Source: Sorangium aterium (lineage in GTDB: Bacteria > Myxococcota_A > Polyangia > Polyangiales > Polyangiaceae). Taken from it: a stretch of DNA of 64,000 bases. The notes under the pieces were generated by a model, which was not told where the DNA came from, searched no databases, and saw nothing but the letters and a program-made list of their open reading frames with translations. Location of the stretch: the NCBI RefSeq assembly GCF_028368935.1, contig NZ_JAQNDK010000001.1:2108001-2172000 (forward strand), read 5' to 3'. The position numbers were made by a program, and so were the translations under genes. This document shows, piece after piece, positions 1 through 64,000 of this stretch (position 1 is the stretch's first letter; each line of letters starts with the position of its first letter).

Positions 1-2
1 CC

Positions 3-1199
3 GAGCGCTTCCTCGCCGAGGCGAGCCGCAAGCTCATGGCCCTCGGCTACGGCGCCACCCTCGAGAGCGTCGCGCAGCTCGCCGTGCCCGAGCTGGCCGA
101 CCGGTGCGTCATCGACGTGGACCTCGCCCAGGACGCCCCGGGGCGGACGGTCACCGCGGGGATGCCTGCCGAGCTCGCAGGCGCTGTGACGGACGCGCTG
201 CGGCCTCTGACAGCGACGTCGCCGGACCGGCCCGAGATAGGCGACATCCGCGCCGCGCCTCTCCTCGATCCGCTCGGCGTTCACTCCTTCCTCCGCGTCC
301 CGCTCCTCGCGCGCGACCGGCGCTTCGGGGTCATGACCCTGCTGGCGGCCGCGCCCCGGCACAGTTACGGCCCTGCCGACCTGTGGCTGGCCGAGGAGCT
401 GGCGGGCCGCGCCGCGCTCGCCCTCGACAACAGCCGCCTGTTCGCCGAGGCCCAGCAGGCGATCGAGCGCCGCGACGAGTTCCTCCTCGTCGCATCCCAC
501 GAGCTCAAGACGCCGCTCACCTCGCTGAAGATGCAGGCCCACCTCCTCGCCCGGCTCCTGCCCCGCCTCCAGCGCGGGGAGGTCGCCCCGGAGCGCATCG
601 ACGCCGCGCTCCAGCTCCTCGATCGCCAGATCGCGCGCCTCGCCCACCTGGTCAACGAGCTGCTCGACGTGACCCGCCTGAACGCCGGCCAGCTGACCCT
701 CGCGCGCGCGCCCGTCGATCTGGCCGCCCTGGCGCGCGAGGTCGTCGAGCGGATGCACCAGCAGCTCGCCGACGCCCGCTGCCGCACCCGGCTCGAGCTG
801 GACGAGCCCGTGATTGGACACTGGGATCCTTCCCGCATGGAGCAGGTCCTCATCAACCTCCTGTCCAACGCGATCAAGTACGGCGCGGGAGGCCTCATTC
901 ACGTCATCGCGCGCCGCGAGGGCGCTCGCGCGGTGCTCGTCGTCCGCGATCATGGCATGGGCATCGCGGAGGCCGATCAGGCAAGGATCTTCGAGCGCTT
1001 CGAGCGCGCCGTCTCCGTCCGCAACTTCGGCGGCCTCGGCCTCGGCCTCTACATCGTTCGATGGATCGTCACCTCCCATGGCGGCACCATCCGCGTCGAG
1101 AGCAAGCCGGGCGCGGGCGCCACCTTCATCGTCGAGCTGCCTTTGCACCTGCCGGAGGCGGAGACGGAAGGCCAGGGCACCTTTCTCCCCCCGGCGTGA
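3..1199 (+). CDS. Hybrid Ser/Thr–His kinase, copy 1 (C-terminal part, cut by window edge)
   Basis: The reading frame is open from the left edge, so only the C-terminus of a longer protein is visible. It begins inside the linker before the second GAF domain and matches the last 400 or so residues of the seven paralogues that follow. The GAF part ends near base 460. The HisKA motif with the phospho-acceptor histidine (VASHELKTPLTSL) lies near base 500. The HATPase_c N box (INLLSNAIKYG), G1 box (DHGMGI), F box (IFERFERA) and G2 box (GGLGLGLYIV) follow up to about base 1060. The histidine kinase half therefore looks intact. The ATG at base 36 is an internal methionine, not a start. It is almost identical to the C-terminus of copy 2, which suggests recent duplication or gene conversion. 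Confidence 0.93.
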   Translation, partial: ERFLAEASRKLMALGYGATLESVAQLAVPELADRCVIDVDLAQDAPGRTVTAGMPAELAGAVTDALRPLTATSPDRPEIGDIRAAPLLDPLGVHSFLRVPLLARDRRFGVMTLLAAAPRHSYGPADLWLAEELAGRAALALDNSRLFAEAQQAIERRDEFLLVASHELKTPLTSLKMQAHLLARLLPRLQRGEVAPERIDAALQLLDRQIARLAHLVNELLDVTRLNAGQLTLARAPVDLAALAREVVERMHQQLADARCRTRLELDEPVIGHWDPSRMEQVLINLLSNAIKYGAGGLIHVIARREGARAVLVVRDHGMGIAEADQARIFERFERAVSVRNFGGLGLGLYIVRWIVTSHGGTIRVESKPGAGATFIVELPLHLPEAETEGQGTFLPPA

Positions 1200-1230
1200 G
1201 CGTTCACCGGGAGCCTCAGCGGGCGCTGAC

Positions 1231-1277
1231 GCGCCGCCGTTTGCTCGTGACGGGTCGCAGCGCTTTTGGCAATGTAC
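1231..1277 (+). promoter_or_regulatory. Conserved upstream block of kinase copy 2
   Basis: The block GCCGCCGTTTGCTCGTGACG, a short spacer and CGCTTTTGGCA recur before every complete kinase copy. Here TTGGCA starts 62 bases before the ATG at 1328. No convincing sigma-70 -10 box or sigma-54 GG/GC pair is visible, so the promoter class is open. Conservation at fixed distance outside the coding frame is what supports a regulatory role. Confidence 0.5.
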
Positions 1278-1327
1278 CAAGTTGAACCGCAGCACGCTGC
1301 TGACGCTCCGGGTTCAAAGGTCCTCCT

Positions 1328-4300
1328 ATGCCCCATAGTCCACGTTACCGCGTTCTGGAGGTGCTGCACCAAGGTGCGGACACGATCCTCTACCGCGCGC
1401 GGCGCGAGGAGGACGGCCGGCCGGTGGTGCTCAAGATCCTGCGGCGCGACCACGCCAGCCCCCGCGCCCTCGGCAGGCTCCAGCACGAGCTCGAGGTCGC
1501 GACGGCGCTCGCTTCGCCGGTCATCGCCAAGGCCTACGGGATCGAGCCGTTCCGCGACCAGATGACCCTGGTCCTGGAGGACTTCGGCGGCCGCTCGCTC
1601 GACCGGCTGCTCGACGGCGACGCGCCGATGCGCGGGATGCGCGGGATGCGCGGGATGGGCGGGATGGCGATCGAGCGCTTCCTCCCCCTCGCCCTCCGCC
1701 TCGCCGCCGCGCTCGCCGAGCTCCACCGACACCACGTCATCCACAAGGACATCAAGCCTCAGAACCTGCTCTACAACCCCGACACCGGCGAGGTGAAGAT
1801 CACCGATCTCGGCATCGCCTCCCTCTCTCACCGCGGCGCCCAGGAGCTCGCCCACGACGGCCTCATCGAGGGCACGCTCGCCTACATGGCGCCTGAGCAG
1901 ACGGGCCGCATGAACCGCCGGGTCGACGAGCGGACCGACCTGTACTCCCTCGGCGTCACCTTCTACGAGATGCTGACTGGCACCTTGCCCTTCCAGGCCA
2001 GCGACCCCGTCGCGTGGGTCTATTGCCACATCGCCCAGGCGCCCCAGCCGCCGCACGCGCTCGTCCCCTCGATTCCACCGCAGCTCTCCGCCATCGTCCT
2101 CAAGCTGCTCTCCAAGGCCGCCGAGGAGCGCTACCAGAGCGCCCTCGGCCTGCGCCACGACCTCGAGCGGTGCTCTTCCCAGCTGCGCCAGAGCGGCGCC
2201 ATCGAGCCCTTCCCGCTCGGGCAGCGCGACGTCTCCGACAGGCTCCAGATCCCGCAGCGGCTCTACGGCCGCGAGCGCGAGCTCGAGGCGCTGCGCGCCG
2301 CCTTCGAGCGCGTGGTCGCCAGCGGCCGGCCAGAGCTCCTGCTCGTCTCGGGCTACTCGGGCATCGGCAAGTCCTCGCTCGTCGCCGAGCTGCACGGGCC
2401 TGTCGTGCGCGAGCGCGGCTCCTTCCTCTCCGGAAAGTTCGATCAGCTCAAGCGCGACGTCCCCTACCGCCCCCTCCTTCACGCCTTCCGAGGGCTCGTG
2501 CAGGAGATCCTCGGCGCCAGCGAGCCGCAGGTCGAGCGCTGGAGAGAGCGCCTCCGCGAGGCTCTCGGCGCGAGCGGCGCGTTGCTCACCGACATGCTTC
2601 CGGAGATCGAGCGCCTACTCGGCCCGCAGCCGCCCGTGCCCGAGCTCCCGCCCGCCGAGGCCCAGAGCCGGCTGCTCGCCACGCTCCAGCGCTTCGTCGC
2701 CGCCTGCGCCCGGAAGGAGCACCCCGTCGCCCTCTTCCTCGACGACCTGCAATGGGCCGACCCCGCCAGCCTCCTTTTGCTCGAGCAGCTCGCCACCCTC
2801 GCGGGCGACGCGCACCTCCTCGTGATAGGCGCTTATCGCGACAACGAGGTCGGCCCCGCGCACCCGCTCCGGCTCACGCTCGCCGAGGCCCAGAAGCGCG
2901 GCGCCGCCGTCTCCGAGCTCGTCCTCGCGCCGCTCTCCGCAGCCCACGTCGGGGCGCTCGTCGCCGAGACGGTCCACGCGCCCGAAGCGCAGGTCGAGCC
3001 GCTCGCCCGGCTCGTCCACGAGAAGACCGGCGGCAACCCCTTCTTCGTGCTCCAGTTCCTCATCACCCTGCACGACGAGGGGCTCATCACCTTCGATGCC
3101 GACGAGGGCGCATGGCGCTGGGACAGCGCCGCCATCCGCGACAAGGGCTTCACCGACAACGTCGTCGAGCTGATGGTGGGAAAGCTCAATCGGCTCTCGG
3201 TCCCGACGCGCGACGCGCTCAAGCTCGCCGCCTGCCTCGGCGGCAGCATGACCCTCGACGCCCTCGCGGTGGTCGCGAGGCGGCCGACGGAGGAGCTCCG
3301 CGAGGCGCTCGAGGAGGCCGCGCGGGAGGGGCTGCTGCTCCGCCGGGACAGCGCCTATCGCTTCCTCCACGACCGGGTGCAGCAAGCCGCAACTTCGCTC
3401 ATCCCGCCAGGACAGCTCGCCGAGGTGCACCTCGGGATCGGCCAGCTGCTCTTGAAGGCGCGGCGCGCCGAAGAGCGCGAGGACACGCTCTTCGAGATCG
3501 TCGGCCACCTCAACCGCGGCGCCGCGCTCCTCCGTTCCCAGGCCGAGCGCGACGAGCTCGCCGCCCTCAACCTCCGCGCCGGCAGGAAGGCCAAGGCCGC
3601 CGCCGCCTACCAGTCCGCCGCCGCCCTCTTCGCCGCCGGCACGGCCGTCCTCGCGAACGAGCCGCAGGAACGCTGGGAGACGCAGTACGCGCTGACCCAC
3701 GCCCTGAACTTCGAGCGAGCGCACTGCGCGTACATCGTCGGCAACTTCGATGAAGCCGAGCGGCTGCTCGAGGAGCTCACGGATCGCTCGATGACCAAGA
3801 TCGAGAGGGCCGCCGTCGTCGAGCTCTCTGTCGCGTTGCACGTGACCCGCGGGCAGAGCGCACGCGCTGTGGAGCTCGGTCTCTCCTTCCTGCGCTCCTA
3901 CGACATCCATTTGCCGACCCACCTCACCGACGCGCGCATCGAACAAGAGACCGAGAGCGTATGGCAGACTCTGGGCGACCGGGCGATCGAGGACCTCATC
4001 CACCTGCCCCCCATGGCGCACCCGGAGATCAAGATCGCGATGAGCCTCTTGAAGAGCGTCTCCGTCGCCGCGTATTTCGTGGACCAGAACCTGCATCACC
4101 TGGTCCTCGAGCGCATGGTCACGCTCAGCCTTCACCATGGCAACGCCGAGAGCTCCGCCCACGCGTACACCGCCTTCGCGCGGGTGCTCGGCCCGCGGTT
4201 CGGGAGATACAAGGAGGCTTACCTGTTCGGCAAGCTCGGCTACGACCTCGCGGAGAGGAGCGACCTCCTCGCCGCGAAGCCCACCGTGATCTTCCTGTTC

Positions 4301-7300
4301 GGGCAGCTGACCGTCTTCTGGACGCGCCATTACAGAGAGACCTACCCCTACAATCGCCTCGGCTTCAACGCCGCCGTGGAGTGCGGCGATCTGAACAACG
4401 CATGTTTCCATTGCGTCTGGGCATCGGTGTTCCCCCTGCTCTGCGGGGAGCCGCTGGAGGACGTCCTCCACCTGACCGAGGAGCGCCTCGGCTTCGTGCG
4501 CAAGGCCGGTTACGCGTTCATCCATGGCATCCTCCTCAGCGTCCGGTACCTCATCCAGACGCTGCGCGGGAGGCCGGTCCATTACGCGATGCTGGATGGC
4601 TCCGAGCTGGATCAGGAGGCCTTCGAGGCGGGGCTCCCTCCGGGGTCCTCGTACGGAGCTCATAGCTTGTACTACAGCCTGAAGGCGCAGGCGCTGTTCC
4701 TTCTCGGCTCTCCCCGGGAGGCGCTCGCGGCGTCGACCCGCGTCGTCGTCGATTACGACTGGAGGATGGACGCATGCGCGGAGATCCCCGAGACCTTCTA
4801 TGTTCACGCGCTCGCGCTCGCCGCGGTATCTGACGACGCGCACGACGCGCACGACGCGCACGACGCGCACGACGCGCCGCCGTTGCCAGAGCGGGAGCTC
4901 CCCGAAGGGCTCCTCGCGTGCGAGCGGCAGCTCGGCGTGTGGGCCGCGAGCTGCCCCGACAACTACCTCCACAAGCACGCCCTGGTCCGCGCCGAGATCG
5001 CCAGGCTCCTCGGGAACGAGCCCGAGGCCATCCGGCTCTACGAGCAGGCCATCTCCTCGGCGCAAGAGGGCGGCTTCGTCCAGCACGAGGCCATCGCCTG
5101 CGAGCTCGCCGCCCGGTTCTACGGCAACCGCGGCCTGTCCACGCCCGCCGTCGCTCACCTGCAGCGGGCGCGCGCCGCCTACTTCCGCTGGGGCGCCCAC
5201 GCCAAGGTCGAGCAGCTCGACCAGCGTTATCCCTTCCTCGTCGAGCGAAGGCCGATCGCCCCCACCGTCACCTTCGCCGTCCGGGCCGAGCAGTTCGACG
5301 TCCTGTCCATCGTCAAGGCCTCTCAGAGCATCTCCGGCGAGCTCAAGCTCCCGCGCCTGCTCGAGACGCTGCTGCGCATCGTGGTCGAGCACGCGGGCGC
5401 CGGAGAGGGGGTTGCGCTCCTGGTCCGGGAAGATCGCGTGTCGACCGCGGCGATCACGGCGTCGGGGAGCGCGGCGCGGCTGCTCGACGCGGGCGAGGCC
5501 GTGGCGGCGCTGCCGCAATCCATCCTCAACTATGTCCTCCGCAGCCACGAGCGCGTGCTGCTCGCCGACGCCGCCGCGAGGCACTCGTTCTCGGACGACG
5601 AGTATTTCGGCCGCAAGAGGCCGAGGTCGGTGCTGTGCCTCCCGATCGTGCGGCAAACGCGGCTGCTCGGTCTGCTCTACCTGGAGAACAACCTCGTCAC
5701 CGGCGCGTTCACCCCAGGGCGGCTCACCGTGCTCGAGCTGCTCGCCTCGCAGTCGGCCATCTCGCTCGAGAACGCCATGCTCTATACCGACATCGAGCAG
5801 GAGAACGCCGAGCGGCGCCGGGCGGAGCGAGAGCTCCGTGAGAGCCAGGCCACGCTGCAGGCCATCGTCGACAACTCCGCCGCCGCCATCTACCTCAAGG
5901 ATCGCGACGGCCGGTTCCTGCTCGTCAACCGGCGCGTGAGCCGCGCCCTCGGCAAGCCAGCCGAGCAGATCCTCGGAAAGACGAGCGCCGAGCTCTTGCC
6001 TGCCACCGCCACCGCGATCATCGAAGAACACGACCGGCGGGTGCTCGAGGCGGGCGAGCCGCTGGAGTTCGAGGAGGAGGTGCAGTTGGAGGGCGAGCTG
6101 CGCACCTACCTGTCGCTCAAATTCCCGCTCGGCGAGGGCGTCATGCCCGGCGTGCTCTGCGGCATCTCCACCGACATCACCGAGCGCAAGCGCGCCGAGC
6201 TCGCCGAGCGCTTCCTGGCCGAGGCGAGCCGGAGGCTCATGGCGCTCGGTTACGGCGCCACCCTCGAGAGCGTGGCGCAGCTCGTCGTGCCCGAGCTCGC
6301 CGACCGGTGCGTCATCCACGTGGACCTCGCCCAGGACGCCCCGGGGCGGACGGTCACCGCGGGCGTGCCGGCCGAGCTCGCAGGCGCGGTGACGGACGCG
6401 CTGCGGCCCCTGGCAGCGAGCTCTCTAGATCAGGCCGAGGTGGGCGACATCCGCGCTGCGCCCCTCCTGGAGCCGCTCGGCGTTCACTCCTTCCTGCGCG
6501 TCCCGCTCCTCGCCCGCGACCGGCGCTTCGGGGTCATGACGCTGCTGGCGGCCGCGCCCCGGCGCCGTTACCGCCCCGCCGACCTGTGGCTGGCCGAGGA
6601 GCTCGCGAGCCGCGCCGCGCTCGCCCTCGACAACAGCCGCCTGTTCGCCGAGGCCCAGGTGGCGATCGAGCGCCGCGACGAGTTCCTCCTCGTCGCATCC
6701 CACGAGCTCAAGACGCCGCTCACCTCGCTCACGATGCAAGCGCACCTCCTCGCCCGGCTCCTGCCCCGCCTCCAGCGCGCCGAGGTCGCTCCGGAGCGCA
6801 TCGACGCCGCGATCCAGCTCCTCAACCGCCAGATCGCGCGCCTCGCCCACCTGGTCAACGAGCTGCTCGACGTCACCCGCCTGAACGCCGGCCGGCTCTC
6901 CCTCGCGCGCGCGCCCGTCGATCTGGCCGCCCTGGCGCGTGATGTCGTCGAGCGGATGCACCAGCAGCTCGACGACGCCCGCTGCCGCACCCAGCTCGAC
7001 CTGGACGGGCCCGTGGTGGGCGACTGGGACGCTTCCCGCATGGAGCAGATCCTCATCAACCTCCTGTCCAACGCGCTCAAATATGGCGCGGGGGGCCCCA
7101 TTCACGTCATCGTGCGCAGCCTGGCCAGCCGCGCGGTGCTCGTCGTCCGCGATCATGGCATGGGCATCGCGGAGGCCGATCAGGCAAGGATCTTCGAGCG
7201 CTTCGAGCGCGCCGTCTCCGTCCGCAACTTCGGAGGTCTTGGCCTCGGCCTCTACATCGTTCGATGGATCGTCACCTCCCATGACGGCACGATCCGCGTC

Positions 7301-7402
7301 GAGAGCAAGCCGGGCGCGGGCGCCGCCTTCATCGTCGAGCTGCCTTTGCGCTCGCCGGACACGGGGACGGACGTCCAGGGCACCTTCCTCCCGCAGGCGT
7401 AG
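1328..7402 (+). CDS. Hybrid Ser/Thr–His kinase with ATPase, GAF, PAS and GAF domains, copy 2
   Basis: This is a 2024-residue multidomain signalling protein. The Ser/Thr kinase (about 1–280) has its ATP-binding Lys at 36, the catalytic loop HKDIKPQN at 139–146, DLG instead of DFG at 160–162 and APE at 188–190. Its glycine-rich loop is degenerate (HQGADTILYRA). The ATPase (about 310–600) has Walker A GYSGIGKSS at 342–350 and Walker B FLDDLQWAD near 472. A helical TPR-like region spans about 600–1300. GAF1 (about 1330–1490), a charged coiled linker, PAS (about 1505–1625) and GAF2 (about 1638–1778) precede HisKA with phospho-acceptor His1792 and a complete HATPase_c. There is no receiver domain and no membrane segment. 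The order matches the HstK-type family known from cyanobacteria. The start is supported by conservation of the N-terminus in all copies; AAAGG lies 7 bases upstream. Signal and partner are unknown. Confidence 0.95.
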   Translation: MPHSPRYRVLEVLHQGADTILYRARREEDGRPVVLKILRRDHASPRALGRLQHELEVATALASPVIAKAYGIEPFRDQMTLVLEDFGGRSLDRLLDGDAPMRGMRGMRGMGGMAIERFLPLALRLAAALAELHRHHVIHKDIKPQNLLYNPDTGEVKITDLGIASLSHRGAQELAHDGLIEGTLAYMAPEQTGRMNRRVDERTDLYSLGVTFYEMLTGTLPFQASDPVAWVYCHIAQAPQPPHALVPSIPPQLSAIVLKLLSKAAEERYQSALGLRHDLERCSSQLRQSGAIEPFPLGQRDVSDRLQIPQRLYGRERELEALRAAFERVVASGRPELLLVSGYSGIGKSSLVAELHGPVVRERGSFLSGKFDQLKRDVPYRPLLHAFRGLVQEILGASEPQVERWRERLREALGASGALLTDMLPEIERLLGPQPPVPELPPAEAQSRLLATLQRFVAACARKEHPVALFLDDLQWADPASLLLLEQLATLAGDAHLLVIGAYRDNEVGPAHPLRLTLAEAQKRGAAVSELVLAPLSAAHVGALVAETVHAPEAQVEPLARLVHEKTGGNPFFVLQFLITLHDEGLITFDADEGAWRWDSAAIRDKGFTDNVVELMVGKLNRLSVPTRDALKLAACLGGSMTLDALAVVARRPTEELREALEEAAREGLLLRRDSAYRFLHDRVQQAATSLIPPGQLAEVHLGIGQLLLKARRAEEREDTLFEIVGHLNRGAALLRSQAERDELAALNLRAGRKAKAAAAYQSAAALFAAGTAVLANEPQERWETQYALTHALNFERAHCAYIVGNFDEAERLLEELTDRSMTKIERAAVVELSVALHVTRGQSARAVELGLSFLRSYDIHLPTHLTDARIEQETESVWQTLGDRAIEDLIHLPPMAHPEIKIAMSLLKSVSVAAYFVDQNLHHLVLERMVTLSLHHGNAESSAHAYTAFARVLGPRFGRYKEAYLFGKLGYDLAERSDLLAAKPTVIFLFGQLTVFWTRHYRETYPYNRLGFNAAVECGDLNNACFHCVWASVFPLLCGEPLEDVLHLTEERLGFVRKAGYAFIHGILLSVRYLIQTLRGRPVHYAMLDGSELDQEAFEAGLPPGSSYGAHSLYYSLKAQALFLLGSPREALAASTRVVVDYDWRMDACAEIPETFYVHALALAAVSDDAHDAHDAHDAHDAPPLPERELPEGLLACERQLGVWAASCPDNYLHKHALVRAEIARLLGNEPEAIRLYEQAISSAQEGGFVQHEAIACELAARFYGNRGLSTPAVAHLQRARAAYFRWGAHAKVEQLDQRYPFLVERRPIAPTVTFAVRAEQFDVLSIVKASQSISGELKLPRLLETLLRIVVEHAGAGEGVALLVREDRVSTAAITASGSAARLLDAGEAVAALPQSILNYVLRSHERVLLADAAARHSFSDDEYFGRKRPRSVLCLPIVRQTRLLGLLYLENNLVTGAFTPGRLTVLELLASQSAISLENAMLYTDIEQENAERRRAERELRESQATLQAIVDNSAAAIYLKDRDGRFLLVNRRVSRALGKPAEQILGKTSAELLPATATAIIEEHDRRVLEAGEPLEFEEEVQLEGELRTYLSLKFPLGEGVMPGVLCGISTDITERKRAELAERFLAEASRRLMALGYGATLESVAQLVVPELADRCVIHVDLAQDAPGRTVTAGVPAELAGAVTDALRPLAASSLDQAEVGDIRAAPLLEPLGVHSFLRVPLLARDRRFGVMTLLAAAPRRRYRPADLWLAEELASRAALALDNSRLFAEAQVAIERRDEFLLVASHELKTPLTSLTMQAHLLARLLPRLQRAEVAPERIDAAIQLLNRQIARLAHLVNELLDVTRLNAGRLSLARAPVDLAALARDVVERMHQQLDDARCRTQLDLDGPVVGDWDASRMEQILINLLSNALKYGAGGPIHVIVRSLASRAVLVVRDHGMGIAEADQARIFERFERAVSVRNFGGLGLGLYIVRWIVTSHDGTIRVESKPGAGAAFIVELPLRSPDTGTDVQGTFLPQA
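1628..1663 (+). repeat. 9-base tandem repeat in kinase-domain loop of copy 2
   Basis: Four tandem 9-base units (three ATGCGCGGG, one ATGGGCGGG) encode a Met/Arg/Gly-rich insertion at residues 101–112 of the kinase domain. Copies 3, 5, 6 and 8 have shorter versions; copies 4 and 7 lack it. It looks like replication slippage that keeps the frame. Confidence 0.8.
4835..4870 (+). repeat. 9-base tandem repeat in helical region of copy 2
   Basis: Four GACGCGCAC units encode Asp-Ala-His repeats in a variable linker before the last helical repeats of copy 2. The same linker differs in length and sequence in the other copies, so it is probably a tolerant spacer. Confidence 0.8.
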
Positions 7403-7465
7403 GCGCGGCAGGCGCAGGCGCGCGCTGCGCACTCGCCGCCGACGGCTGCCTCGTCGGGCGCTGAC

Positions 7466-7512
7466 GCGCCGCCGTTTGCTCGTGACGGGTCGCAGCGCTT
7501 TTGGCAGTGTAT
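7466..7512 (+). promoter_or_regulatory. Conserved upstream block of kinase copy 3
   Basis: This block is nearly identical to the one before copy 2. TTGGCA starts at 7501, 62 bases before the ATG. It lies in the 160-base gap after copy 2, so each copy probably has its own promoter. Confidence 0.5.
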
Positions 7513-7562
7513 CGAATTGAACCGCAGCACGCCGCTGACGCCCCGGGTTCAAAGATCCTCCT

Positions 7563-10500
7563 ATGCCCCATAGTCCACGTTACCGCGTGCTGGAGGTGCT
7601 GCACCACGGTGCAGATACCCTCCTCTACCGCGCGCGGAGCGAGGAGGACGGCCGATCGGTGGTGCTCAAGGTCCTGCGGCGCGACCACACGAGCCCCCAC
7701 GCTCTCGGGCGGCTCCAGCACGAGCACGAGATCGCCAGCGCGCTCGATACGGCGGTCGTCGTCAAGGCCTACGCGATGGAATCGCTCGGCGACCAGGCCG
7801 CGCTGGTCCTGGAGGACTTCGGTGGCCGCTCGCTCGACCGGCTGCTCGATGGCGACGGGCCGATGCGCGCGATGCGCGGGATGGCGATCGAGCACTTCCT
7901 CCCCCTCGCCCTCCGCATCGCCGCCGCGCTCGCCGAGCTCCACCGACACCACGTCATCCACAAGGACATCAAGCCCCAGAACCTGCTCTACAACCCCGAC
8001 ACCGGCGAGGTGAAGATCACCGATCTCGGCATCGCCTCCCTCTCCCCCCGCGAATCCCAGGACCTCGTCCACAACAGCCTCATCGAGGGGACGCTGGCTT
8101 ACATGGCGCCTGAGCAAACAGGCCGCATGAACCGCTGGATCGACGAGCGGACCGACCTGTACTCCCTCGGCGTCACCTTCTATGAGATGCTGACGGGCGC
8201 CCTGCCCTTCCAGGCCAGCGATCCCGTCGCGTGGGTCTATTGCCATATCGCGCAGAGCCCGGTCCCACCCCACGCGCTCGTCCCCTCGATTCCACCGCAG
8301 CTCTCCGCCATCGTCCTCAAGCTGCTCTCCAAGGCCGCCGAGGAGCGCTACCAGAGCGCCCTCGGCCTGCGCCACGACCTCGACGTGTGCTTCGCGAGGT
8401 GGCGGGTGACCGGCGAGATTCAGCCCTTCGCGCTCGGGGAGCGCGATCTCTCCGACCGGTTCCGCGTCCCGCAGCGGCTCTACGGCCGCGAGCACGAGGT
8501 CGAAGCGCTGCTCGCCGCGTTCGAGCGCGTGGTCGCGAACGGCCGGCCAGAGCTCGCGCTCGTGTCAGGGTACTCGGGCATCGGCAAGTCCTCGCTCGTC
8601 GCCGAGCTGCACAGGCCCGTCGTGCACGAGCGCGGCTTCTTCCTCTCCGGCAAGTTCGATCAGACCGCGAGGGATGTCCCCTACCGTCCTTTCCTGCAGG
8701 CGTTCCGGGCGCTGTTTCAGGAGATCCTCGGCACGAGCGAGGAGCAGGTAGAGCGCTGGCGAGAGCGCCTCCGCGAGGCCCTCGACCAGAACGGCAGGCT
8801 GCTCGCCGACGTGCTCCCCGAGGTCGAGCTGCTCCTCGGCCCGCAGCCGCCCGTGCCCGAGCTCCCGCCCACCGAGGCACAGGCCCGGCTGCACGCGACG
8901 CTCCAGCGCTTCGTCGCCGCGTGCGCCCGGAAGGAGCACCCCATGGCGCTCTTCCTCGATGATCTCCAGTGGGCCGACGCGGCCAGCCTCCTCTTGCTCG
9001 AGCACCTCGCCACCCATGCCGGCGGCGCGCACCTGCTGCTGATCGGCGCCTACCGGGACAACGAGGTCGGCCCAGCGCACCCGCTCCGGCTCACGCTCGC
9101 CGAGGCCCGAAAGCGCGGCGCCGCGGTCTCCGAGCTCGTCCTCGAGCCGCTCTCCGCAGCCCATGTCCGGGCGCTCGTCGCCGAGGCGGTCCACGCGCCC
9201 GAAGCGCAGGTCGAGCCGCTCTCGCAGCTCGTCCACGAAAAGACCGGCGGCAACCCCTTCTTCGTCCTCCAGTTCCTGATCGCGCTGCACGAAGACGGGC
9301 TCATCGCCGTCGACGCAGAGCAGCGCATGTGGCGGTGGGACATCGCCGCGATCCGCGACAAAGGCTTCACCGACAACGTCATCGAGCTGATGGCCGGCAA
9401 GCTGAACCGGCTCTCGGTCCCGACGCGCGACGCGCTCAAGCTCGCCGCGTGCCTCGGCAGCAGCTTGGACCTCGACACCCTCGCGCTGCTCGCGCGCCGT
9501 AGCCCGGCGGAGCTCCGCGACGCGCTCGACGAGGCCGTCCGGGAGGGGCTGCTCCTCCGCCAGAGCAACGGAGTTCGATTTCTCCACGACCGGGTGCAGC
9601 AGGCCGCTTATTCGCTCATCCCGGCAGAGCAGCTCGCCGAGGTGCACCTCCGGATTGGCCAGCTCCTGTTGAAAGGGCGGCGCCAGGACGAGCGCGACGA
9701 GGTGCTCTTCGACGCCGTCGGCCACCTCAACCGCGGCGCCGCGCTCCTCCGTTCCCGGGCCGAGCGGGACGAGGTCGCCGCGCTGAACCTCCGCGCCGGC
9801 AGGAAGGCCAAGGCCGCCGCGGCCTTCCAGGCCGCCGCCGCGCTCTTCACCGCGGGCCTCTCCCTGCTCGCGCCGGACTCCTGGGAGACGCAGCACGAGC
9901 TGACCTACGGCCTGACCTTCGAGCGCGCGCACGTCGCGTACATCACCGGCGCCATCGACGACGCCGAGCGGCTCCTCGAGGCGCTCGAGGATCGCGCGAG
10001 GACGAGGAGCGAGACGGCCGCCGTCGTCGAGCTCGTCATCACGCTGAAGGTCACCCGCGGGCAATACGCCCGCGCGGCGGAGATCGGGCTCGCGTGGCTC
10101 CGCACCTACGACATCGATCTTCCCGTCCTCCCCACCGACGCACAGCTCGAAGAGGAGACGAAGAGCGTCTGGCAGGCCCTGGGCGGCCGGGCGATCGAGG
10201 ACCTGATCGATCTGCCCGCGATGACGCACCCGGAGATCAAGGCCACGATGAGCGTGCTGCTGGGCGCTGGCATCCCCGCGTCCTTCGTGAACCCGAGCCT
10301 GCCCTTTCTCATCGTCCTGCGCATGGTCCAGCTCAGCCTGCGCCACGGCAACGCCGAGAGCTCCCCTCACGCGTACATTTCCTTCGCGAGGATGTTCGGC
10401 CCGAAGTTCGGGCGATACAAGGAGGCCTATCGGTTCGGAAAGCTCGGCTGCGACCTCGCGGACAGGAGCGGCCTCCTCACCACGAAATCGGCGGTGTTCA

Positions 10501-13500
10501 CCGTCTTTGGACAGCATGTCGTCTTCTGGACGCGCCACTACCGAGAGACGTATCCGTACTCGCGCGCCGGCTTCAGCGCCGCGGTCGACTCGGGCGATCT
10601 GAACCACGCGTGCTTCAACCGCATGTGGGACGCGCTGTTCCGGCTGCTCTCCGGCGAGCCGCTCGCGGACGTGATCCATCAGATCGACGAGCGCCTCGGC
10701 TTCGTGCGCAGCGCCGGTCACCCGTTCGCCTATGGCATCCTCCTCGGCGCGCGCGGCATGATCCAGGTGCTGCGCGGGAGGCCGGTCCGCCTCTCGATGC
10801 TCGATGGATCCGAGCTGGATCTGCCGGCCTTCGAGGCGCGGCTCGGCGAGGGGGACCTGCAGAACGTTCAAAGCTTCTATCATGAAATGAAGGCCCAGGC
10901 GCTCTTCGTGCTCGGCGCTCCCGGAGAGGCGCTCGAGGCGGCGGCCCGCGCGATGATCGAACATGGACACGGGGTCGTGCCGACCGCCCTCCTCGCCGAG
11001 AACTTCTATTATTCCGCGCTCGCGCTCGCGGCCCTCCTCAACGCGCCGCACGCGGAGCGGGAATCCTCGCCGCTGGAGCTCCCCGAGCAGCTGCTCGACT
11101 GCGAGCGGCGGCTCGGAGAGTGGGCCAGGAACGGCCCGGACAACTTCCTCCACAAGCACGCCCTGGTCCGCGCCGAGATAGCCCGGCTCCGCGGGCAGGA
11201 ATCGGAGGCGATCCGGCTCTACGAGCAGGCCATCTCCTCGGCGCAAGAGGGCGGCTTCGTCCAGCACGAGGCCATCGCCTGCGAGCTCGCTGCCCAGTTC
11301 TACCACGCGCGCGGCCTCGCCATGGCCGCCGACGCTTACCTGGAGAAGGCCCGCGCCGCCTATTTTCGCTGGGGCGCCCACGCCAAGGTGGATCAGCTCG
11401 ACCAGCGCTATCCCCACCTCGCCCCGCGCAAGCCGATCGCGCCCACCGTCACCTTCGCCGTGCGGGCCGAGCAGTTCGACGTCCTGTCCGTCGTGAAGGC
11501 CTCTCAGAGCATCTCCGGCGAGCTCAAGCTCCCGCGCCTGCTCGAGACGCTGCTGCGCATCGTGGTCGAGCACGCGGGCGCCGAGGAGGGCCATGTGCTC
11601 CTGGTCCGGCAAGATCGCGTGTCGACCGCGGCGGCGATCGCCGCGTCCGGCGGCGCGGCGCGGCTCCTCGACGCGGGCGAGGCGGCGGCGGCCGCGCTGC
11701 CGCAGTCCATCCTCAACTACGTTCGCCGCAGCCACGAGCGCGTGCTGCTCGCCGACGCCGCCGCGAGGCACCCGTTCATGGAGGACGAGTATTTCGGCCG
11801 CAAGAGGCCGAGATCGGTGCTGTGCCTCCCGATCGTGCACCGGGCCCGGCTGCTCGGCCTGCTCTACCTGGAGAACAGGCTCGTCACCGGCGCGTTCACC
11901 CCAGGGCGGCTCACCGTGCTCGAGCTGCTCGCCTCGCAGTCGGCCATCTCGCTCGAGAACGCCATGCTCTATACCGACATCGAGCAGGAGAACGCCGAGC
12001 GGCGGCGGGCAGAGCGAGAGCTCCGTGAGAGCCAGGCCACGCTGCAGGCCATCGTCGACAACTCCGCCGCCGCCATCTACCTCAAGGATCGCGACGGCCG
12101 GTACCTGCTCGTCAACCGGCGGGCGGGCCGCATCTTCGGCATGAAGGCCGAGCAGCTCGTCGGCAAGACGGGCGCCGAGCTCTTGCCTGCTACGCTCGTC
12201 GAGGCCACCAGCGACCACGACCGCAAGGTGCTCGAGGCGGGCGTGCCGATGGAGTTCGAGGAAGAGGTGCTGATAGACGGGGAGCTGCGCACCCACCTGT
12301 CGATCAAGTTCCCGCTCGGCGAGGGCGTCATGCCCGGCGTGCTCTGCGGCATCTCCACCGACATCACCGAGCGCAAGCGCGCCGAGCTCGCCGAGCGCTT
12401 CCTGGCCGAGGCGAGCCGGAGGCTCATGGCCCTCGGATACGGCGCGACCCTCGACAGCGTGGCGCAGCTCGCCGTGCCCGAGCTGGCCGATCACTGCGTC
12501 ATCGACGTGGGCCCCGCTCACGGCGACCCGGCTCACGCGGTCACCGCGGGCGTGCCACAGGAGCTCGCAGGCGCGTTGATGGACGCGCTGCGACCCCTGG
12601 CAGCGAGCTCTCTCGACCGCCCCGAGGTGGGCGAGCTCCGCGCTGCGCCGCGGCTCGAGCAGCTCGGCATTCACTCCTTCCTCCGGGTCCCGCTCCTCGC
12701 GCGCGACCGGCGCTTCGGGGTCATGACCCTGCTGGCGACCGCGCCACGGCGCCGCTACGGCCCCGCCGACCTGTGGCTCGCCGAGGAGCTCGGGTTACGC
12801 GCGGCGCTCGCGCTCGACAACACCCGCCTGTTCGCCGACGCCCAGGTGGCGATCGAGCGCCGGGACGAGTTCCTCCTCGTCGCATCCCACGAGCTCAAGA
12901 CGCCGCTCACCTCGCTCACGATGCAAGCGCACCTCCTCGCCCGGCTCTTGCCCCGCGTCCAGCGCGCCGAGGTCTCTCCGGAGCGCATCGACGCGGCGAT
13001 CCAGGTCCTGAGCCGCCAGATCGCGCGCCTCGGCCACCTGGCCAACGAGCTGCTCGACGTCACCCGCCTGAACGCCGGCCACCTGACCCTCGCGCGCGCG
13101 CCCGTCGATCTGGCCGCCCTGGCGCGGGAGGTGTTCGAGCGGATGAAACAGCAGCTCGCCGATGCCCGCTGCCCCACGAAGCTCGACCTGGAAGGGCCCG
13201 TGGTCGGGGACTGGGATGCTTCTCGCATGGAGCAGGTCCTCATCAACCTCCTGTCCAACGCGATCAAGTACGGCGCGGGAGGCCCCGTTCACGTCGTCGT
13301 GCGCGACGAGGGCGATCGCGCGCGGCTCGTCGTCCGCGATCACGGCATGGGCATCGCCGAGGCCGATCAGACAAGGATCTTCGAGCGCTTCGAGCGCGCC
13401 GTCTCCGTCCGCAACTTCGGCGGCCTCGGCCTCGGCCTCTACATCGTTCGATGGATCGTCACCTCTCACGGCGGCACCATCCGCGTCGAGAGCAAGCCGG

Positions 13501-13589
13501 GCGCGGGCGCCACCTTCATCGTCGAGCTGCCTTTGCGCCAGGCGGACGCCGAGGCCGACACCCAGGGCGCTCCCTTCCCGCCGGAGTGA
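7563..13589 (+). CDS. Hybrid Ser/Thr–His kinase, copy 3
   Basis: This 2008-residue paralogue of copy 2 has the same domain order. The kinase has HKD and DLG motifs. Walker A starts at Gly336 with the P-loop Lys at 342. GAF1, PAS, GAF2, HisKA with His1776 and a complete HATPase_c follow. The PAS core (NRRAGRIFGMKAEQLVGKT) and the first strands of GAF2 differ clearly from copies 1 and 2, while the flanking GAF1 and histidine kinase parts are almost the same. The likely difference between copies is therefore the sensed signal and not the output. The ATG is the only start consistent with the shared N-terminus (MPHSPRYRVLEVL). It is followed after a 212-base gap by copy 4. Confidence 0.95.
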   Translation: MPHSPRYRVLEVLHHGADTLLYRARSEEDGRSVVLKVLRRDHTSPHALGRLQHEHEIASALDTAVVVKAYAMESLGDQAALVLEDFGGRSLDRLLDGDGPMRAMRGMAIEHFLPLALRIAAALAELHRHHVIHKDIKPQNLLYNPDTGEVKITDLGIASLSPRESQDLVHNSLIEGTLAYMAPEQTGRMNRWIDERTDLYSLGVTFYEMLTGALPFQASDPVAWVYCHIAQSPVPPHALVPSIPPQLSAIVLKLLSKAAEERYQSALGLRHDLDVCFARWRVTGEIQPFALGERDLSDRFRVPQRLYGREHEVEALLAAFERVVANGRPELALVSGYSGIGKSSLVAELHRPVVHERGFFLSGKFDQTARDVPYRPFLQAFRALFQEILGTSEEQVERWRERLREALDQNGRLLADVLPEVELLLGPQPPVPELPPTEAQARLHATLQRFVAACARKEHPMALFLDDLQWADAASLLLLEHLATHAGGAHLLLIGAYRDNEVGPAHPLRLTLAEARKRGAAVSELVLEPLSAAHVRALVAEAVHAPEAQVEPLSQLVHEKTGGNPFFVLQFLIALHEDGLIAVDAEQRMWRWDIAAIRDKGFTDNVIELMAGKLNRLSVPTRDALKLAACLGSSLDLDTLALLARRSPAELRDALDEAVREGLLLRQSNGVRFLHDRVQQAAYSLIPAEQLAEVHLRIGQLLLKGRRQDERDEVLFDAVGHLNRGAALLRSRAERDEVAALNLRAGRKAKAAAAFQAAAALFTAGLSLLAPDSWETQHELTYGLTFERAHVAYITGAIDDAERLLEALEDRARTRSETAAVVELVITLKVTRGQYARAAEIGLAWLRTYDIDLPVLPTDAQLEEETKSVWQALGGRAIEDLIDLPAMTHPEIKATMSVLLGAGIPASFVNPSLPFLIVLRMVQLSLRHGNAESSPHAYISFARMFGPKFGRYKEAYRFGKLGCDLADRSGLLTTKSAVFTVFGQHVVFWTRHYRETYPYSRAGFSAAVDSGDLNHACFNRMWDALFRLLSGEPLADVIHQIDERLGFVRSAGHPFAYGILLGARGMIQVLRGRPVRLSMLDGSELDLPAFEARLGEGDLQNVQSFYHEMKAQALFVLGAPGEALEAAARAMIEHGHGVVPTALLAENFYYSALALAALLNAPHAERESSPLELPEQLLDCERRLGEWARNGPDNFLHKHALVRAEIARLRGQESEAIRLYEQAISSAQEGGFVQHEAIACELAAQFYHARGLAMAADAYLEKARAAYFRWGAHAKVDQLDQRYPHLAPRKPIAPTVTFAVRAEQFDVLSVVKASQSISGELKLPRLLETLLRIVVEHAGAEEGHVLLVRQDRVSTAAAIAASGGAARLLDAGEAAAAALPQSILNYVRRSHERVLLADAAARHPFMEDEYFGRKRPRSVLCLPIVHRARLLGLLYLENRLVTGAFTPGRLTVLELLASQSAISLENAMLYTDIEQENAERRRAERELRESQATLQAIVDNSAAAIYLKDRDGRYLLVNRRAGRIFGMKAEQLVGKTGAELLPATLVEATSDHDRKVLEAGVPMEFEEEVLIDGELRTHLSIKFPLGEGVMPGVLCGISTDITERKRAELAERFLAEASRRLMALGYGATLDSVAQLAVPELADHCVIDVGPAHGDPAHAVTAGVPQELAGALMDALRPLAASSLDRPEVGELRAAPRLEQLGIHSFLRVPLLARDRRFGVMTLLATAPRRRYGPADLWLAEELGLRAALALDNTRLFADAQVAIERRDEFLLVASHELKTPLTSLTMQAHLLARLLPRVQRAEVSPERIDAAIQVLSRQIARLGHLANELLDVTRLNAGHLTLARAPVDLAALAREVFERMKQQLADARCPTKLDLEGPVVGDWDASRMEQVLINLLSNAIKYGAGGPVHVVVRDEGDRARLVVRDHGMGIAEADQTRIFERFERAVSVRNFGGLGLGLYIVRWIVTSHGGTIRVESKPGAGATFIVELPLRQADAEADTQGAPFPPE

Positions 13590-13704
13590 GCCTCCACCGG
13601 GCAGGCGCGCTCACTCGATCGGCCGCGACGGACACGCACCCTTTCCGTCCTCGCTTCCGCCGTGCATGACGGCTGCGCCGACGCAGGCGAGCCAGCGCGA
13701 GATC

Positions 13705-13752
13705 ACGCCGCCGTTTGCTCGTGACGCGGCGCACCGCTTTTGGCAGTGTATC
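13705..13752 (+). promoter_or_regulatory. Conserved upstream block of kinase copy 4
   Basis: This is the same block as before copies 2 and 3. TTGGCA starts at 13740, 62 bases before the ATG. The similarity extends upstream to GCAGGCGAGC near 13683, shared with copies 5, 6 and 7. Confidence 0.5.
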
Positions 13753-13801
13753 GAATTGGGCCATGGCACGTCGCTGACGCACCGGTTTCAAAGTTCTTCC
13801 T

Positions 13802-16800
13802 ATGCCCCATAGTCCACGTTACCGCGTGCTGGAGGTGCTGCACCAAGGTGCGGATACCCTCCTCTACCGCGCGCGGCGCGACGAGGACGGCCGGCCGGTG
13901 GTGCTCAAGGTCCTGCGGCGCGACCACGCGAGCCCACGCGCCCTCGGCAGGCTCCAGCACGAGCTCGAGGTCGCCAGCGCGCTCGATACGGCGGCCATCG
14001 TTAAGCCGTACGCCATCGAATCGTTCGACGACCAGGCGGCGCTGGTCCTGGAGGACTTCGGCGGCCGCTCGCTCGATCGGCTGCTCGAGGGCGACGTGCC
14101 GATCCCTCTCGAGCGCTTCCTCCTCCTCGCCCTCCGCCTGACAGCGGCGCTCGCCGAGCTGCACCGGCGGCACGTCATCCACAAGGACATCAAGCCCCAG
14201 AATCTGCTCTGGAATCCCAGCTCTGACGAGGTGAAGATCACCGATCTCGGCATCGCCTGCCGTCTGCCCTGCGAATCCCAGGACGTCGTCCACAACGGCC
14301 TCATCGAGGGGACGCTCGCCTACATGGCGCCGGAGCAGACAGGCCGCATGAACCGCCGGCTCGACGAGCGGACCGACCTGTACTCCCTCGGCGTCACCTT
14401 CTACGAGATGCTGACGGGCGCCCTGCCGTTCCGGGCCAGCGATCCCGTCGAGTGGGTCTATTGCCATATCGCGCAGAGCCCGGTCCCACCCCACGCGCTC
14501 GTCCCCTCGATTCCACCGGTCCTGTCCGCCGTCGTCCTCAAGCTGCTCTCCAAGGCCGCCGAGGAGCGCTACCAGAGCGCGGCGGGCCTGCGCCACGACC
14601 TGGACGAGTGCTTCGCGAGGTGGCGGGCGAGCCGCGCCATACAGCCCTTCGCGCTCGGCGGGCGCGATCTCTCCGACCGGTTCCGCGTCCCGCAGCGGCT
14701 CTACGGCCGCGAGCGCGACGTGGAGGCGCTGCTCGCCGCGTTCGAGCGCGTGGTCGCGAACGGCCGGCCAGAGCTCGCGCTCGTCTCGGGCTACTCGGGC
14801 ATCGGCAAGTCCTCGCTCGTCGCCGAGCTGCACAGGCCTGTCGTGCGCGAGCGCGGCTTCTTCCTCTCCGGAAAGTTCGATCAGACCACGAGGGATGTCC
14901 CGTACCTTCCTTTCCTTCAGGCGTTCCGGGCGCTGTTTCAGGAGATCCTCGGCGCGACCGAAGAGCAGGTCGCGCGCTGGAGACGCCACCTGCGGGAGGC
15001 GCTCGGCCAGGACGGCGGTCTGCTCGCCGACGTGCTCCCCGAGCTCACGCTCCTCCTCGGCCCGCAGCCGCCCGTGCCCGAGCTTCCGGCCACCGAGGCC
15101 CAGAGCCGGCTCCTCGCCGCGCTCCAGCGCTTCGTCGCCGCCTGCGCCCGGAAGGAGCACCCCGTCGCGCTCTTTCTCGATGATCTCCAGTGGGCCGACG
15201 CGGCCAGCCTCCTCTTGCTCGAACAGCTCGCCACCTACGCCGAGCCCGAATACCTCCTGCTGATCGGCGCCTACCGCGACAACGAGGTCGGCCCGGCGCA
15301 CCCGCTCCGGCTCACGCTCGCCGAGGCCCGAAGACGCGGCGCCGCCGTCTCCGAGCTCGTCCTCGCGCCGCTCTCCGCCGCCCACGTCGGCGCGCTCGTC
15401 GCCGAGGCCGTCCACGCGCCCGAAGCGCAGGTCGAGCCGCTCTCGCAGCTCGTCTACGAGAAGACCGCCGGCAACCCCTTCTTCGTGCTCCAGTTCCTCT
15501 GCGAGCTGCACCAGGAAGGCCTCATCACGCTCGACGCCGAGCGGCGCGCATGGCGCTGGGACATCGCCGCCATCCGCGACAAGGGCTTCACCGACAACGT
15601 CGTCGAGCTGATGGTGGGCAAGCTCAAGCGGCTCTCCATCCCGGCGCGGGACGCGCTCAAGCTCGCCGCGTGCATCGGCAACACGCTGGACCTCGACCCC
15701 CTCGCGATCATCGCGCGCCGTCCGGCGGAGGAGCTCCGCGACGCGCTCGGGGAGGCGGTGCGGGAGGGGCTGCTCCTCCGCCGGGGCTCTGGCTATCGCT
15801 TCCTCCATGACCGGGTGCAGCAGGCCGCGTATTCGCTGATCCCGCCCGAGCAGCTCGCCGAGGTGCACCTCTGCATCGGCCAGCTGCTCGTGAAGGCGCA
15901 GCGCGCCGAAGAGCGCGAGGACACGCTGTTCGAGATCGTCGGCCACCTCAACCGCGGCGCCGCGCTCCTCCGTTCCCGGGCCGAGCGGGACGAGGTCGCC
16001 GCGCTCAACCTCCGCGCCGGCAGGAAGGCCAAGGCCGCCGCGGCCTTCCAGTCCGCCGCGGCGCTCTTCGCCGCGGGCCTCTCCCTGCTCGCGCAGGACT
16101 CCTGGGAGACGCGGCACGAGCTGACCTTCGAGCTGACCTTCGAGCGCGCGCACGTGGCGTACATCACCGGCGGCTTCGACGAGGCCGAGCGGCTCCTCGA
16201 AGCGCTCCGCCAGCGCGCGAGGACCCATGGCGAGACGGCCGCCGTCGTCGAGCTCGCGCTCGCGTTCTACCTGACCCGCGGGCAATGCGCCCGCGGGGTG
16301 GAGATCGGGCTCGCGTGGCTCCGCGGCTGCGACATCGAGCTCCCGCTCCACCCCACCGACGCACAGCTCGAAAAGGAGGCGGCGTGCGTCTGGCGGGCCC
16401 TGGGCGAACGGGCGATCGAGGACCTGATCCATCTGCCCCCCGTGACGCACCCGGAGATCAAGATCACGATGGGCGTGCTGCATGCGATGGCCACGCCTGC
16501 GTTCTTCGCGGACGTGGACCTGCACTGTCTCATGGTCCTGCGCAGGGTCGAGCTCAGCCTGCGCCACGGCAACGCCGAGAGCTCCGCTTACGCGTACGCC
16601 GACTTCGCGAGGGTGCTCGGCCCCAGGTTCGGGCGATACCAGGAGGGGTATCTGTTCGGCAAGCTCGGCCACGACCTGGCGGAGCGGAGCGGCCTCCTCA
16701 CCACGAAATCGGCGGTGTTCACCGTCTTTGGACAGCATGTCCTGTTCTGGACACGCCACTACCGAGAGGCGTATCCGTACTCGCGCGCCGGCTTCAGCGC

Positions 16801-19800
16801 CGCGGTCGAGTCCGGTGACCTGAACATGGCGTGCCTCAACTGCATCTGGGTCGCGCTGTTCAGGCTGCTCTCCGGTGAGCCGCTGGAGGACGTGCTCCGC
16901 GAGGTCGACGAGCGGCTCGGCTTCGTGCGGAGGGCCGGGTACGCGTACGCACACAGCTCCCTCCTCGGCGCCCACGCGATGATCCAGGCGCTGCGCGGGA
17001 GGCCGGTCCGCGTCTCGATGCTGGACGGGTCCGAGCTGGATGCTTCGGCCTTCGAGGCGCGGCTCGACAAGGGGGATCTGCACCGGATCCGCAGCCGCTA
17101 TTATAGCCTGAAGGCCCAGGCGCTCTTCGTGCTCGGCGCTCACGGCGAGGCGTTCGCGGCGGCGACCCGCGCGATCCACGAGAACCCCTTGAGGACCGAG
17201 CCGCACGCGCTCATCGCCGAGAATTGCTACTATCTCGCGCTCTCGCTCGCGGCGCTCGTCGACGCCGGCCGGGGGCGCGAGGCGCGCGAGGCCCATGATG
17301 CGCGGCCCTCCCGGCCGGTGGAGCTCCCCGAGCAGCTCCTCGAGTGCGAGCGGCAGCTCGGCGAGTGGGCCAGGAACGGCCCCGACAATTTCCTCCACAA
17401 GCACGCCCTGGTCCGCGCCGAGATCGCCCGGCTCCGTGGGCAGGAATCGGAGGCGATCCGGCTCTACGAGCAGGCCGCGTCGTCGGCGCAAGAGGGCGGC
17501 TTCGTCCAGCACGAGGCCATCGCCAGCGAGCTCGCCGCGGCGTTTTACCGCGCGCGCGGCCTCGCCACCCCCGCGGACGCCTGCCTGCAAAAGGCCCGCT
17601 CCGCCTATTTCCGCTGGGGCGCCCACGCCAAGGTGGAGCAGCTCGATCAGCGCTATCCCCACCTCGCCCCGCGCCAGGCGATAGCGCCCACCGTCACGTT
17701 CGCCGTGCGAGCCGAGCAGTTCGACGTCCTGTCCGTGGTCAAGGCCTCTCAGAGCATCTCCGGCGAGCTCCAGCTCCCGCGCCTGCTCGAGATGCTCCTG
17801 CGCGTCGCGATCGAGCACGCGGGCGCCGGAGAGGGGCACGTCCTCCTGGTCCGGAAGGATCGCCTGTCGATCGCGGCGGCGCTCTCGACATCCGGGGGTA
17901 CGGCGCGGCTCCTCGACGCGCGCGAGGCGGCGGCGGCCGCGCTACCGCGATCCGTGATCAACTACGTTCGCCGCAGCCACGAGCGCGTGCTGCTCGACGA
18001 CGCGACCGCGAGGCACCCGTTCCTGGAGGACGAGTATTTCAGGCAGAGGGGGTCAAAATCGGTGCTGTGCCTCCCGATCGTGCGGCATACCCGGCTGCTC
18101 GGCCTGCTTTACCTGGAGAACAGGCTCATCACCGGGGCGTTCACCCCCGGGCGGCTCAGCGTGCTCGAGCTGCTTGCGTCGCAATCGGCCATCTCGCTGG
18201 AGAACGCCATGCTGTATGCCGAGGTCGAGCGGGAGAACGCCGAGCGGCGGCGGGCCGAGCAGGCGCTGAAGACCAACCAGGCGACCCTCCAGGCCATCGT
18301 CGACAACTCCGCTGCGTCCATCTACGTCAAGGATCGCGAAGGCCGGCTCCTGCTCGCCAACCGGCACGTGGGCGCCGTCATGCGCATGCCGATCTCGGCG
18401 ATCGTCGGAAAGACGGTCGCCGAGATCGTGTGTTCTCCAGTCGTCGAGACCCTGCACGACCACGACAGGAAGGTGCGCGAGGCGGGCGCGCCGATGGAGT
18501 GGGAGGAGGAGCTGCCGCTGGAGGACGGGCTTCACACCTTCCTGACGGTCAAGTTCCCTCTCGGGGAGGAGGTCATGCCCGGCGGGCTCTGCGGCATCTC
18601 CACCGACATCACCGAGCGCAAGCGCGCCGAGCTGGCCGAGCGCTTCCTCGCCGAGGCAAGCCGCAAGCTCATGGCCCTCGGCTACGGCGCCACCCTCGAG
18701 AGCGTCGCGCAGCTCGCCGTGCCCGAGCTGGCCGACTGGTGCGTCATCCACGTGGACCTCGCCGACCGGGCCCCGGGAACCACGATCACCGCAGGCGTGC
18801 CGGACGGGCTCGAAGGTGCGGTGATGGACGCGCTGCGGTCCCTGGCTGCGAGCTCTCTCGACCGCCCCGAGGTGGGCGAGCTCCGCGCTGCGCCGCTGCT
18901 CGAGCAGCTCGGCGTTCACTCCTTTCTCCGGGTCCCGCTCCTCGCGCGCGACCAGTCTTTCGGGGTCATGACGTTTCTGGCGACCGCGCCCCGACGCCGT
19001 TATGGCCCTGCCGACCTGCGGCTCGCCGAGGAGCTCGGGAGCCGCGCCGCGCTCGCGCTCGACAACAGCCGTCTGTTCGCCGAGGCGCAGGAGGCGATCG
19101 AGCGCCGGAACGAGTTCCTCCTCGTCGCCTCGCACGAGCTCAAGACACCGCTCACCTCGCTGAAGATGCAGGCGCACCTGCTCGAGCGGCTGCTGCCCCG
19201 CTACCGGCGCGCGGAGATCTCCCCGGAGCGCATCGACGCCGCGCTCCAGGTCCTCAACCGGCAGATCGCGCGCCTCGCCCACCTGGTCAACGAGCTGCTC
19301 GACGTCACCCGACTGAACGCCGGCCGGCTCACCCTCACGCGCGCGCCGTTCGATCTGGCGGCCCTGACGCGAGAGGTCGTCGAGCGGATGAGACAGCAGC
19401 TCGCGAGCGCGCGTTGCCGCGCCGAGCTCGATCTGGAAGGGCCCGTGGTCGGGCACTGGGATGCCTCTCGCATGGAGCAAGTCCTCATCAACCTCCTGTC
19501 CAACGCGCTCAAGTACGGCGCGGGGGCTCCCATTCACGTCGTCGTGCGCGGCGAGGGCGATCGCGCGCGGCTCGTCGTCCGCGATCACGGCATCGGCATC
19601 GCCGAGGGCGATCAGGCCAGGATCTTCGAGCGCTTCGAGCGCGCCGTCTCCGTCCGCAACTTCGGAGGTCTCGGACTCGGCCTCTACATCGTTCGGTGGA
19701 TCGTCACCTCTCACGGCGGCGCCATCCGCGTCGAGAGCCAGCCGGGCGCGGGCGCCACGTTCGTCGTCGAGCTGCCTTTGCATGCGGCGGAGACAGAGAC

Positions 19801-19834
19801 GGACGGCCAGGATGCCCTGCTCCCGCAGGCGTAG
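13802..19834 (+). CDS. Hybrid Ser/Thr–His kinase, copy 4
   Basis: This 2010-residue paralogue has the common architecture. The kinase has HKDIKPQN and DLG motifs and lacks the Met/Arg-rich loop of its neighbours (GDVPIPLERF instead). The Walker A Lys is residue 336, the HisKA histidine is 1778, and HATPase_c is complete. Its PAS domain is the most divergent of the set: it reads SIYVKDREGRLLLAN followed by a core with Met, Pro and Ile that no other copy has. The coiled linker before PAS (ALKTNQATLQ) also departs from the common RELRESQATLQ. GAF2 begins with LADWCVIHV, a common form in PAS/GAF histidine kinases. The start is fixed by the shared N-terminal sequence. Confidence 0.95.
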   Translation: MPHSPRYRVLEVLHQGADTLLYRARRDEDGRPVVLKVLRRDHASPRALGRLQHELEVASALDTAAIVKPYAIESFDDQAALVLEDFGGRSLDRLLEGDVPIPLERFLLLALRLTAALAELHRRHVIHKDIKPQNLLWNPSSDEVKITDLGIACRLPCESQDVVHNGLIEGTLAYMAPEQTGRMNRRLDERTDLYSLGVTFYEMLTGALPFRASDPVEWVYCHIAQSPVPPHALVPSIPPVLSAVVLKLLSKAAEERYQSAAGLRHDLDECFARWRASRAIQPFALGGRDLSDRFRVPQRLYGRERDVEALLAAFERVVANGRPELALVSGYSGIGKSSLVAELHRPVVRERGFFLSGKFDQTTRDVPYLPFLQAFRALFQEILGATEEQVARWRRHLREALGQDGGLLADVLPELTLLLGPQPPVPELPATEAQSRLLAALQRFVAACARKEHPVALFLDDLQWADAASLLLLEQLATYAEPEYLLLIGAYRDNEVGPAHPLRLTLAEARRRGAAVSELVLAPLSAAHVGALVAEAVHAPEAQVEPLSQLVYEKTAGNPFFVLQFLCELHQEGLITLDAERRAWRWDIAAIRDKGFTDNVVELMVGKLKRLSIPARDALKLAACIGNTLDLDPLAIIARRPAEELRDALGEAVREGLLLRRGSGYRFLHDRVQQAAYSLIPPEQLAEVHLCIGQLLVKAQRAEEREDTLFEIVGHLNRGAALLRSRAERDEVAALNLRAGRKAKAAAAFQSAAALFAAGLSLLAQDSWETRHELTFELTFERAHVAYITGGFDEAERLLEALRQRARTHGETAAVVELALAFYLTRGQCARGVEIGLAWLRGCDIELPLHPTDAQLEKEAACVWRALGERAIEDLIHLPPVTHPEIKITMGVLHAMATPAFFADVDLHCLMVLRRVELSLRHGNAESSAYAYADFARVLGPRFGRYQEGYLFGKLGHDLAERSGLLTTKSAVFTVFGQHVLFWTRHYREAYPYSRAGFSAAVESGDLNMACLNCIWVALFRLLSGEPLEDVLREVDERLGFVRRAGYAYAHSSLLGAHAMIQALRGRPVRVSMLDGSELDASAFEARLDKGDLHRIRSRYYSLKAQALFVLGAHGEAFAAATRAIHENPLRTEPHALIAENCYYLALSLAALVDAGRGREAREAHDARPSRPVELPEQLLECERQLGEWARNGPDNFLHKHALVRAEIARLRGQESEAIRLYEQAASSAQEGGFVQHEAIASELAAAFYRARGLATPADACLQKARSAYFRWGAHAKVEQLDQRYPHLAPRQAIAPTVTFAVRAEQFDVLSVVKASQSISGELQLPRLLEMLLRVAIEHAGAGEGHVLLVRKDRLSIAAALSTSGGTARLLDAREAAAAALPRSVINYVRRSHERVLLDDATARHPFLEDEYFRQRGSKSVLCLPIVRHTRLLGLLYLENRLITGAFTPGRLSVLELLASQSAISLENAMLYAEVERENAERRRAEQALKTNQATLQAIVDNSAASIYVKDREGRLLLANRHVGAVMRMPISAIVGKTVAEIVCSPVVETLHDHDRKVREAGAPMEWEEELPLEDGLHTFLTVKFPLGEEVMPGGLCGISTDITERKRAELAERFLAEASRKLMALGYGATLESVAQLAVPELADWCVIHVDLADRAPGTTITAGVPDGLEGAVMDALRSLAASSLDRPEVGELRAAPLLEQLGVHSFLRVPLLARDQSFGVMTFLATAPRRRYGPADLRLAEELGSRAALALDNSRLFAEAQEAIERRNEFLLVASHELKTPLTSLKMQAHLLERLLPRYRRAEISPERIDAALQVLNRQIARLAHLVNELLDVTRLNAGRLTLTRAPFDLAALTREVVERMRQQLASARCRAELDLEGPVVGHWDASRMEQVLINLLSNALKYGAGAPIHVVVRGEGDRARLVVRDHGIGIAEGDQARIFERFERAVSVRNFGGLGLGLYIVRWIVTSHGGAIRVESQPGAGATFVVELPLHAAETETDGQDALLPQA

Positions 19835-19943
19835 GTGCGCGCTGCGCGCTCGCTACCCGACTGCGCGTCAGCAGCTCGCTTTCCGTCCACGCCATCGCCA
19901 TGCCTGGGCGAGGGAGTCGCCGCAGGCGAGCTGGCGCGAGGAC

Positions 19944-19990
19944 GCGCCGCCGTTTGCCCGTGACGAGGCGCACCGCTTTTGGCAGTGTAG
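19944..19990 (+). promoter_or_regulatory. Conserved upstream block of kinase copy 5
   Basis: This is the common block with TTTGCCC instead of TTTGCTC. TTGGCA starts at 19979, 63 bases before the ATG. Confidence 0.5.
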
Positions 19991-20041
19991 CGAGTTGAGC
20001 CGCAAGGCGTCGCTGGCGCCTCGGTTTTCAAAGATCCTCCT

Positions 20042-23000
20042 ATGCTCGATAGTCCACGCTACCGCGTGCTGGAGGTGCTGCACCAAGGTGCGGATACCAT
20101 CCTCTACCGCGCGCGGCGCGAGGAGGACGGACGGCCGGTGGTGCTCAAGGCCCTGCGGCGCGACCACGCCAGCCCCCGCGCCCTCGGCAGGCTCCAGCAC
20201 GAGCTCGAGGTCGCCAGAGCGCTCGATTCGCCCGTCGTCATCAAGGCCTATGGGATCGAGCCATTCCGCGACCAGGTGACCCTGGTCCTCGAGGACTTCG
20301 GCGGCCGCTCGCTCGATCGGCTGCTCGATGGCGATGGGCCGACGCGCGCGATGGGGATGCCGATCGAGCGCTTCTTCCCCCTCGCCGTCCGCCTCACCGG
20401 CGCGCTCGCCGAGCTGCATCGGCACCGCGTCATCCACAAGGACATCAAGCCCCAGAACCTGCTCTGCAACCCCGACACCGGCGAGGTGAAGATCACCGAT
20501 CTCGGCATCGCCTCCCTCTCCCCCCGCGAAGCCCAGGAGCTCGCCCACGACGGGCTCATCGAGGGCACGCTCGCGTACATGGCGCCTGAGCAGACCGGCC
20601 GCATGAACCGCCGGATCGACGAGCGGACCGACCTGTACTCCCTCGGCGTCACCTTCTACGAGATGCTGACTGGCGCCCTGCCCTTCCAGGCCAGCGACCC
20701 CGTCGGGTGGGTGCACTGCCACATCGCCCAGGCGCCGCAGCCGCCGCACGCGCTCGTCCCCTCGATTCCACCGCAGCTCTCCGCCGTCGTGCTCAAGCTG
20801 CTCTCCAAGGCCGCCGAGGAGCGTTACCAGAGCGCCCTCGGCCTGCGCCACGACCTCGACACGTGCTTCGCAAGGTGGCAGTCGACCGGCGCCATCGAGC
20901 CCTTCGCGCTCGGCGGGCGCGATCTCTCCGACCGGTTCCAGGTCCCGCAGCGGCTCTACGGCCGCGAGCGCGAGGTGGAGGCGCTGCTCGCCGCGTTCGA
21001 GCGCGTGGTCGCGAACGGCCGGCCCGAGCTCGTGCTCGTGTCGGGCTACTCGGGCATCGGCAAGTCCTCGCTCGTCGCCGAGCTGCACAGGCCCGTCGTG
21101 CGCGAGCGCGGCTCCTTCCTCTCCGGCAAGTTCGAGCAATTCAAGCGCGACGTCCCTTACCACGCCCTTCTCCAGTCGTTCCGGGCGCTCTCGCGGGAGC
21201 TCCTGTGCGCGAGCGAGGAGCAGCTCGAGCGCTGGCGACAGCGCCTCCGCGAGGCCCTCGGCCAGGACGCCAGTCTGCTCGCCGACGTGCTCCCCGAGCT
21301 CACGGTCCTCCTCGGCCCGCAGCCGCCCGTGCCCGAGCTCCCCCCCGCCGAGGCCCAGAGCCGGCTGCTCGCCGCGCTCCGGCGCTTCGTCGCCGCCTGC
21401 GCCCGGAAGGAGCACCCCGTCGCCCTCTTCCTCGACGACCTGCAATGGGCCGACGCGGCCAGCCTCCTCCTGCTCGAGCAGCTCGCCACCTGTACCGGCT
21501 CCGAGCACCTGCTGCTGATCGGCGCCTACCGCGACAACGAGGTCGGCCCGGCACACCCGCTCCGGCTCGCGCTCGCCGAGGCGCAGAAGCGCGGCGCCGC
21601 CGTCTCCGAGCTCGTCCTCGCGCCGCTCTCCGCCGCCCACGTCGGCGCGCTCGTCGCCGAGGCCGTCCACGCCGGCGCCGAGCAGGTCGAGCCGCTCTCG
21701 CAGCTCGTCCACGAGAAGACCGGCGGCAACCCCTTCTTCGCGCTCCAGTTCCTCATCGCCTTGCACGAAGAGCGGCTCATCGCCTTCGACGCCGACGAGG
21801 GCGCGTGGCGGTGGGACACCGCCGCCATCCGCGACAAGGGCTTCACCGACAACGTCGTCGAGCTGATGGCGGGCAAGCTCAAGCGCCTCTCGGCCCCCGC
21901 GCACGACGCGCTCAAGCTGGCCGCGTGCCTCGGCAGCAGCCTCGACCTCGAACCCCTGGCGGTGGTCGCGGGCCGTCCAGCGGCGGAGCTCCGCCACGCG
22001 CTCGAGGAGGCCGTGCGGGAGGGGCTCCTGCTCCGCCGGGGCTCTGGCTATCGCTTCCTCCATGACCGGGTGCAGCAGGCCGCTTATTCGCTCATCCCGG
22101 CAGAGCAGCTGGCCGAGGTGCACCTCCGGATCGGCCAGCTGCTCTTGAAGGCACGGCGCGCCGACGAGCCCGACGAAACGCTCTTCGAGGTCGTCGGCCA
22201 CCTCAACCGCGGCGCCGCGCTCCTCCGTTCCCAGGCCGAGCGCGACGAGCTCGCCGCGCTGAACCTCCGCGCCGGAAGGAAGGCCAAGGCCGCCGCGGCC
22301 TTCCAGTCCGCCGCGGCGCTCTTCGCCGCGGGCCTCTCCCTGCTCGCGCAGGCCTCCTGGGACGCGCAGCACGAGCTGACCTACGACCTGACGCTCGAGC
22401 GCGCGCACGCCGCGTACATCACAGGCAGCTTCGACGAGGCCGAGCGGCTCCTCGAAGCGCTCATGGAGCGCGCGAGGACCAGGACCGAGACGGCCGCCGC
22501 CGTCGAGCTCATCGTCACGCTCCAGTTGATCCGCGGGCAATCGGCCCGCGCCGTGGAGATCGGCCTCTCGTGGCTCCGCACCTGCGACCTCGCTCTTCCA
22601 CGCCTCCCCACGGACACACAGCTCGAAGAGGAGACGAAGGGCGTCTGGCAGGCCCTGGGTGACCGGGCGATCGAGGACCTGATCCACCTGCCCTCCATGA
22701 CCGACCGGGAGGTCAAGCTGACGATGGGTGTGCTGGAGGGCGCGGGCATCGCGGCGTCCTTCATGACCCCGAACCTCTACTTTCTCATCTTCCTGCGCAT
22801 GGTCCAGCTCAGCCTGCGCCACGGCAACGCCGAGGGCTCCGCTGTCGCGTACACGTCGTTCGCGAGGATGTTCGGCCCGAGGTTCGGGCGATACCAGGAG
22901 GCCTATCGGTTCGGCAAGCTCGGCCACGACCTGGCTCAGAGGAGCGGCCTCCTCACCACGAAATCGATGGTGTTCGCCACCTTCGGACACCATGTCGTCT

Positions 23001-26000
23001 TCTGGACTCGCCACTACAGAGAGACGTATCCGTACGGGCGCGCCGGCTTCAGCGCCGCGGTCGAGTCCGGCGCGCTGAGCATGGCGTGCTTCAACTGCAT
23101 GTGGGACGCGCTGTTCCACCTGCTCTCCGGCGAGGCGCTCGACGACGTGCTCCACGAGGTCGACGAGCGCCTCGGCTTCGTGCTCAGCGCGGGTTTCGCG
23201 TTCGCGCACGGCGCCCTCCTCAGCGCCCACGCCATGATCCAGGCGCTGCGCGGGAGGCCGGTCCGCTTCGCGATGTTCGACGGCTCCGAGCTGGATCCTC
23301 CGGCCTTCGAGGCGCGGCTGAAGGAGGGAGAGCTGGAGACCACGCGCGAATTTTATTACAGCTTGAAGGCGCAGGCGCTCTTCGTGCTCGGCGCTCCCGG
23401 GGAGGCGCTCGAGGCGGCGACCCGCGTCGTCACCGAGCAACCCTTCTGGAACCAGCCGCACGCGCTCATGGCCGAGAGCTTCTATTATCTCGCGCTCTCG
23501 CTCGCGGCCCTCTCCAGCGCGCCGCACGCGGAGCGCGACTCCCCGCCGCGGGAGCTCCCGGACCAGCTGCTCGACTGCGAGCGGCAGCTCGGCGCGTGGG
23601 CCGCGAGCGGCCCCGACAACTTCCTCCACAAACACGCCCTGGTCCGCGCCGAGATCGCGCGGCTCCGCGGGCAGGACATGGAGGCCATCGGCCTCTACGA
23701 ACAGGCCATCTCCTCGGCGCGCGAGGGCGGCTTCGTCCAGCACGAGGCCATCGCCTGCGAGCTCGCCGCCCGTCTCTACCGCGACCGCGGCCTGTCCACG
23801 CCCGCAGACGCTTACCTCCAGAAGGCCCGCGCCGCCTACTTCCGCTGGGGCGCCCACGCCAAGGTCGATCAGCTCGACCAGCGTTATCCCTTCCTCGTCG
23901 AGCGAAAGCCGATCGCCCCCACCGTCACCTTCGCCGTCCGCGCCGAGCAGTTCGACGTCCTGTCCGTCGTCAAGGCCTCTCAGAGCATCTCGGGAGAGCT
24001 CAAGCTCCCGCGCCTGCTCGAGATGCTCCTGCGCACCATGGTCGAGCACGCGGGCGCCGAGCAGGGGTGCGTCCTCCTGGTCCGGGGCGAACGCCTGTGG
24101 AGCGCGGCGATCGAGGCGCCGGGGGGTGCGGTGCGGATGCGCCACGCGGGCGAGGCCCCTTCGGCCGCGCTGCCGCAATCCATCCTCAACTACGTCCGCC
24201 GGAGCCACGAGCGCGTCCTGCTCGACGACGCCTCCGCCAGGCACCCGTTCTCGGAGGACGAGTATTTCACGCGCAAGAGGCCGAGATCGGTGCTGTGCCT
24301 CCCGATCGTGCGGCAGGCGCGGCTGCTCGGCCTGCTCTACCTGGAGAACAACCTCGTCACCGGCGCGTTCACCCCGGGGCGGCTCACCGTGCTCGAGCTG
24401 CTCGCCTCGCAGTCGGCCATCTCGCTCGAGAACGCCATGCTCTATACCGATATCGAGCAGGAGAACGCCGAGCGGCGCCGGGCGGAGCGAGAGCTCCGTG
24501 AGAGCCAGGCCACTCTGCAGGCCATCGTCGACAACTCCGCCGCCGCCATCTTCCTCAAGGATCGCGAGGGCCGGTATCTGCTCGTCAACCGCCAGGCGAG
24601 CAACGTCGCCGGCCTGCCGGGCCATCGGCTCCTCGGAAAGACCGACGCCGAGCTCTTGCCCGCTGCGCTCGCCGAGATCATCGGCGATCACGACCGGCGG
24701 GTGCTCGAGACAGGCGAGCCGCTCGAGTTCGAGGAAGAGGTGACGATGGAGGACGGGCCGCACACCTTCCTGTCGCTCAAGTTCCCTCTCGGGGAGGAGG
24801 TCATGCCCGGCGTGCTCTGCGGCATCTCCACCGACATCACCGAGCGCAAGCGGGCCGAGCTCGCAGAGCGTTTCCTGGCCGACGCGAGCCGAAAGCTCAT
24901 GGCCCTCGGCTACGGCGCCACCCTCGAGAGCGTCGCGCAGCTCGCCGTGCCCGAGCTGGCCGACCGGTGCGTCATCCACGTGGAGCACCCCAGCTGCACC
25001 GCGGGACACACGGTGACCGCAGTCACGGCGGGCGTGCCGGCCGAGCTCGCAGGCGCGGTGACGGACGCGCTGCGGCCCCTGGCAGCGACCTCGCCGGACC
25101 GCCCCGAGGTGGGCGACGTCCGCGCCGCGCCCCGCCTGGAGCAGCTCGGCGTTCACTCCTTCCTTCGCGTCCCGCTCCTCGCCCGCGACCGGCGCTTCGG
25201 GGTCATGACCCTGCTGGCGACCGCGCCCCGGCGCCGGTTCGGCCCTGCCGACCTGTGGCTGGCCGAGGAGCTCGGGCTCCGTGCGGCGCTCGCGCTCGAC
25301 AACACCCGCCTGTTCGCCGAGGCCCAGGCGGCGATCGAGCGCCGGAACGAGTTCCTCCTCGTCGCATCCCACGAGCTCAAGACACCGCTCACCTCGCTCA
25401 CGATGCAAGCGCACCTCCTCGCCCGGCTGCTGCCCCGCTACCGGCGCGCCGAGGTCGCTCCGGAGCGCATCGACGCCGCGATCCAGCTCCTCAACCGCCA
25501 GATCGCGCGCCTCGCCCACCTGGTCAACGAGCTGCTCGACGTCACCCGCCTGAACGCCAGCCGGCTCTCCCTCGCGCGCGCGCCCGTCGATCTGGCGGCC
25601 CTGACGCGCGAGGCCGTCGAGCGAATGAGGCAGCAGCTCGCGGACGCCCGCTGCCGCACCCAGCTCGATCTGGACGAGCCGGTGGTCGGGGACTGGGATG
25701 CTTCTCGCATGGAGCAGGTCCTCATCAACCTCCTGTCCAACGCGATCAAGTACGGCGCGGGGGCCCCCATTCACGTCGTCGTGCGCGGCCTGGAAGGCCG
25801 CGCGCTGCTCGTCGTCCGCGATCACGGCATGGGCATCGCGGAGGCCGACCAGGCCAGGATCTTCGAGCGCTTCGAGCGCGCCGTCTCCGTCCGCAACTTC
25901 GGAGGTCTCGGCCTCGGCCTCTACATCGTTCGGTGGATCGTCACCTCCCACGGCGGCACCATCCGCGTCGAGAGCACGCCAGGCGCGGGCGCCACCTTCA

Positions 26001-26071
26001 TCGTCGAGCTGCCTTTGCATGCGGCGGAGACAGAGACGGACGGCCAGGGCGCCCTGCTCCCGGACGCGTAG
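20042..26071 (+). CDS. Hybrid Ser/Thr–His kinase, copy 5
   Basis: This 2009-residue paralogue starts MLDSPRYRV, shared with copy 6. Kinase motifs are HKDIKPQN and DLG. The Walker A Lys is 341, the HisKA histidine is 1777 and HATPase_c is complete. GAF2 contains a short duplication-like insertion (HTVTAVTAGV instead of TVTAGV). The PAS core (VAGLPGHRLLGKT) resembles that of copy 8 and differs from copies 2–4, which suggests domain exchange within the array. The start is fixed by N-terminal conservation and by the constant distance to the upstream block. Confidence 0.95.
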   Translation: MLDSPRYRVLEVLHQGADTILYRARREEDGRPVVLKALRRDHASPRALGRLQHELEVARALDSPVVIKAYGIEPFRDQVTLVLEDFGGRSLDRLLDGDGPTRAMGMPIERFFPLAVRLTGALAELHRHRVIHKDIKPQNLLCNPDTGEVKITDLGIASLSPREAQELAHDGLIEGTLAYMAPEQTGRMNRRIDERTDLYSLGVTFYEMLTGALPFQASDPVGWVHCHIAQAPQPPHALVPSIPPQLSAVVLKLLSKAAEERYQSALGLRHDLDTCFARWQSTGAIEPFALGGRDLSDRFQVPQRLYGREREVEALLAAFERVVANGRPELVLVSGYSGIGKSSLVAELHRPVVRERGSFLSGKFEQFKRDVPYHALLQSFRALSRELLCASEEQLERWRQRLREALGQDASLLADVLPELTVLLGPQPPVPELPPAEAQSRLLAALRRFVAACARKEHPVALFLDDLQWADAASLLLLEQLATCTGSEHLLLIGAYRDNEVGPAHPLRLALAEAQKRGAAVSELVLAPLSAAHVGALVAEAVHAGAEQVEPLSQLVHEKTGGNPFFALQFLIALHEERLIAFDADEGAWRWDTAAIRDKGFTDNVVELMAGKLKRLSAPAHDALKLAACLGSSLDLEPLAVVAGRPAAELRHALEEAVREGLLLRRGSGYRFLHDRVQQAAYSLIPAEQLAEVHLRIGQLLLKARRADEPDETLFEVVGHLNRGAALLRSQAERDELAALNLRAGRKAKAAAAFQSAAALFAAGLSLLAQASWDAQHELTYDLTLERAHAAYITGSFDEAERLLEALMERARTRTETAAAVELIVTLQLIRGQSARAVEIGLSWLRTCDLALPRLPTDTQLEEETKGVWQALGDRAIEDLIHLPSMTDREVKLTMGVLEGAGIAASFMTPNLYFLIFLRMVQLSLRHGNAEGSAVAYTSFARMFGPRFGRYQEAYRFGKLGHDLAQRSGLLTTKSMVFATFGHHVVFWTRHYRETYPYGRAGFSAAVESGALSMACFNCMWDALFHLLSGEALDDVLHEVDERLGFVLSAGFAFAHGALLSAHAMIQALRGRPVRFAMFDGSELDPPAFEARLKEGELETTREFYYSLKAQALFVLGAPGEALEAATRVVTEQPFWNQPHALMAESFYYLALSLAALSSAPHAERDSPPRELPDQLLDCERQLGAWAASGPDNFLHKHALVRAEIARLRGQDMEAIGLYEQAISSAREGGFVQHEAIACELAARLYRDRGLSTPADAYLQKARAAYFRWGAHAKVDQLDQRYPFLVERKPIAPTVTFAVRAEQFDVLSVVKASQSISGELKLPRLLEMLLRTMVEHAGAEQGCVLLVRGERLWSAAIEAPGGAVRMRHAGEAPSAALPQSILNYVRRSHERVLLDDASARHPFSEDEYFTRKRPRSVLCLPIVRQARLLGLLYLENNLVTGAFTPGRLTVLELLASQSAISLENAMLYTDIEQENAERRRAERELRESQATLQAIVDNSAAAIFLKDREGRYLLVNRQASNVAGLPGHRLLGKTDAELLPAALAEIIGDHDRRVLETGEPLEFEEEVTMEDGPHTFLSLKFPLGEEVMPGVLCGISTDITERKRAELAERFLADASRKLMALGYGATLESVAQLAVPELADRCVIHVEHPSCTAGHTVTAVTAGVPAELAGAVTDALRPLAATSPDRPEVGDVRAAPRLEQLGVHSFLRVPLLARDRRFGVMTLLATAPRRRFGPADLWLAEELGLRAALALDNTRLFAEAQAAIERRNEFLLVASHELKTPLTSLTMQAHLLARLLPRYRRAEVAPERIDAAIQLLNRQIARLAHLVNELLDVTRLNASRLSLARAPVDLAALTREAVERMRQQLADARCRTQLDLDEPVVGDWDASRMEQVLINLLSNAIKYGAGAPIHVVVRGLEGRALLVVRDHGMGIAEADQARIFERFERAVSVRNFGGLGLGLYIVRWIVTSHGGTIRVESTPGAGATFIVELPLHAAETETDGQGALLPDA

Positions 26072-26476
26072 GAGCGCGCTCCCTGTTCGTCTGCCCGGCC
26101 ACCTCGAGCGCATCGCGGCCCACGAGAGCCTGAGCCTCGCCCCACAGGTTCCTCCGCTGTGAACGGATCCCGAGGTTGCGCGGTCGCCTCGTCGACGACC
26201 ACCTCGGTCCAGCGCTCTCGGGCGTGGAGCGGTTCGCGGACACGGAGCGCTCCGGCGAGGAGAGATCGTCGCGGTTCCATGCCGTGATCGAGGCCGAGAG
26301 AGGTCCTGTGGGACTCCCCACTCCACCGCCGAGACACCGCGTGTCAGCTGCCGTACCGTGAACGCCATTCCATTGGATCGCCTCTGTGAGCTGCTGTCCA
26401 GGTACGACGCTCCGCGGCAGTCCGACGGCTCCCGCCCTGCATGACGGAGGCTCCACAGGCGAGCCGGCGCGAGATC
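26072..26476 (+). other. Long non-coding gap between kinase copies 5 and 6
   Basis: Copies elsewhere in the array are separated by 128–212 bases, but this gap is about 500 bases up to the next start. I see no gene with a credible start and ribosome-binding site, no transposase remnant and no strong terminator. The last 50 bases (from GCGAGCCGGCGCGAG) belong to the upstream module shared with the other copies. The extra DNA at 26090–26440 has no counterpart in the other gaps and may be a remnant of a lost gene. Confidence 0.4.
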
Positions 26477-26523
26477 GCGCCGCCGTTTGCTCGTGACGAG
26501 GCGCGGCGCTTTTGGCAGTGTAC
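26477..26523 (+). promoter_or_regulatory. Conserved upstream block of kinase copy 6
   Basis: This is the common block; TTGGCA starts at 26512, 63 bases before the ATG. A TTG here is in frame with the kinase, but using it would put the conserved promoter block inside the gene. Confidence 0.5.
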
Positions 26524-26574
26524 CGGGTTGAATGGCGACACGCCGCCGGCGCCCCGGTTTTCAAAGATCCTCCT

Positions 26575-29500
26575 ATGCTCGATAGTCCGCGTTACCGCGT
26601 GCTGGAGGTGCTGCACCAAGGTGCGGACACGATCCTCTACCGCGCGCGGCGCGAGGAGGACGGCCGGCCGGTGGTGCTCAAGGTCCTGCGGCGCGACCAC
26701 GCGAGCCCCCGCGCCCTCGGCAGGCTCCAGCACGAGCTCGAGGTCGCCAGGGCCCTGGAGTCGCCCGTCGTCGTCCGAGCCTACGGGATCGAGCCGTTCC
26801 GCGACCAGATGACCCTGGTCCTCGAGGACTTCGGCGGCCGCTCGCTCGACCGGCTGCTCGATGGCGACGGGCCGATGCGCGCGATGGGCGGGATGCTGAT
26901 CGAGCGCTTCCTCCCCCTCGCCGTCCGCCTCACCGGCGCGCTCGCCGAGATGCACCGGCGGCACGTCATCCACAAGGACATCAAGCCCCAGAACCTGCTC
27001 TACAACCCCGACACCGACGAGGTGAAGATCACCGATCTCGGCATCGCCTCCCTCTCTCGCCGCGAAGCCCAGGAGCTCGCCCACGACGGGCTCATCGAGG
27101 GCACGCTGGCTTACATGGCGCCAGAGCAGACGGGCCGCATGAACCGCCGGGTCGACGAGCGGACCGACCTGTACTCCCTCGGCGTCACCTTCTACGAGAT
27201 GCTGACTGGCACCCTGCCCTTCCAGGCCAGCGATCCTGTCGAATGGGTCTATTGCCACATCGCCCAGGCGCCGCAGCCGCCGCACGCGCTCGTCCCCTCG
27301 ATTCCACCGCAGCTCTCCGCCATCGTCCTCAAGCTGCTCTCCAAGGCCGCCGAGGAGCGCTACCAGAGCGCCCTCGGCCTGCGCCACGACCTCGAACAGT
27401 GCTCTTCCCAGCTGCGCCAGAGCGGCGCCGTCGAGGCCTTCCCGCTCGGACAGCGCGACGTCTCCGACAGGTTCCAGGTCCCGCAGCGGCTCTATGGCCG
27501 CGAGCGCGAGGTGGAGGCGCTGCTCGCCGCGTTCGAGCGCGTGGTCGCCAGAGGCCGGCCAGAGCTCGTGCTCGTCTCGGGCTACTCGGGCATCGGCAAG
27601 TCGTCGCTCGTCGCCGAGCTGCACAGGCCCATCGTGCGCGAGCGCGGCTTCTTCCTCTCCGGCAAGTTCGATCAGCTGAAGCGCGACGTCCCCTATCGCC
27701 CCCTCCTCCACGCCTTCCGGGGGCTCGTGCAGGAGATCCTCGGCGCGAGCGAGGAGCAGGTCGAGCGCTGGCGAGAGCGCCTCCGCGAGGCCCTCGGCGC
27801 GGGCGGCGGGCTGCTCGCCGACATGCTCCCCGAGCTCGCCCTGCTCCTCGGCCCGCAGCCGCCCGTGCCCGAGCTCCCGCCCGCCGAGGCCCAGAGCCGG
27901 CTTCTCGCCACGCTCCAGCGCTTCGTCGCCGCCTGCGCCCGCAAGGAGCACCCCGTCGCCCTCTTCCTCGACGACCTGCAATGGGCCGACCCCGGTAGCC
28001 TCCTTTTGCTCGAGCAGCTCGCCACCCTCGCAGGCGACGCGCACCTCCTCGTGATAGGCGCTTATCGCGACAACGAGGTCGGCCCCGCGCACCCGCTCCG
28101 GCTCACGCTCGCAGAGGTGCAAAAGCGCGGCGCCGCCGTCGGCGACATCGTCCTCGAGCCGCTCTCCGCCGCCCACGTCGGGGCGCTCGTCGCCGAGGCG
28201 GTGCATGCGCCCGAAGCGGACGTCGGGCCGCTCTCACAGCTGGTTTACGAGAAGACCGGCGGCAACCCGTTCTTCGTGCTCCAGTTCCTCATCGCCCTGC
28301 ATGAAGAGGGGCTCATCACCTTCGATGCGGACGAGGGCGCATGGCGGTGGGACAGCGCCGCCATCCGCGACAAGGGCTTCACCGACAACGTCGTCGAGCT
28401 GATGGTGGGCAAGCTGGAGCGGCTCCCGGTCTCCACGCGCGACGCCCTCAAGCTCGCCGCGTGCCTCGGCGACGGCGTGGACCTCGACACCCTCGCGATC
28501 ATCGCGCGAAGGCCGGCGGAGGCGCTGCGCACGGCGCTCGAGGAGGCCGTGCGGGAGGGGCTCCTGCTCCGCCGGGACAGCGCCTATCGCTTCCTCCACG
28601 ACCGGGTGCAGCAGGCCGCTTATTCGCTCATCCCGACAGGACAGCTCGCCGAGGTGCACCTCGGGATCGGCCAGCTGCTCTTGAAGGCACGGCGCGCGGA
28701 GGAGCCCGATGAGGCGCTCTTCGAGGTCGTCGGCCACCTCAACCGCGGCGCCGCGCTCCTCCGTTCCCAGGCCGAACGCGACGAGCTCGCCGCCCTCAAC
28801 CTCCGCGCCGGCAGGAAGGCCAAGGGCGCCGCCGCTTACCAGTCCGCCGCCGCCCTCTTCGCCGCCGGCCTGGCCCTCCTCGCGCGAGATCCCCGCGAGC
28901 GCTGGGAGACTCGGTACGATCTGACCTACGACCTGAGCCTCGAGCGCGCGCACGCCGCCTACGCCACCGGCAGCTTCGAGGAGGCCGAGCGGCTCCTCGA
29001 CGAGCTCATGGAGCGCGCGAGGACCAAGATCGAGCGCGCCGCCGTCGTCGAGCTCGCCGTTACGCAGAACGTCACCCGCGGTCAGTGCGCCCGCGCCGTC
29101 GAGCTCGGGCTCTCGTGCCTCCGCGCCTGGGACATCGAGCTGTCGCTCCCCGTCACCGATGCGCAGGTCGAAGAAGAGACCGAGAGCGTCCGGCAGGCCC
29201 TGGGCGGCCGGGTGATCGAGGATCTGGTCGACCTGCCCCCCATGGAGCACCCCGAGATCAAGGTCGCGATGCGCGTCCTGATGGGCGTGAACATCCCTGC
29301 CTATTTCGTGGATGTGAAGCTGCACTATCTGCTCCTCGTGCGCATGGTCAAGCTCAGCTTGCGCCACGGCAACGCGGAGAGCTCCGCCCAGGCGTACACC
29401 GCATTCGCGCGGATGTTCGGCCCGCGGTTCGGGCAATACCGTGACGCCTACCTGTTCGGAAAGCTCGGCTACGATCTCGCGGACAGGGGCCACGCCCTCG

Positions 29501-32500
29501 CCACGAAGGGCGCGGTGTTCACCCTGTTCGGGCAGCAGATCGTCTTCTGGACGCGCCACTACCGGGAGACCGCCTTCTATGCTCGCCGCGGCTTCAACGC
29601 CGCGCTGGAGGGCGGCGACTGGAACAACGCATGTTACAATTGCATCTGGGCAGCGATGTTCCCGCTGCTCTCCGGCGAGCCGCTGGAGGACGCCCTTCAC
29701 CTGACCGAGGACCGCCTCGCCTTCGTGCGCAAGGCCGGCTACGCGTTCGTCTATGACATCCTCCTCGGCGCCCGGCACCTCATCCAGACGCTGCGCGGCA
29801 GGCCGGTCCATTACGCGATGCTGGATGGCGCCGAGCTGGATCAGGCGGCCTTCGAGGCGCGCCTCGGCCGGGAGGGCGGGGTCGTCTCTGGCTGTTTCCA
29901 CTTCAGCATGAAGGCTCAGGCGACGTTCATCCTCGGCTCTCCCCGGGAGACGCTCGCGGCGACGGCCCGTGTGGTCGTCGACTACGACTGGAAGTTCGAC
30001 GCGTGCGCGCTGTACGCCGAGTGCTTCTATTATCGCGCGCTCGCGCTGGCCGCGCTCGTCGATGACGGCGAGGACCGCGCCGCAGCGCAGTCGCCCCGGC
30101 CGGAGCTCCCGGACGGGCTGCTCGACTGCGAGCGGCAGCTCGGCGAGTGGGCCGCGAGCGGCCCCGACAACTTCCTCCACAAACACGCCCTGGTCCGCGC
30201 CGAGATCGCGCGGCTCCGCGGCCAGGACCTGGAGGCCATCGGGCTCTACGAGCAGGCCATCTCCTCGGCGCGCGAGGGCGGCTTCGTCCAGCACGAGGCC
30301 ATCGCCTGCGAGCTCGCCGCCCGGCTCTACCGCGACCGCGGCCTGTCCACGCCCGCCGACGCTTACCTCCAGAAGGCCCGCGCCGCCTACTTCCGCTGGG
30401 GCGCCCACGCCAAGGTCGATCAGCTCGACCAGCGTTATCCCTTCCTCGTCGAGCGGAAGCCGATCGCGCCCACCGTCACCTTCGCCGTCCGCGCCGAGCA
30501 GTTCGACGTCCTCTCCGTCGTCAAGGCCTCCCAGAGCATCTCCGGCGAGCTCAAGCTCCCGCGCCTGCTCGAGATGCTCCTGCGCATCGTGGTCGAGCAC
30601 GCGGGCGCCGGAGAGGGGTACGTGCTCCTGCTCCGGGAAGATCGCCTGTCGACGGCGGCGGCGATCGCCGCGTCCGGGGGCGCCGCGCGGCTGCTCGACG
30701 CGGGCGAGGCGGCGGCGGACGCGCTGCCGCAATCCATCCTCAACTACGTTCGCCGGAGCCACGAGCGCGTGCTGCTCGACGACGCCGCCGGGCGGCACCC
30801 GTTCTCGGAGGACGCGTATTTCACGCGGAAGAAGCCGAGATCGGTGCTGTGCCTCCCCATCGTGCGCCAGGCGCGGCTGCTCGGCCTACTGTACCTGGAG
30901 AACAAGCTGGTGGCCGGCGCGTTCACCCCGGGGCGGCTCACCGTGCTCGAGCTGCTCGCCTCGCAGTCGGCCATCTCGCTCGAGAACGCCATGCTCTACA
31001 CCGATATCGAGCAGGAGAACGCCGAGCGGCGCCGGGCGGAGCGGGAGCTCCGCGGGAGCCAGGCCACGCTGCAGGCCATCGTCGACAACTCCGCCGCCGC
31101 CATCTACCTCAAGGATCGCGACGGCCGGCACCTGCTCGTCAACCGCGAGGTGGGGCGCCTCCTGGGCATGCCGCCCGAGCAGCTCATCGGCAAGTCGACC
31201 ACCGAACTCTTCCCTTCCACGGATCCCGAGATCATCGCTGACAACGACCGGCGTGTGCTCGACGCGGGCGAGCCGCTGCAGTGCGAGGAGGTGGTGATGA
31301 TGGAGGACGGGCCGCACACCTACCTGTCGCTCAAGTTCCCGCTCGGCGAGAGCGTCATGCCCGGCGTGCTCTGCGGCATCTCCACCGACATCACCGAGCG
31401 CAAGCGGGCCGAGCTCGCAGAGCGCTTCCTCGCCGAGGCGAGCCGCCAGCTCATGGCCCTCGGCTACGGCGCCACCCTCGAGAGCGTCGCGCAGCTCGCC
31501 GTGCCCGAGCTGGCCGACCGGTGCGTCATCGACGTGGACCTCGCCCAGGATGCCCCGGGGCGGACGGCCACCGCCGGCGTGCCTCCCGAGCTCGCAGGCG
31601 CCGTGACGGACGCGCTGCGGCCCCTGGCAGGGCGCTCTCTGGATCACGCCGAGGTGGGCGACATCCGCGCTGCGCCCCTCCTGGAGTCGCTCGGCGTTCA
31701 CTCCTTCCTCCGGGTCCCGCTCCTCGCGCGCGACCGGCGCTTCGGGGTCATGACCCTGCTGGCGACCTCGCCACGGCGCCGCTACGGCCCCGCCGACCTG
31801 TGGCTGGCCCAGGAGCTCGGGAGCCGCGCCGCGCTCGCCCTCGACAACAGCCGCCTGTTCGCCGAGGCCCAGGTGGCGATCGAGCGCCGCGACGAGTTCC
31901 TCCTCGTCGCCTCCCACGAGCTCAAAACACCGCTCACCTCGCTCAAGATGCAGGCTCACCTCCTCGCCCGGCTCCTGCCCCGCCTCCAGCGCGCCGAGGT
32001 CGCTCCGGAGCGCATCGACGCCGCGCTCCAGGTCCTCAACCGCCAGATCACGCGCCTCGCCCACCTGATCAACGAGCTGCTCGACGTCACCCGCCTGAAC
32101 GCGGGTCGGCTCACCCTCGCGCGCGCGCCGGTCGACCTGGCCGCCCTGACGCGCGAGGTCGTCGAGCGCATGCACCAGCAGCTCGCCGACGCCCGCTGCC
32201 GCACCCAGCTCGACCTGGACGAGCCCGTGGTCGGGGACTGGGATGCTTCTCGCATGGAGCAGGTCCTCATCAACCTTCTGTCCAACGCGCTCAAGTACGG
32301 CGCGGGGGCCCCCATTCACGTCGTCGTGCGCGGCCTGGCCGATCGCGCGCTGCTCGTCGTCCGCGACCACGGCATCGGCATCGCCGAGGCCGATCAGGCC
32401 AGGATCTTCGAGCGCTTCGAGCGCGCCGTCTCCGTCCGCAACTTCGGAGGCCTCGGCCTCGGGCTCTACATCGTGCGATGGATCGTCGCCTCCCATGGCG

Positions 32501-32622
32501 GCACCATCCGCGTCGAGAGCGCGCCGGGCGCGGGCGCCACCTTCATCGTCGAGCTGCCTTTGCACCCTGCGGAGTCGGACACGGCGGCGGACGGCCGAGG
32601 GGACCTGCTCCCACAGGCCTAG
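26575..32622 (+). CDS. Hybrid Ser/Thr–His kinase, copy 6
   Basis: This 2015-residue paralogue starts at the ATG giving MLDSPRYRV, by comparison with copy 5. The kinase has HKDIKPQN and DLG motifs. The Walker A Lys is 342, the HisKA histidine is 1781 and HATPase_c is complete. The helical region shares blocks with copy 2 (for example HYAMLDG and VVVDYDW), whereas the later helical repeats and GAF1 match copy 5, so it looks like a mosaic. The PAS core (REVGRLLGMPPEQLIGKST) is its own. It is the last copy before an 11 kb interruption of the array. Confidence 0.94.
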   Translation: MLDSPRYRVLEVLHQGADTILYRARREEDGRPVVLKVLRRDHASPRALGRLQHELEVARALESPVVVRAYGIEPFRDQMTLVLEDFGGRSLDRLLDGDGPMRAMGGMLIERFLPLAVRLTGALAEMHRRHVIHKDIKPQNLLYNPDTDEVKITDLGIASLSRREAQELAHDGLIEGTLAYMAPEQTGRMNRRVDERTDLYSLGVTFYEMLTGTLPFQASDPVEWVYCHIAQAPQPPHALVPSIPPQLSAIVLKLLSKAAEERYQSALGLRHDLEQCSSQLRQSGAVEAFPLGQRDVSDRFQVPQRLYGREREVEALLAAFERVVARGRPELVLVSGYSGIGKSSLVAELHRPIVRERGFFLSGKFDQLKRDVPYRPLLHAFRGLVQEILGASEEQVERWRERLREALGAGGGLLADMLPELALLLGPQPPVPELPPAEAQSRLLATLQRFVAACARKEHPVALFLDDLQWADPGSLLLLEQLATLAGDAHLLVIGAYRDNEVGPAHPLRLTLAEVQKRGAAVGDIVLEPLSAAHVGALVAEAVHAPEADVGPLSQLVYEKTGGNPFFVLQFLIALHEEGLITFDADEGAWRWDSAAIRDKGFTDNVVELMVGKLERLPVSTRDALKLAACLGDGVDLDTLAIIARRPAEALRTALEEAVREGLLLRRDSAYRFLHDRVQQAAYSLIPTGQLAEVHLGIGQLLLKARRAEEPDEALFEVVGHLNRGAALLRSQAERDELAALNLRAGRKAKGAAAYQSAAALFAAGLALLARDPRERWETRYDLTYDLSLERAHAAYATGSFEEAERLLDELMERARTKIERAAVVELAVTQNVTRGQCARAVELGLSCLRAWDIELSLPVTDAQVEEETESVRQALGGRVIEDLVDLPPMEHPEIKVAMRVLMGVNIPAYFVDVKLHYLLLVRMVKLSLRHGNAESSAQAYTAFARMFGPRFGQYRDAYLFGKLGYDLADRGHALATKGAVFTLFGQQIVFWTRHYRETAFYARRGFNAALEGGDWNNACYNCIWAAMFPLLSGEPLEDALHLTEDRLAFVRKAGYAFVYDILLGARHLIQTLRGRPVHYAMLDGAELDQAAFEARLGREGGVVSGCFHFSMKAQATFILGSPRETLAATARVVVDYDWKFDACALYAECFYYRALALAALVDDGEDRAAAQSPRPELPDGLLDCERQLGEWAASGPDNFLHKHALVRAEIARLRGQDLEAIGLYEQAISSAREGGFVQHEAIACELAARLYRDRGLSTPADAYLQKARAAYFRWGAHAKVDQLDQRYPFLVERKPIAPTVTFAVRAEQFDVLSVVKASQSISGELKLPRLLEMLLRIVVEHAGAGEGYVLLLREDRLSTAAAIAASGGAARLLDAGEAAADALPQSILNYVRRSHERVLLDDAAGRHPFSEDAYFTRKKPRSVLCLPIVRQARLLGLLYLENKLVAGAFTPGRLTVLELLASQSAISLENAMLYTDIEQENAERRRAERELRGSQATLQAIVDNSAAAIYLKDRDGRHLLVNREVGRLLGMPPEQLIGKSTTELFPSTDPEIIADNDRRVLDAGEPLQCEEVVMMEDGPHTYLSLKFPLGESVMPGVLCGISTDITERKRAELAERFLAEASRQLMALGYGATLESVAQLAVPELADRCVIDVDLAQDAPGRTATAGVPPELAGAVTDALRPLAGRSLDHAEVGDIRAAPLLESLGVHSFLRVPLLARDRRFGVMTLLATSPRRRYGPADLWLAQELGSRAALALDNSRLFAEAQVAIERRDEFLLVASHELKTPLTSLKMQAHLLARLLPRLQRAEVAPERIDAALQVLNRQITRLAHLINELLDVTRLNAGRLTLARAPVDLAALTREVVERMHQQLADARCRTQLDLDEPVVGDWDASRMEQVLINLLSNALKYGAGAPIHVVVRGLADRALLVVRDHGIGIAEADQARIFERFERAVSVRNFGGLGLGLYIVRWIVASHGGTIRVESAPGAGATFIVELPLHPAESDTAADGRGDLLPQA

Positions 32623-32800
32623 CTCCGGGTCGCCCAGGTTCTTCCTTCGTTGTGAGGGAGGTGATGCCGAACCGCCCGGCCCCGTGGAGGAGGCGCGGCG
32701 CAGGGCGGCCACGGGGGGAAGCGCCGCCGCTTCCGGGCGAGAGCGAACGCGACGATGCGAAGTGGCGCCCCGGGCTCTGGGACGCCACATTGGCCCCAAG

Positions 32801-33697
32801 GTGAGGTCACGCTCCTCGGCAGCGCCGCTCTTCCTGATTTCTGCGGCGCTCGGCGGCAGCGCGGTCGCGCACGCTCAGCCGACCGCGGCGCCCTTGCGTA
32901 TCGAGTACCGTGCGGAGGCTGGATGCCCGACAGAGGCGGAGTTTCGTGCGCGCGTCGGCGCGCGCCTCCGGCGGCACATCGCGGAAACAGACGCTGCGAG
33001 CGCGTACGTCGTGATCATCGAGAAGCGCGATCGCCGCTTCATCGGGCGCCTCAGCGTCCGCGCGGCGGACGGGACGGCGTCCGACCGCGATGTCGCGGAT
33101 GATACCTGTGCCGATGTCGTCGCCGCGCTCGCCGTCGTGACCGCGCTCGCCGTCGATACCCAGGCCGGGGACGCGCCCGCCACAGCCGCCACACCCACGG
33201 TTTCCGCGTCCGCGAGCGCCGTCGCCGCGCTGCCCCCGCCGGTCGGTGCACCGCCTGCCAGCGCCCCGCCTGCTGGTGCCCCGCCACCCGGTCCCTCGCC
33301 GGCCGCTAGCACGCGGGCGCGGCCGCCGGCGCCGGAGCCCGACGCTCCGACACACCTGGTGCTCGGCGCGCAGCTCCTCGTCGGCCAGATGATCGGCCTC
33401 CCCTCCCTCGGCGCGCGCATCTCCGCGGAGCCTCCCCTCGCCGTGACGACCCGCGGCGTCGGCCCGGTGCGCTTCGACGCGGACCTCGAGGTGTCCTCCG
33501 ACGTCCCCCTGGCGGGGGGCTCTGCATCGTTTCTGCGTGCCGCCCTCGCCGCCGACGCGTGCCCGCTCGGCGCGTCGCTCGGCGTCCTGCGCCTTTCCCC
33601 CTGCGCGCGCGTCGAGGGCGGCCTCGTCTCGGCAAGCCGACGAGGCATCGCCCCCGCGCGCAGCGTGACCCCTCCCCGTCTGCCGCGCCCGCGCTGA
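32801..33697 (+). CDS. Secreted protein with Pro-rich linker, apparently truncated
   Basis: The GTG start gives an N-terminus with a signal peptide (LFLISAALGGSAVAHAQ). About 95 residues follow with the pattern EYRAEAGCPTEAEFRARVGARL and a CADVVAALAVVTALAVD stretch. Then come an Ala/Pro-rich linker of about 60 residues and the beginning of a probable beta-rich domain (THLVLGAQLLVGQMIG). The end becomes Arg/Pro-rich and out of character after CARVEGGLVSASR. The real domain therefore seems to stop near base 33640, and the last residues are read from another gene's DNA. It may be an outer-membrane or periplasmic protein. The start is uncertain because no good ribosome-binding site precedes the GTG, and a TTG at 32790 is an alternative. 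The gene at 41838 has a comparable layout. Confidence 0.55.
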   Translation: MRSRSSAAPLFLISAALGGSAVAHAQPTAAPLRIEYRAEAGCPTEAEFRARVGARLRRHIAETDAASAYVVIIEKRDRRFIGRLSVRAADGTASDRDVADDTCADVVAALAVVTALAVDTQAGDAPATAATPTVSASASAVAALPPPVGAPPASAPPAGAPPPGPSPAASTRARPPAPEPDAPTHLVLGAQLLVGQMIGLPSLGARISAEPPLAVTTRGVGPVRFDADLEVSSDVPLAGGSASFLRAALAADACPLGASLGVLRLSPCARVEGGLVSASRRGIAPARSVTPPRLPRPR

Positions 33698-34350
33698 AGG
33701 CGGGCACCGGCAAGCTGCTGGCGCTCACGAAGTGGAGCCTCGGGGCGGCGATCGGCGTCGGCCTCATCGGCGCGGGCGTCGCGCTCCTCCGGCCGTCGGC
33801 GCCGCCCTCCGCGGCGGCACCGTCGAGCGCCCCGCAGGCCGCGCTCACGCCGCCCGCCGCCGGCGAGCCGCCGGCGGCGGCCGCGCTGCCGGCCGCGCCC
33901 TCGCCGGCGCCCTCCGGGCCCATGACGCGCGCGCCGCTCCCGCTCCAGGCGAGCGCCCCGCCGGCCCCAGCGCCCGCCGCCGCGAGCCCGCCGCGCCCGA
34001 AGAGCGCCGCGCCGCGCGCGGGATCCGCTCGCGGCGCGCCGGGCGATGCGCTCGGCGAGCAGATCGCCATCGACGCGCTCGGCGAGCAGGTCGCCATGAT
34101 CGATCGCGCGCGCGACGCGCTCGCCGCTGGCGACGCGGCGGGATGCCTCACGGCGCTCGACGCCCACGACAGCAAGTTTCCTCGGAGCGCGATGGGCGAG
34201 GAGGCCACCGTGCTCCGCATCGAGGCGCTGATCCGCCGCGGCGATCGGTCCCGCGCCGCCGAGCTGGGCCAGCGCTTCCTCGCCTCGCGCCCGACGAGCG
34301 CGCATGCCTCGGGCGTGCGTGCGCTCCTCGGCGCAGCGAAGGAGCCTTGA
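33679..34350 (+). pseudogene. Headless membrane protein with TPR-like C-terminus
   Basis: This frame encodes a transmembrane segment (WSLGAAIGVGLIGAGVALL), an Ala/Pro-rich linker of about 90 residues and a helical tail resembling tetratricopeptide units (AMIDRARDALAAGDAAGCL, then VLRIEALIRRGDRSRAAELG). No start codon with a ribosome-binding site is found near the first meaningful codons. Upstream codons in the same frame (a GTG at 33559) translate to an Arg-rich shadow of the preceding gene. The likely reading is a protein of the kind found beside ECF sigma factors (compare 40195–41841) that lost its N-terminus in a deletion joining it to the gene before it. It could be translated from re-initiation but is probably not functional. 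Confidence 0.45.
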
Positions 34351-34494
34351 TCGAGCGGCGCGCGCCTCGCGCGGCCTGCTCGCCCGCCTGCGTAAACGTG
34401 CTTTCGAGGGCGCCGGAGAGCGTGCCTATCGTGTTCGGTTCGTCGAATGGTTCGAGCGCTGTCAGCGTGAGATAGTTCAACAGAGAGGTTTCGC

Positions 34495-35421
34495 ATGGTC
34501 TGGTCGTCATGGAGCAAGCGCCACGCGCGCAAGGCGGTCCTGGTGGGAGCGGCGATGGCGCGCCTCTCGCTGCCGGTGAGCGCCGCGGCGCAGGAGGCGA
34601 TCGCCCCGGCGTGGGACGAGACCGAGCGTCGGGAAGACATCGCCCAGCGACGCGAGCGCGCCGCGCTCCTTGCGACGCACCTCCCCGACGTGATCAGGCT
34701 GCACTCCGCCGGGAAAGGGGTGCCCATCCTCGTCAGCGGTATCGGCGGGGCGAGCCTCGCCTTGAGCTTGACCGCAGCCCCGGCTGAGCCTCGCTTCCTC
34801 GCCTTGACCGCCGGCTCCGCGACGTTACTCGCGGGAGGCATCGCCGCGCTCGCTGTGCCGGAGGCGTACCGGCGCGAGACGGTTGGCGCCGCCGCGCTGC
34901 TCTCGCAAGGCAGCGTCTGGCTCGGGCTCGCGTTCTTCACAGAGAGCGGTTTCGGGAGGGTGGCGCCGGTCGCGCTGTCGTCGGGGTATTACCTGTCGGG
35001 CTTGCTCTCCTGCCTGAACCTGGCGCTGTCCGGATATCCTCCCGTGTCCCGCCTCCGCGCCGATCACGCGCTGGTGGCGACGTCCGAATGGCGCGCGCGG
35101 CTGTCAGGCGCGCAGATCGCGAGCATCGAACGGGATCTGCTGACCACCGCGCCTGCGATCCCGAGCTGGGCCATCCACCTCCCGATCGCGCTCGGCGGGG
35201 TCGCCGCGACCGTGCCCGCGTGGGACGGCGATCTGCCAGCAGAGACGCGGATGTTGAGCTTGACGTCCGGTCTCCTCGCCTCCGCGTGGTCGCTCGGCGC
35301 CATGTTCGATCCCGAACATCCGGTGCAGTCCTACCAGCGGGACCTGCGCAGGGCCGGCCTGCAGGTCGCGCCTTCAGGACCCGACAGCAACGTGGGCCTC
35401 ACGATCTCGGGCAAGTTCTAG
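34495..35421 (+). CDS. Membrane protein of unknown function
   Basis: This 308-residue protein has an N-terminal signal-like segment ending near SAAAQEA (about residue 34). Several hydrophobic stretches follow, such as VPILVSGIGGASLALSL, ALTAGSATLLAGGIAALAV, LLSQGSVWLGLAFF and YYLSGLLSCLNLAL, and more near the end. The ATG is preceded by AGAGAGG with 6-base spacing, a good ribosome-binding site. I recognise no family. The protein ends with NVGLTISGKF, which could be a terminal beta strand. It stands alone, 144 bases after a decayed gene, and is followed by two strong inverted repeats. Confidence 0.75.
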   Translation: MVWSSWSKRHARKAVLVGAAMARLSLPVSAAAQEAIAPAWDETERREDIAQRRERAALLATHLPDVIRLHSAGKGVPILVSGIGGASLALSLTAAPAEPRFLALTAGSATLLAGGIAALAVPEAYRRETVGAAALLSQGSVWLGLAFFTESGFGRVAPVALSSGYYLSGLLSCLNLALSGYPPVSRLRADHALVATSEWRARLSGAQIASIERDLLTTAPAIPSWAIHLPIALGGVAATVPAWDGDLPAETRMLSLTSGLLASAWSLGAMFDPEHPVQSYQRDLRRAGLQVAPSGPDSNVGLTISGKF

Positions 35422-35483
35422 AGCGACAGACGGGCCGAAGCCGCATGCAAACGGCAAGGAGTCGAATCGCCGAGGCGCCATGA

Positions 35484-35515
35484 GACGCCAAGACTCTTGT
35501 GTTTCTCTTGGCGTC
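35484..35515 (+). terminator. Inverted repeat downstream of the membrane protein gene
   Basis: GACGCCAAGA and TCTTGGCGTC form a perfect 10-base-pair stem with a 12-base loop, 63 bases after the stop codon. No T-run follows, so it is either a factor-dependent terminator element or a stray repeat of the common CTTGGCG type. Confidence 0.4.
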
Positions 35516-35578
35516 CCTGGCGCGCTTGGCGGTTCATTTCTCCGGTTTCCAAGCTGATCTGCGCTCTGGCGGGTCATC

Positions 35579-35610
35579 CCCCGAGCGCCTCCAGGGGAGC
35601 GCGCTCGGGG
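35579..35610 (+). repeat. Second perfect inverted repeat in the same gap
   Basis: CCCCGAGCGC and GCGCTCGGGG form a 10-base-pair stem with a 12-base loop, the same geometry as the repeat 95 bases upstream. The 326-base gap from 35422 to 35747 otherwise holds nothing recognisable until the ribosome-binding site at 35734. Confidence 0.45.
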
Positions 35611-35747
35611 CCAGCGCTCCGGCAGGCCCTGTCGTGGCCCGCCATCGCGCTCGTGTGTCCTCGGTCGACATCTGGAGGAGCTCGGGGACACAGCAGTGAT
35701 TGTCAGCGTTTCGCGCTCCTTCGAGCGCTCATCAAGGAGGATTGGCC

Positions 35748-36104
35748 ATGAGCAATGTTCTCATCGTCGTGTTCATGCTCATCGTGGGATGTGGCGGGGA
35801 GGCCCCGGCCGCGAGCTATGTGGCTTGCGAGTTCACCGGCAGCACCCCGGGAGGCGTGACGGTCCGTAGCTGCGCCGAGCTCGAGACCTACGATGCGGAC
35901 AAGCACGAAAGCCAGTGCAAGGACACGTCAAACCTCGAGGCCGAGCTCGTCGATCGATGCTCCACCGACGACGTGCTCGGCGCTTGCGTCCTCACCGGCG
36001 ACGGCGAGACCATGACGACGTACTATTACGAAGCAGGGCCGCTCACGGCGGACATCGTCAAGCCGATTTGCGACGAAGTGAATGGCACCTGGACGCCGCG
36101 CTGA
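35748..36104 (+). CDS. Small cysteine-containing lipoprotein
   Basis: The ATG has a strong ribosome-binding site, AAGGAGG, 7 bases upstream. The product is 118 residues with a lipoprotein signal (VLIVVFMLIVGC, lipobox LIVGC at residues 13–17). The mature part holds further cysteines (VACEF, RSCAEL, SQCKD, DRCST, GACVL, PICDE), probably disulphide-bonded outside the cytoplasm. No family is recognised. It converges with the minus-strand gene at 36226–36849. Confidence 0.8.
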   Translation: MSNVLIVVFMLIVGCGGEAPAASYVACEFTGSTPGGVTVRSCAELETYDADKHESQCKDTSNLEAELVDRCSTDDVLGACVLTGDGETMTTYYYEAGPLTADIVKPICDEVNGTWTPR

Positions 36105-36142
36105 CCCGATGCGTGTCGCCGCGGTCTCGGAGGAGCCCCTGG

Positions 36143-36157
36143 CGCGCCGCCGGCGCG
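36143..36157. terminator. Possible bidirectional terminator hairpin
   Basis: CGCGCC, loop GCC and GGCGCG form a compact stem in the 121-base gap between two convergent genes. There is no T-run, so support is positional only. Confidence 0.3.
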
Positions 36158-36225
36158 AGCTGGGTGGATCGCGGGTCGGTGCACCCCCGCCGCCGAGCGC
36201 CTCGACTCGCCGTGGATCGACGTGA

Positions 36226-36849
36226 TCACGGGATCGTGTCGTCGACGTAGTATCCGGCGCTTCCAACCGGAACCGTCACGGCGCCGGAGCCGACGGTGAA
36301 CGCCCCGTTCGGCGTGATGTTGGCCGGGTTCTGTCCTTGCGTGATCGTCTGGTACCAGGTCAGCCGCGTGATCTCTCCGCCGCCCGTGCCGATCCGCAGG
36401 TGCACGTTGCCGCTGTCATAGCGGTATCCACCGCTCACCTGGTCGCTCGAGAACCACGTCCAGGAGGAGCTCACCGGCAGCTGAAACTGCTGCGTTCCGC
36501 TCGGCGTCGGCGGCGCGCCGCTGCCGTCCGTGTGGCTGAAGCTCACGCCCTTCTTGCCGAGGTACTGCAGGCTCGCCGTGGTCACATCAAAGTACTCGGT
36601 GTTCGCCTGGTAGCTGCCCACGTTGCTCCCGCCGATCGCAAGGGCTCGAAAGAACGGCTGGCCGTTCGAGAAGGTCGCCGTGTACAGCCGCCATGGGGTC
36701 GACATGCCAGGGTCGAGCTGCGCTTCGCTCACCGAGTCGACCTCCTCCTCTCCTGGTTGCTCTATCCTCTCGGCGACGACGCAGCCCGACGCCGCCAGCA
36801 TCGCGAAGACCGCCGTCCCTGCCTGCACCAACATGCTCTGCGCTTGCAT
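36226..36849 (-). CDS. Secreted lipoprotein-like protein of unknown function
   Basis: This 207-residue protein starts at an ATG preceded by AGAGAGG about 10 bases upstream. The signal segment (VQAGTAVFAMLAASGC) ends in a cysteine that may be lipid-modified, although the lipobox has Ala instead of Leu at -3. An acidic spacer (EQPGEEEVDS) follows. The rest is rich in Ser, Thr, Gly and aromatic residues in beta-like patterns (SSSWTWFSS, GGYRYDSGNVHLRIG), as in beta-sandwich proteins exported by myxobacteria. No known domain is recognised. The 327-base gap upstream (36850–37176) contains no other gene. Confidence 0.75.
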   Translation of the reverse strand: MQAQSMLVQAGTAVFAMLAASGCVVAERIEQPGEEEVDSVSEAQLDPGMSTPWRLYTATFSNGQPFFRALAIGGSNVGSYQANTEYFDVTTASLQYLGKKGVSFSHTDGSGAPPTPSGTQQFQLPVSSSWTWFSSDQVSGGYRYDSGNVHLRIGTGGGEITRLTWYQTITQGQNPANITPNGAFTVGSGAVTVPVGSAGYYVDDTIP

Positions 36850-37100
36850 ACGAGCCGAACCTCTCTATGTGCTTTCATGGCCCAGATCCGCCGGGAGCCG
36901 ACGATCCCGGGAGGCCTGCCGGACCCCAAGTAAATGGAGTAAACGAAGCAGGAGATCGGCGGGATACTCCGCGAGCTTTGCCCCCAGCGCGAGATCGAAA
37001 TGGCGACAAGCGCATGAAGGCGGTCCGTTCAGGAGGCTGACGGGGGAGGCTGGCGGGGTCGATCGAGCACCATGATCCCGCTGGCGCGCGGCGGGCCCTG

Positions 37101-37130
37101 GTCGGCACAAGTCGGCACGACTCGGCACGA
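37101..37130 (+). repeat. Three tandem decamers GTCGGCACRA
   Basis: GTCGGCACAA, GTCGGCACGA and CTCGGCACGA lie end to end, one helical turn apart. They sit 46 bases beyond the stop of the minus-strand gene ending at 37177 and about 250 bases upstream of the minus-strand gene starting at 36849. A regulator-binding site is possible but unproven. Confidence 0.45.
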
Positions 37131-37176
37131 ATTCAGGGGACCGCCATCGCCAGCGCCGAGCGCTGCATCGCCGGAA

Positions 37177-39417
37177 TTAGCGAGAGACGAGGTCCGTCAT
37201 CCAGGGCACGTCGGGGGTCGTTCTCAGGACCGTATGGGCCCACTGCTGGTCGTCCATCCGCTCGAAGTCCTCGGTGACGGCCTCGAAGTACGACGAGGCG
37301 AGCCCCACGAACGCGCGAGGCGCGCCGCCGCAGGGATCGGCCGTCACGACCATGAGCCGCGGCAGGCCGGTGCCCACGTGCAGCACGCGGCCGACCGGCG
37401 CGCCGCCCTCGTCGGTCGGCTGGGTGTGCACGTCGGCGATCGTCGGATCCTGCTCCAGGCTCTTCATCTGGTCGAAGAAGAGCTGCATGTACCACCCCTC
37501 GACATAGGGCGTACCGCACCCTTGCGGCTGGACCTTCACGGCCTGGTTGATGAAATCGAGGTGCTCCTGGGTGAGGGGGAGGCCGGCGCGCTCGTTCGCG
37601 GCCATCTCGCCGAGCGTCCGCGCGACGTCGTGGAGCTGGGAGAAGTACGCCGACACCCTCTCCCCGAGCTGCGGCGCGCTCGACAGATCGAGCGCGCCGA
37701 CGATCTCGACGCCGTGCTCGGCCAGCTCGGCGATGCGCGTGTAGAACGCCGGGTACGGGTCGACGTACGCGTCCGGGAACTCGCACGTGTCCCCGCCCGT
37801 GTACGACTGCTTGGCGTAGAGCAGCGTGTCGTGGCGGAGCTCGGCCCAGGAGGCGAGCTGGGTGCTCAGCAGGCGACGGCCCCACGCCTCGGTCTTCGTC
37901 ACGCCGGGCAGCCCCTCGCCGTCGCCGATCGCCCGCGCCGGCGACAGCTCCCGCAGCGCGCCGAGCCAGCGGTTGTAGAGGTTCTTGCCCCAGAAGTCCT
38001 CGGGGTGCGCGTCGACGAGCACGCGCATCATGTGCAGATCGGGCGCGTAGCCGAACTGCCCGAGCTCGGGGGCGAGCAGCTGGCCCGCCTGATCGTTGCC
38101 GAGCGCGGCGAAGCCCACGTCGAGCGGGTTCGGCATCATGCGCTTGACGGCGCCGCCCTGCACCCGGTCGAAGACCACGTTCGAGAAGACGTGGGAGTCG
38201 ACGACGTACCGCTGGCCGAGCAGCGCGAAGCTCGACGAGAGGGGCAATGTGCCCTTGCCGAGCCCGTTGATCATGATGTGGCTCGAGATCCGCTGCGTCC
38301 CGTAGCCCTCCTTCACGATCACGTCGGCGATCCGCGCGTCCGGGACGCCGGCGAGGCCGGAGGCGTCGCCGAGGCCGAGGTCGGCGAGCAGGTCGTCGAG
38401 CTCCGGCAGGGTCATGTAGTCGCTCTCGCCGACGAAGGCCTGGACGGCGTCGTCGATGCGCTTGTAGCGCGCGAGGGTCTCCGCGTCGGCCAGGGCGCGC
38501 AGCACGTAGGCGCCCTCGAGGTGCCGCCGCTGGAAGCGCTGGGTGCCGTCCTGCTGGGTCTCGAGGAAGCGGAAATCCACGCGGCCGAGCCACATCATGC
38601 TGCGGAAGTAGCGCGCGAGCTCGGGGTACAGCTCTTCGGCGTAGTGGCCGCGGGGCTCGAACTGCGAGAAGTCCATGAGCCGCTCGGAGCCGAAGAGGCG
38701 GACCGCCGCCATGCCGTCGTGGGCCTCGGCGCCCGCGACGAGCTCGTCGATCGCCGCGGCGCTGGCGCCCGCGACGGGGGCGACGGGCGCGCCCTCGAGC
38801 AGCGCGAGCGCGACGGCCGTGAAGAGATCCGCGTCCGCGCGCGCCTCGGCGCCGAGCTCTGCTCCGGCGCCCTCGGCGAGCCGCGCGCGCATCTGCTTCA
38901 GCATCGTCCCGAGCTCGGGCGCGAGCGAGGCGTGCTCCACCGCCTTCAGGATCGCGTCGTACGAGCGGTGGACCGCGAACAGGATCGAGTCCGCGGACAC
39001 GTAGAGCGGCAGGTCGAGCGCGTAGATGCTGCTGTAGCCGTAGGCGAAGGTCGGGAAGGACTTCTTGCTCGAGATGACGAAGCCGTTCTCGGAGAGCTTC
39101 GCGAGCTCGCCCTCGTCGAGGGCGAGCGCGGTGCCCTGGAGGAGCGAGAGGCCCGCGGCCTCCGCCGGCGCATAGGACAGGCCCGACGCGAAGGGGACGG
39201 GGTACCGCGAGGCGAAGTCCTCGGCGGCCATGCTCGCCGAGGCCTCCTGTTCGGCGAGCAGCGCGGTGAGCTCCGCCTGCTGCTCGGGCCCGAGCTCCGT
39301 GCCCGGCAGCTGGGTGCCGTCGGCGCCGGGCGCGGGCTGGCTCCCCTCGCCCGAACAGCCGGCGGCGAGGGCGACGAGGATCGGGACGACGTGAAGGCGA
39401 AGAAGCAGGTTGCGCAT
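37177..39417 (-). CDS. DUF3160-type lipoprotein
   Basis: This 746-residue exported protein starts at an ATG with AAAGGGGAG just upstream. An earlier in-frame start at 39474 would place this site inside the gene. The signal peptide ends in a lipobox (VALAAGC, Cys at about 20). The mature part carries the pattern typical of DUF3160 proteins: FAYGYSSIYALDLPLYVSAD, then SILFAVHRSYDAILKAVE and LGTMLKQMRARL. A long helical body includes DFSQFEPRGHY and the tail motif GWYMQLFFDQM. The biochemical role of this family is not established. It is transcribed divergently from the ECF sigma operon 154 bases away, so shared control is possible. Confidence 0.85.
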   Translation of the reverse strand: MRNLLLRLHVVPILVALAAGCSGEGSQPAPGADGTQLPGTELGPEQQAELTALLAEQEASASMAAEDFASRYPVPFASGLSYAPAEAAGLSLLQGTALALDEGELAKLSENGFVISSKKSFPTFAYGYSSIYALDLPLYVSADSILFAVHRSYDAILKAVEHASLAPELGTMLKQMRARLAEGAGAELGAEARADADLFTAVALALLEGAPVAPVAGASAAAIDELVAGAEAHDGMAAVRLFGSERLMDFSQFEPRGHYAEELYPELARYFRSMMWLGRVDFRFLETQQDGTQRFQRRHLEGAYVLRALADAETLARYKRIDDAVQAFVGESDYMTLPELDDLLADLGLGDASGLAGVPDARIADVIVKEGYGTQRISSHIMINGLGKGTLPLSSSFALLGQRYVVDSHVFSNVVFDRVQGGAVKRMMPNPLDVGFAALGNDQAGQLLAPELGQFGYAPDLHMMRVLVDAHPEDFWGKNLYNRWLGALRELSPARAIGDGEGLPGVTKTEAWGRRLLSTQLASWAELRHDTLLYAKQSYTGGDTCEFPDAYVDPYPAFYTRIAELAEHGVEIVGALDLSSAPQLGERVSAYFSQLHDVARTLGEMAANERAGLPLTQEHLDFINQAVKVQPQGCGTPYVEGWYMQLFFDQMKSLEQDPTIADVHTQPTDEGGAPVGRVLHVGTGLPRLMVVTADPCGGAPRAFVGLASSYFEAVTEDFERMDDQQWAHTVLRTTPDVPWMTDLVSR

Positions 39418-39571
39418 CGTGCTCCCCTTTCGAAGCGTGCCCCTCGGCCCGGGGCGTGACGGCCTCGCAAGCAAAGGTGGTGCCGTGGGCTCTTCTCCGG
39501 CCTTGGGGACGATCGCGCGACCCCCTGAGCCGTGAGCCTCCCCTCGCGGGACTTCAGCGGAGGAGCCCCGT

Positions 39572-40219
39572 TTGACCCGCCCCTTGAAGCTCGTCCGACC
39601 GCCGCCGCCCGCCCCGAAGCGGGCCTTCGCTGGCGACGACGCGGCCCTCGTGCACGCGTTCCGGCGGGGCGACCCGGGGGCGCGCGCCGCGCTCTACGAC
39701 CGGTTCGCGGATCACGTCCACCGGGTGCTCTACCGGCTGCTGGGCTTCAGCCACGACCTGGCCGACCTGCACCACGACGTCTTCGTCCGCGCGCTCGGCT
39801 CGCTGCCGGGCCTGGAGGACCCGAGCGCGCTCAAGGGCTGGCTCACGATGATCGCCGTGCACGTGGCGCGATCGTCGATCACCCGCAGGAAGCGGCGCAG
39901 CTGGCTCTGGTTCCTGCCGAGCGAGGAGCTGCCCGAGGTCGAGTCCGGCGCGGCGTCGGGCGACGTGCTGGACGCCTTGCGCGCGACCTACGCGGTCCTC
40001 GACGCGCTCCCGGTGGACGAGCGCATCGCCTTCGCGCTCCGGTTCATCGACGGGATGGAGCTCACCGAGGTCGCCGCGGCGTGCGAGACCTCGCTCGCGA
40101 CGATCAAGCGGCGGCTCGCCCGCGCCAGCGCCCGCTTCGAGGCCGAAGCCCGCAAGCAACCCGCGCTCGAGGCGTGGCTCGATGGAGGTACCCGGTGGGG
40201 CAATCCGAGCGCCCGCTGA
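39572..40219 (+). CDS. ECF-type RNA polymerase sigma factor
   Basis: This 215-residue protein starts at a TTG with GGAGGAG six bases upstream. Region 2 is visible as ALYDRFADHVHRVLYRLLG followed by DLADLHHDVFVRALGSL, the core- and -10-binding part. Region 4 is AYAVLDALPVDERIAFALR-like, with FIDGMELTEVAAACETS and TIKRRLARASARF as the helix-turn-helix. Regions 1 and 3 are absent, as in ECF factors. The next gene encodes a FecR-like membrane protein and overlaps by 25 bases, so the two are very likely translated together and the FecR protein probably controls this factor. Confidence 0.9.
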   Translation: MTRPLKLVRPPPPAPKRAFAGDDAALVHAFRRGDPGARAALYDRFADHVHRVLYRLLGFSHDLADLHHDVFVRALGSLPGLEDPSALKGWLTMIAVHVARSSITRRKRRSWLWFLPSEELPEVESGAASGDVLDALRATYAVLDALPVDERIAFALRFIDGMELTEVAAACETSLATIKRRLARASARFEAEARKQPALEAWLDGGTRWGNPSAR

Positions 40220-41841
40220 CCGCCCTGGGGCGGCACGTGGCCGAGCTGCAAAACCGGACGCCGGCGGCGCGGCTCGATCGCGAGCGCGGGCGAGCGCGGC
40301 TGCTCGCGGCGGCGCGGCTGCCCGATACGGAGCAAGCCGCTCGTGGATCGGGGCTCCGCCGCGGGTCCCCCGGAGCGCCGCGGCTGGCGAGGCTCCGCGG
40401 CGACGGCGCGGCGAGCGGCCCCGGACTGCCGGCGCCCGGAAGGCCCTTCGCGGCGCGGCGCGCCGTCTCGCTGGCGGCAGCGGCGCTGGTCGTCGCCGCG
40501 CTCGCCGTGGCGTTCGTGGCGCGCCCCCGCGCTCCCATGCGCTTCGAGCTCGGGACGGCCGAGCCAGGGGTCGTCGGCGCGTGGATCGCCGCGCCGACCA
40601 CGGCGGAGCTGCCGATCCGGTTCTCCGACGGCTCGCTGCTCCGCCTCGCGCCCGGGGGGCGCGCCCGCGTCGCCTCGGTGGACGCGGACGGCGCGGAGCT
40701 CTCCCTCGAGCGAGGCGCGCTCGATCTCTCGGTCGTCCACCGCGAGGGCGCGCGCTGGACGGTGCGGGTCGGGCCGTTCCAGGTCCACGTGATCGGGACG
40801 CGCTTCGAGACCCGCTGGGACCCGGAGACCGAGCAGCTCGTTGTCGCGCTGCGCGAGGGGGTGATCACGGTCTCCGGGCCGGTGGTGGGTGATGCGCGCG
40901 CCGTCCGCGCCGGCGAGCGGCTCACCATCTCGGCCGCGACGAACACCCTCGCGGTGGGCTCGATCGACGCCGCCTCGGGCCTCACCTCGACGGCGGTCCC
41001 CCAGGGCGCGCCTGCCTCGAGCGCGGCCGCTCCAGGCGCGCCTGCCCCGAGCGAAGCCGCTCCAGGCGCGGCGCCCTCGAGCGCGACCGCTCCGAGCGCG
41101 GCGGCCACGAGCGCGGCCGCTCCGAGCGCGGCGCCCTCGACGAGCGGGCCTTTCGCGACCGCCCGCGCCCCGGGAGCGGGGACGGCCGCGCTGGAAGGGC
41201 GAGCGGGCGGCGGGGGCTCGGTCGCTCCCCTGCCCGCGCGCCGAGAGGCGTCGTCGTGGCGCGCCCTGGCCCTCGAGGCCAGGTACAGGGACGCCCTGGC
41301 CGCCGCGGAGGGCGACGGCTTCGACGCGCTCTGCGATGCAGCGAGCGCGAGCGATCTGCGCGCGCTCGGCGACGCCGCCCGGCTCGGTGGGAGCCCGGCG
41401 CGCGCCGCCCAGGCCTTCGCCTCCCTCCGCGCCCGGTTCCCTGGCTCGCCCGAGGCGGCGTCGGCCGCGTTCATGCTGGGGAGGATCGCCCAGGACCAGA
41501 GCAAGGACCACGCGGCCGCCGCAGGCTGGTTCGCCCGGTACCTGAGCGAGCAGCCGGCGGGCCCGTTCGCCGCCGACGCCGCGGGGCGCCTCGTCGAGGC
41601 GGAGGACAGGCGGGGCGACGAGGCGGGCGCCCGGAGGGCGGCCGAGCAGTACCTCGCCGCTCATCCGAGCGGCTCGCACGCGGGGTACGCGAAGCACGTG
41701 CTCGCGCGCGGCGCGAAGGCGATCACCCCCGGAGGCTCGCCAGGCAGGCCAGTCACCCCCGGAGGCTCGCCAGGCAGGCCAGTCACCCCCGGAGGCTCGC
41801 CCGGCGAGCCGGGCCCTGCCGCCGAGCCTCCGGCGCCGTGA
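40195..41841 (+). CDS. FecR-domain membrane protein with TPR-like C-terminus
   Basis: This 548-residue protein starts at a GTG preceded by GGAGG at 40184, inside the sigma factor gene. A cytoplasmic segment of about 90 residues, the probable sigma-binding part, precedes a single membrane segment (about 91–109, LAAAALVVAALAVAFVA). A periplasmic FecR domain (about 120–250) shows LERGALDLSVVHREGARW, VGPFQVHVIGTRFETRWD and VALREGVITVSGP. An Ala/Ser/Pro-rich linker of about 90 residues leads to helical TPR-like units (ARYRDALAAAEGDG, AAFMLGRIAQDQ, AGARRAAEQYLAAHP). It ends in a Gly/Pro repeat. By analogy with FecR proteins it should sense an envelope signal and regulate the sigma factor. The gene overlaps its downstream neighbour by four bases. 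Confidence 0.88.
   Translation: MGQSERPLTALGRHVAELQNRTPAARLDRERGRARLLAAARLPDTEQAARGSGLRRGSPGAPRLARLRGDGAASGPGLPAPGRPFAARRAVSLAAAALVVAALAVAFVARPRAPMRFELGTAEPGVVGAWIAAPTTAELPIRFSDGSLLRLAPGGRARVASVDADGAELSLERGALDLSVVHREGARWTVRVGPFQVHVIGTRFETRWDPETEQLVVALREGVITVSGPVVGDARAVRAGERLTISAATNTLAVGSIDAASGLTSTAVPQGAPASSAAAPGAPAPSEAAPGAAPSSATAPSAAATSAAAPSAAPSTSGPFATARAPGAGTAALEGRAGGGGSVAPLPARREASSWRALALEARYRDALAAAEGDGFDALCDAASASDLRALGDAARLGGSPARAAQAFASLRARFPGSPEAASAAFMLGRIAQDQSKDHAAAAGWFARYLSEQPAGPFAADAAGRLVEAEDRRGDEAGARRAAEQYLAAHPSGSHAGYAKHVLARGAKAITPGGSPGRPVTPGGSPGRPVTPGGSPGEPGPAAEPPAP
41723..41806 (+). repeat. 30-base tandem repeat at the 3' end of the FecR gene
   Basis: Two full 30-base units and a partial third (starting TCACCCCCGGAGGCTCGCC) encode the C-terminal VTPGGSPGRP repeats. 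The unit is a multiple of three, so copy-number changes keep the frame. Confidence 0.85.
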
Positions 41842-42902
41842 GACGCCGCTCCGCGACGCTCCTCCTCGCCGGGGCCGCGCTCGCCGCCGGGGCCTCGCTC
41901 CCGGAGGGCGCGCGCGCCGACGAGGCCCGGACCGAAGCCCCCTCGACCATCGCTGTCCTCTGCGCCCCCGGCGATCGCTTCGGCCTGCGGATCGTGGCCG
42001 AGATCGAGTCGCTGGGCTTCCGGGCGGAGCGCCTCGACCCCGCGACCGAGCCGGCGTCGCGCGCGTCCCTCGAGGCCTCGGCGCGCGAGGTGGGCGCCAT
42101 CGCCGCGATCCGCGCCGTCCCCTCCGAGCGCGGCGTCGAGATCTGGATCGCCGATCGGGTGACCGGCAAGACCGTCCTCCGCGAGATGGCGGACGACGGC
42201 GGCACGCCCGACCGCGACGCGGCGCTCGCGCTCCGCGCCGTCGAGCTCCTGCGCGCCAGCCTCCTCGAGGTCGGCCTGCCCGAGCCCCCGCCCGGAGAGG
42301 TGCCCGCGACGCCCGAGATCCGCGAGAAGCTGCGGGTGCGCGCGCCGGACACGCCGCCCGCGCCGGCCCAGAGGCCGTCGCCGGCGCTCCGGCTCTCCCT
42401 CGCTCCCGGCGTGCTGCTGAGCCCAGGCGGCTTCGGCGCGGAGGTCAGCGTCGATGTCGGCCTCTCCTGGATGCCGAGCGAGCACGTCGGCGCGATCGCG
42501 TTCGCCGCGATCCCGATCAGCGCCCACCAGATCGAGCGATCGCAAGGCACCGCCGAGCTCTCCGTCCTGCTCGCCGGCGGGGGAGCGCGCTTCCAGCTGG
42601 CCCCGCGCGACAGCCCGTGGACGGCCTCGGCAGACTTCGGCTTCTCGGCCGTGTTGCTCTGGAGCTCGGGGGTGTCCAGCCAAGGCTTCCGCTCGAGCGC
42701 ATCCGCCGCGGTGGCCGCCAGCCCCTTCGCGGGCGTCGGCCTCTCCTTCGCCCTGACTCCCACCTTCCGGCTGCGCGCCGACGCCCTCGCCAGCGTGCTC
42801 GTCCAGGGTGTCTCCGTCCGTTTCGTCGAGCAGGAGACAGCGACCTGGGGCAAACCGTTCATCCTCTCTTCAGCCGGCATCGAGCTCGATCTGCTTTTAT
42901 GA
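41838..42902 (+). CDS. Secreted protein, probable outer-membrane component of the sigma/FecR operon
   Basis: This 354-residue protein starts at a GTG overlapping the preceding stop (GTGA), so it is translationally coupled to the FecR gene. It has a signal peptide (ATLLLAGAALAAGASLPEGARA). The N-terminal half (residues about 35–150) alternates beta and helix (TIAVLCAPGDRFGLRIVAEI, ERGVEIWIADRVTGK). After a Pro-rich linker the C-terminal half shows amphipathic beta strands (LRLSLAPGVLLSPGGFGAEVSVDVGLS-like, PFAGVGLSFALTPTFRLRADALASV) and ends in Leu-Leu-Leu, as expected for a small beta-barrel. The exact family is not recognised. Its position suggests it serves the same envelope stress or uptake function as the two genes upstream. 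Confidence 0.78.
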   Translation: MRRRSATLLLAGAALAAGASLPEGARADEARTEAPSTIAVLCAPGDRFGLRIVAEIESLGFRAERLDPATEPASRASLEASAREVGAIAAIRAVPSERGVEIWIADRVTGKTVLREMADDGGTPDRDAALALRAVELLRASLLEVGLPEPPPGEVPATPEIREKLRVRAPDTPPAPAQRPSPALRLSLAPGVLLSPGGFGAEVSVDVGLSWMPSEHVGAIAFAAIPISAHQIERSQGTAELSVLLAGGGARFQLAPRDSPWTASADFGFSAVLLWSSGVSSQGFRSSASAAVAASPFAGVGLSFALTPTFRLRADALASVLVQGVSVRFVEQETATWGKPFILSSAGIELDLLL

Positions 42903-42960
42903 GCCGCCGTCACGCGCCGGAGGGACTTCACCTCTGGAGCCTGGCCTGGAGGTCGTTCGA

Positions 42961-43575
42961 ATGAAACGATGGATGATGGTCCTCGGAGCGATGGCGGTGA
43001 TGAACAGCGGATGTGAAGAGATCGTCTTCAATCCCATTCAAAATGGGGGTTGGGGGAGCCCCCCGGCCCCCATGGTGCCCGACGACGGCGATGAGGTGGA
43101 CGACGACGATGTAGACGACGTGGACGACGGCGCCTCGGCCGTCCACGTCATCGCGCTGCGAGGCAGCGACGTGGTCCCCGGCTCCCTCTACTTCACGGGC
43201 AGTCCACCGCCCTGGGAGACCCCGGACGCACTCGTCCTGTACTTCAGCAACGCTGTCGAGCAGTGCGCCCAGCCCGTGCTCGATCTCGAGGCCGGCGTCG
43301 ACTGTGACAAGGCAGGTACCTGGCAATTCATCCTGATGATTCCGCCCGAGCTCAACGAGCCAGGTCTCATCGATCTCTCCGCCATGCACATCCCCTTCTC
43401 CAAAACTGTGATCTTCTCCGGTTGCGGTGGCGCGAGCGGCTCGGGTCCCGGCCATGAGGGCACGCTCGAGATCGTCAGCAGCGACGAGACCTCGCTGTTC
43501 GTGAAGGTGCGGGGCGCGGGCGACGAGAACTGGCCGGTCGACGGCGATTACACGGTCCAGCGCTGCGGCACATAG
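42961..43575 (+). CDS. Acidic exported lipoprotein-like protein
   Basis: This 204-residue protein starts at an ATG with TGGAGG eight bases upstream. The signal segment (MMVLGAMAVMNSGC) ends at a cysteine; the lipobox is imperfect because Asn stands at -3. Next come a Gly/Pro segment and a run of Asp and Glu (DDGDEVDDDDVDDVDDG) that could bind cations or act as a spacer. The rest looks like one beta-sandwich domain with four cysteines (EQCAQ, VDCDK, SGCGG and the terminal QRCGT). No family is recognised. It follows the sigma/FecR operon by 58 bases on the same strand and may be its last gene. Confidence 0.75.
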   Translation: MKRWMMVLGAMAVMNSGCEEIVFNPIQNGGWGSPPAPMVPDDGDEVDDDDVDDVDDGASAVHVIALRGSDVVPGSLYFTGSPPPWETPDALVLYFSNAVEQCAQPVLDLEAGVDCDKAGTWQFILMIPPELNEPGLIDLSAMHIPFSKTVIFSGCGGASGSGPGHEGTLEIVSSDETSLFVKVRGAGDENWPVDGDYTVQRCGT

Positions 43576-43705
43576 CTCCACGGTCACACGGCGGCTCGCC
43601 GTCAGGCTCCCGGAGGAGCAGCACAGCGCGCCCGCGCGGCAGGCGGCGGCGGATCCTCGGCGAATTCCCTCGCTTCCCCTCGTCGTCGCAGGCGAGCGGG
43701 CGCGA

Positions 43706-43756
43706 CGGCGCTTTGCCATTTTCCATGGCGGAGCGCGGCGCGTTTGGCAACATGCA
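43706..43756 (+). promoter_or_regulatory. Diverged upstream block of kinase copy 7
   Basis: GCATGCACC-like sequence replaces the usual GTGTA, but CCATTTTCC, GCGCGTTTGGCA and the 64-base distance from TTGGCA (43744) to the ATG are kept. It resembles the block of copy 8 more than those of copies 2–6. Confidence 0.45.
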
Positions 43757-43807
43757 CCGACGCTCGACGCCTCGGAGGCCGCCGCGTCGGCCTTCGAAGA
43801 TCCCCCT

Positions 43808-46800
43808 ATGGCCGATAGTCCACGCTACGTCGTGATCGAGGTCCTGCACGACGGGCCCGAGACGATCCTCTACCGAGCCCGGCGCGAGGAGGACGGCCGG
43901 CCGGTGGTGCTCAAGGTCCTGCGGCGCGACCACGCGAGCCCCCGCGCCCTCGGCCGGCTGCGCCACGAGCACGAGGTCGCCAGGGCGCTCGACTCGACGG
44001 CCATCGTCAAGGCCCACGGGATCGAGGCGTTCCGGGACCAAATGACGCTGGTCCTCGAGGATTTCGGCGGCCGCTCGCTCGACCGGCTCATCCAGGGGCC
44101 GACACCGCTCGAGCGCTTCTTCCCCCTCGCGCTCCGCCTCTCGGGCGCGGTCGCCGAGCTGCATCGACACCACGTCATCCACAGGGACATCAAGCCCCAG
44201 AACCTGCTCTACAACCCCGATACCGGGGAGGTGAAGATCACCGACCTCGGGATCGCCTGCCTCTCGCCCCGCGAATGCCACGACCTCTCCCACGACGGGC
44301 TCATCGCGGGGACGCTGGCGTACATGGCGCCCGAGCAGACGGGCCGGATGAACCGCCCCACCGATGAGCGGACCGACCTGTACTCCCTCGGCGTCACCTT
44401 CTACGAGCTGCTGACCGGCGCCTTGCCCTTCCAGGCGAGCGATCCCGTGGGATGGGTGTATTGCCACGTCGCCCTGCGCCCATCCCCACCCCACGCGCTC
44501 GTCCCCTCGATTCCCCCGCAGCTGTCGGCGGTCGTCCTCAAGCTGCTCTCCAAGTCCGCCGAGGATCGCTACCAGAGCGCGCTCGGCCTGCAGCACGACC
44601 TCGACGAGTGCTCCGCCAGGTGGCGAGCGAGCGGGGCGATTCCGCCCTTCCCGCTCGGCGAGCGCGATCTCTCCGATCGGTTCCAGATCCCGCAGCGGCT
44701 CTACGGCCGCGAGCGCGAGCTGAGGGACCTGCTCGCCGCGTTCGACCGGACGGTCGCGAGCGGCCGCCCCGAGCTCGTGCTCGTGTCCGGCTACTCGGGT
44801 GTCGGCAAGTCGTCGCTCGTCGCCGAGCTGCGCGGGCCGGTGGTGCGCGAGCGGGGCTTCTTCCTCTCCGGCAAGTTCGAACAGCTGAGGCGCGACGTCC
44901 CTTACCACGCCTTCCTCCAGGCGTTCCGGGCGCTCTTGCGGGAGATCCTGTGCGTGAGCGAGGAGGAGCTCGAGCGCTGGCGGCAGCGCCTCCGGGAGGC
45001 CGTCGGCTCGACCGGCGCGCTGCTCGCCGGCGTGCTCCCCGAGCTCGCGCTGCTCCTCGGCCCGCAGCCGCCCGTGCCCGAGCTCCCGGCCGTCGAGGCC
45101 CGGCACCGGTTCCATGCGGCGCTCCAGCGCTTCGTGGCGGCGTGCGTCCAGGAGGAGCACCCCATGGTGCTCTTCCTCGACGATCTCCAGTGGGCCGACG
45201 CCGGGAGCCTCCAGCTGCTCGAGCAGCTCATCACCTACACCGAGACCGGACACCTCCTGCTCATCGGCGCTTACCGGGACAACGAGGTCGGCCCGGCGCA
45301 CCCGCTGCCGCTCATGCTGGCCGACGCGCGGAAGCGCGGCGCGACCTTCAGCGACCTCGTCCTCGCGCCGCTCTCCGCCTCCGACGTCGGGGCGCTCGTC
45401 GCGGGGGCGGTCCACGCCGCGGCCCAGCGCTCCGAGCCGCTCGCGCGGCTCGTCCACGAGAAGACCGGCGGCAACCCCTTCTTCGCGATCCAGTTCCTCT
45501 TCGAGCTGCACCAGGAAGGCCTCATCGCCTTCGACGCGAAGGCCGGCGCCTTTCAATGGGACATCGCCGCGATCCGCGACAAGGGCTTCACCGACAACGT
45601 CGTCGAGCTGATGGTGGGCAAGCTGAAGCGGCTCCCCGTCCCGACGCAGGACGCGCTCAAGCTCGCCGCCTGCCTCGGCGCCAGCCTGGACCTCGACACC
45701 CTCGCGCTGGTCGCGAGCCGCCCTGCAGCCGAGCTCGGCGAGGCGCTCGCCGAGGCCGTGCGCGAGGGGCTGCTGCTCCGCCGGGGCGCCGCCTACCGGT
45801 TCCTCCACGATCGGGTGCAGCAGGCCGCCCATGCGCTGATCCCCGCCGGACAGCTCGCCGAGGTGCACCTCTGCATCGGCCGGCTGCTCCTGAAGGGCCA
45901 GCGCGCGGACGAGCGCGAGGAGGCGCTCTTCGACGTCGTGGGGCACCTGAACCGCGGCGCCGCGCTCCTCCGTTGCCAGGCGGAGCGCGACGAGCTCGCC
46001 GCGCTGAACCTCCGCGCCGGCAGGAAGGCCAAGGCCGCCGCGGCCTTCCAGTCCGCCGCCGCGCTCTTCGCCGCGGGCCTCTCCCTGCTCGCGCCCGGCT
46101 GCTGGGAGGCGCGGCACGCGCTGACCTACGATCTGACCTTCGAGCGCGCGCACGCCGCGTACATCACCGGCGGCTTCGACGAGGCCGAGCGGCTCCTGCG
46201 AGAGCTCATGGATCACGCGAGCACCGAGGCCGAGCGAGCCGCGGCCGTCGAGCTCGCCATCGCCCTGAGCGTGACCCGCGGGCAGTGCGCCCGCGCGGTC
46301 GAGATCGGGCTCTCGTTCCTCCGCTCCTGCGACGTGGACCTGTCGATCCCGCTCACCGAAGCGCGGCTCGCGGAGGAGACCGAGGGCGTCTGGAAGGCCC
46401 TCGGCGACCGGGCGATCGAGGGCCTGATCCGCCTGCCTCCCATGACGCACCCGACGTGCAAGATCGCGATGAGCGTCCTGGCGAGCGTGTCTGTCCCCGC
46501 GTACTTCGTGAACCCGGACCTGAACTACCTCGTCGTCGCGCGCATGGTGAAGCTCAGCCTGCAGCACGGGAATGCCGCGAGCTCGCCCCACGCGTATGCG
46601 GCCTTCGCGAAGGTGATCGGCCCGAAATACGGGCGGTACCAGGAGGGATATCTGTTCGGCAAGCTCGGTCATGACCTGGTGGAGAGGGACAACCTCCTCG
46701 CCATGAAGGCCATGGTCTTTTCCTTGTTCGGTAATCTGATCATCTTCTGGAAGCGCCACTACCGAGAGACGTATCCGTACACGCGCGCCGGCTTCAACGC

Positions 46801-49800
46801 CGCGGTCGAGACCGGCAACCTGAACGAGGCGTGCTTCCTCTGCATCTGGGCCCCGCTGTTCCCGCTGCTCGCCGGCGAGCCGCTGGAGGACGTCCTCCGC
46901 GAGGTCGAGGAGCACCTCCGCTTCGTGCGCAAGACCGGATACGAGTTCGTCTACAACATCCTCCTGGGCGCCTACGCGCTTGTCCAGGCGCTGCGAGGCA
47001 GGCCGGCCCGGCTCCCGATGATGGATGGATCCGAGCTGGATCCGGGCGCGTTCGAGGCGCGGCTGCCTCCCGGGGACATGGGCGGCGTGCTCAGCTTTTA
47101 TTGCAGCTTGAAGGCCCAGGGGCTGTTCTTGCTCGGCTCCCCCGCGGAGGCGTGCGAGGCGACGCGCCGGGTGATCGTCGACAGGCCCTGGAGGACCGAG
47201 CCGCACGCGCTCGTGGCGGAGGACTTCTATTATCACGCGCTCGCGCTCGCGGCGCTCGTCGACGACGGCAATGCGCACGACGCGCGCAGCCCGCGCGAGG
47301 CGCCGCCGTCGCCGGAGCGGGAGCTGCCGGACGAGCTGCTCGACTGCGAGCGGCAGCTCGGCGAGTGGGCCAGGAGCGGCCCCGACAATTACCTCCACAA
47401 GCACGCCCTGGTCCGCGCCGAGATCGCCCGGCTCCGCGGGCAGGAACCGGAGGCGACCCGGCTCTACGAGCAGGCCGCGTCGGCGGCGCGGGAGGGCGGC
47501 TTCGTCCAGCACGAGGCCATCGCCTGCGAGCTCGCCGCGGCGTTCTACCGCGCGCGCGGCCTCGCCACGGCCGCCGACGCCCATCTTCAGAAGGCCCGCG
47601 CCGCCTACTTCCGCTGGGGCGCCCACGCCAAGGTGGAGCAGCTCGACCAGCGTTATCCCTTCCTCGTCGAGCGAAAGCCGATCGCCCCCACCGTCACCTT
47701 CGCCGTCCGCGCCGAGCAGTTCGACGTCCTGTCCATCGTCAAGGCCTCTCAGAGCATCTCCGGCGAGCTCAAGCTCCCGCGCCTGCTCGAGATGCTCCTG
47801 CGCACGGTGATCGAGCACGCGGGCGCAGAGGAAGGCTATGTGCTCCTGGCCCGAGGAGATCGCCTGTCGACCGCGGCGGCGATCGCCGGGTCCGGGGGCG
47901 CCGCGCGGCTGCTCGACGCGGGCGAGGCGGCGGCGGCCGCGCTGCCGCAATCCATCCTCAACTACGTTCGCCGCAGCCACGAGCGCGTGCTGCTCGATGA
48001 CGCCGCCGGGCGGCACCCTTTCCTGGAAGAGGAGTATTTCACGCGGAAGAAGCCGAGGTCGGTGCTGTGCCTGCCGATCGTGCGCCAGGCGCGGCTGCTC
48101 GGCGTGCTCTACCTGGAGAACCGGCTCGTGGCCGGGGCGTTCACTCCCGGGCGGCTCACCGTGCTCGAGCTGCTCGCCTCGCAGTCGGCCATCTCGCTCG
48201 AGAACGCCATGCTCTACGCCGATATCGAGCAGGAGAACGCCGAGCGGCGGCGGGCGGAGCGGGAGCTCCAGACCAACCAGAAGACGCTCCAGGCCATCAT
48301 CGACAACTCCGCGGCGGCCATCTACCTCAAGGATCGCGAGGGCCGGCACCTGCTCGCCAACCGCGGGGTGAGCCGCGCCCTCGGCAGGCCGCTCGATCAG
48401 ATCATCGGAAAGACCAGCGCCGAGCTCCTGCCCGCCGCGCGCGCCGAGGCGCTGGACGCGCACGACCGGCAAGTGCTCGACAGGGGCGAGCCGCTCGAGT
48501 TCGAGGAAGAGCTGTTCATGGAGGACGGGCCGCGCACCTACCTGTCGGTCAAGTTCCCGCTCGGCGAGGACGTGATGTCCGGCGTGATCTGCGGCGTCTC
48601 CACCGACATCACCGAGCGCAAGCGCGCCGAGCTGGCCGAGCGCTTCCTCGCCGAGGCGAGCCGCAAGCTCATGGCCCTCGGCTACGGCGCCACCCTCGAG
48701 AGCGTCGCGCAGCTCGCCGTGCCCGAGCTGGCCGACCAGTGCGTGGTCGACGTGCGCCTCGATCCGGACACTCCGGAGCGCACGGCCACCGCGGGGGTGC
48801 CGGCCGAGCTCGCAGGTGCGGTGATGGACGCGCTGCAGCCGCTCTCGGCGGCGTCGCTGAGCCGCCCCGAGGTCGGCGACGTCCGCGCCGCGCCCCTCCT
48901 GGAACGGCTCGGCGTTCACTCCTTGCTCCGGGCTCCGCTCCTCGCGCGCGACCGGTGCTTCGGCGTCATGACCCTGCTCGCGACCTCGCCACGGCGCCGC
49001 TACGGCCCCGCCGAACTGTGGCTGGCCGAGGAGCTGGCGAGCCGCGCCGCGCTCACCCTCGACAACAGCCGCCTGTTCACCGAGGCCCAGGAGGCGATCG
49101 AGCGCCGCGACGAGTTCCTCCTCGTCGCTTCGCACGAGCTCAAGACCCCCCTCACCTCGCTCAAGATGCAGGCCCACCTCCTCGCCCGGCTCCTGCCCCG
49201 CTTCCAGCGCGCCGAGGTCGCTCCGGAGCGCATCGACGCCGCCATCCAGGTCCTCAACCGACAGATCGCGCGCCTCGCCCACCTGGTCAACGAGCTGCTC
49301 GACGTCACCCGCCTGAACGCCGGCCGCCCTCTCCCTCGCGCGCGCGCCCCTCGACCTGGCCGCCCTGACGCGCGAGGTCGTCGAGCGCATGCACCAGCAG
49401 CTCGCCGACGCCCGCTGCCGCACCCAGCTCGACCTGGACGAGCCCGTGGTCGGGCACTGGGATGCTTCTCGCATGGAGCAGGTCCTCATCAACCTCCTGT
49501 CCAACGCGCTCAAGTACGGCGCGGGAGGCCCCATTCACGTCGTCGTGCGCGGCCTGGAAGGCCGCGCGCTGCTCGTCGTCCGCGATCATGGCATCGGCAT
49601 CGCCGAGGCCGACCAGGCCAGGATCTTCGAGCGCTTCGAGCGCGCCGTCTCCGTCCGCAACTTCGGCGGCCTCGGCCTCGGCCTCTACATCGTCCGGTGG
49701 ATCGTCACCTCCCACGGCGGCACCATCCGCGTCGAGAGCGCGCCAGGCGCGGGCGCCACCTTCATCGTCGAGCTCCCCTTGCGCCCGGCCGAGGCGGAGA

Positions 49801-49835
49801 CAGACGGCCAGGGCACCTCCCTCTCGCCCACGTAG
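43808..49835 (+). CDS. Hybrid Ser/Thr–His kinase, copy 7, frameshifted before HATPase_c
   Basis: The paralogue is intact through residue about 1838. The Ser/Thr kinase has a canonical HRDIKPQN loop (the only copy with HRD) and DLG. Walker A is GYSGVGKSS with Lys334, and GAF1, PAS, GAF2 and HisKA with His1776 follow. At 49327–49329 it has CCC where copy 8 has CC. This single extra base shifts the frame; the HATPase_c domain then continues in the next frame from about 49330 to the stop at 49833–49835, with all motifs intact. Without correction the frame stays open into copy 8 up to 50878 as a meaningless Arg/Pro-rich extension. Either the insertion is a sequencing error in a GC run or the copy has lost its histidine kinase output. 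Confidence 0.88.
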
Positions 49836-49903
49836 GCGCTCACCCGGGCCCCCTCGGAGCGACCGGTCCACTCGCCGTCCTGCGGGCGAGCCGGTGCGAG
49901 GAC

Positions 49904-49948
49904 GCGCCGCCATTTCCCGTGGCGAAGCATGGCGCGTTTGGCACCATC
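49904..49948 (+). promoter_or_regulatory. Upstream block of kinase copy 8
   Basis: GCGCCGCCATTTCCCGTGGCG and GCGCGTTTGGCA are kept, with TTGGCA at 49938, 63 bases before the ATG. It is intermediate between the copy 2–6 form and the copy 7 form. Confidence 0.45.
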
Positions 49949-50000
49949 AGGCCCGACGCCGACGCCTCGGAGGCCGCTCCGGCTGCCGACGATCCGACCT

Positions 50001-53000
50001 ATGCCAGAAAGTCCGCGTTACCTCGTGGTGGAGGTCCTGCACCAAGGTGCAGAGACGATCCTCTACCGGGCGCGGCGCGCGGAGGACGGCCGACCGGTGG
50101 TGCTCAAGGTCCTGCGGCGCGACCACGCGAGCCCCCGCGCCCTCGGCAGGCTCCAGCACGAGCTCGAGGTCGCCAGAGCGCTCGATTCGCCCGTCGTCAT
50201 CAAGGCCTATGGGATCGAGCCATTCCGCGACCAGGTGACGCTGGTCCTCGAGGACTTCGGCGGCCGCTCGCTCGACCAGCTGCTCGATGGCGACGGGCCC
50301 ATGCGCGCGATGCGCGGGATGGCGATCGAGCGCTTCTTCCCCCTCGCTCTCCGCCTGACCGACGCGCTGGCCGAGCTGCACCGCCATCACATCATCCACA
50401 AGGACATCAAACCCCAGAACCTGCTCTGCAACCCCGACACCGGCGAGGTGAAGATCACCGATCTCGGCATCGCCTGCCTGCTGCCCCGCGAGTCCCAGGA
50501 CCTCACCCGCGACAGGCTCATCGAGGGCACGCTCGCGTACATGGCGCCCGAGCAGACGGGCCGCATGAACCGCTGGATCGACGAGCGGACCGACCTGTAC
50601 TCCCTTGGCATCACCTTTTACCAGACGCTGACTGGCGCCCTGCCGTTCCAGGCCAGCGATCCCGTCGGGTGGGTGCACTGCCACATCGCCCAGGCGCCGC
50701 GGCCGCCGCACGCGCTCGTCCCCTCGATTCCACCGCAGCTCTCCGCCGTCGTCCTCAAGCTGCTCTCCAAGGCCGCCGAGGAGCGCTACCAGAGCGCCCT
50801 CGGCCTGCGCCACGACCTCGAACGGTGCTCTTCCCAGCTGCGGGCGACCGGCGCCATCGAGCCCTTCGCGCTCGGTGAGCGCGATCTCTCCGACCGGTTC
50901 CGCGTCCCGCAGCGGCTCTACGGCCGCGAGCGCGAGATCGAGGCGCTGCTCGTCGCGTTCGAGCGCGTGGTCGCGGCTGGCCGGCCCGAGCTCGCGCTCG
51001 TGTCGGGCTACTCGGGCATCGGCAAGTCCTCGCTCGTCGCCGAGCTGCACAGGCCCGTCGTGCGCGAGCGCGGCTCCTTCCTCTCCGGCAAGTTCGAGCA
51101 GCTGAAGCGCGACGTCCCTTATCTCCCTTTCCTTCAGGCGTTCCGGGCGCTCTTGCAGGAGATCCTCGGCGCGAGCGAGGAGCAGGTCGAGCGCTGGCGA
51201 CAGCGCCTCCGCGAGGCCCTCGGCCAGGACGCCAGTCTGCTCGCCGACGTGCTCCCCGAGCTCACGGTCCTCCTCGGCCCGCAGCCGCCCGTGCCCGAGC
51301 TTCCCCCCGCCGAGGCGCAGAGCCGGCTGCTCGCTGCGCTCCGGCGCTTCGTCGCCGCCTGCGCCCGGAAGGAGCACCCCGTCGCCCTCTTCCTCGACGA
51401 CCTACAATGGGCCGACCCCGCCAGCCTCCTCCTGCTCGAGCAGCTCGCCACCTATACCGGCACCGAGCACCTGCTGCTGATCGGCGCCTACCGCGACAAC
51501 GAGGTCGGCCCCGCGCACCCGCTCCGGCTCACGCTCGCCGAGGCGCAGAGGCGCGGCGCCGCCGTCTCCGAGCTCGTCCTCGCGCCGCTCTCCGCAGCCC
51601 ACGTCGGCGCGCTCGTCGCCGAGGCCGTCCACGCGCCCGACGCGCAGGTGGAGCCGCTCTCGCAGCTCGTCCACGAGAAGACCGGCGGCAACCCCTTCTT
51701 CGTGCTCCAGTTCCTCTTCGAGCTGCACCAGGAAGGTCTCATCACCCTCGACGCCGAGCAGCGCGTATGGCGCTGGGACATCGCTGCCATCCGCGACAAG
51801 GGCTTCACCGACAACGTCGTCGAGCTGATGGTGGGCAAGCTCAAGCGGCTCTCCATCCCGGCGCGGGATGCGCTCGAGCTCGCCGCGTGCCTCGGCAGCA
51901 GCCTGGACCTCGACACCCTCGCGATCGTCGCGCGCCGATCGGCGGAAGCGCTCCGCGACGCGCTCGAGGAGGCCGCGCGGGAGGTGCTCCTGCTCCGCCG
52001 GAGCTCTGGCTATCGCTTCCTCCATGACCGGGTGCAGCAGGCCGCGTATTCGCTGATCCCGCCCGAGCAGCTCGCCGAGGTGCACCTCCGGATCGGCCAG
52101 CTGCTCGTGAAGGCGCAGCGCGCCGACGAGCGCGACGCGTCGCTCTTCGACGTCGTGGGGCACCTGAACCGCGGCGCCGCGCTCCTCCGTTCCCAGGCCG
52201 AGCGCGACGAGCTCGCCGCGCTGAACCTCCGCGCCGGAAGGAAGGCCAAGGCCGCCGCGGCCTTCCAGTCCGCCGCGGCGCTCTTCGCCGCGGGCCTCTC
52301 CCTGCTCGCGCCGGGCCGCTGGGAGGCCCGGCGCGCGCTGACCTACGATCTGACCTTCGAGCGCGCGCACGTCGCGTACATCACAGGCAGCTTCGACGAG
52401 GCCGAGCGGCTCCTCGAAGAGCTCATGGAGCGCGCGAGGACCAGGATCGAGACGGCCGCCGCCGTCGAGCTCGCCGTCGCGCTGAACGTCACGCGAGGGC
52501 GGCACGCTCGCGCGGTGGAGATCGGGCTCGGGTGGCTCCGCGCCTGCGACATCGCGCTCCCGCTCGGCCCCGGCGACGCGCAGGTCGACGAGGAGACCGA
52601 GCGCGTCTGGCGGGATCTGGGCGTTCGCGAGATCGCGGACCTGATCCACCTGCCCCGCATGACGAATCCGGAGATCGAGAGCGCGATGGGCGTGCTGAAC
52701 GGGGTGTCCCTCCCCGCGTTCTTCATGGACGCGAACCTGCACTACCTCGTCGTCCTGCGGATGGTCCAGCTCAGCCTGCGCCACGGCAACGCCGACAGCT
52801 CCCCCAACGCGTACACCTTCTTCGCGCGGGTGATCGGCCCGAGGTACGGGCGATACAAGGAAGGATATCTGTTCGGCAAGCTCGGTCACGACCTGGCGCA
52901 GAGGAGCGGCCTGCTCACCACCAAATCGGTGGTGCTCACCATGTTTGGACAGCACATCGTCTTCTGGACCCACCATTACAGAGAGACGTATCCGTACACG

Positions 53001-56000
53001 CGCGCCGGCTTCAGCGCCGCGGTGGAGTCCGGCAACCTGAATGACGCCTGCTACAACTGCATGTGGGCCGAGGTGTTCCCGCTGCTCTCCGGGGAGCCGC
53101 TGGAAGACGTGCTCCGCGCGGTCGAAGAGCGCCTCGGCTTCGTGCGCAGGGCCGGTTACGCGTTACCGCACTGCGTCCTCCTCGGCATCTCCGCCATGAT
53201 CCAGGCGCTGCGCGGGAGGCCGGTGCGCCTCTCGGCGCTGGACGGCTCGGCGCTGGACCTGCTGGCCTTCGAGGCGTCGCTGGAGGAAGGGAATCCCCCG
53301 CTCGTCCGCGCCCTCTATTACAACTTGAAGGCGCAGGCGCGCTTCCTGATCGGCCCTCCCGGAGCGGCGCTCGCCGCGGTGACCCGCGGGCGCGCCGAGC
53401 ACCCCTGCAGGGTCGAGTCGAACGCCATCGTCGCCGAGAGCTCCTATTACCTCGCGCTCTCGCTCGCGGCCCTCTCCAGCGAGGCTCGCGAGGCGCGCCC
53501 CGCCCCGCCGGGGGAGCCCACGGACGAGCTGCTCGACTGCGAGCGGCAGCTCGGCGCCTGGGCCAGGAGCTGCCCCGAGAACTTCCTCCACAAGCACGCC
53601 CTGGTCCGCGCCGAGATCGCCCGGCTCCGCGGGCAGGAACCGCAGGCGATGCGGCTCTACGAGCAAGCCATCTCCTCGGCGCGGGAGGGCGGCTTCGTCC
53701 AGCACGAGGCCATCGCCTGCGAGCTCGCCGCGGGGTTTTACCGCGCGTGCGGCCTCTTCACGTCCGCCGACGCCTACCTGCGAGAGGCCCGCGCCGGCTA
53801 CTTTCGCTGGGGCGCTCACGCCAAGGTGGAGCAGCTCGACCAGCGCTACCCCTACCTCGCCCCGCGCAAGCCGATCGCCCCCACCGTCACCTTCGCCGTG
53901 CGCGCCGAGCAGTTCGACGTCCTGTCGGTGGTCACCGCCTCTCAGAGCATCTCGGGCGAGCTCAAGCTCCCGCGCCTGCTGGAGACGTTGCTGCGCATCG
54001 TGGTCGAGCACGCGGGCGCCGGAGAGGGGGTCGTGCTCCTGCTCCGGGAGGATCGCCTGTCGACCGCGGCGGCGATCTCGACGTCCTCGACGTCCGGCGG
54101 CGCCGCGCGGCTGCTCGACGCGGGCGAGGCGGCGGCGGTCGCGCTGCCGCAATCCATCCTCAACTACGTTCGCCGGAGCCACGAGCGCGTGCGGCTCGAC
54201 GACGCCGCCGGGCGGCACCCGTTCTCGGAGGACGACTATTTCAGGCAGAGGGGGCCGGGATCGGCGCTGTGCCTCCCGATCGTGCGGCAGGCGCGGCTGC
54301 TCGGCGTGCTCTACCTGGAGAACAGGCTCATCACCGGGGCGTTCACCCCGGGGCGGCTCACCGTGCTCGAGCTGCTCGCCTCGCAATCGGCCATCTCGCT
54401 CGAGAACGCCATGCTCTACGCCGATATCGAGCAGGAGAACGCCGAGCGGCGCCGGGCGGAGCGGGAGCTCCAGGCCAACCAGACGACGCTCCAGGCCATC
54501 GTCGACAACTCCGCTGCATCCATCTACCTCAAGGATCGCGACGGCCGGTATCTGCTTGCCAACTGCCACGCGGAGAGCGCCGTCGGGCTGCCGCGCCATG
54601 GGCTCCTCGGAAAGACCGACGTCGAGGTCTTTCACGCTGCGACCGCCGAGCTGCTCCAGGACAACGACCGGAAGGTGCTCGACGCGGGCGAGCCGCTGCA
54701 GTGCGAGGAGGAGATCTTGCTGGACGACGGGCCGCACACCTTCCTGTCGGTCAAGTTCCCGCTCGGCGAGAGCGTCATGCCCGGCGTGATCTGCGGCATC
54801 TCCACCGACATCACCGAGCGCAGGCGGGCCGAGCTGGCCGAGCGCTTCCTCGCCGAGGCGAGCCGCAAGCTCATGGCCCTCGGCTACGGCGCCACCCTCG
54901 AGAGCGTCGCGCAGCTCGCCGTGCCCGAGCTGGCCGACCAGTGCGTGGTCGACGTGCGCCTCGATCCGGACACTCCGGAGCGCACGGCCACCGCGGGGGT
55001 GCCGGCCGAGCTCGCAGGGGCGGTGATGGACGCGCTGCAGCCGCTCTCGGCGGCGTCGCTGAGCCGCCCCGAGGTGGGCGACGTCCGCGCCGCGCCCCTC
55101 CTGGAGCCGCTCGGCGTTCACTCCTTGCTCCGGGCTCCGCTCCTCGCGCGCGACCGGTGCTTCGGCGTCATGACCCTGCTCGCAACCTCGCCACGGCGCC
55201 GCTACGGCCCTGCCGACCTGTGGCTGGCCGAGGAGCTGGCGAGCCGCGCCGCGCTCGCCCTCGACAACAGCCGCCTGTTCGCCGAGGCCCAGGAGGCGAT
55301 CGAGCGCCGCGACGAGTTCCTCCTCGTCGCATCCCACGAGCTCAAGACCCCCCTCACCTCGCTCAAGATGCAGGCCCACCTCCTCGCCCGGCTCCTGCCC
55401 CGCTTCCAGCGCGCCGAGGTCGCTCCGGAGCGCATCGACGCCGCCATCCAGGTCCTCAACCGACAGATCGCGCGCCTCGCCCACCTGGTCAACGAGCTGC
55501 TCGACGTCACCCGCCTGAACGCCGGCCGCCTCTCCCTCGCGCGCGCGCCCCTCGACCTGGCCGCCCTGACGCGCGAGGTCGTCGAGCGCATGCACCAGCA
55601 GCTCGCCGACGCCCGCTGCCGCACCCACCTCGACCTGGAAGGGCCCGTGGTGGGCGACTGGGATGCTTCTCGCGTCGAGCAGGTCCTCATCAACCTCCTG
55701 TCCAACGCGCTCAAGTACGGCGCGGGGGCCCCCATTCACGTCGTCGTGCGCGGCCTGGAAGGCCGCGCGCTGCTCGTCGTCCGCGATCACGGCATTGGCG
55801 TCGCGGAGGCCGACCAGGCCAGGATCTTCGAGCGCTTCGAGCGCGCCGTCTCCGTCCGCAACTTCGGCGGCCTCGGCCTCGGCCTCTACATCGTCCGGTG
55901 GATCGTCACCTCCCACGGCGGCACCATCTGCGTCGAGAGCGCGCCAGGCGCGGGCGCCACCTTCATCGTCGAGCTCCCCTTGCGCCCGGCCGAGGCGGAG

Positions 56001-56042
56001 ACGGCGACCCATGGCCAAGGGGCTCTGCTCCCATCGGCCTAG
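50001..56042 (+). CDS. Hybrid Ser/Thr–His kinase, copy 8
   Basis: This 2013-residue paralogue starts at the ATG giving MPESPRYLVVEV; an in-frame ATG at 49929 lies in the upstream control block and is not conserved as coding. Kinase motifs are HKDIKPQN and DLG. The Walker A Lys is 342, the HisKA histidine is 1779 and HATPase_c is complete. From GAF2 to the end it is nearly identical at DNA level to copy 7, whereas the kinase and ATPase parts are closest to copy 5 (for example ALDSPVVIKAYGIEPFRDQVTL-like residues), so it looks like a recombinant. The PAS core (CHAESAVGLPRHGLLGKT) is unique but resembles copy 5. It is the last member of the array. Confidence 0.95.
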   Translation: MPESPRYLVVEVLHQGAETILYRARRAEDGRPVVLKVLRRDHASPRALGRLQHELEVARALDSPVVIKAYGIEPFRDQVTLVLEDFGGRSLDQLLDGDGPMRAMRGMAIERFFPLALRLTDALAELHRHHIIHKDIKPQNLLCNPDTGEVKITDLGIACLLPRESQDLTRDRLIEGTLAYMAPEQTGRMNRWIDERTDLYSLGITFYQTLTGALPFQASDPVGWVHCHIAQAPRPPHALVPSIPPQLSAVVLKLLSKAAEERYQSALGLRHDLERCSSQLRATGAIEPFALGERDLSDRFRVPQRLYGREREIEALLVAFERVVAAGRPELALVSGYSGIGKSSLVAELHRPVVRERGSFLSGKFEQLKRDVPYLPFLQAFRALLQEILGASEEQVERWRQRLREALGQDASLLADVLPELTVLLGPQPPVPELPPAEAQSRLLAALRRFVAACARKEHPVALFLDDLQWADPASLLLLEQLATYTGTEHLLLIGAYRDNEVGPAHPLRLTLAEAQRRGAAVSELVLAPLSAAHVGALVAEAVHAPDAQVEPLSQLVHEKTGGNPFFVLQFLFELHQEGLITLDAEQRVWRWDIAAIRDKGFTDNVVELMVGKLKRLSIPARDALELAACLGSSLDLDTLAIVARRSAEALRDALEEAAREVLLLRRSSGYRFLHDRVQQAAYSLIPPEQLAEVHLRIGQLLVKAQRADERDASLFDVVGHLNRGAALLRSQAERDELAALNLRAGRKAKAAAAFQSAAALFAAGLSLLAPGRWEARRALTYDLTFERAHVAYITGSFDEAERLLEELMERARTRIETAAAVELAVALNVTRGRHARAVEIGLGWLRACDIALPLGPGDAQVDEETERVWRDLGVREIADLIHLPRMTNPEIESAMGVLNGVSLPAFFMDANLHYLVVLRMVQLSLRHGNADSSPNAYTFFARVIGPRYGRYKEGYLFGKLGHDLAQRSGLLTTKSVVLTMFGQHIVFWTHHYRETYPYTRAGFSAAVESGNLNDACYNCMWAEVFPLLSGEPLEDVLRAVEERLGFVRRAGYALPHCVLLGISAMIQALRGRPVRLSALDGSALDLLAFEASLEEGNPPLVRALYYNLKAQARFLIGPPGAALAAVTRGRAEHPCRVESNAIVAESSYYLALSLAALSSEAREARPAPPGEPTDELLDCERQLGAWARSCPENFLHKHALVRAEIARLRGQEPQAMRLYEQAISSAREGGFVQHEAIACELAAGFYRACGLFTSADAYLREARAGYFRWGAHAKVEQLDQRYPYLAPRKPIAPTVTFAVRAEQFDVLSVVTASQSISGELKLPRLLETLLRIVVEHAGAGEGVVLLLREDRLSTAAAISTSSTSGGAARLLDAGEAAAVALPQSILNYVRRSHERVRLDDAAGRHPFSEDDYFRQRGPGSALCLPIVRQARLLGVLYLENRLITGAFTPGRLTVLELLASQSAISLENAMLYADIEQENAERRRAERELQANQTTLQAIVDNSAASIYLKDRDGRYLLANCHAESAVGLPRHGLLGKTDVEVFHAATAELLQDNDRKVLDAGEPLQCEEEILLDDGPHTFLSVKFPLGESVMPGVICGISTDITERRRAELAERFLAEASRKLMALGYGATLESVAQLAVPELADQCVVDVRLDPDTPERTATAGVPAELAGAVMDALQPLSAASLSRPEVGDVRAAPLLEPLGVHSLLRAPLLARDRCFGVMTLLATSPRRRYGPADLWLAEELASRAALALDNSRLFAEAQEAIERRDEFLLVASHELKTPLTSLKMQAHLLARLLPRFQRAEVAPERIDAAIQVLNRQIARLAHLVNELLDVTRLNAGRLSLARAPLDLAALTREVVERMHQQLADARCRTHLDLEGPVVGDWDASRVEQVLINLLSNALKYGAGAPIHVVVRGLEGRALLVVRDHGIGVAEADQARIFERFERAVSVRNFGGLGLGLYIVRWIVTSHGGTICVESAPGAGATFIVELPLRPAEAETATHGQGALLPSA

Positions 56043-56151
56043 GCGCTCACGCGCTCACGACAGCGCTTCCCGAGCCCGCCGTGCGCGCTCACGCGACGGC
56101 GCTGACAGGCGCTTTGCTCCTCTGATAGGGTAGTCGTCCTAGGAGACTGCC

Positions 56152-56886
56152 ATGCCTCGCTTGAACCAGATCATCGCCATCGAGAAGGGCGTCAAGGCCC
56201 GCTCCCACCAGCGCCTCACCGAGGCGCACCACGCGCTGCAGAAGCCGGCGCTGCTCTCCGGGATCTCGCGCGCCTACCGGTCGAAGGACGAGGAGGGCGA
56301 GCAGCTCCCGCCCGAGGCGACGAGGGTGCAGGCGAAGGCCGAGGACATCATCCGGAGCACCGTCGACATCCTGGGCGAGCTCTTCGACGTCACGGCCACC
56401 AAGGACTACGCGAACTGCAAGGCCCGCGCGGACGTGGTCGTCGACGGCAAGGTGCTCCTCACGGGGGCGCCCGTGACTTACCTGCTCTTCCTGGAGAAGC
56501 AGCTGGTCGACATGAACACCTTCATCAAGAAGCTGCCGGTGCTCGACGCGTCGGAGAGCTGGACGTTCGATCCCTCCGCGGACTCCTGGGCGACGGAGCC
56601 GGTACAGACGGCGCGGACCAAGAAGATCCCACGCAACCACGTCAAGGCCGAGGCGACGGACAAACACCCGGCGCAGGTGGAGGTCTATCACGAGGACGTG
56701 GTCGTCGGTTACTGGAAGACGGTCAAGTTCTCGGGCGCGCTGCCGGCGCGGCGCATCAACGAGCTGCTCGATCGGGTGGAGAAGCTGCAAAAGGCGGTCA
56801 AGTTCGCCCGCGAGGAGGCGAACAACCAGGCGGTCGAGGAGCAGAAGGTCGGCGCCGCCGTCCTCGGGTACCTCTTCAGCGCCTGA
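56152..56886 (+). CDS. Conserved protein of unknown function next to tRNA-like RNAs
   Basis: This 244-residue soluble protein starts at an ATG with AGGAG six bases upstream. It has no signal peptide and no membrane segment. I recognise it as a family of close relatives in actinobacteria and other bacteria with the conserved opening PRLNQIIAIEKGVK, the block HHALQKPALLSGISRAY, and later ATKDYANCKARADVVVDG, YLLFLEKQLVDMNTF and HPAQVEVYHEDVVVGYW. I cannot name a function or family number with certainty. Charged, helical ends and a central beta-rich part can be seen. It is followed 56 bases downstream, on the same strand, by two permuted tRNA-like RNAs, so a role in binding or processing them is a reasonable guess and no more. 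Confidence 0.85.
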   Translation: MPRLNQIIAIEKGVKARSHQRLTEAHHALQKPALLSGISRAYRSKDEEGEQLPPEATRVQAKAEDIIRSTVDILGELFDVTATKDYANCKARADVVVDGKVLLTGAPVTYLLFLEKQLVDMNTFIKKLPVLDASESWTFDPSADSWATEPVQTARTKKIPRNHVKAEATDKHPAQVEVYHEDVVVGYWKTVKFSGALPARRINELLDRVEKLQKAVKFAREEANNQAVEEQKVGAAVLGYLFSA

Positions 56887-56899
56887 CGCGCGCCGCCCA

Positions 56900-56920
56900 G
56901 GCCGCGCTTGCGCCGCGGCC
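56900..56920 (+). terminator. Hairpin after the conserved hypothetical gene
   Basis: GGCCGCG, a seven-base loop and CGCGGCC form a perfect stem 14 bases after the stop codon. No T-run follows. It may end the mRNA or mark the start of the structured RNA region. Confidence 0.35.
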
Positions 56921-56942
56921 GCCGGAGCGATATCGTGGCGGC

Positions 56943-57097
56943 GGAGTGCAAGTTGAAGCTCAAGCTCAGCTTGATGGGCTCGGCGCCCAAGCGCAGGTTC
57001 GAATCCTGCCCCCGCCACCGCATCTTCTCTCGCGGCGGGGTAGCCCAACTCGGAAGAGGCAGCGCCGGCCCGTTCAATGGTCTCAAGCTCTCACTCC
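56943..57097 (+). ncRNA. Putative circularly permuted tRNA-like RNA A
   Basis: The 3' half of a tRNA precedes its 5' half. The order is: anticodon-stem 3' strand GGCGC (56982–56986), variable loop CCAAGC, T arm GCAGG-TTCGAAT-CCTGC (56993–57009), acceptor 3' strand CCCCGCC (57010–57016) and ACC; then a 14-base linker; then acceptor 5' strand GGCGGGG (57034–57040), TA, D arm GCCC-loop-AGGC with G18G19 at 57052–57053, A26 and anticodon-stem 5' strand GCGCC (57062–57066). The acceptor pairs 7 of 7 and the anticodon stem 5 of 5. Beyond the anticodon stem, nested helices join the two ends: GGGC/GCCC, GCTTGA/TCAAGC and GGAGTG (56943)/CACTCC (57092). No clean seven-base anticodon loop with U33 can be read, so the decoded amino acid is unknown. 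An ordinary reading order gives poor cloverleaves. Whether it is processed to a tRNA is inference. Confidence 0.62.
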
Positions 57098-57100
57098 AGG

Positions 57101-57346
57101 CTCGAGCATTCGCCGCCGATCACCCAATCGAACGGGAGGAGGCTTGAATCGTCGGATGCTGGTTCAATTCCAGCCTGGCCAGCCCGCGCCGAGGTGAGGC
57201 GTCGCCTCGCCTCGCGCGGCGCCGGGGCGCTCCCGCCCCGGCGCGCAGTCCGTGATGGCCGGTAGTTCAATGGCAGAACACGGCGGTGTAAGGACTGACC
57301 TTCGACCTTAAACGTGTGGGTGTGCGCAGATGGCGGCAAACCGAGG
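57101..57346 (+). ncRNA. Putative circularly permuted tRNA-like RNA B
   Basis: The layout is as in RNA A. The 3' half has anticodon-stem 3' strand CGTCG (57150–57154), T arm GCTGG-TTCAATT-CCAGC (57158–57174), acceptor 3' strand CTGGCCA (57175–57181) and GCC. The 5' half lies 74 bases on: acceptor TGGCCGG (57256–57262), TA, D arm GTTC-AATGGCA-GAAC (57265–57279) and anticodon-stem 5' strand CGGCG (57281–57285). The acceptor pairs 7 of 7 with one G·T, the D stem 4 of 4, the anticodon stem 5 of 5 with one G·T, the T stem 5 of 5. T8, A14, G18G19, A21, A26, T54T55C56 and A58 are all present. If the loop comes from the 5' half (GTGTAAG) the anticodon would be GTA (Tyr). Nested outer helices are GGAGG/CCTTC, CACCCA/TGGGTG, GCCGCC/GGCGGC and CTCG/CGAG. 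RNA B starts three bases after RNA A and ends at a strong hairpin. Confidence 0.65.
57219..57244 (+). repeat. Strong hairpin in the linker of RNA B
   Basis: GCGCCGGGGCG, loop CTCC and CGCCCCGGCGC form a perfect 11-base-pair stem between the two tRNA-like halves. It would close the linker and bring the acceptor strands together. Confidence 0.6.
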
Positions 57347-57371
57347 CCCGGGACTAGGCCACAGTCCCGGG
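57347..57371 (+). terminator. Hairpin closing the tRNA-like RNA block
   Basis: CCCGGGACT, loop AGGCCAC and AGTCCCGGG form a perfect nine-base-pair stem directly after the last outer helix of RNA B. It has no T-run but is well placed to end the transcript. The remaining bases to 57490 hold nothing recognisable. Confidence 0.55.
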
Positions 57372-57490
57372 TCTCACCTATTTCAGGGGCCTTCGGGTCG
57401 CGGGAGCTCGATCGACGACGCCTCGTTCTCCGCCGCTGACGACCGCGGGGCGGGGTGAAGCTGGGCGCAGCGCGCGAGAGCGCCGGCGGT

Positions 57491-58021
57491 TCAGGCCCTC
57501 AGGAGGAGCTCGAACCCTTCGGCCACGAGCCCCTTGAACACGGTCGGGCCGGTCCGGCAGAATCCTAGCTTCTCCAGCACCTTGACCGACGCGGCATTCT
57601 CGAGCATCGCGTGCGCGACGAGGCGTGGGAGCCGGAGCTCCTCGACCGCATACCGGATGCACGCGGCGGCCGACTCCGTGGCGTAGCCTCTGCCCCAGTG
57701 CTTCCGGAAGAAGCGGTACCCGAGGTCCGCGACCTCGAGGTCGTCGTGCCACCTGAGGCCGCACCAGCCGAGCTTTTCCCCCGTCGTCCGGTCCGAGACG
57801 ATGAGCCGGCCCATGCGGAAGTCCTCGAACTGGCGCGCGAGCCGCGCGACGACCGCGCGCGCTTCGTCCTCGCACGCGAACGCGGTGTCGCCGGTGTAGC
57901 GGACCACTTCGGGATCCGAGTTCAGCTCCATCATGAACCGGACGTCCGCCAGCCGGTGGGGGCGGAGGCTCAGGCGCTCCGTCAAGAGGAGGGCGTCGTC
58001 GTCTGTGTCGAGGCTGGGCAC
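57491..58021 (-). CDS. GNAT-family N-acetyltransferase (RimJ/RimL-like)
   Basis: This 176-residue protein starts at a GTG with AGGA about eight bases upstream. It begins with the usual LLLTERLSLRPHRLADVRFM of the RimJ/RimL branch. It contains strand 4 (EKLGWCGLRWHDDLEVADLGYRF-like residues), the acetyl-CoA pyrophosphate loop motif HWGRGYATESAAACIRYA near residue 110 and the C-terminal block HAMLENAASVKVLEKLGFCRTG. This matches the full length of the family. It should transfer acetyl from acetyl-CoA to an amino group of a protein or small molecule; the substrate cannot be told. It is encoded opposite to the tRNA-like RNAs and ends 119 bases from their terminator. Confidence 0.88.
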   Translation of the reverse strand: MPSLDTDDDALLLTERLSLRPHRLADVRFMMELNSDPEVVRYTGDTAFACEDEARAVVARLARQFEDFRMGRLIVSDRTTGEKLGWCGLRWHDDLEVADLGYRFFRKHWGRGYATESAAACIRYAVEELRLPRLVAHAMLENAASVKVLEKLGFCRTGPTVFKGLVAEGFELLLRA

Positions 58022-58067
58022 CCGGCGATCCTACCCGGTCCGCCGCGTGTTCGCCATTTCCTGCCCC

Positions 58068-58310
58068 GTGCGCGGTCGTCTCCTGATTCTCGCCTTGATG
58101 CTCCTTGGCGCCGTTGCCTGCTCCCAGGCGCGAGTTGCTGCCTTTCCACGCGTTCGCCCTGATCTGCTCTCGATACCTGCAAATACCCCGGCTTCGCGCG
58201 GGGGCGCGGCGTTCCCCCGGCGCGAGGACGAACGATCGCCGGCGGCTCGACGGGCGGCGTGGCCGTCAACCCCTCCTCAGGGGCTTGGTGAACCGCCCCC
58301 ATCAACTTAG
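58068..58310 (+). CDS. Possible short lipoprotein or remnant
   Basis: A GTG start gives 80 residues with a lipoprotein-like signal (RLLILALMLLGAVAC). The remainder (FPRVRPDLLSIPANTP, then Arg/Ala/Pro-rich) does not look like a folded domain, and there is no clear ribosome-binding site. It may be the start of a broken gene. I see nothing recognisable in the 295 bases that follow, up to 58605, except the ribosome-binding site of the next gene. Confidence 0.25.
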   Translation: MRGRLLILALMLLGAVACSQARVAAFPRVRPDLLSIPANTPASRGGAAFPRREDERSPAARRAAWPSTPPQGLGEPPPST

Positions 58311-58605
58311 GATCGCTCCAGACACAGCGGGTTGGCGACTGGAGCCTTCGAGCGCTGGCTGCACCTGGTCACGCCCGCGTCGTGGCGTGGCGTGTCGGGT
58401 GCCGCATCGACGAATCGCCCTGACTTTTCGTGCCGGCAATTGGTGGGACTCTCATCGAGGAGTCGGTGCGGGGCACGGGCGGAGATCCGTCCCGGAGTCG
58501 GCCTTCGCCCGATTCACTCGCCTGCTGGGCTCCACCTCATCGGAACGCGGCTGTCTGCGGGATCGAGCGCATTGAAGCTCGGAATCGATAGAAAGGCGGA
58601 GTCAC

Positions 58606-61011
58606 ATGCGAAAGTATCGAGCGAGTGCGGTTTCTGCTGGAATCCTTGCCGGGTTTGCCGGCGTGATGGCCAGCACAGGCGCGAGCTGGGCCGGCGATCC
58701 GCAAGACGTCAAGGCCGAGGCCGGGGGGTCCGACGAGGTCGGGCACCACATGCCCGGCACGGGCAAGGGGTTCGTGGGACAGCAGTATCAGCAGTATCAG
58801 AAGGGGGAGCGTGGTCCCCAGGGGCCCATGGGGCAGCGGGGGCCCGCTGGGCCGCAGGGTGAGCGCGGTCCGCAGGGTCCGCAGGGCCCCAAGGGCGAGC
58901 GCGGCGAGCCCGGCCCGCAGGGGCAGGCAGGTGCCGCAGGCACCGCGGGGCTCATCGGTCCCCAGGGCCTCCAGGGCTTCAAGGGCACTGACGGTGCGCG
59001 CGGTCCGCAGGGGCCCAAGGGCGAGCGCGGCGAGCCCGGCCCGCGGGGGCCGGCAGGCGCCGCGGGCACCGCGGGGCTCATCGGTCCCCAGGGCTTCAAG
59101 GGCACTGACGGCGCGCGCGGCCCGCAGGGACCCAAGGGCGAGCCCGGCCCGCAGGGGCCGGCAGGCACCGCGGGGCTCATCGGCCCGCAGGGCCTCCAGG
59201 GCTTCAAGGGCGTCGACGGCGCTCGCGGTCCGCAGGGACCCGCGGGGCCCATGGGACCCAAGGGCGAGGTCGGCCCCCAGGGGCCGGCGGGCACCGCGGG
59301 GCTCATCGGCCCGCAGGGCCTCCAGGGCTTCAAGGGCGTCGACGGCGCGCGCGGTCCGCAGGGACCCGCGGGGCCCATGGGACCCAAGGGCGAGGTCGGC
59401 CCCCAGGGGCCGGCGGGGCACACCGGCCTCCAGGGGCTCAAGGGCGTCGACGGCGCGCGCGGTTCGCAGGGGCCCGCGGGACCCATGGGACCCAAGGGCG
59501 AGCGTGGCGAGCCGGGCCCGCAGGGGTCGGCAGGCACCGCGGGGCACATCGGCCCGCAAGGCCTCCAGGGCCTCCAGGGCCTCAAGGGCGTCGACGGCGC
59601 GCGCGGTCCTCAGGGACCCGCGGGACCCATGGGGCCCAAGGGCGAGATGGGTCCTCAGGGGCCGGCGGGGCACAGCGGTCCTCAGGGCCTCAAGGGCACT
59701 GACGGCGCGCATGGTCCGCAGGGGATGACAGGGCCCAAGGGCGAGATGGGTCCTCAGGGGCCGACAGGGCCCAAGGGCGAGATGGGTCCTCAGGGGCCGG
59801 CGGGGCCCAAGGGCGAGATGGGTCCTCAGGGGCACAGCGGTCCTCAGGGCCTCAAGGGCGCTGACGGCGCGCGTGGTCCGCAGGGGCCGGCAGGGCCCAA
59901 GGGCGAGCGCGGCGAGCCCGGTCCCCAGGGCCCCGCGGGGCTCGTCGGTCCTCAGGGCCTCCAGGGCATCAAGGGCGTCGACGGCGCTCACGGCCTCAAG
60001 GGCGCTGACGGCGCTCAGGGCCTCAAGGGCGCTGACGGCGCGCGCGGTCCTCAGGGTCCCGCTGGACCCAAGGGCGAGGCGGGTCCCCAGGGACCGGCCG
60101 GACCCAAGGGCGAGCGCGGCGAGCGCGGCCTCCCGGGGATCGTCGGTCCTCAAGGCCTCCAGGGCATCAAGGGCGTCGACGGCGCTCACGGCCTCAAGGG
60201 CGCTGACGGCGCTCAGGGCCTCAAGGGCGCTGATGGCGCGCGTGGTCCTCAGGGCCCCGCTGGACCCAAGGGCGAGCTCGGTCCCCAGGGACCGGCCGGA
60301 CCCAAGGGCGAGCGCGGCGAGCGCGGCGAGCGCGGCCTCCAGGGCCCCGCGGGGCTCGTCGGTCCTCAAGGCCTTCAGGGCATCAAGGGCGTCGACGGCG
60401 CTCACGGCCTCAAGGGCGCTGACGGCGCTCAGGGCCTCAAGGGCGCTGACGGCGCGCGTGGTCCTCAGGGCCCCGCTGGACCCAAGGGCGAGGCGGGTCC
60501 CCAGGGACCGGCCGGACCCAAGGGCGAGCGCGGCGAGCGCGGCCTCCCGGGGATCGTCGGTCCTCAAGGCCTCCAGGGCATCAAGGGCGTCGACGGCGCT
60601 CACGGCCTCAAGGGCGCTGACGGCGCTCAGGGCCTCAAGGGCGCTGACGGCGCGCGTGGTCCTCAGGGCCCCGCTGGACCCAAGGGCGAGCGCGGCCCCC
60701 AGGGGCAGGCCGGATCGCCTGGACTCGTGAAGATCCACGTGGTCTCCGTGACGCGCGAGGCGTCGCCCGGGAGCGCGTTCGTCAACGTCAAGGCGCTCTG
60801 CGACGCGGGTGAAGTCGTGCTCGGCGGCGGATTCTCGATCTCCGGCGGCGCACAGGCGACGAGCAGGGTGGTCGAGAACTCGCCGTCCGACGCCGCCGAA
60901 GGCCGCACGGGCTGGACATCGACCGCCGTGTTCGAGAGCGGCTACGGCAAGAAGGCGCAGACGGTGTCGCTGACCACCTTCGCCGTGTGCGCCGAGCTGT
61001 CCGAGCGCTGA
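58606..61011 (+). CDS. Secreted collagen-like protein
   Basis: This 801-residue protein starts at an ATG with AAAGGCGGAG five bases upstream. A signal peptide ([20 protein letters not shown], cleavage near 29) leads to a short polar segment with YQQYQK. Then come roughly 210 Gly-X-Y triplets, residues about 67–706, rich in [12 protein letters not shown] and GAD. Such repeats form collagen triple helices in bacterial surface and secreted proteins. A C-terminal domain of about 95 residues ([27 protein letters not shown] and later [16 protein letters not shown]) has two cysteines and a beta-like pattern and may drive trimer formation or anchoring. No LPXTG or membrane anchor is present. Proline in the Y position is common (GPP-free, GPA/GPK-rich), so stability without hydroxyproline must come from charged triplets. 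It is flanked by long non-coding gaps and seems to be a single-gene unit. Confidence 0.9.
59965..60720 (+). repeat. Tandem 198- and 216-base repeats in the collagen-like gene
   Basis: A block starting GGCATCAAGGGCGTCGACGG recurs at 59965, 60163, 60379 and 60577, with spacings of 198, 216 and 198 bases (22 or 24 triplets). The copies are almost identical at DNA level, so they arose by recent in-frame duplication. Confidence 0.9.
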
Positions 61012-61823
61012 TCCCGCAAGACCGGAGGGCCCTGCTCGCCTGAGCACGGGCCCATCGCTCGACCCGCTGTCCCCCGCCCGTCCACCGTGATCCGAGGGCG
61101 GGGGCAGCTGGCTCAGCACCTCACCGTTGCGCTCTGCACGCCGCAGGGCAGCCGTGCCATCGCCGCACAGCCCCACCTGCCGCCCCGCCTGGACGGGTCA
61201 CCGCGATCCGCCCGTGCTCCCCAGGAGCACGGTCAGCGACGCCGCCGGACCCAGGTCGCGGCCCTCCCCGGAGCTCCTTACAGCGCCGCATCAGCGGCCC
61301 CGCGCGACCAGAGAAGCACCGTCGACACACATTCACCCACAAAGTACGACATCCCTCGCCGTCGCGGCACCGGGGGGTACAGCTGTGCCGCAGGGACGCG
61401 TGAGGCAGCTTGCACGCTTTTCGCATGAATTCCTGGTCGGTGACTGCGTGAACAACGGGCTCTTCCACGTTCCGAAAAAAATGCGCGGCTTCCGGCATTT
61501 CTGCCGGAATGTTGGCGTGGCATCGCTGCTGCCCTGGATCAGGGAGAGCTCCGATGGCACGGACGTGAAGCCGCCGCGACGCTCTTTGTCACAGCTGTTG
61601 CCATCTGCCACAGGCGCGATTGCACGTAGTCAGCGGACGGGCCGATGAAGACATCCCCTCACGTCAATCCAGCGATACCCGGCATATCGAGGAGACACAC
61701 AGAGAAATCTCCTCGCTTCGTGAATGCTGTGGTAATTTGCCCCTCCCCGGGGACGCGGACACGAAGGAGGGGTTTCTCTCAGGTCGGACCACATGCGCCC
61801 GAAGCGCACCCCAGAGGGGAACC
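61012..61823 (+). other. Long non-coding gap before the glycosyltransferase gene
   Basis: About 810 bases carry no gene I can support: no open frame combines a start, a ribosome-binding site and a protein-like composition. The second half (from about 61430) is noticeably less GC-rich than the rest of the window and contains an A-run, a perfect inverted repeat at 61490–61509 and AGGAGACAC near 61690. Promoter and leader of the glycosyltransferase gene are probably here. Confidence 0.5.
61490..61509. repeat. Perfect inverted repeat with GNRA loop on the minus strand
   Basis: TTCCGGCA, TTTC and TGCCGGAA form an eight-base-pair stem. On the minus strand the loop reads GAAA, a stable tetraloop, and a T-run follows about ten bases later, so a minus-strand terminator is possible; a dyad operator is the other reading. 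Confidence 0.4.
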
Positions 61824-63068
61824 ATGAGCATAGATTACGATATGAAGACCACCGAGCATGCGACGATGACCGGAGCACGCCGCCACGACCGTCTCGTGAT
61901 TGCACACGTGCTGAACTCCTTCCAGGTGGGCGGCGCCGAGCAGGTCGTGGTGGATCTGGCCGGGCTGCAGCGCGCCGCCGGACATGAGGTGATGGTCGTG
62001 GGCATCGAGACGAACCCCGACGGGCCGCGCGCGGCGCAGCTCCGGGAGCGCGACGTCGCGGTGCACATGCTGCCGAAGCGCTCCGGCTTCGACCTCAAGC
62101 TCCCCGGGAAGCTCGCGGCGTTCTTCGCCAAGCACGGTGTCTCGATCGTGCACTCGCACAACCAGCTGCCGCTCATCTACGCCACGGCCGCGGGCCGGCT
62201 GCACCGTGTACCTGTGTGCCACACGCTGCACGGCGCCATGTTCGATCAGGGACGCAGGGCGTGGCTGCGGCACATGGCCGCCAGGCTCGCCGACGCGCAC
62301 GTGGCCGTGTCGCAGTCCACGGCCGACTTCATGCTGAAGCACAAAGAGGTGCCGAGCTCGAAGCTCCATGTGGTCTTGAATGGAATCGACCTCTCCCGGT
62401 TCAGGCCGGACGCCGCGGCGCGGCACCGCATCCGAGCCGAGCTCGGGATCCCCCAGGACGCGTGGGTCGCCGGGGCGGTCGGGCGCCTGTCGCAGGTCAA
62501 GAACCACGCGCTCTTGCTCCGCGCGGCCGCCGCCGCGGGGATCCTGTCGGGCGACTCGGACGACGCGCGCCTCCTCCTGGTCGGAGACGGGCCCGAAGCC
62601 GCCGCGCTGCGCGCCCTCGCCGAAGAGCTGGGCATCAGCGACCGCGTGGTCTTCGCAGGCGAGCGGCACGACGTACCGGGGCTCCTCTCCGCCAGCGACG
62701 TCTTCGTCCTGTCGTCGAAGTCCGAGGGTCTGCCGCTCTCCATGGTGGAAGCCATGGCCACGGGGCTGCCGGTGATCTCGACCGCCGTGGGCGGCATCCC
62801 TGCCCTGATCGCCGACGGGGAGACGGGCTTCCTCGTGCCGTCGGACGACGAGGGCGCGCTCGCCGCCAAGCTCGCCGCGCTCAAGGGGGATCCCACGCAG
62901 TCCGCGGCGATGGGCAAGCGCGGGAGGAAGCTCGCGCTGCGGCGCTACTCGGCCGAACGCATGATGGCGAGCTACATGGATATCTACGAGACCCTCCTCG
63001 CCCGGCGCGAGTCGGAGCGGCGAGGCGTGCTGCGGCCTAGCGAGCTGCTCGCTGGCCTGAACGCATAA
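61824..63068 (+). CDS. GT4-type glycosyltransferase
   Basis: This 414-residue protein starts at an ATG with AGAGGGGA four bases upstream; in-frame starts further up lack a ribosome-binding site and add low-complexity sequence. It has the GT-B fold pattern. The N-terminal domain opens with AHVLNSFQVGGAEQVVVDLA and includes VSIVHSHNQLPLIYA. The C-terminal domain starts near residue 205 (WVAGAVGRLSQVKNHALLLRA) and holds LLLVGDGPE and the nucleotide-sugar site SSKSEGLPLSMVEAMATGLP, where the two glutamates form the EX7E motif. It should add a sugar to a lipid- or polymer-linked acceptor in the cytoplasm with retention of configuration. Donor and acceptor cannot be told from sequence. No other polysaccharide genes are next to it. 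Confidence 0.88.
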   Translation: MSIDYDMKTTEHATMTGARRHDRLVIAHVLNSFQVGGAEQVVVDLAGLQRAAGHEVMVVGIETNPDGPRAAQLRERDVAVHMLPKRSGFDLKLPGKLAAFFAKHGVSIVHSHNQLPLIYATAAGRLHRVPVCHTLHGAMFDQGRRAWLRHMAARLADAHVAVSQSTADFMLKHKEVPSSKLHVVLNGIDLSRFRPDAAARHRIRAELGIPQDAWVAGAVGRLSQVKNHALLLRAAAAAGILSGDSDDARLLLVGDGPEAAALRALAEELGISDRVVFAGERHDVPGLLSASDVFVLSSKSEGLPLSMVEAMATGLPVISTAVGGIPALIADGETGFLVPSDDEGALAAKLAALKGDPTQSAAMGKRGRKLALRRYSAERMMASYMDIYETLLARRESERRGVLRPSELLAGLNA

Positions 63069-63127
63069 CCCAGCGAGCGGCCCGCAGGCTCGCCCCCGTC
63101 ACCCAGCGAGCGGCTCGCAGGCTCGCC
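63068..63127 (+). repeat. Direct repeat after the glycosyltransferase gene
   Basis: Two copies of a 27-base unit starting ACCCAGCGAGCGGC (at 63068 and 63101, 33 bases apart) follow the stop codon. The second contains the palindrome GCGAGC-G-GCTCGC. They may act as a terminator for the gene upstream or for the convergent kinase gene. Confidence 0.5.
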
Positions 63128-63216
63128 TCCACGATCCACACCCAGGCGAACCGCGAACGGCGCGGCAAGCGCGTCGCCAGGCTCCGGGGGCAGGCTGTCG
63201 CTGCCTCACGCTCGCT

Positions 63217-64000
63217 TCAAGGCGCGCGGGGGATCGTCGAGCGCGCACGCCGGCTCGTCGCGAGCGACGGCGGCGACGAGAGCGCCGCCGTCCGGGAAAG
63301 CCGCGCCTGGGGACGACCCGAAGGCGGCCGTTCGTCCAGCGCGCCGAGGTCGCGCGGGTCCGTCGCTGGCGCGAGCGTGCTCCGGGGCGGCGGCGCGAGC
63401 GTGCTCCGGGGTGGCGGCACCAGTGTGCTCCGGGGCGGCGGCACCAGTGTGCTCCGGGGTGGCGGCACCAGCGTGCTCCGGGGTGGCGCGAGCGCGAGCG
63501 CGACGTGCGCCTCGCGCAAAGCTGCCAGCATCGACCGCGCATCCGGCCAGCGATCCGCCTGCGCGAACTCGAGCGCGCGGTCCACCACCCGCACCACGGC
63601 CGGAAACATCGACGGCGCGACCCGCGCGAGCGACGGAATCGGGCAGGTCATCCTCAGGAAGAAGAGCTCGTTGACGGTAGGCGCCTCCTGGACGTAGCGG
63701 TCCGTCAGCAGCGAGAACATCGTCGCCCCCAGCGCCCAGAGGTCCGTCCGCGCGTCGACGAGATCCCAGCGCGCGCGGGCCTGCTCGGGCGGCATGTACG
63801 CCGGCGTGCCCATCGCGCGGAGCCCCACGAGGGAGGTTTGCCCCGAGGGGACCCGCAGGCGCGCGATGCCGAAGTCGAGGATCTTCACCCCGCGCTCTCG
63901 CGTGAGGAAGATGTTGTCAGGCTTCAGATCCCGGTGAACGACGCCCCTCGCGTGCGCTGCCGCGAGCACCTCCAGGATCTGCTCGCTCACGGAGAGGACC
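63217..64000 (-). CDS. Ser/Thr protein kinase, C-terminal part (cut by window edge)
   Basis: The frame is open to the right edge, so the N-lobe with the glycine loop and Lys lies outside. What is visible starts before the catalytic loop VVHRDLKPDN and has a canonical DFG, a PPE variant of APE (GTPAYMPPEQA), and DARTDLWALGATMFSLLTDR. The kinase fold ends after RWPDARSMLAALREAHVAL. A Pro-rich repeat region and an Arg/Ser-rich tail of about 60 residues follow, without a membrane segment. The GTG at 63990 is an internal codon, because the kinase domain must continue upstream. Unlike the array proteins it has the normal HRD and DFG motifs and no further domain, as in the many Hanks-type kinases of myxobacteria. 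It converges with the glycosyltransferase gene. Confidence 0.88.
   Translation of the reverse strand, partial: VLSVSEQILEVLAAAHARGVVHRDLKPDNIFLTRERGVKILDFGIARLRVPSGQTSLVGLRAMGTPAYMPPEQARARWDLVDARTDLWALGATMFSLLTDRYVQEAPTVNELFFLRMTCPIPSLARVAPSMFPAVVRVVDRALEFAQADRWPDARSMLAALREAHVALALAPPRSTLVPPPRSTLVPPPRSTLVPPPRSTLAPPPRSTLAPATDPRDLGALDERPPSGRPQARLSRTAALSSPPSLATSRRARSTIPRAP
63377..63490 (-). repeat. 24-base tandem repeat in the kinase C-terminal region
   Basis: Four full units and a partial fifth with a 24-base period (GTGCTCCGGGGTGGCGGCAC on the plus strand) encode the PPPRSTLV octapeptide repeats. Each carries one Ser and one Thr and so could be a phosphorylation target. Confidence 0.85.

What the first reader, a model, noticed from the sequence alone, without database searches (positions are those of the whole stretch)
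56943..57371. Two circularly permuted tRNA-like RNAs in tandem
In both elements the T arm and acceptor 3' strand come before the acceptor 5' strand and D arm. Joining the halves gives full acceptor stems (CCCCGCC with GGCGGGG; CTGGCCA with TGGCCGG, one G·T), full anticodon stems (GGCGC with GCGCC; CGTCG with CGGCG, one G·T), perfect T stems and good D stems. tRNA invariants (T8, A14, G18G19, A26, TTC, A58) are kept. In normal order the halves do not pair. Permuted tRNA genes are known from some algae and an archaeon; I know of no described bacterial case.
Basis: partly seen in the sequence, partly recalled or inferred. Interest (0 to 1): 0.95.

Follow-up and report, generated by a model that had tools for sequence, protein, structure and literature searches.

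The report
Paired tRNA-mimic RNAs beside DUF7873
Two RNAs that imitate transfer RNA with its parts in swapped order sit beside an uncharacterised protein gene, and the same pair recurs with that gene in many bacteria and phages, which points to an undescribed RNA-protein module rather than scrambled tRNA genes.

Summary
Two RNA elements (model matches 56947-57123 and 57100-57344, +) carry T arm, acceptor hairpin and D arm in permuted order. Covariance models built without the window find them at 113.5 bits (E 2e-26) and 128.7 bits (E 5.4e-35). In relatives 26 of 27 (unit 2) and 13 of 16 (unit 1) pairs show compensatory change.

They follow a DUF7873 gene (56152-56886). In two genome samples, long unit-2 matches (65 bits or more) occur only in DUF7873 genomes: 12 of 15 against 0 of 267, and 14 of 14 against 0 of 183. 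The pair recurs in phages.

They are not pre-tRNAs: the 'anticodon stem' continues as a helix, U33 is not kept, no splicing endonuclease was found (21 genomes or records), and 13 Streptomyces loci have lost the unit-1 head. The layout is that of bacterial Y RNAs (YrlA), but the linked gene is not Ro/TROVE. I file them as a Y-RNA-like family with a different presumed partner. Protein binding and function are inferred.

The parts
56152..56886 (+). DUF7873 (PF25283) protein gene, 244 aa, presumed protein partner
   Evidence: Pfam 386.2 bits, E 9.2e-116; the same gene lies beside the RNAs in relatives
56900..56920 (+). Hairpin between the DUF7873 stop and unit 1 (7 bp); a GC-rich hairpin also stands here in the Streptomyces loci
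   Evidence: read from sequence by eye; not folded, function unknown
56947..57123 (+). Unit 1: tRNA-mimic RNA with permuted T-acceptor-D head on a basal stem
   Evidence: model R2, built without the window: 113.5 bits, E 2e-26, positions 1-160 of 160
56974..56986 (+). Unit 1 basal/P3 helix, 5' strand (includes the 'anticodon' strand 56982-56986)
   Evidence: pairs with 57062-57073 in the minimum-energy fold; P3 5 of 5 in 35 of 72 loci against a mean of 7.7 (maximum 15) with swapped partners, best of 12 offsets in both
56993..57009 (+). Unit 1 T arm
   Evidence: 4 of 5 pairs with double changes in A4
57010..57040 (+). Unit 1 acceptor hairpin: 3' strand 57010-57016, loop 57017-57033, 5' strand 57034-57040
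   Evidence: 7 of 7 pairs; all 7 columns show double changes in A4
57043..57060 (+). Unit 1 D arm
   Evidence: mostly invariant, 2 of 4 pairs with double changes
57062..57073 (+). Unit 1 basal/P3 helix, 3' strand
57083..57110 (+). Unit 1 conserved 3' flank (A4 consensus CTCAGATTCTCGCTCCAGnCTCAGCAT)
   Evidence: conserved columns of A4; also kept where the head is missing
57100..57344 (+). Unit 2: tRNA-mimic RNA with permuted head on two covarying basal stems
   Evidence: model R1, built without the window: 128.7 bits, E 5.4e-35, positions 1-179 of 179
57121..57126 (+). Unit 2 outer basal stem, 5' strand (CACCCA), pairs with 57317-57322 (TGGGTG)
   Evidence: 6 of 6 columns with double changes in A3, 95.3% of cells paired
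57127..57133 (+). Unit 2 conserved internal loop, 5' side (A3 consensus ATCGACC)
   Evidence: A3 conservation; opposite 57307-57316 CTTAAACGTG
57150..57154 (+). Unit 2 P3 ('anticodon') 5' strand, pairs with 57281-57285
   Evidence: 5 of 5 in 44 of 72 loci against a mean of 8.6 (maximum 17) with swapped partners
57158..57174 (+). Unit 2 T arm
57175..57262 (+). Unit 2 acceptor hairpin: 3' strand 57175-57181, 74-nt spacer with its own hairpins, 5' strand 57256-57262
   Evidence: all 7 columns with double changes, 99.6% of cells paired in A3
57265..57279 (+). Unit 2 D arm
57307..57322 (+). Unit 2 conserved CTTAAACGTG and 3' strand of the outer basal stem
57345..57373 (+). GC-rich hairpin that ends the cassette, possible terminator (no strong T run)
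   Evidence: folded; the terminator scan found none; homology to genome G332 ends near here

Best explanation
The two elements are structured noncoding RNAs that mimic part of a tRNA (T arm, closed acceptor hairpin, D arm) on a long basal stem. This is the layout of bacterial Y RNAs (YrlA), but they form a separate family that travels with DUF7873 instead of the Ro60/TROVE protein. Shown here: the permuted tRNA-like fold, its covariation, conserved basal stems and internal-loop sequences (best for unit 2), pairing in tandem, tight genomic linkage to DUF7873, and spread in bacteria and phages as a small stand-alone cassette. Inferred: DUF7873 binds the conserved basal stems and loops, and the heads dock on proteins that recognise tRNA (for example modification enzymes, processing or degrading nucleases). 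They would act as tether or decoy, and in phages that carry tRNA arrays they may protect or manage tRNAs. The elements are not precursors that are rejoined into a tRNA.
For: Full-length model matches in the window. Covariation: unit 2 score 0.827 against 0.241 shuffled and at most 0.188 slid; unit 1 0.483 against 0.125 and 0.115. Linkage: sample of the window's phylum, R1 at 65 bits or more in 12 genomes, all 12 among the 15 with DUF7873 and next to it, 0 of 267 others; class sample around a Streptomyces genome, the same 14 of 197 for both. Around DUF7873, R1 (E<=1e-10) in 76 of 80 cellular and 70 of 80 viral loci, R2 in 68 and 58 of 80; at least one of them in 77 and 74 of 80. The RNAs can lie upstream on the same strand (L172) or divergent (L018), so they are not simply the 3' end of that mRNA. 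No recurrent neighbour family: at most 3 of 79 neighbouring proteins. In 13 Streptomyces loci the unit-1 head is gone while the base is kept. In 18 loci fetched around TROVE (some overlapping) R1 matched in part or not at all, never 1-179, so the conserved base is specific to the DUF7873 RNAs as far as tested. YrlA anatomy from PMC8394870 (passages). Viral loci near tRNA clusters: 27 of 80 with at least 3 tRNAs against 0 of 80 cellular loci.
Against: No expression or binding data. DUF7873 has no informative fold match (Foldseek PDB and viral: none under E 0.001; best VIA-align Z 9.8 to 3kdq, itself of unknown function) and is not notably basic (pI 5.2-8.6 over 60 sequences), so RNA binding is not shown. 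The outer stem of unit 1 is not settled: RNAalifold did not find it and its folding energy is not significant. TROVE co-occurs with DUF7873 in part of the phylum sample (8 of 15 against 14 of 267 others), so Ro could be a partner in some hosts. TROVE-adjacent Y-RNA-like elements also score below Rfam's YrlA cut-off (34.4-43.2 bits), so that cut-off does not by itself set the DUF7873 RNAs apart. Neither model reached E 1e-10 in 9 of 160 DUF7873 loci (L037, L085, L095, L120, L122, L159, L164, L165, L175).
Confidence: 0.63

Rival explanations
1. True bacterial permuted tRNA genes: the transcript is circularised or ligated at the anticodon side, then RNase P and 3' processing open the acceptor to give a tRNA.
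For: Order of halves, acceptor, T and D stems; an NCCA follows the acceptor in 26 and 25 of 72 loci.
Against: No anticodon loop: the helix continues. T33 in 5 of 35 and 17 of 44. No splicing endonuclease family in 21 genomes or records, though it rings in 4 of 14 controls, all archaea. Basal stems covary as stems. The unit-1 head is gone in 13 Streptomyces loci.
Confidence: 0.05
2. Ordinary Y RNAs of Ro60 (Rsr/TROVE) that happen to sit beside DUF7873 and act in trans with Ro.
For: The YrlA model covers both units end to end (27.3 and 22.5 bits); TROVE is present in G000 and co-occurs with DUF7873 in the phylum sample (8 of 15 against 14 of 267); TROVE-adjacent elements share the head and also score under the Rfam cut-off.
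Against: Nearest TROVE on the contig is about 248 kb away. 10 of 19 cellular DUF7873 genomes have no TROVE match, one more only below cut-off; 29 of 31 viral or phage records have none (virus records may be fragments). In G000 as a whole the YrlA model has no match at E<=0.001. In the short scan of the window's region an unrelated model (NRF2_IRES, 30.9 bits) outscored YrlA, and tandem identical tRNA genes reach 41.3 bits (L220).
Confidence: 0.18
3. A cis-acting regulatory region of the DUF7873 mRNA: the protein, or a tRNA-binding protein, binds the tRNA-like elements to control the message.
For: In nearly all matched loci the RNAs follow the gene on the same strand; in L172 they precede it on the same strand.
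Against: A divergent arrangement exists (L018); a GC-rich hairpin separates gene and RNAs in the loci.
Confidence: 0.08
4. Two-piece tRNA-like molecules, as in two-piece tmRNA: the acceptor loop is cut out and the end is charged.
For: NCCA after the acceptor in about a third of units; closed acceptor loop, in most units of 6-10 nt.
Against: No tmRNA call in the window; acceptor pairs and the following base vary without a constant identity.
Confidence: 0.06

Closest known systems
Bacterial Y RNA, YrlA (Rfam RF02553), partner of Rsr/Ro60
   Same: Permuted T arm, acceptor hairpin and D arm on a basal stem with internal loops (PMC8394870, passages); two in one operon in Salmonella, rsr-yrlBA-rtcBA (PMC7790460, passages)
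   Different: Linked to DUF7873 instead of TROVE; conserved base that TROVE-adjacent elements did not match; found in many phages. The score is below Rfam's cut-off, but so are the TROVE-adjacent elements
Circularly permuted tRNA genes of algae and Thermofilum (PMC3978253, passages)
   Same: Order of the halves and closed acceptor
   Different: No anticodon loop, no bulge-helix-bulge seen, no splicing endonuclease
Two-piece (permuted) tmRNA (PMC10085705 mentions permuted tmRNA genes, passages)
   Same: Permuted gene order with a closed acceptor end (recalled)
   Different: ARAGORN and Rfam at gathering call no tmRNA in the window
tRNA-like partner of Band-7/SPFH RNA repair systems (Burroughs and Aravind 2016, recalled; paper not held)
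   Same: tRNA-like RNA next to a protein gene, as recalled
   Different: Among the 25 of 93 neighbour families shown there is no Band-7 or RNA ligase family; the RNAs themselves could not be compared

Membership tests
Circularly permuted tRNA gene | 3' half precedes 5' half, with complementary acceptor strands | tested here: met
   7 of 7 acceptor pairs in both units of the window; 68 and 70 of 72 loci
Circularly permuted tRNA gene | Joined halves give an anticodon loop with U33 | tested here: not met
   T33 in 5 of 35 and 17 of 44; unit 1 helix continues through the loop position
Circularly permuted tRNA gene | Bulge-helix-bulge motif at the junction | tested here: inconclusive
   Unit 1 fold shows 12 pairs with one bulge, unit 2 covarying stems around a large conserved internal loop; neither looks like 3-4-3, but no dedicated motif scan was run
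Circularly permuted tRNA gene | Host tRNA splicing endonuclease | tested here: not met
   PF01974 in 0 of 21 genomes or records; 4 of 14 controls ring, all archaea
YrlA Y RNA | tRNA-like domain of T, acceptor and D arms in this order | tested here: met
YrlA Y RNA | Basal stem of the 5' and 3' ends with internal loops | tested here: met
   Unit 2: two basal stems, all 12 columns with double changes; unit 1 only partly shown
YrlA Y RNA | Rfam RF02553 gathering score (69 bits) | tested here: not met
   27.3 and 22.5 bits; 0 of 51 genomes or records over the cut-off. TROVE-adjacent elements also miss it, so this row weighs little
YrlA Y RNA | Encoded beside rsr (TROVE), or in a genome that has it | tested here: not met
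   Not beside: nearest on the contig about 248 kb away, though G000 has TROVE; 10 of 19 cellular DUF7873 genomes without any match
YrlA Y RNA | Bound by Rsr and, through the head, by PNPase | not testable with these tools
   needs biochemistry
Two-piece tmRNA | tmRNA with tag peptide | tested here: not met
   ARAGORN and Rfam at gathering find none in the window

The most novel reading that the evidence does not exclude
A new class of ribonucleoprotein, spread by phages, in which DUF7873 takes the place of Ro60 and carries two different tRNA-mimic RNAs whose heads capture or misdirect tRNA-binding enzymes, possibly shielding tRNAs from host nucleases during infection.
Probability: 0.35. Interest if true: 0.9.

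Novelty: new variant of a known kind. Interest (0 to 1): 0.8.

Why it matters
In the papers whose passages I saw, bacterial Y RNAs are partners of the Ro60 protein Rsr. A widespread family with the same permuted tRNA-like head but a different, uncharacterised protein beside it suggests that the head is a reusable module and that tRNA mimicry is a broader strategy in bacteria and phages. It gives DUF7873 (a family of unknown function, with at least 544 encoding stretches in one genome scan and 419 in one viral scan) a testable role, and points to a family of RNA pairs that Rfam 15 did not match at its cut-offs. Natural variants without the unit-1 head make the function of the mimic directly testable.

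Tried and rejected
Canonical tRNA reading: ARAGORN finds none in the window and Rfam none at gathering. A weak tRNA match at 56937-57017 (26.8 bits, cut-off 29) overlaps unit 1; I did not pursue it because its 5' part is not what the family conserves.

YrlA score as proof of membership: rejected. The RF02553 search rings at E<=0.001 in 7 of 14 control genomes. At least one hit of this size (L220, 41.3 bits) is two tandem tRNA-Asn genes, identical over 74 of 74 bases, whose neighbouring halves look permuted. Core-only R1 matches are unspecific for the same reason, so linkage counts use matches of 65 bits or more. Shorter R1 matches (45-52 bits) do occur without DUF7873: in G102 and G103 and in G381, G475, G526, G554.

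A small ORF through unit 1 (Lys-Leu repeat frame): by eye the frame is interrupted in L045 and shifted in L090, so I did not treat it as coding; no formal test was made.

DUF7873 function: Foldseek against PDB and viral models, VIA-align, PDB sequence profile, PHROGs, PADLOC and NCBIfam gave no informative match; only the whole model was searched. Neighbour genes showed no recurring family (79 of 117 predicted neighbour ORFs from 23 loci scanned).

Novelty searches: in the open PMC library; DUF7873 is in no paper there. Key papers (Burroughs and Aravind 2016; Chen 2014; Sim 2020 and 2018; Wang 2018) are not held and were not read; if they list DUF7873-linked RNAs, novelty falls.

The fact that TROVE-adjacent elements also miss the Rfam cut-off is now told; for it I moved the ordinary-Y-RNA rival from 0.15 to 0.18 and the best explanation from 0.66 to 0.63. 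The head-less loci were recounted (13 of 13).

Full report
What is there. The window lies in a 13.5-Mb genome. At 56152-56886 (+) is a DUF7873 gene (Pfam PF25283, 386.2 bits). Behind it, after a GC-rich hairpin, come two RNA elements and a final hairpin. Each element has, in this order, a T arm, the 3' strand of an acceptor stem, a spacer, the 5' strand of the acceptor stem and a D arm. The spacers are 17 and 74 nt. ARAGORN, and Rfam at gathering, find nothing in the window.

Is it more than chance? I fetched DUF7873 loci from relatives, viral contigs, phages and a plasmid. The same two units recur beside the gene. My simple finder sees at least one unit in 177 of 189 loci, against 17 of 945 shuffles, 11 of 189 reverse complements and 21 of 183 upstream stretches. 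I aligned 39 unit-2 and 43 unit-1 sequences without the window. Of 27 predicted unit-2 pairs, 26 show compensatory change; of 16 unit-1 pairs, 13 do. Shuffle and slide controls are clear: unit 2 score 0.827 against 0.241 shuffled and at most 0.188 slid, unit 1 0.483 against 0.125 and 0.115. Models from these alignments find the window's elements full-length with 128.7 bits (57100-57344) and 113.5 bits (56947-57123). Against this, the folding energy of unit 1 alone is not unusual (z -1.14), while that of unit 2 is (z -3.99).

Linkage to DUF7873. In a sample of 282 genomes of the window's phylum, DUF7873 is in 15, and unit-2 matches of 65 bits or more are in 12, all within those 15 and next to the gene. 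Eleven of these matches span the whole model and one (G032) positions 23-155. None of the 267 others has one; two of them (G102, G103) have shorter matches of 45-51 bits. The three DUF7873 genomes without a match are two with partial, divergent DUF7873 (G062, G150) and G221, whose unit 2 scores only 41.5 bits (L019). In a class sample of 197 genomes around a Streptomyces, DUF7873 and full-length unit-2 matches (68 bits or more) are in the same 14 genomes, next to each other; four others have shorter matches of 48-52 bits. Around DUF7873, unit 2 is found in 76 of 80 cellular and 70 of 80 viral loci, unit 1 in 68 and 58 of 80, either of them in 77 and 74 of 80 (E<=1e-10). Four of the 68 cellular unit-1 matches (L035, L041, L054, L059) lack the head. 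The two sets of 80 are the best-scoring of 544 and 419 and hold near-duplicates, so they are biased to close relatives. The pair usually follows the gene, but lies upstream in L172 and divergent in L018.

Mobility. Of six genomes of the genus examined, two carry the cassette. In G332 it is 92% identical over about 56092-57395 but stands in other surroundings. The other four keep the neighbouring GNAT gene and the stretch before the collagen-like gene, without a long match to the cassette (its listing was cut). Among 79 neighbouring proteins of other loci no family recurs more than 3 times. DUF7873 is in 73 phage records. In viral contigs, 27 of 80 loci have three or more tRNA genes within the fetched stretch, against 0 of 80 cellular loci; tRNA-rich phages are common (recalled), so this is suggestive only.

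Why not permuted tRNA genes. Such genes, 34 from six algae and one archaeon, are joined at a bulge-helix-bulge and give a normal tRNA (PMC3978253, passages). Here the 'anticodon stem' is real (5 of 5 in 35 and 44 of 72 loci, against means of 7.7 and 8.6 with swapped partners), but it runs on into further helices. T33 is kept in only 5 of 35 and 17 of 44. The splicing endonuclease family is absent from 21 genomes and records tested. Thirteen Streptomyces loci have a unit-2 match but no, or a poor, unit-1 match. In 13 of 13 no GTTCRA motif is left there, and a short stretch, in several a clear plain hairpin (by eye), sits between the conserved flanks (seven were aligned).

What it works like. 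The layout is that of YrlA: a tRNA-like domain of D, T and acceptor arms on a basal stem that holds Rsr, with PNPase bound by the head (PMC8394870, passages). The Rfam YrlA model covers both units end to end but at 27.3 and 22.5 bits, below its cut-off of 69; an unrelated model reached 30.9 bits in the same scan, and the YrlA model also rings on tandem tRNA genes. So its score alone is weak evidence. TROVE loci in other genomes do carry Y-RNA-like elements without any tRNA call (L196, L199, L200, L201; 37.7-43.2 bits); these are below the cut-off too. What sets the DUF7873 RNAs apart is the linked gene and the base: ATCGACC opposite CTTAAACG in unit 2 and a TCGCTCCAG-like flank in unit 1. In 18 loci fetched around TROVE, model R1 matched only in part, mainly the head, or not at all. 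TROVE is missing in 10 of 19 cellular DUF7873 genomes (one more is below cut-off) and in 29 of 31 viral or phage records. It co-occurs with DUF7873 in the phylum sample (8 of 15 against 14 of 267). All eight belong to the window's own class, and there all eight DUF7873 genomes have it, so either relatedness or a real partnership in that class may explain it.

The protein. AlphaFold gives a confident model (mean pLDDT 92.9, pTM 0.67) with long helices and two long neighbouring strands. No library gave an informative match. RNA binding is inferred from linkage only.

Mechanism. Most likely DUF7873 binds the basal stems and the two heads engage proteins that read tRNAs, as tether or decoy. The first step rests on linkage and conserved loops, the second on the mimicry; neither is shown. 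I put 0.63 on the whole statement; the structural and linkage part alone I hold at above 0.9.

Novelty. I found no paper on DUF7873 and none on such RNAs beside it in the open library, but the main Y RNA papers are not held. I class it as a new variant of a known kind.

Noticed in passing
L035, L038, L041, L042, L047, L053, L054, L059, L064, L077, L080, L089, L106 (about 4226-4380): Streptomyces loci in which the tRNA-like head of unit 1 is replaced by a short stretch, in several a plain hairpin by eye, while the basal flanks stay much like L032.
   Followed up: partly
L023 2523-2697, L024 2548-2724, L025 1070-1251: A divergent DUF7873 clade has one permuted unit (short acceptor in L023, by eye) and about 50 nt further on an ordinary tRNA gene (Val, Asp, Gly).
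   Followed up: partly
L006 (G000:C1:2411867-2415778), L192, L193: TROVE genes of these genomes lie among clusters of tRNA genes (6 by ARAGORN in L006, 11 in L193; several Rfam tRNA matches in L192).
   Followed up: no
L007 2632-2766, L195 396-521, L203 2578-2684: Beside TROVE, Rfam tRNA matches of 107-135 nt that ARAGORN does not call: canonical order with an insert, possibly an unpermuted tRNA mimic.
   Followed up: no
L220 1486-1637: Two identical tandem tRNA-Asn genes imitate a permuted tRNA (3' half of one, 5' half of the next) and give false YrlA and core matches.
   Followed up: yes
window 58606-61011: Collagen-like gene of 801 aa with Gly-X-Y repeats (Pfam Collagen).
   Followed up: no
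window 49929-56042: 2037-aa protein with Ser/Thr kinase, AAA, GAF, PAS and histidine kinase domains; a similar ORF precedes it at 43808-50878.
   Followed up: no
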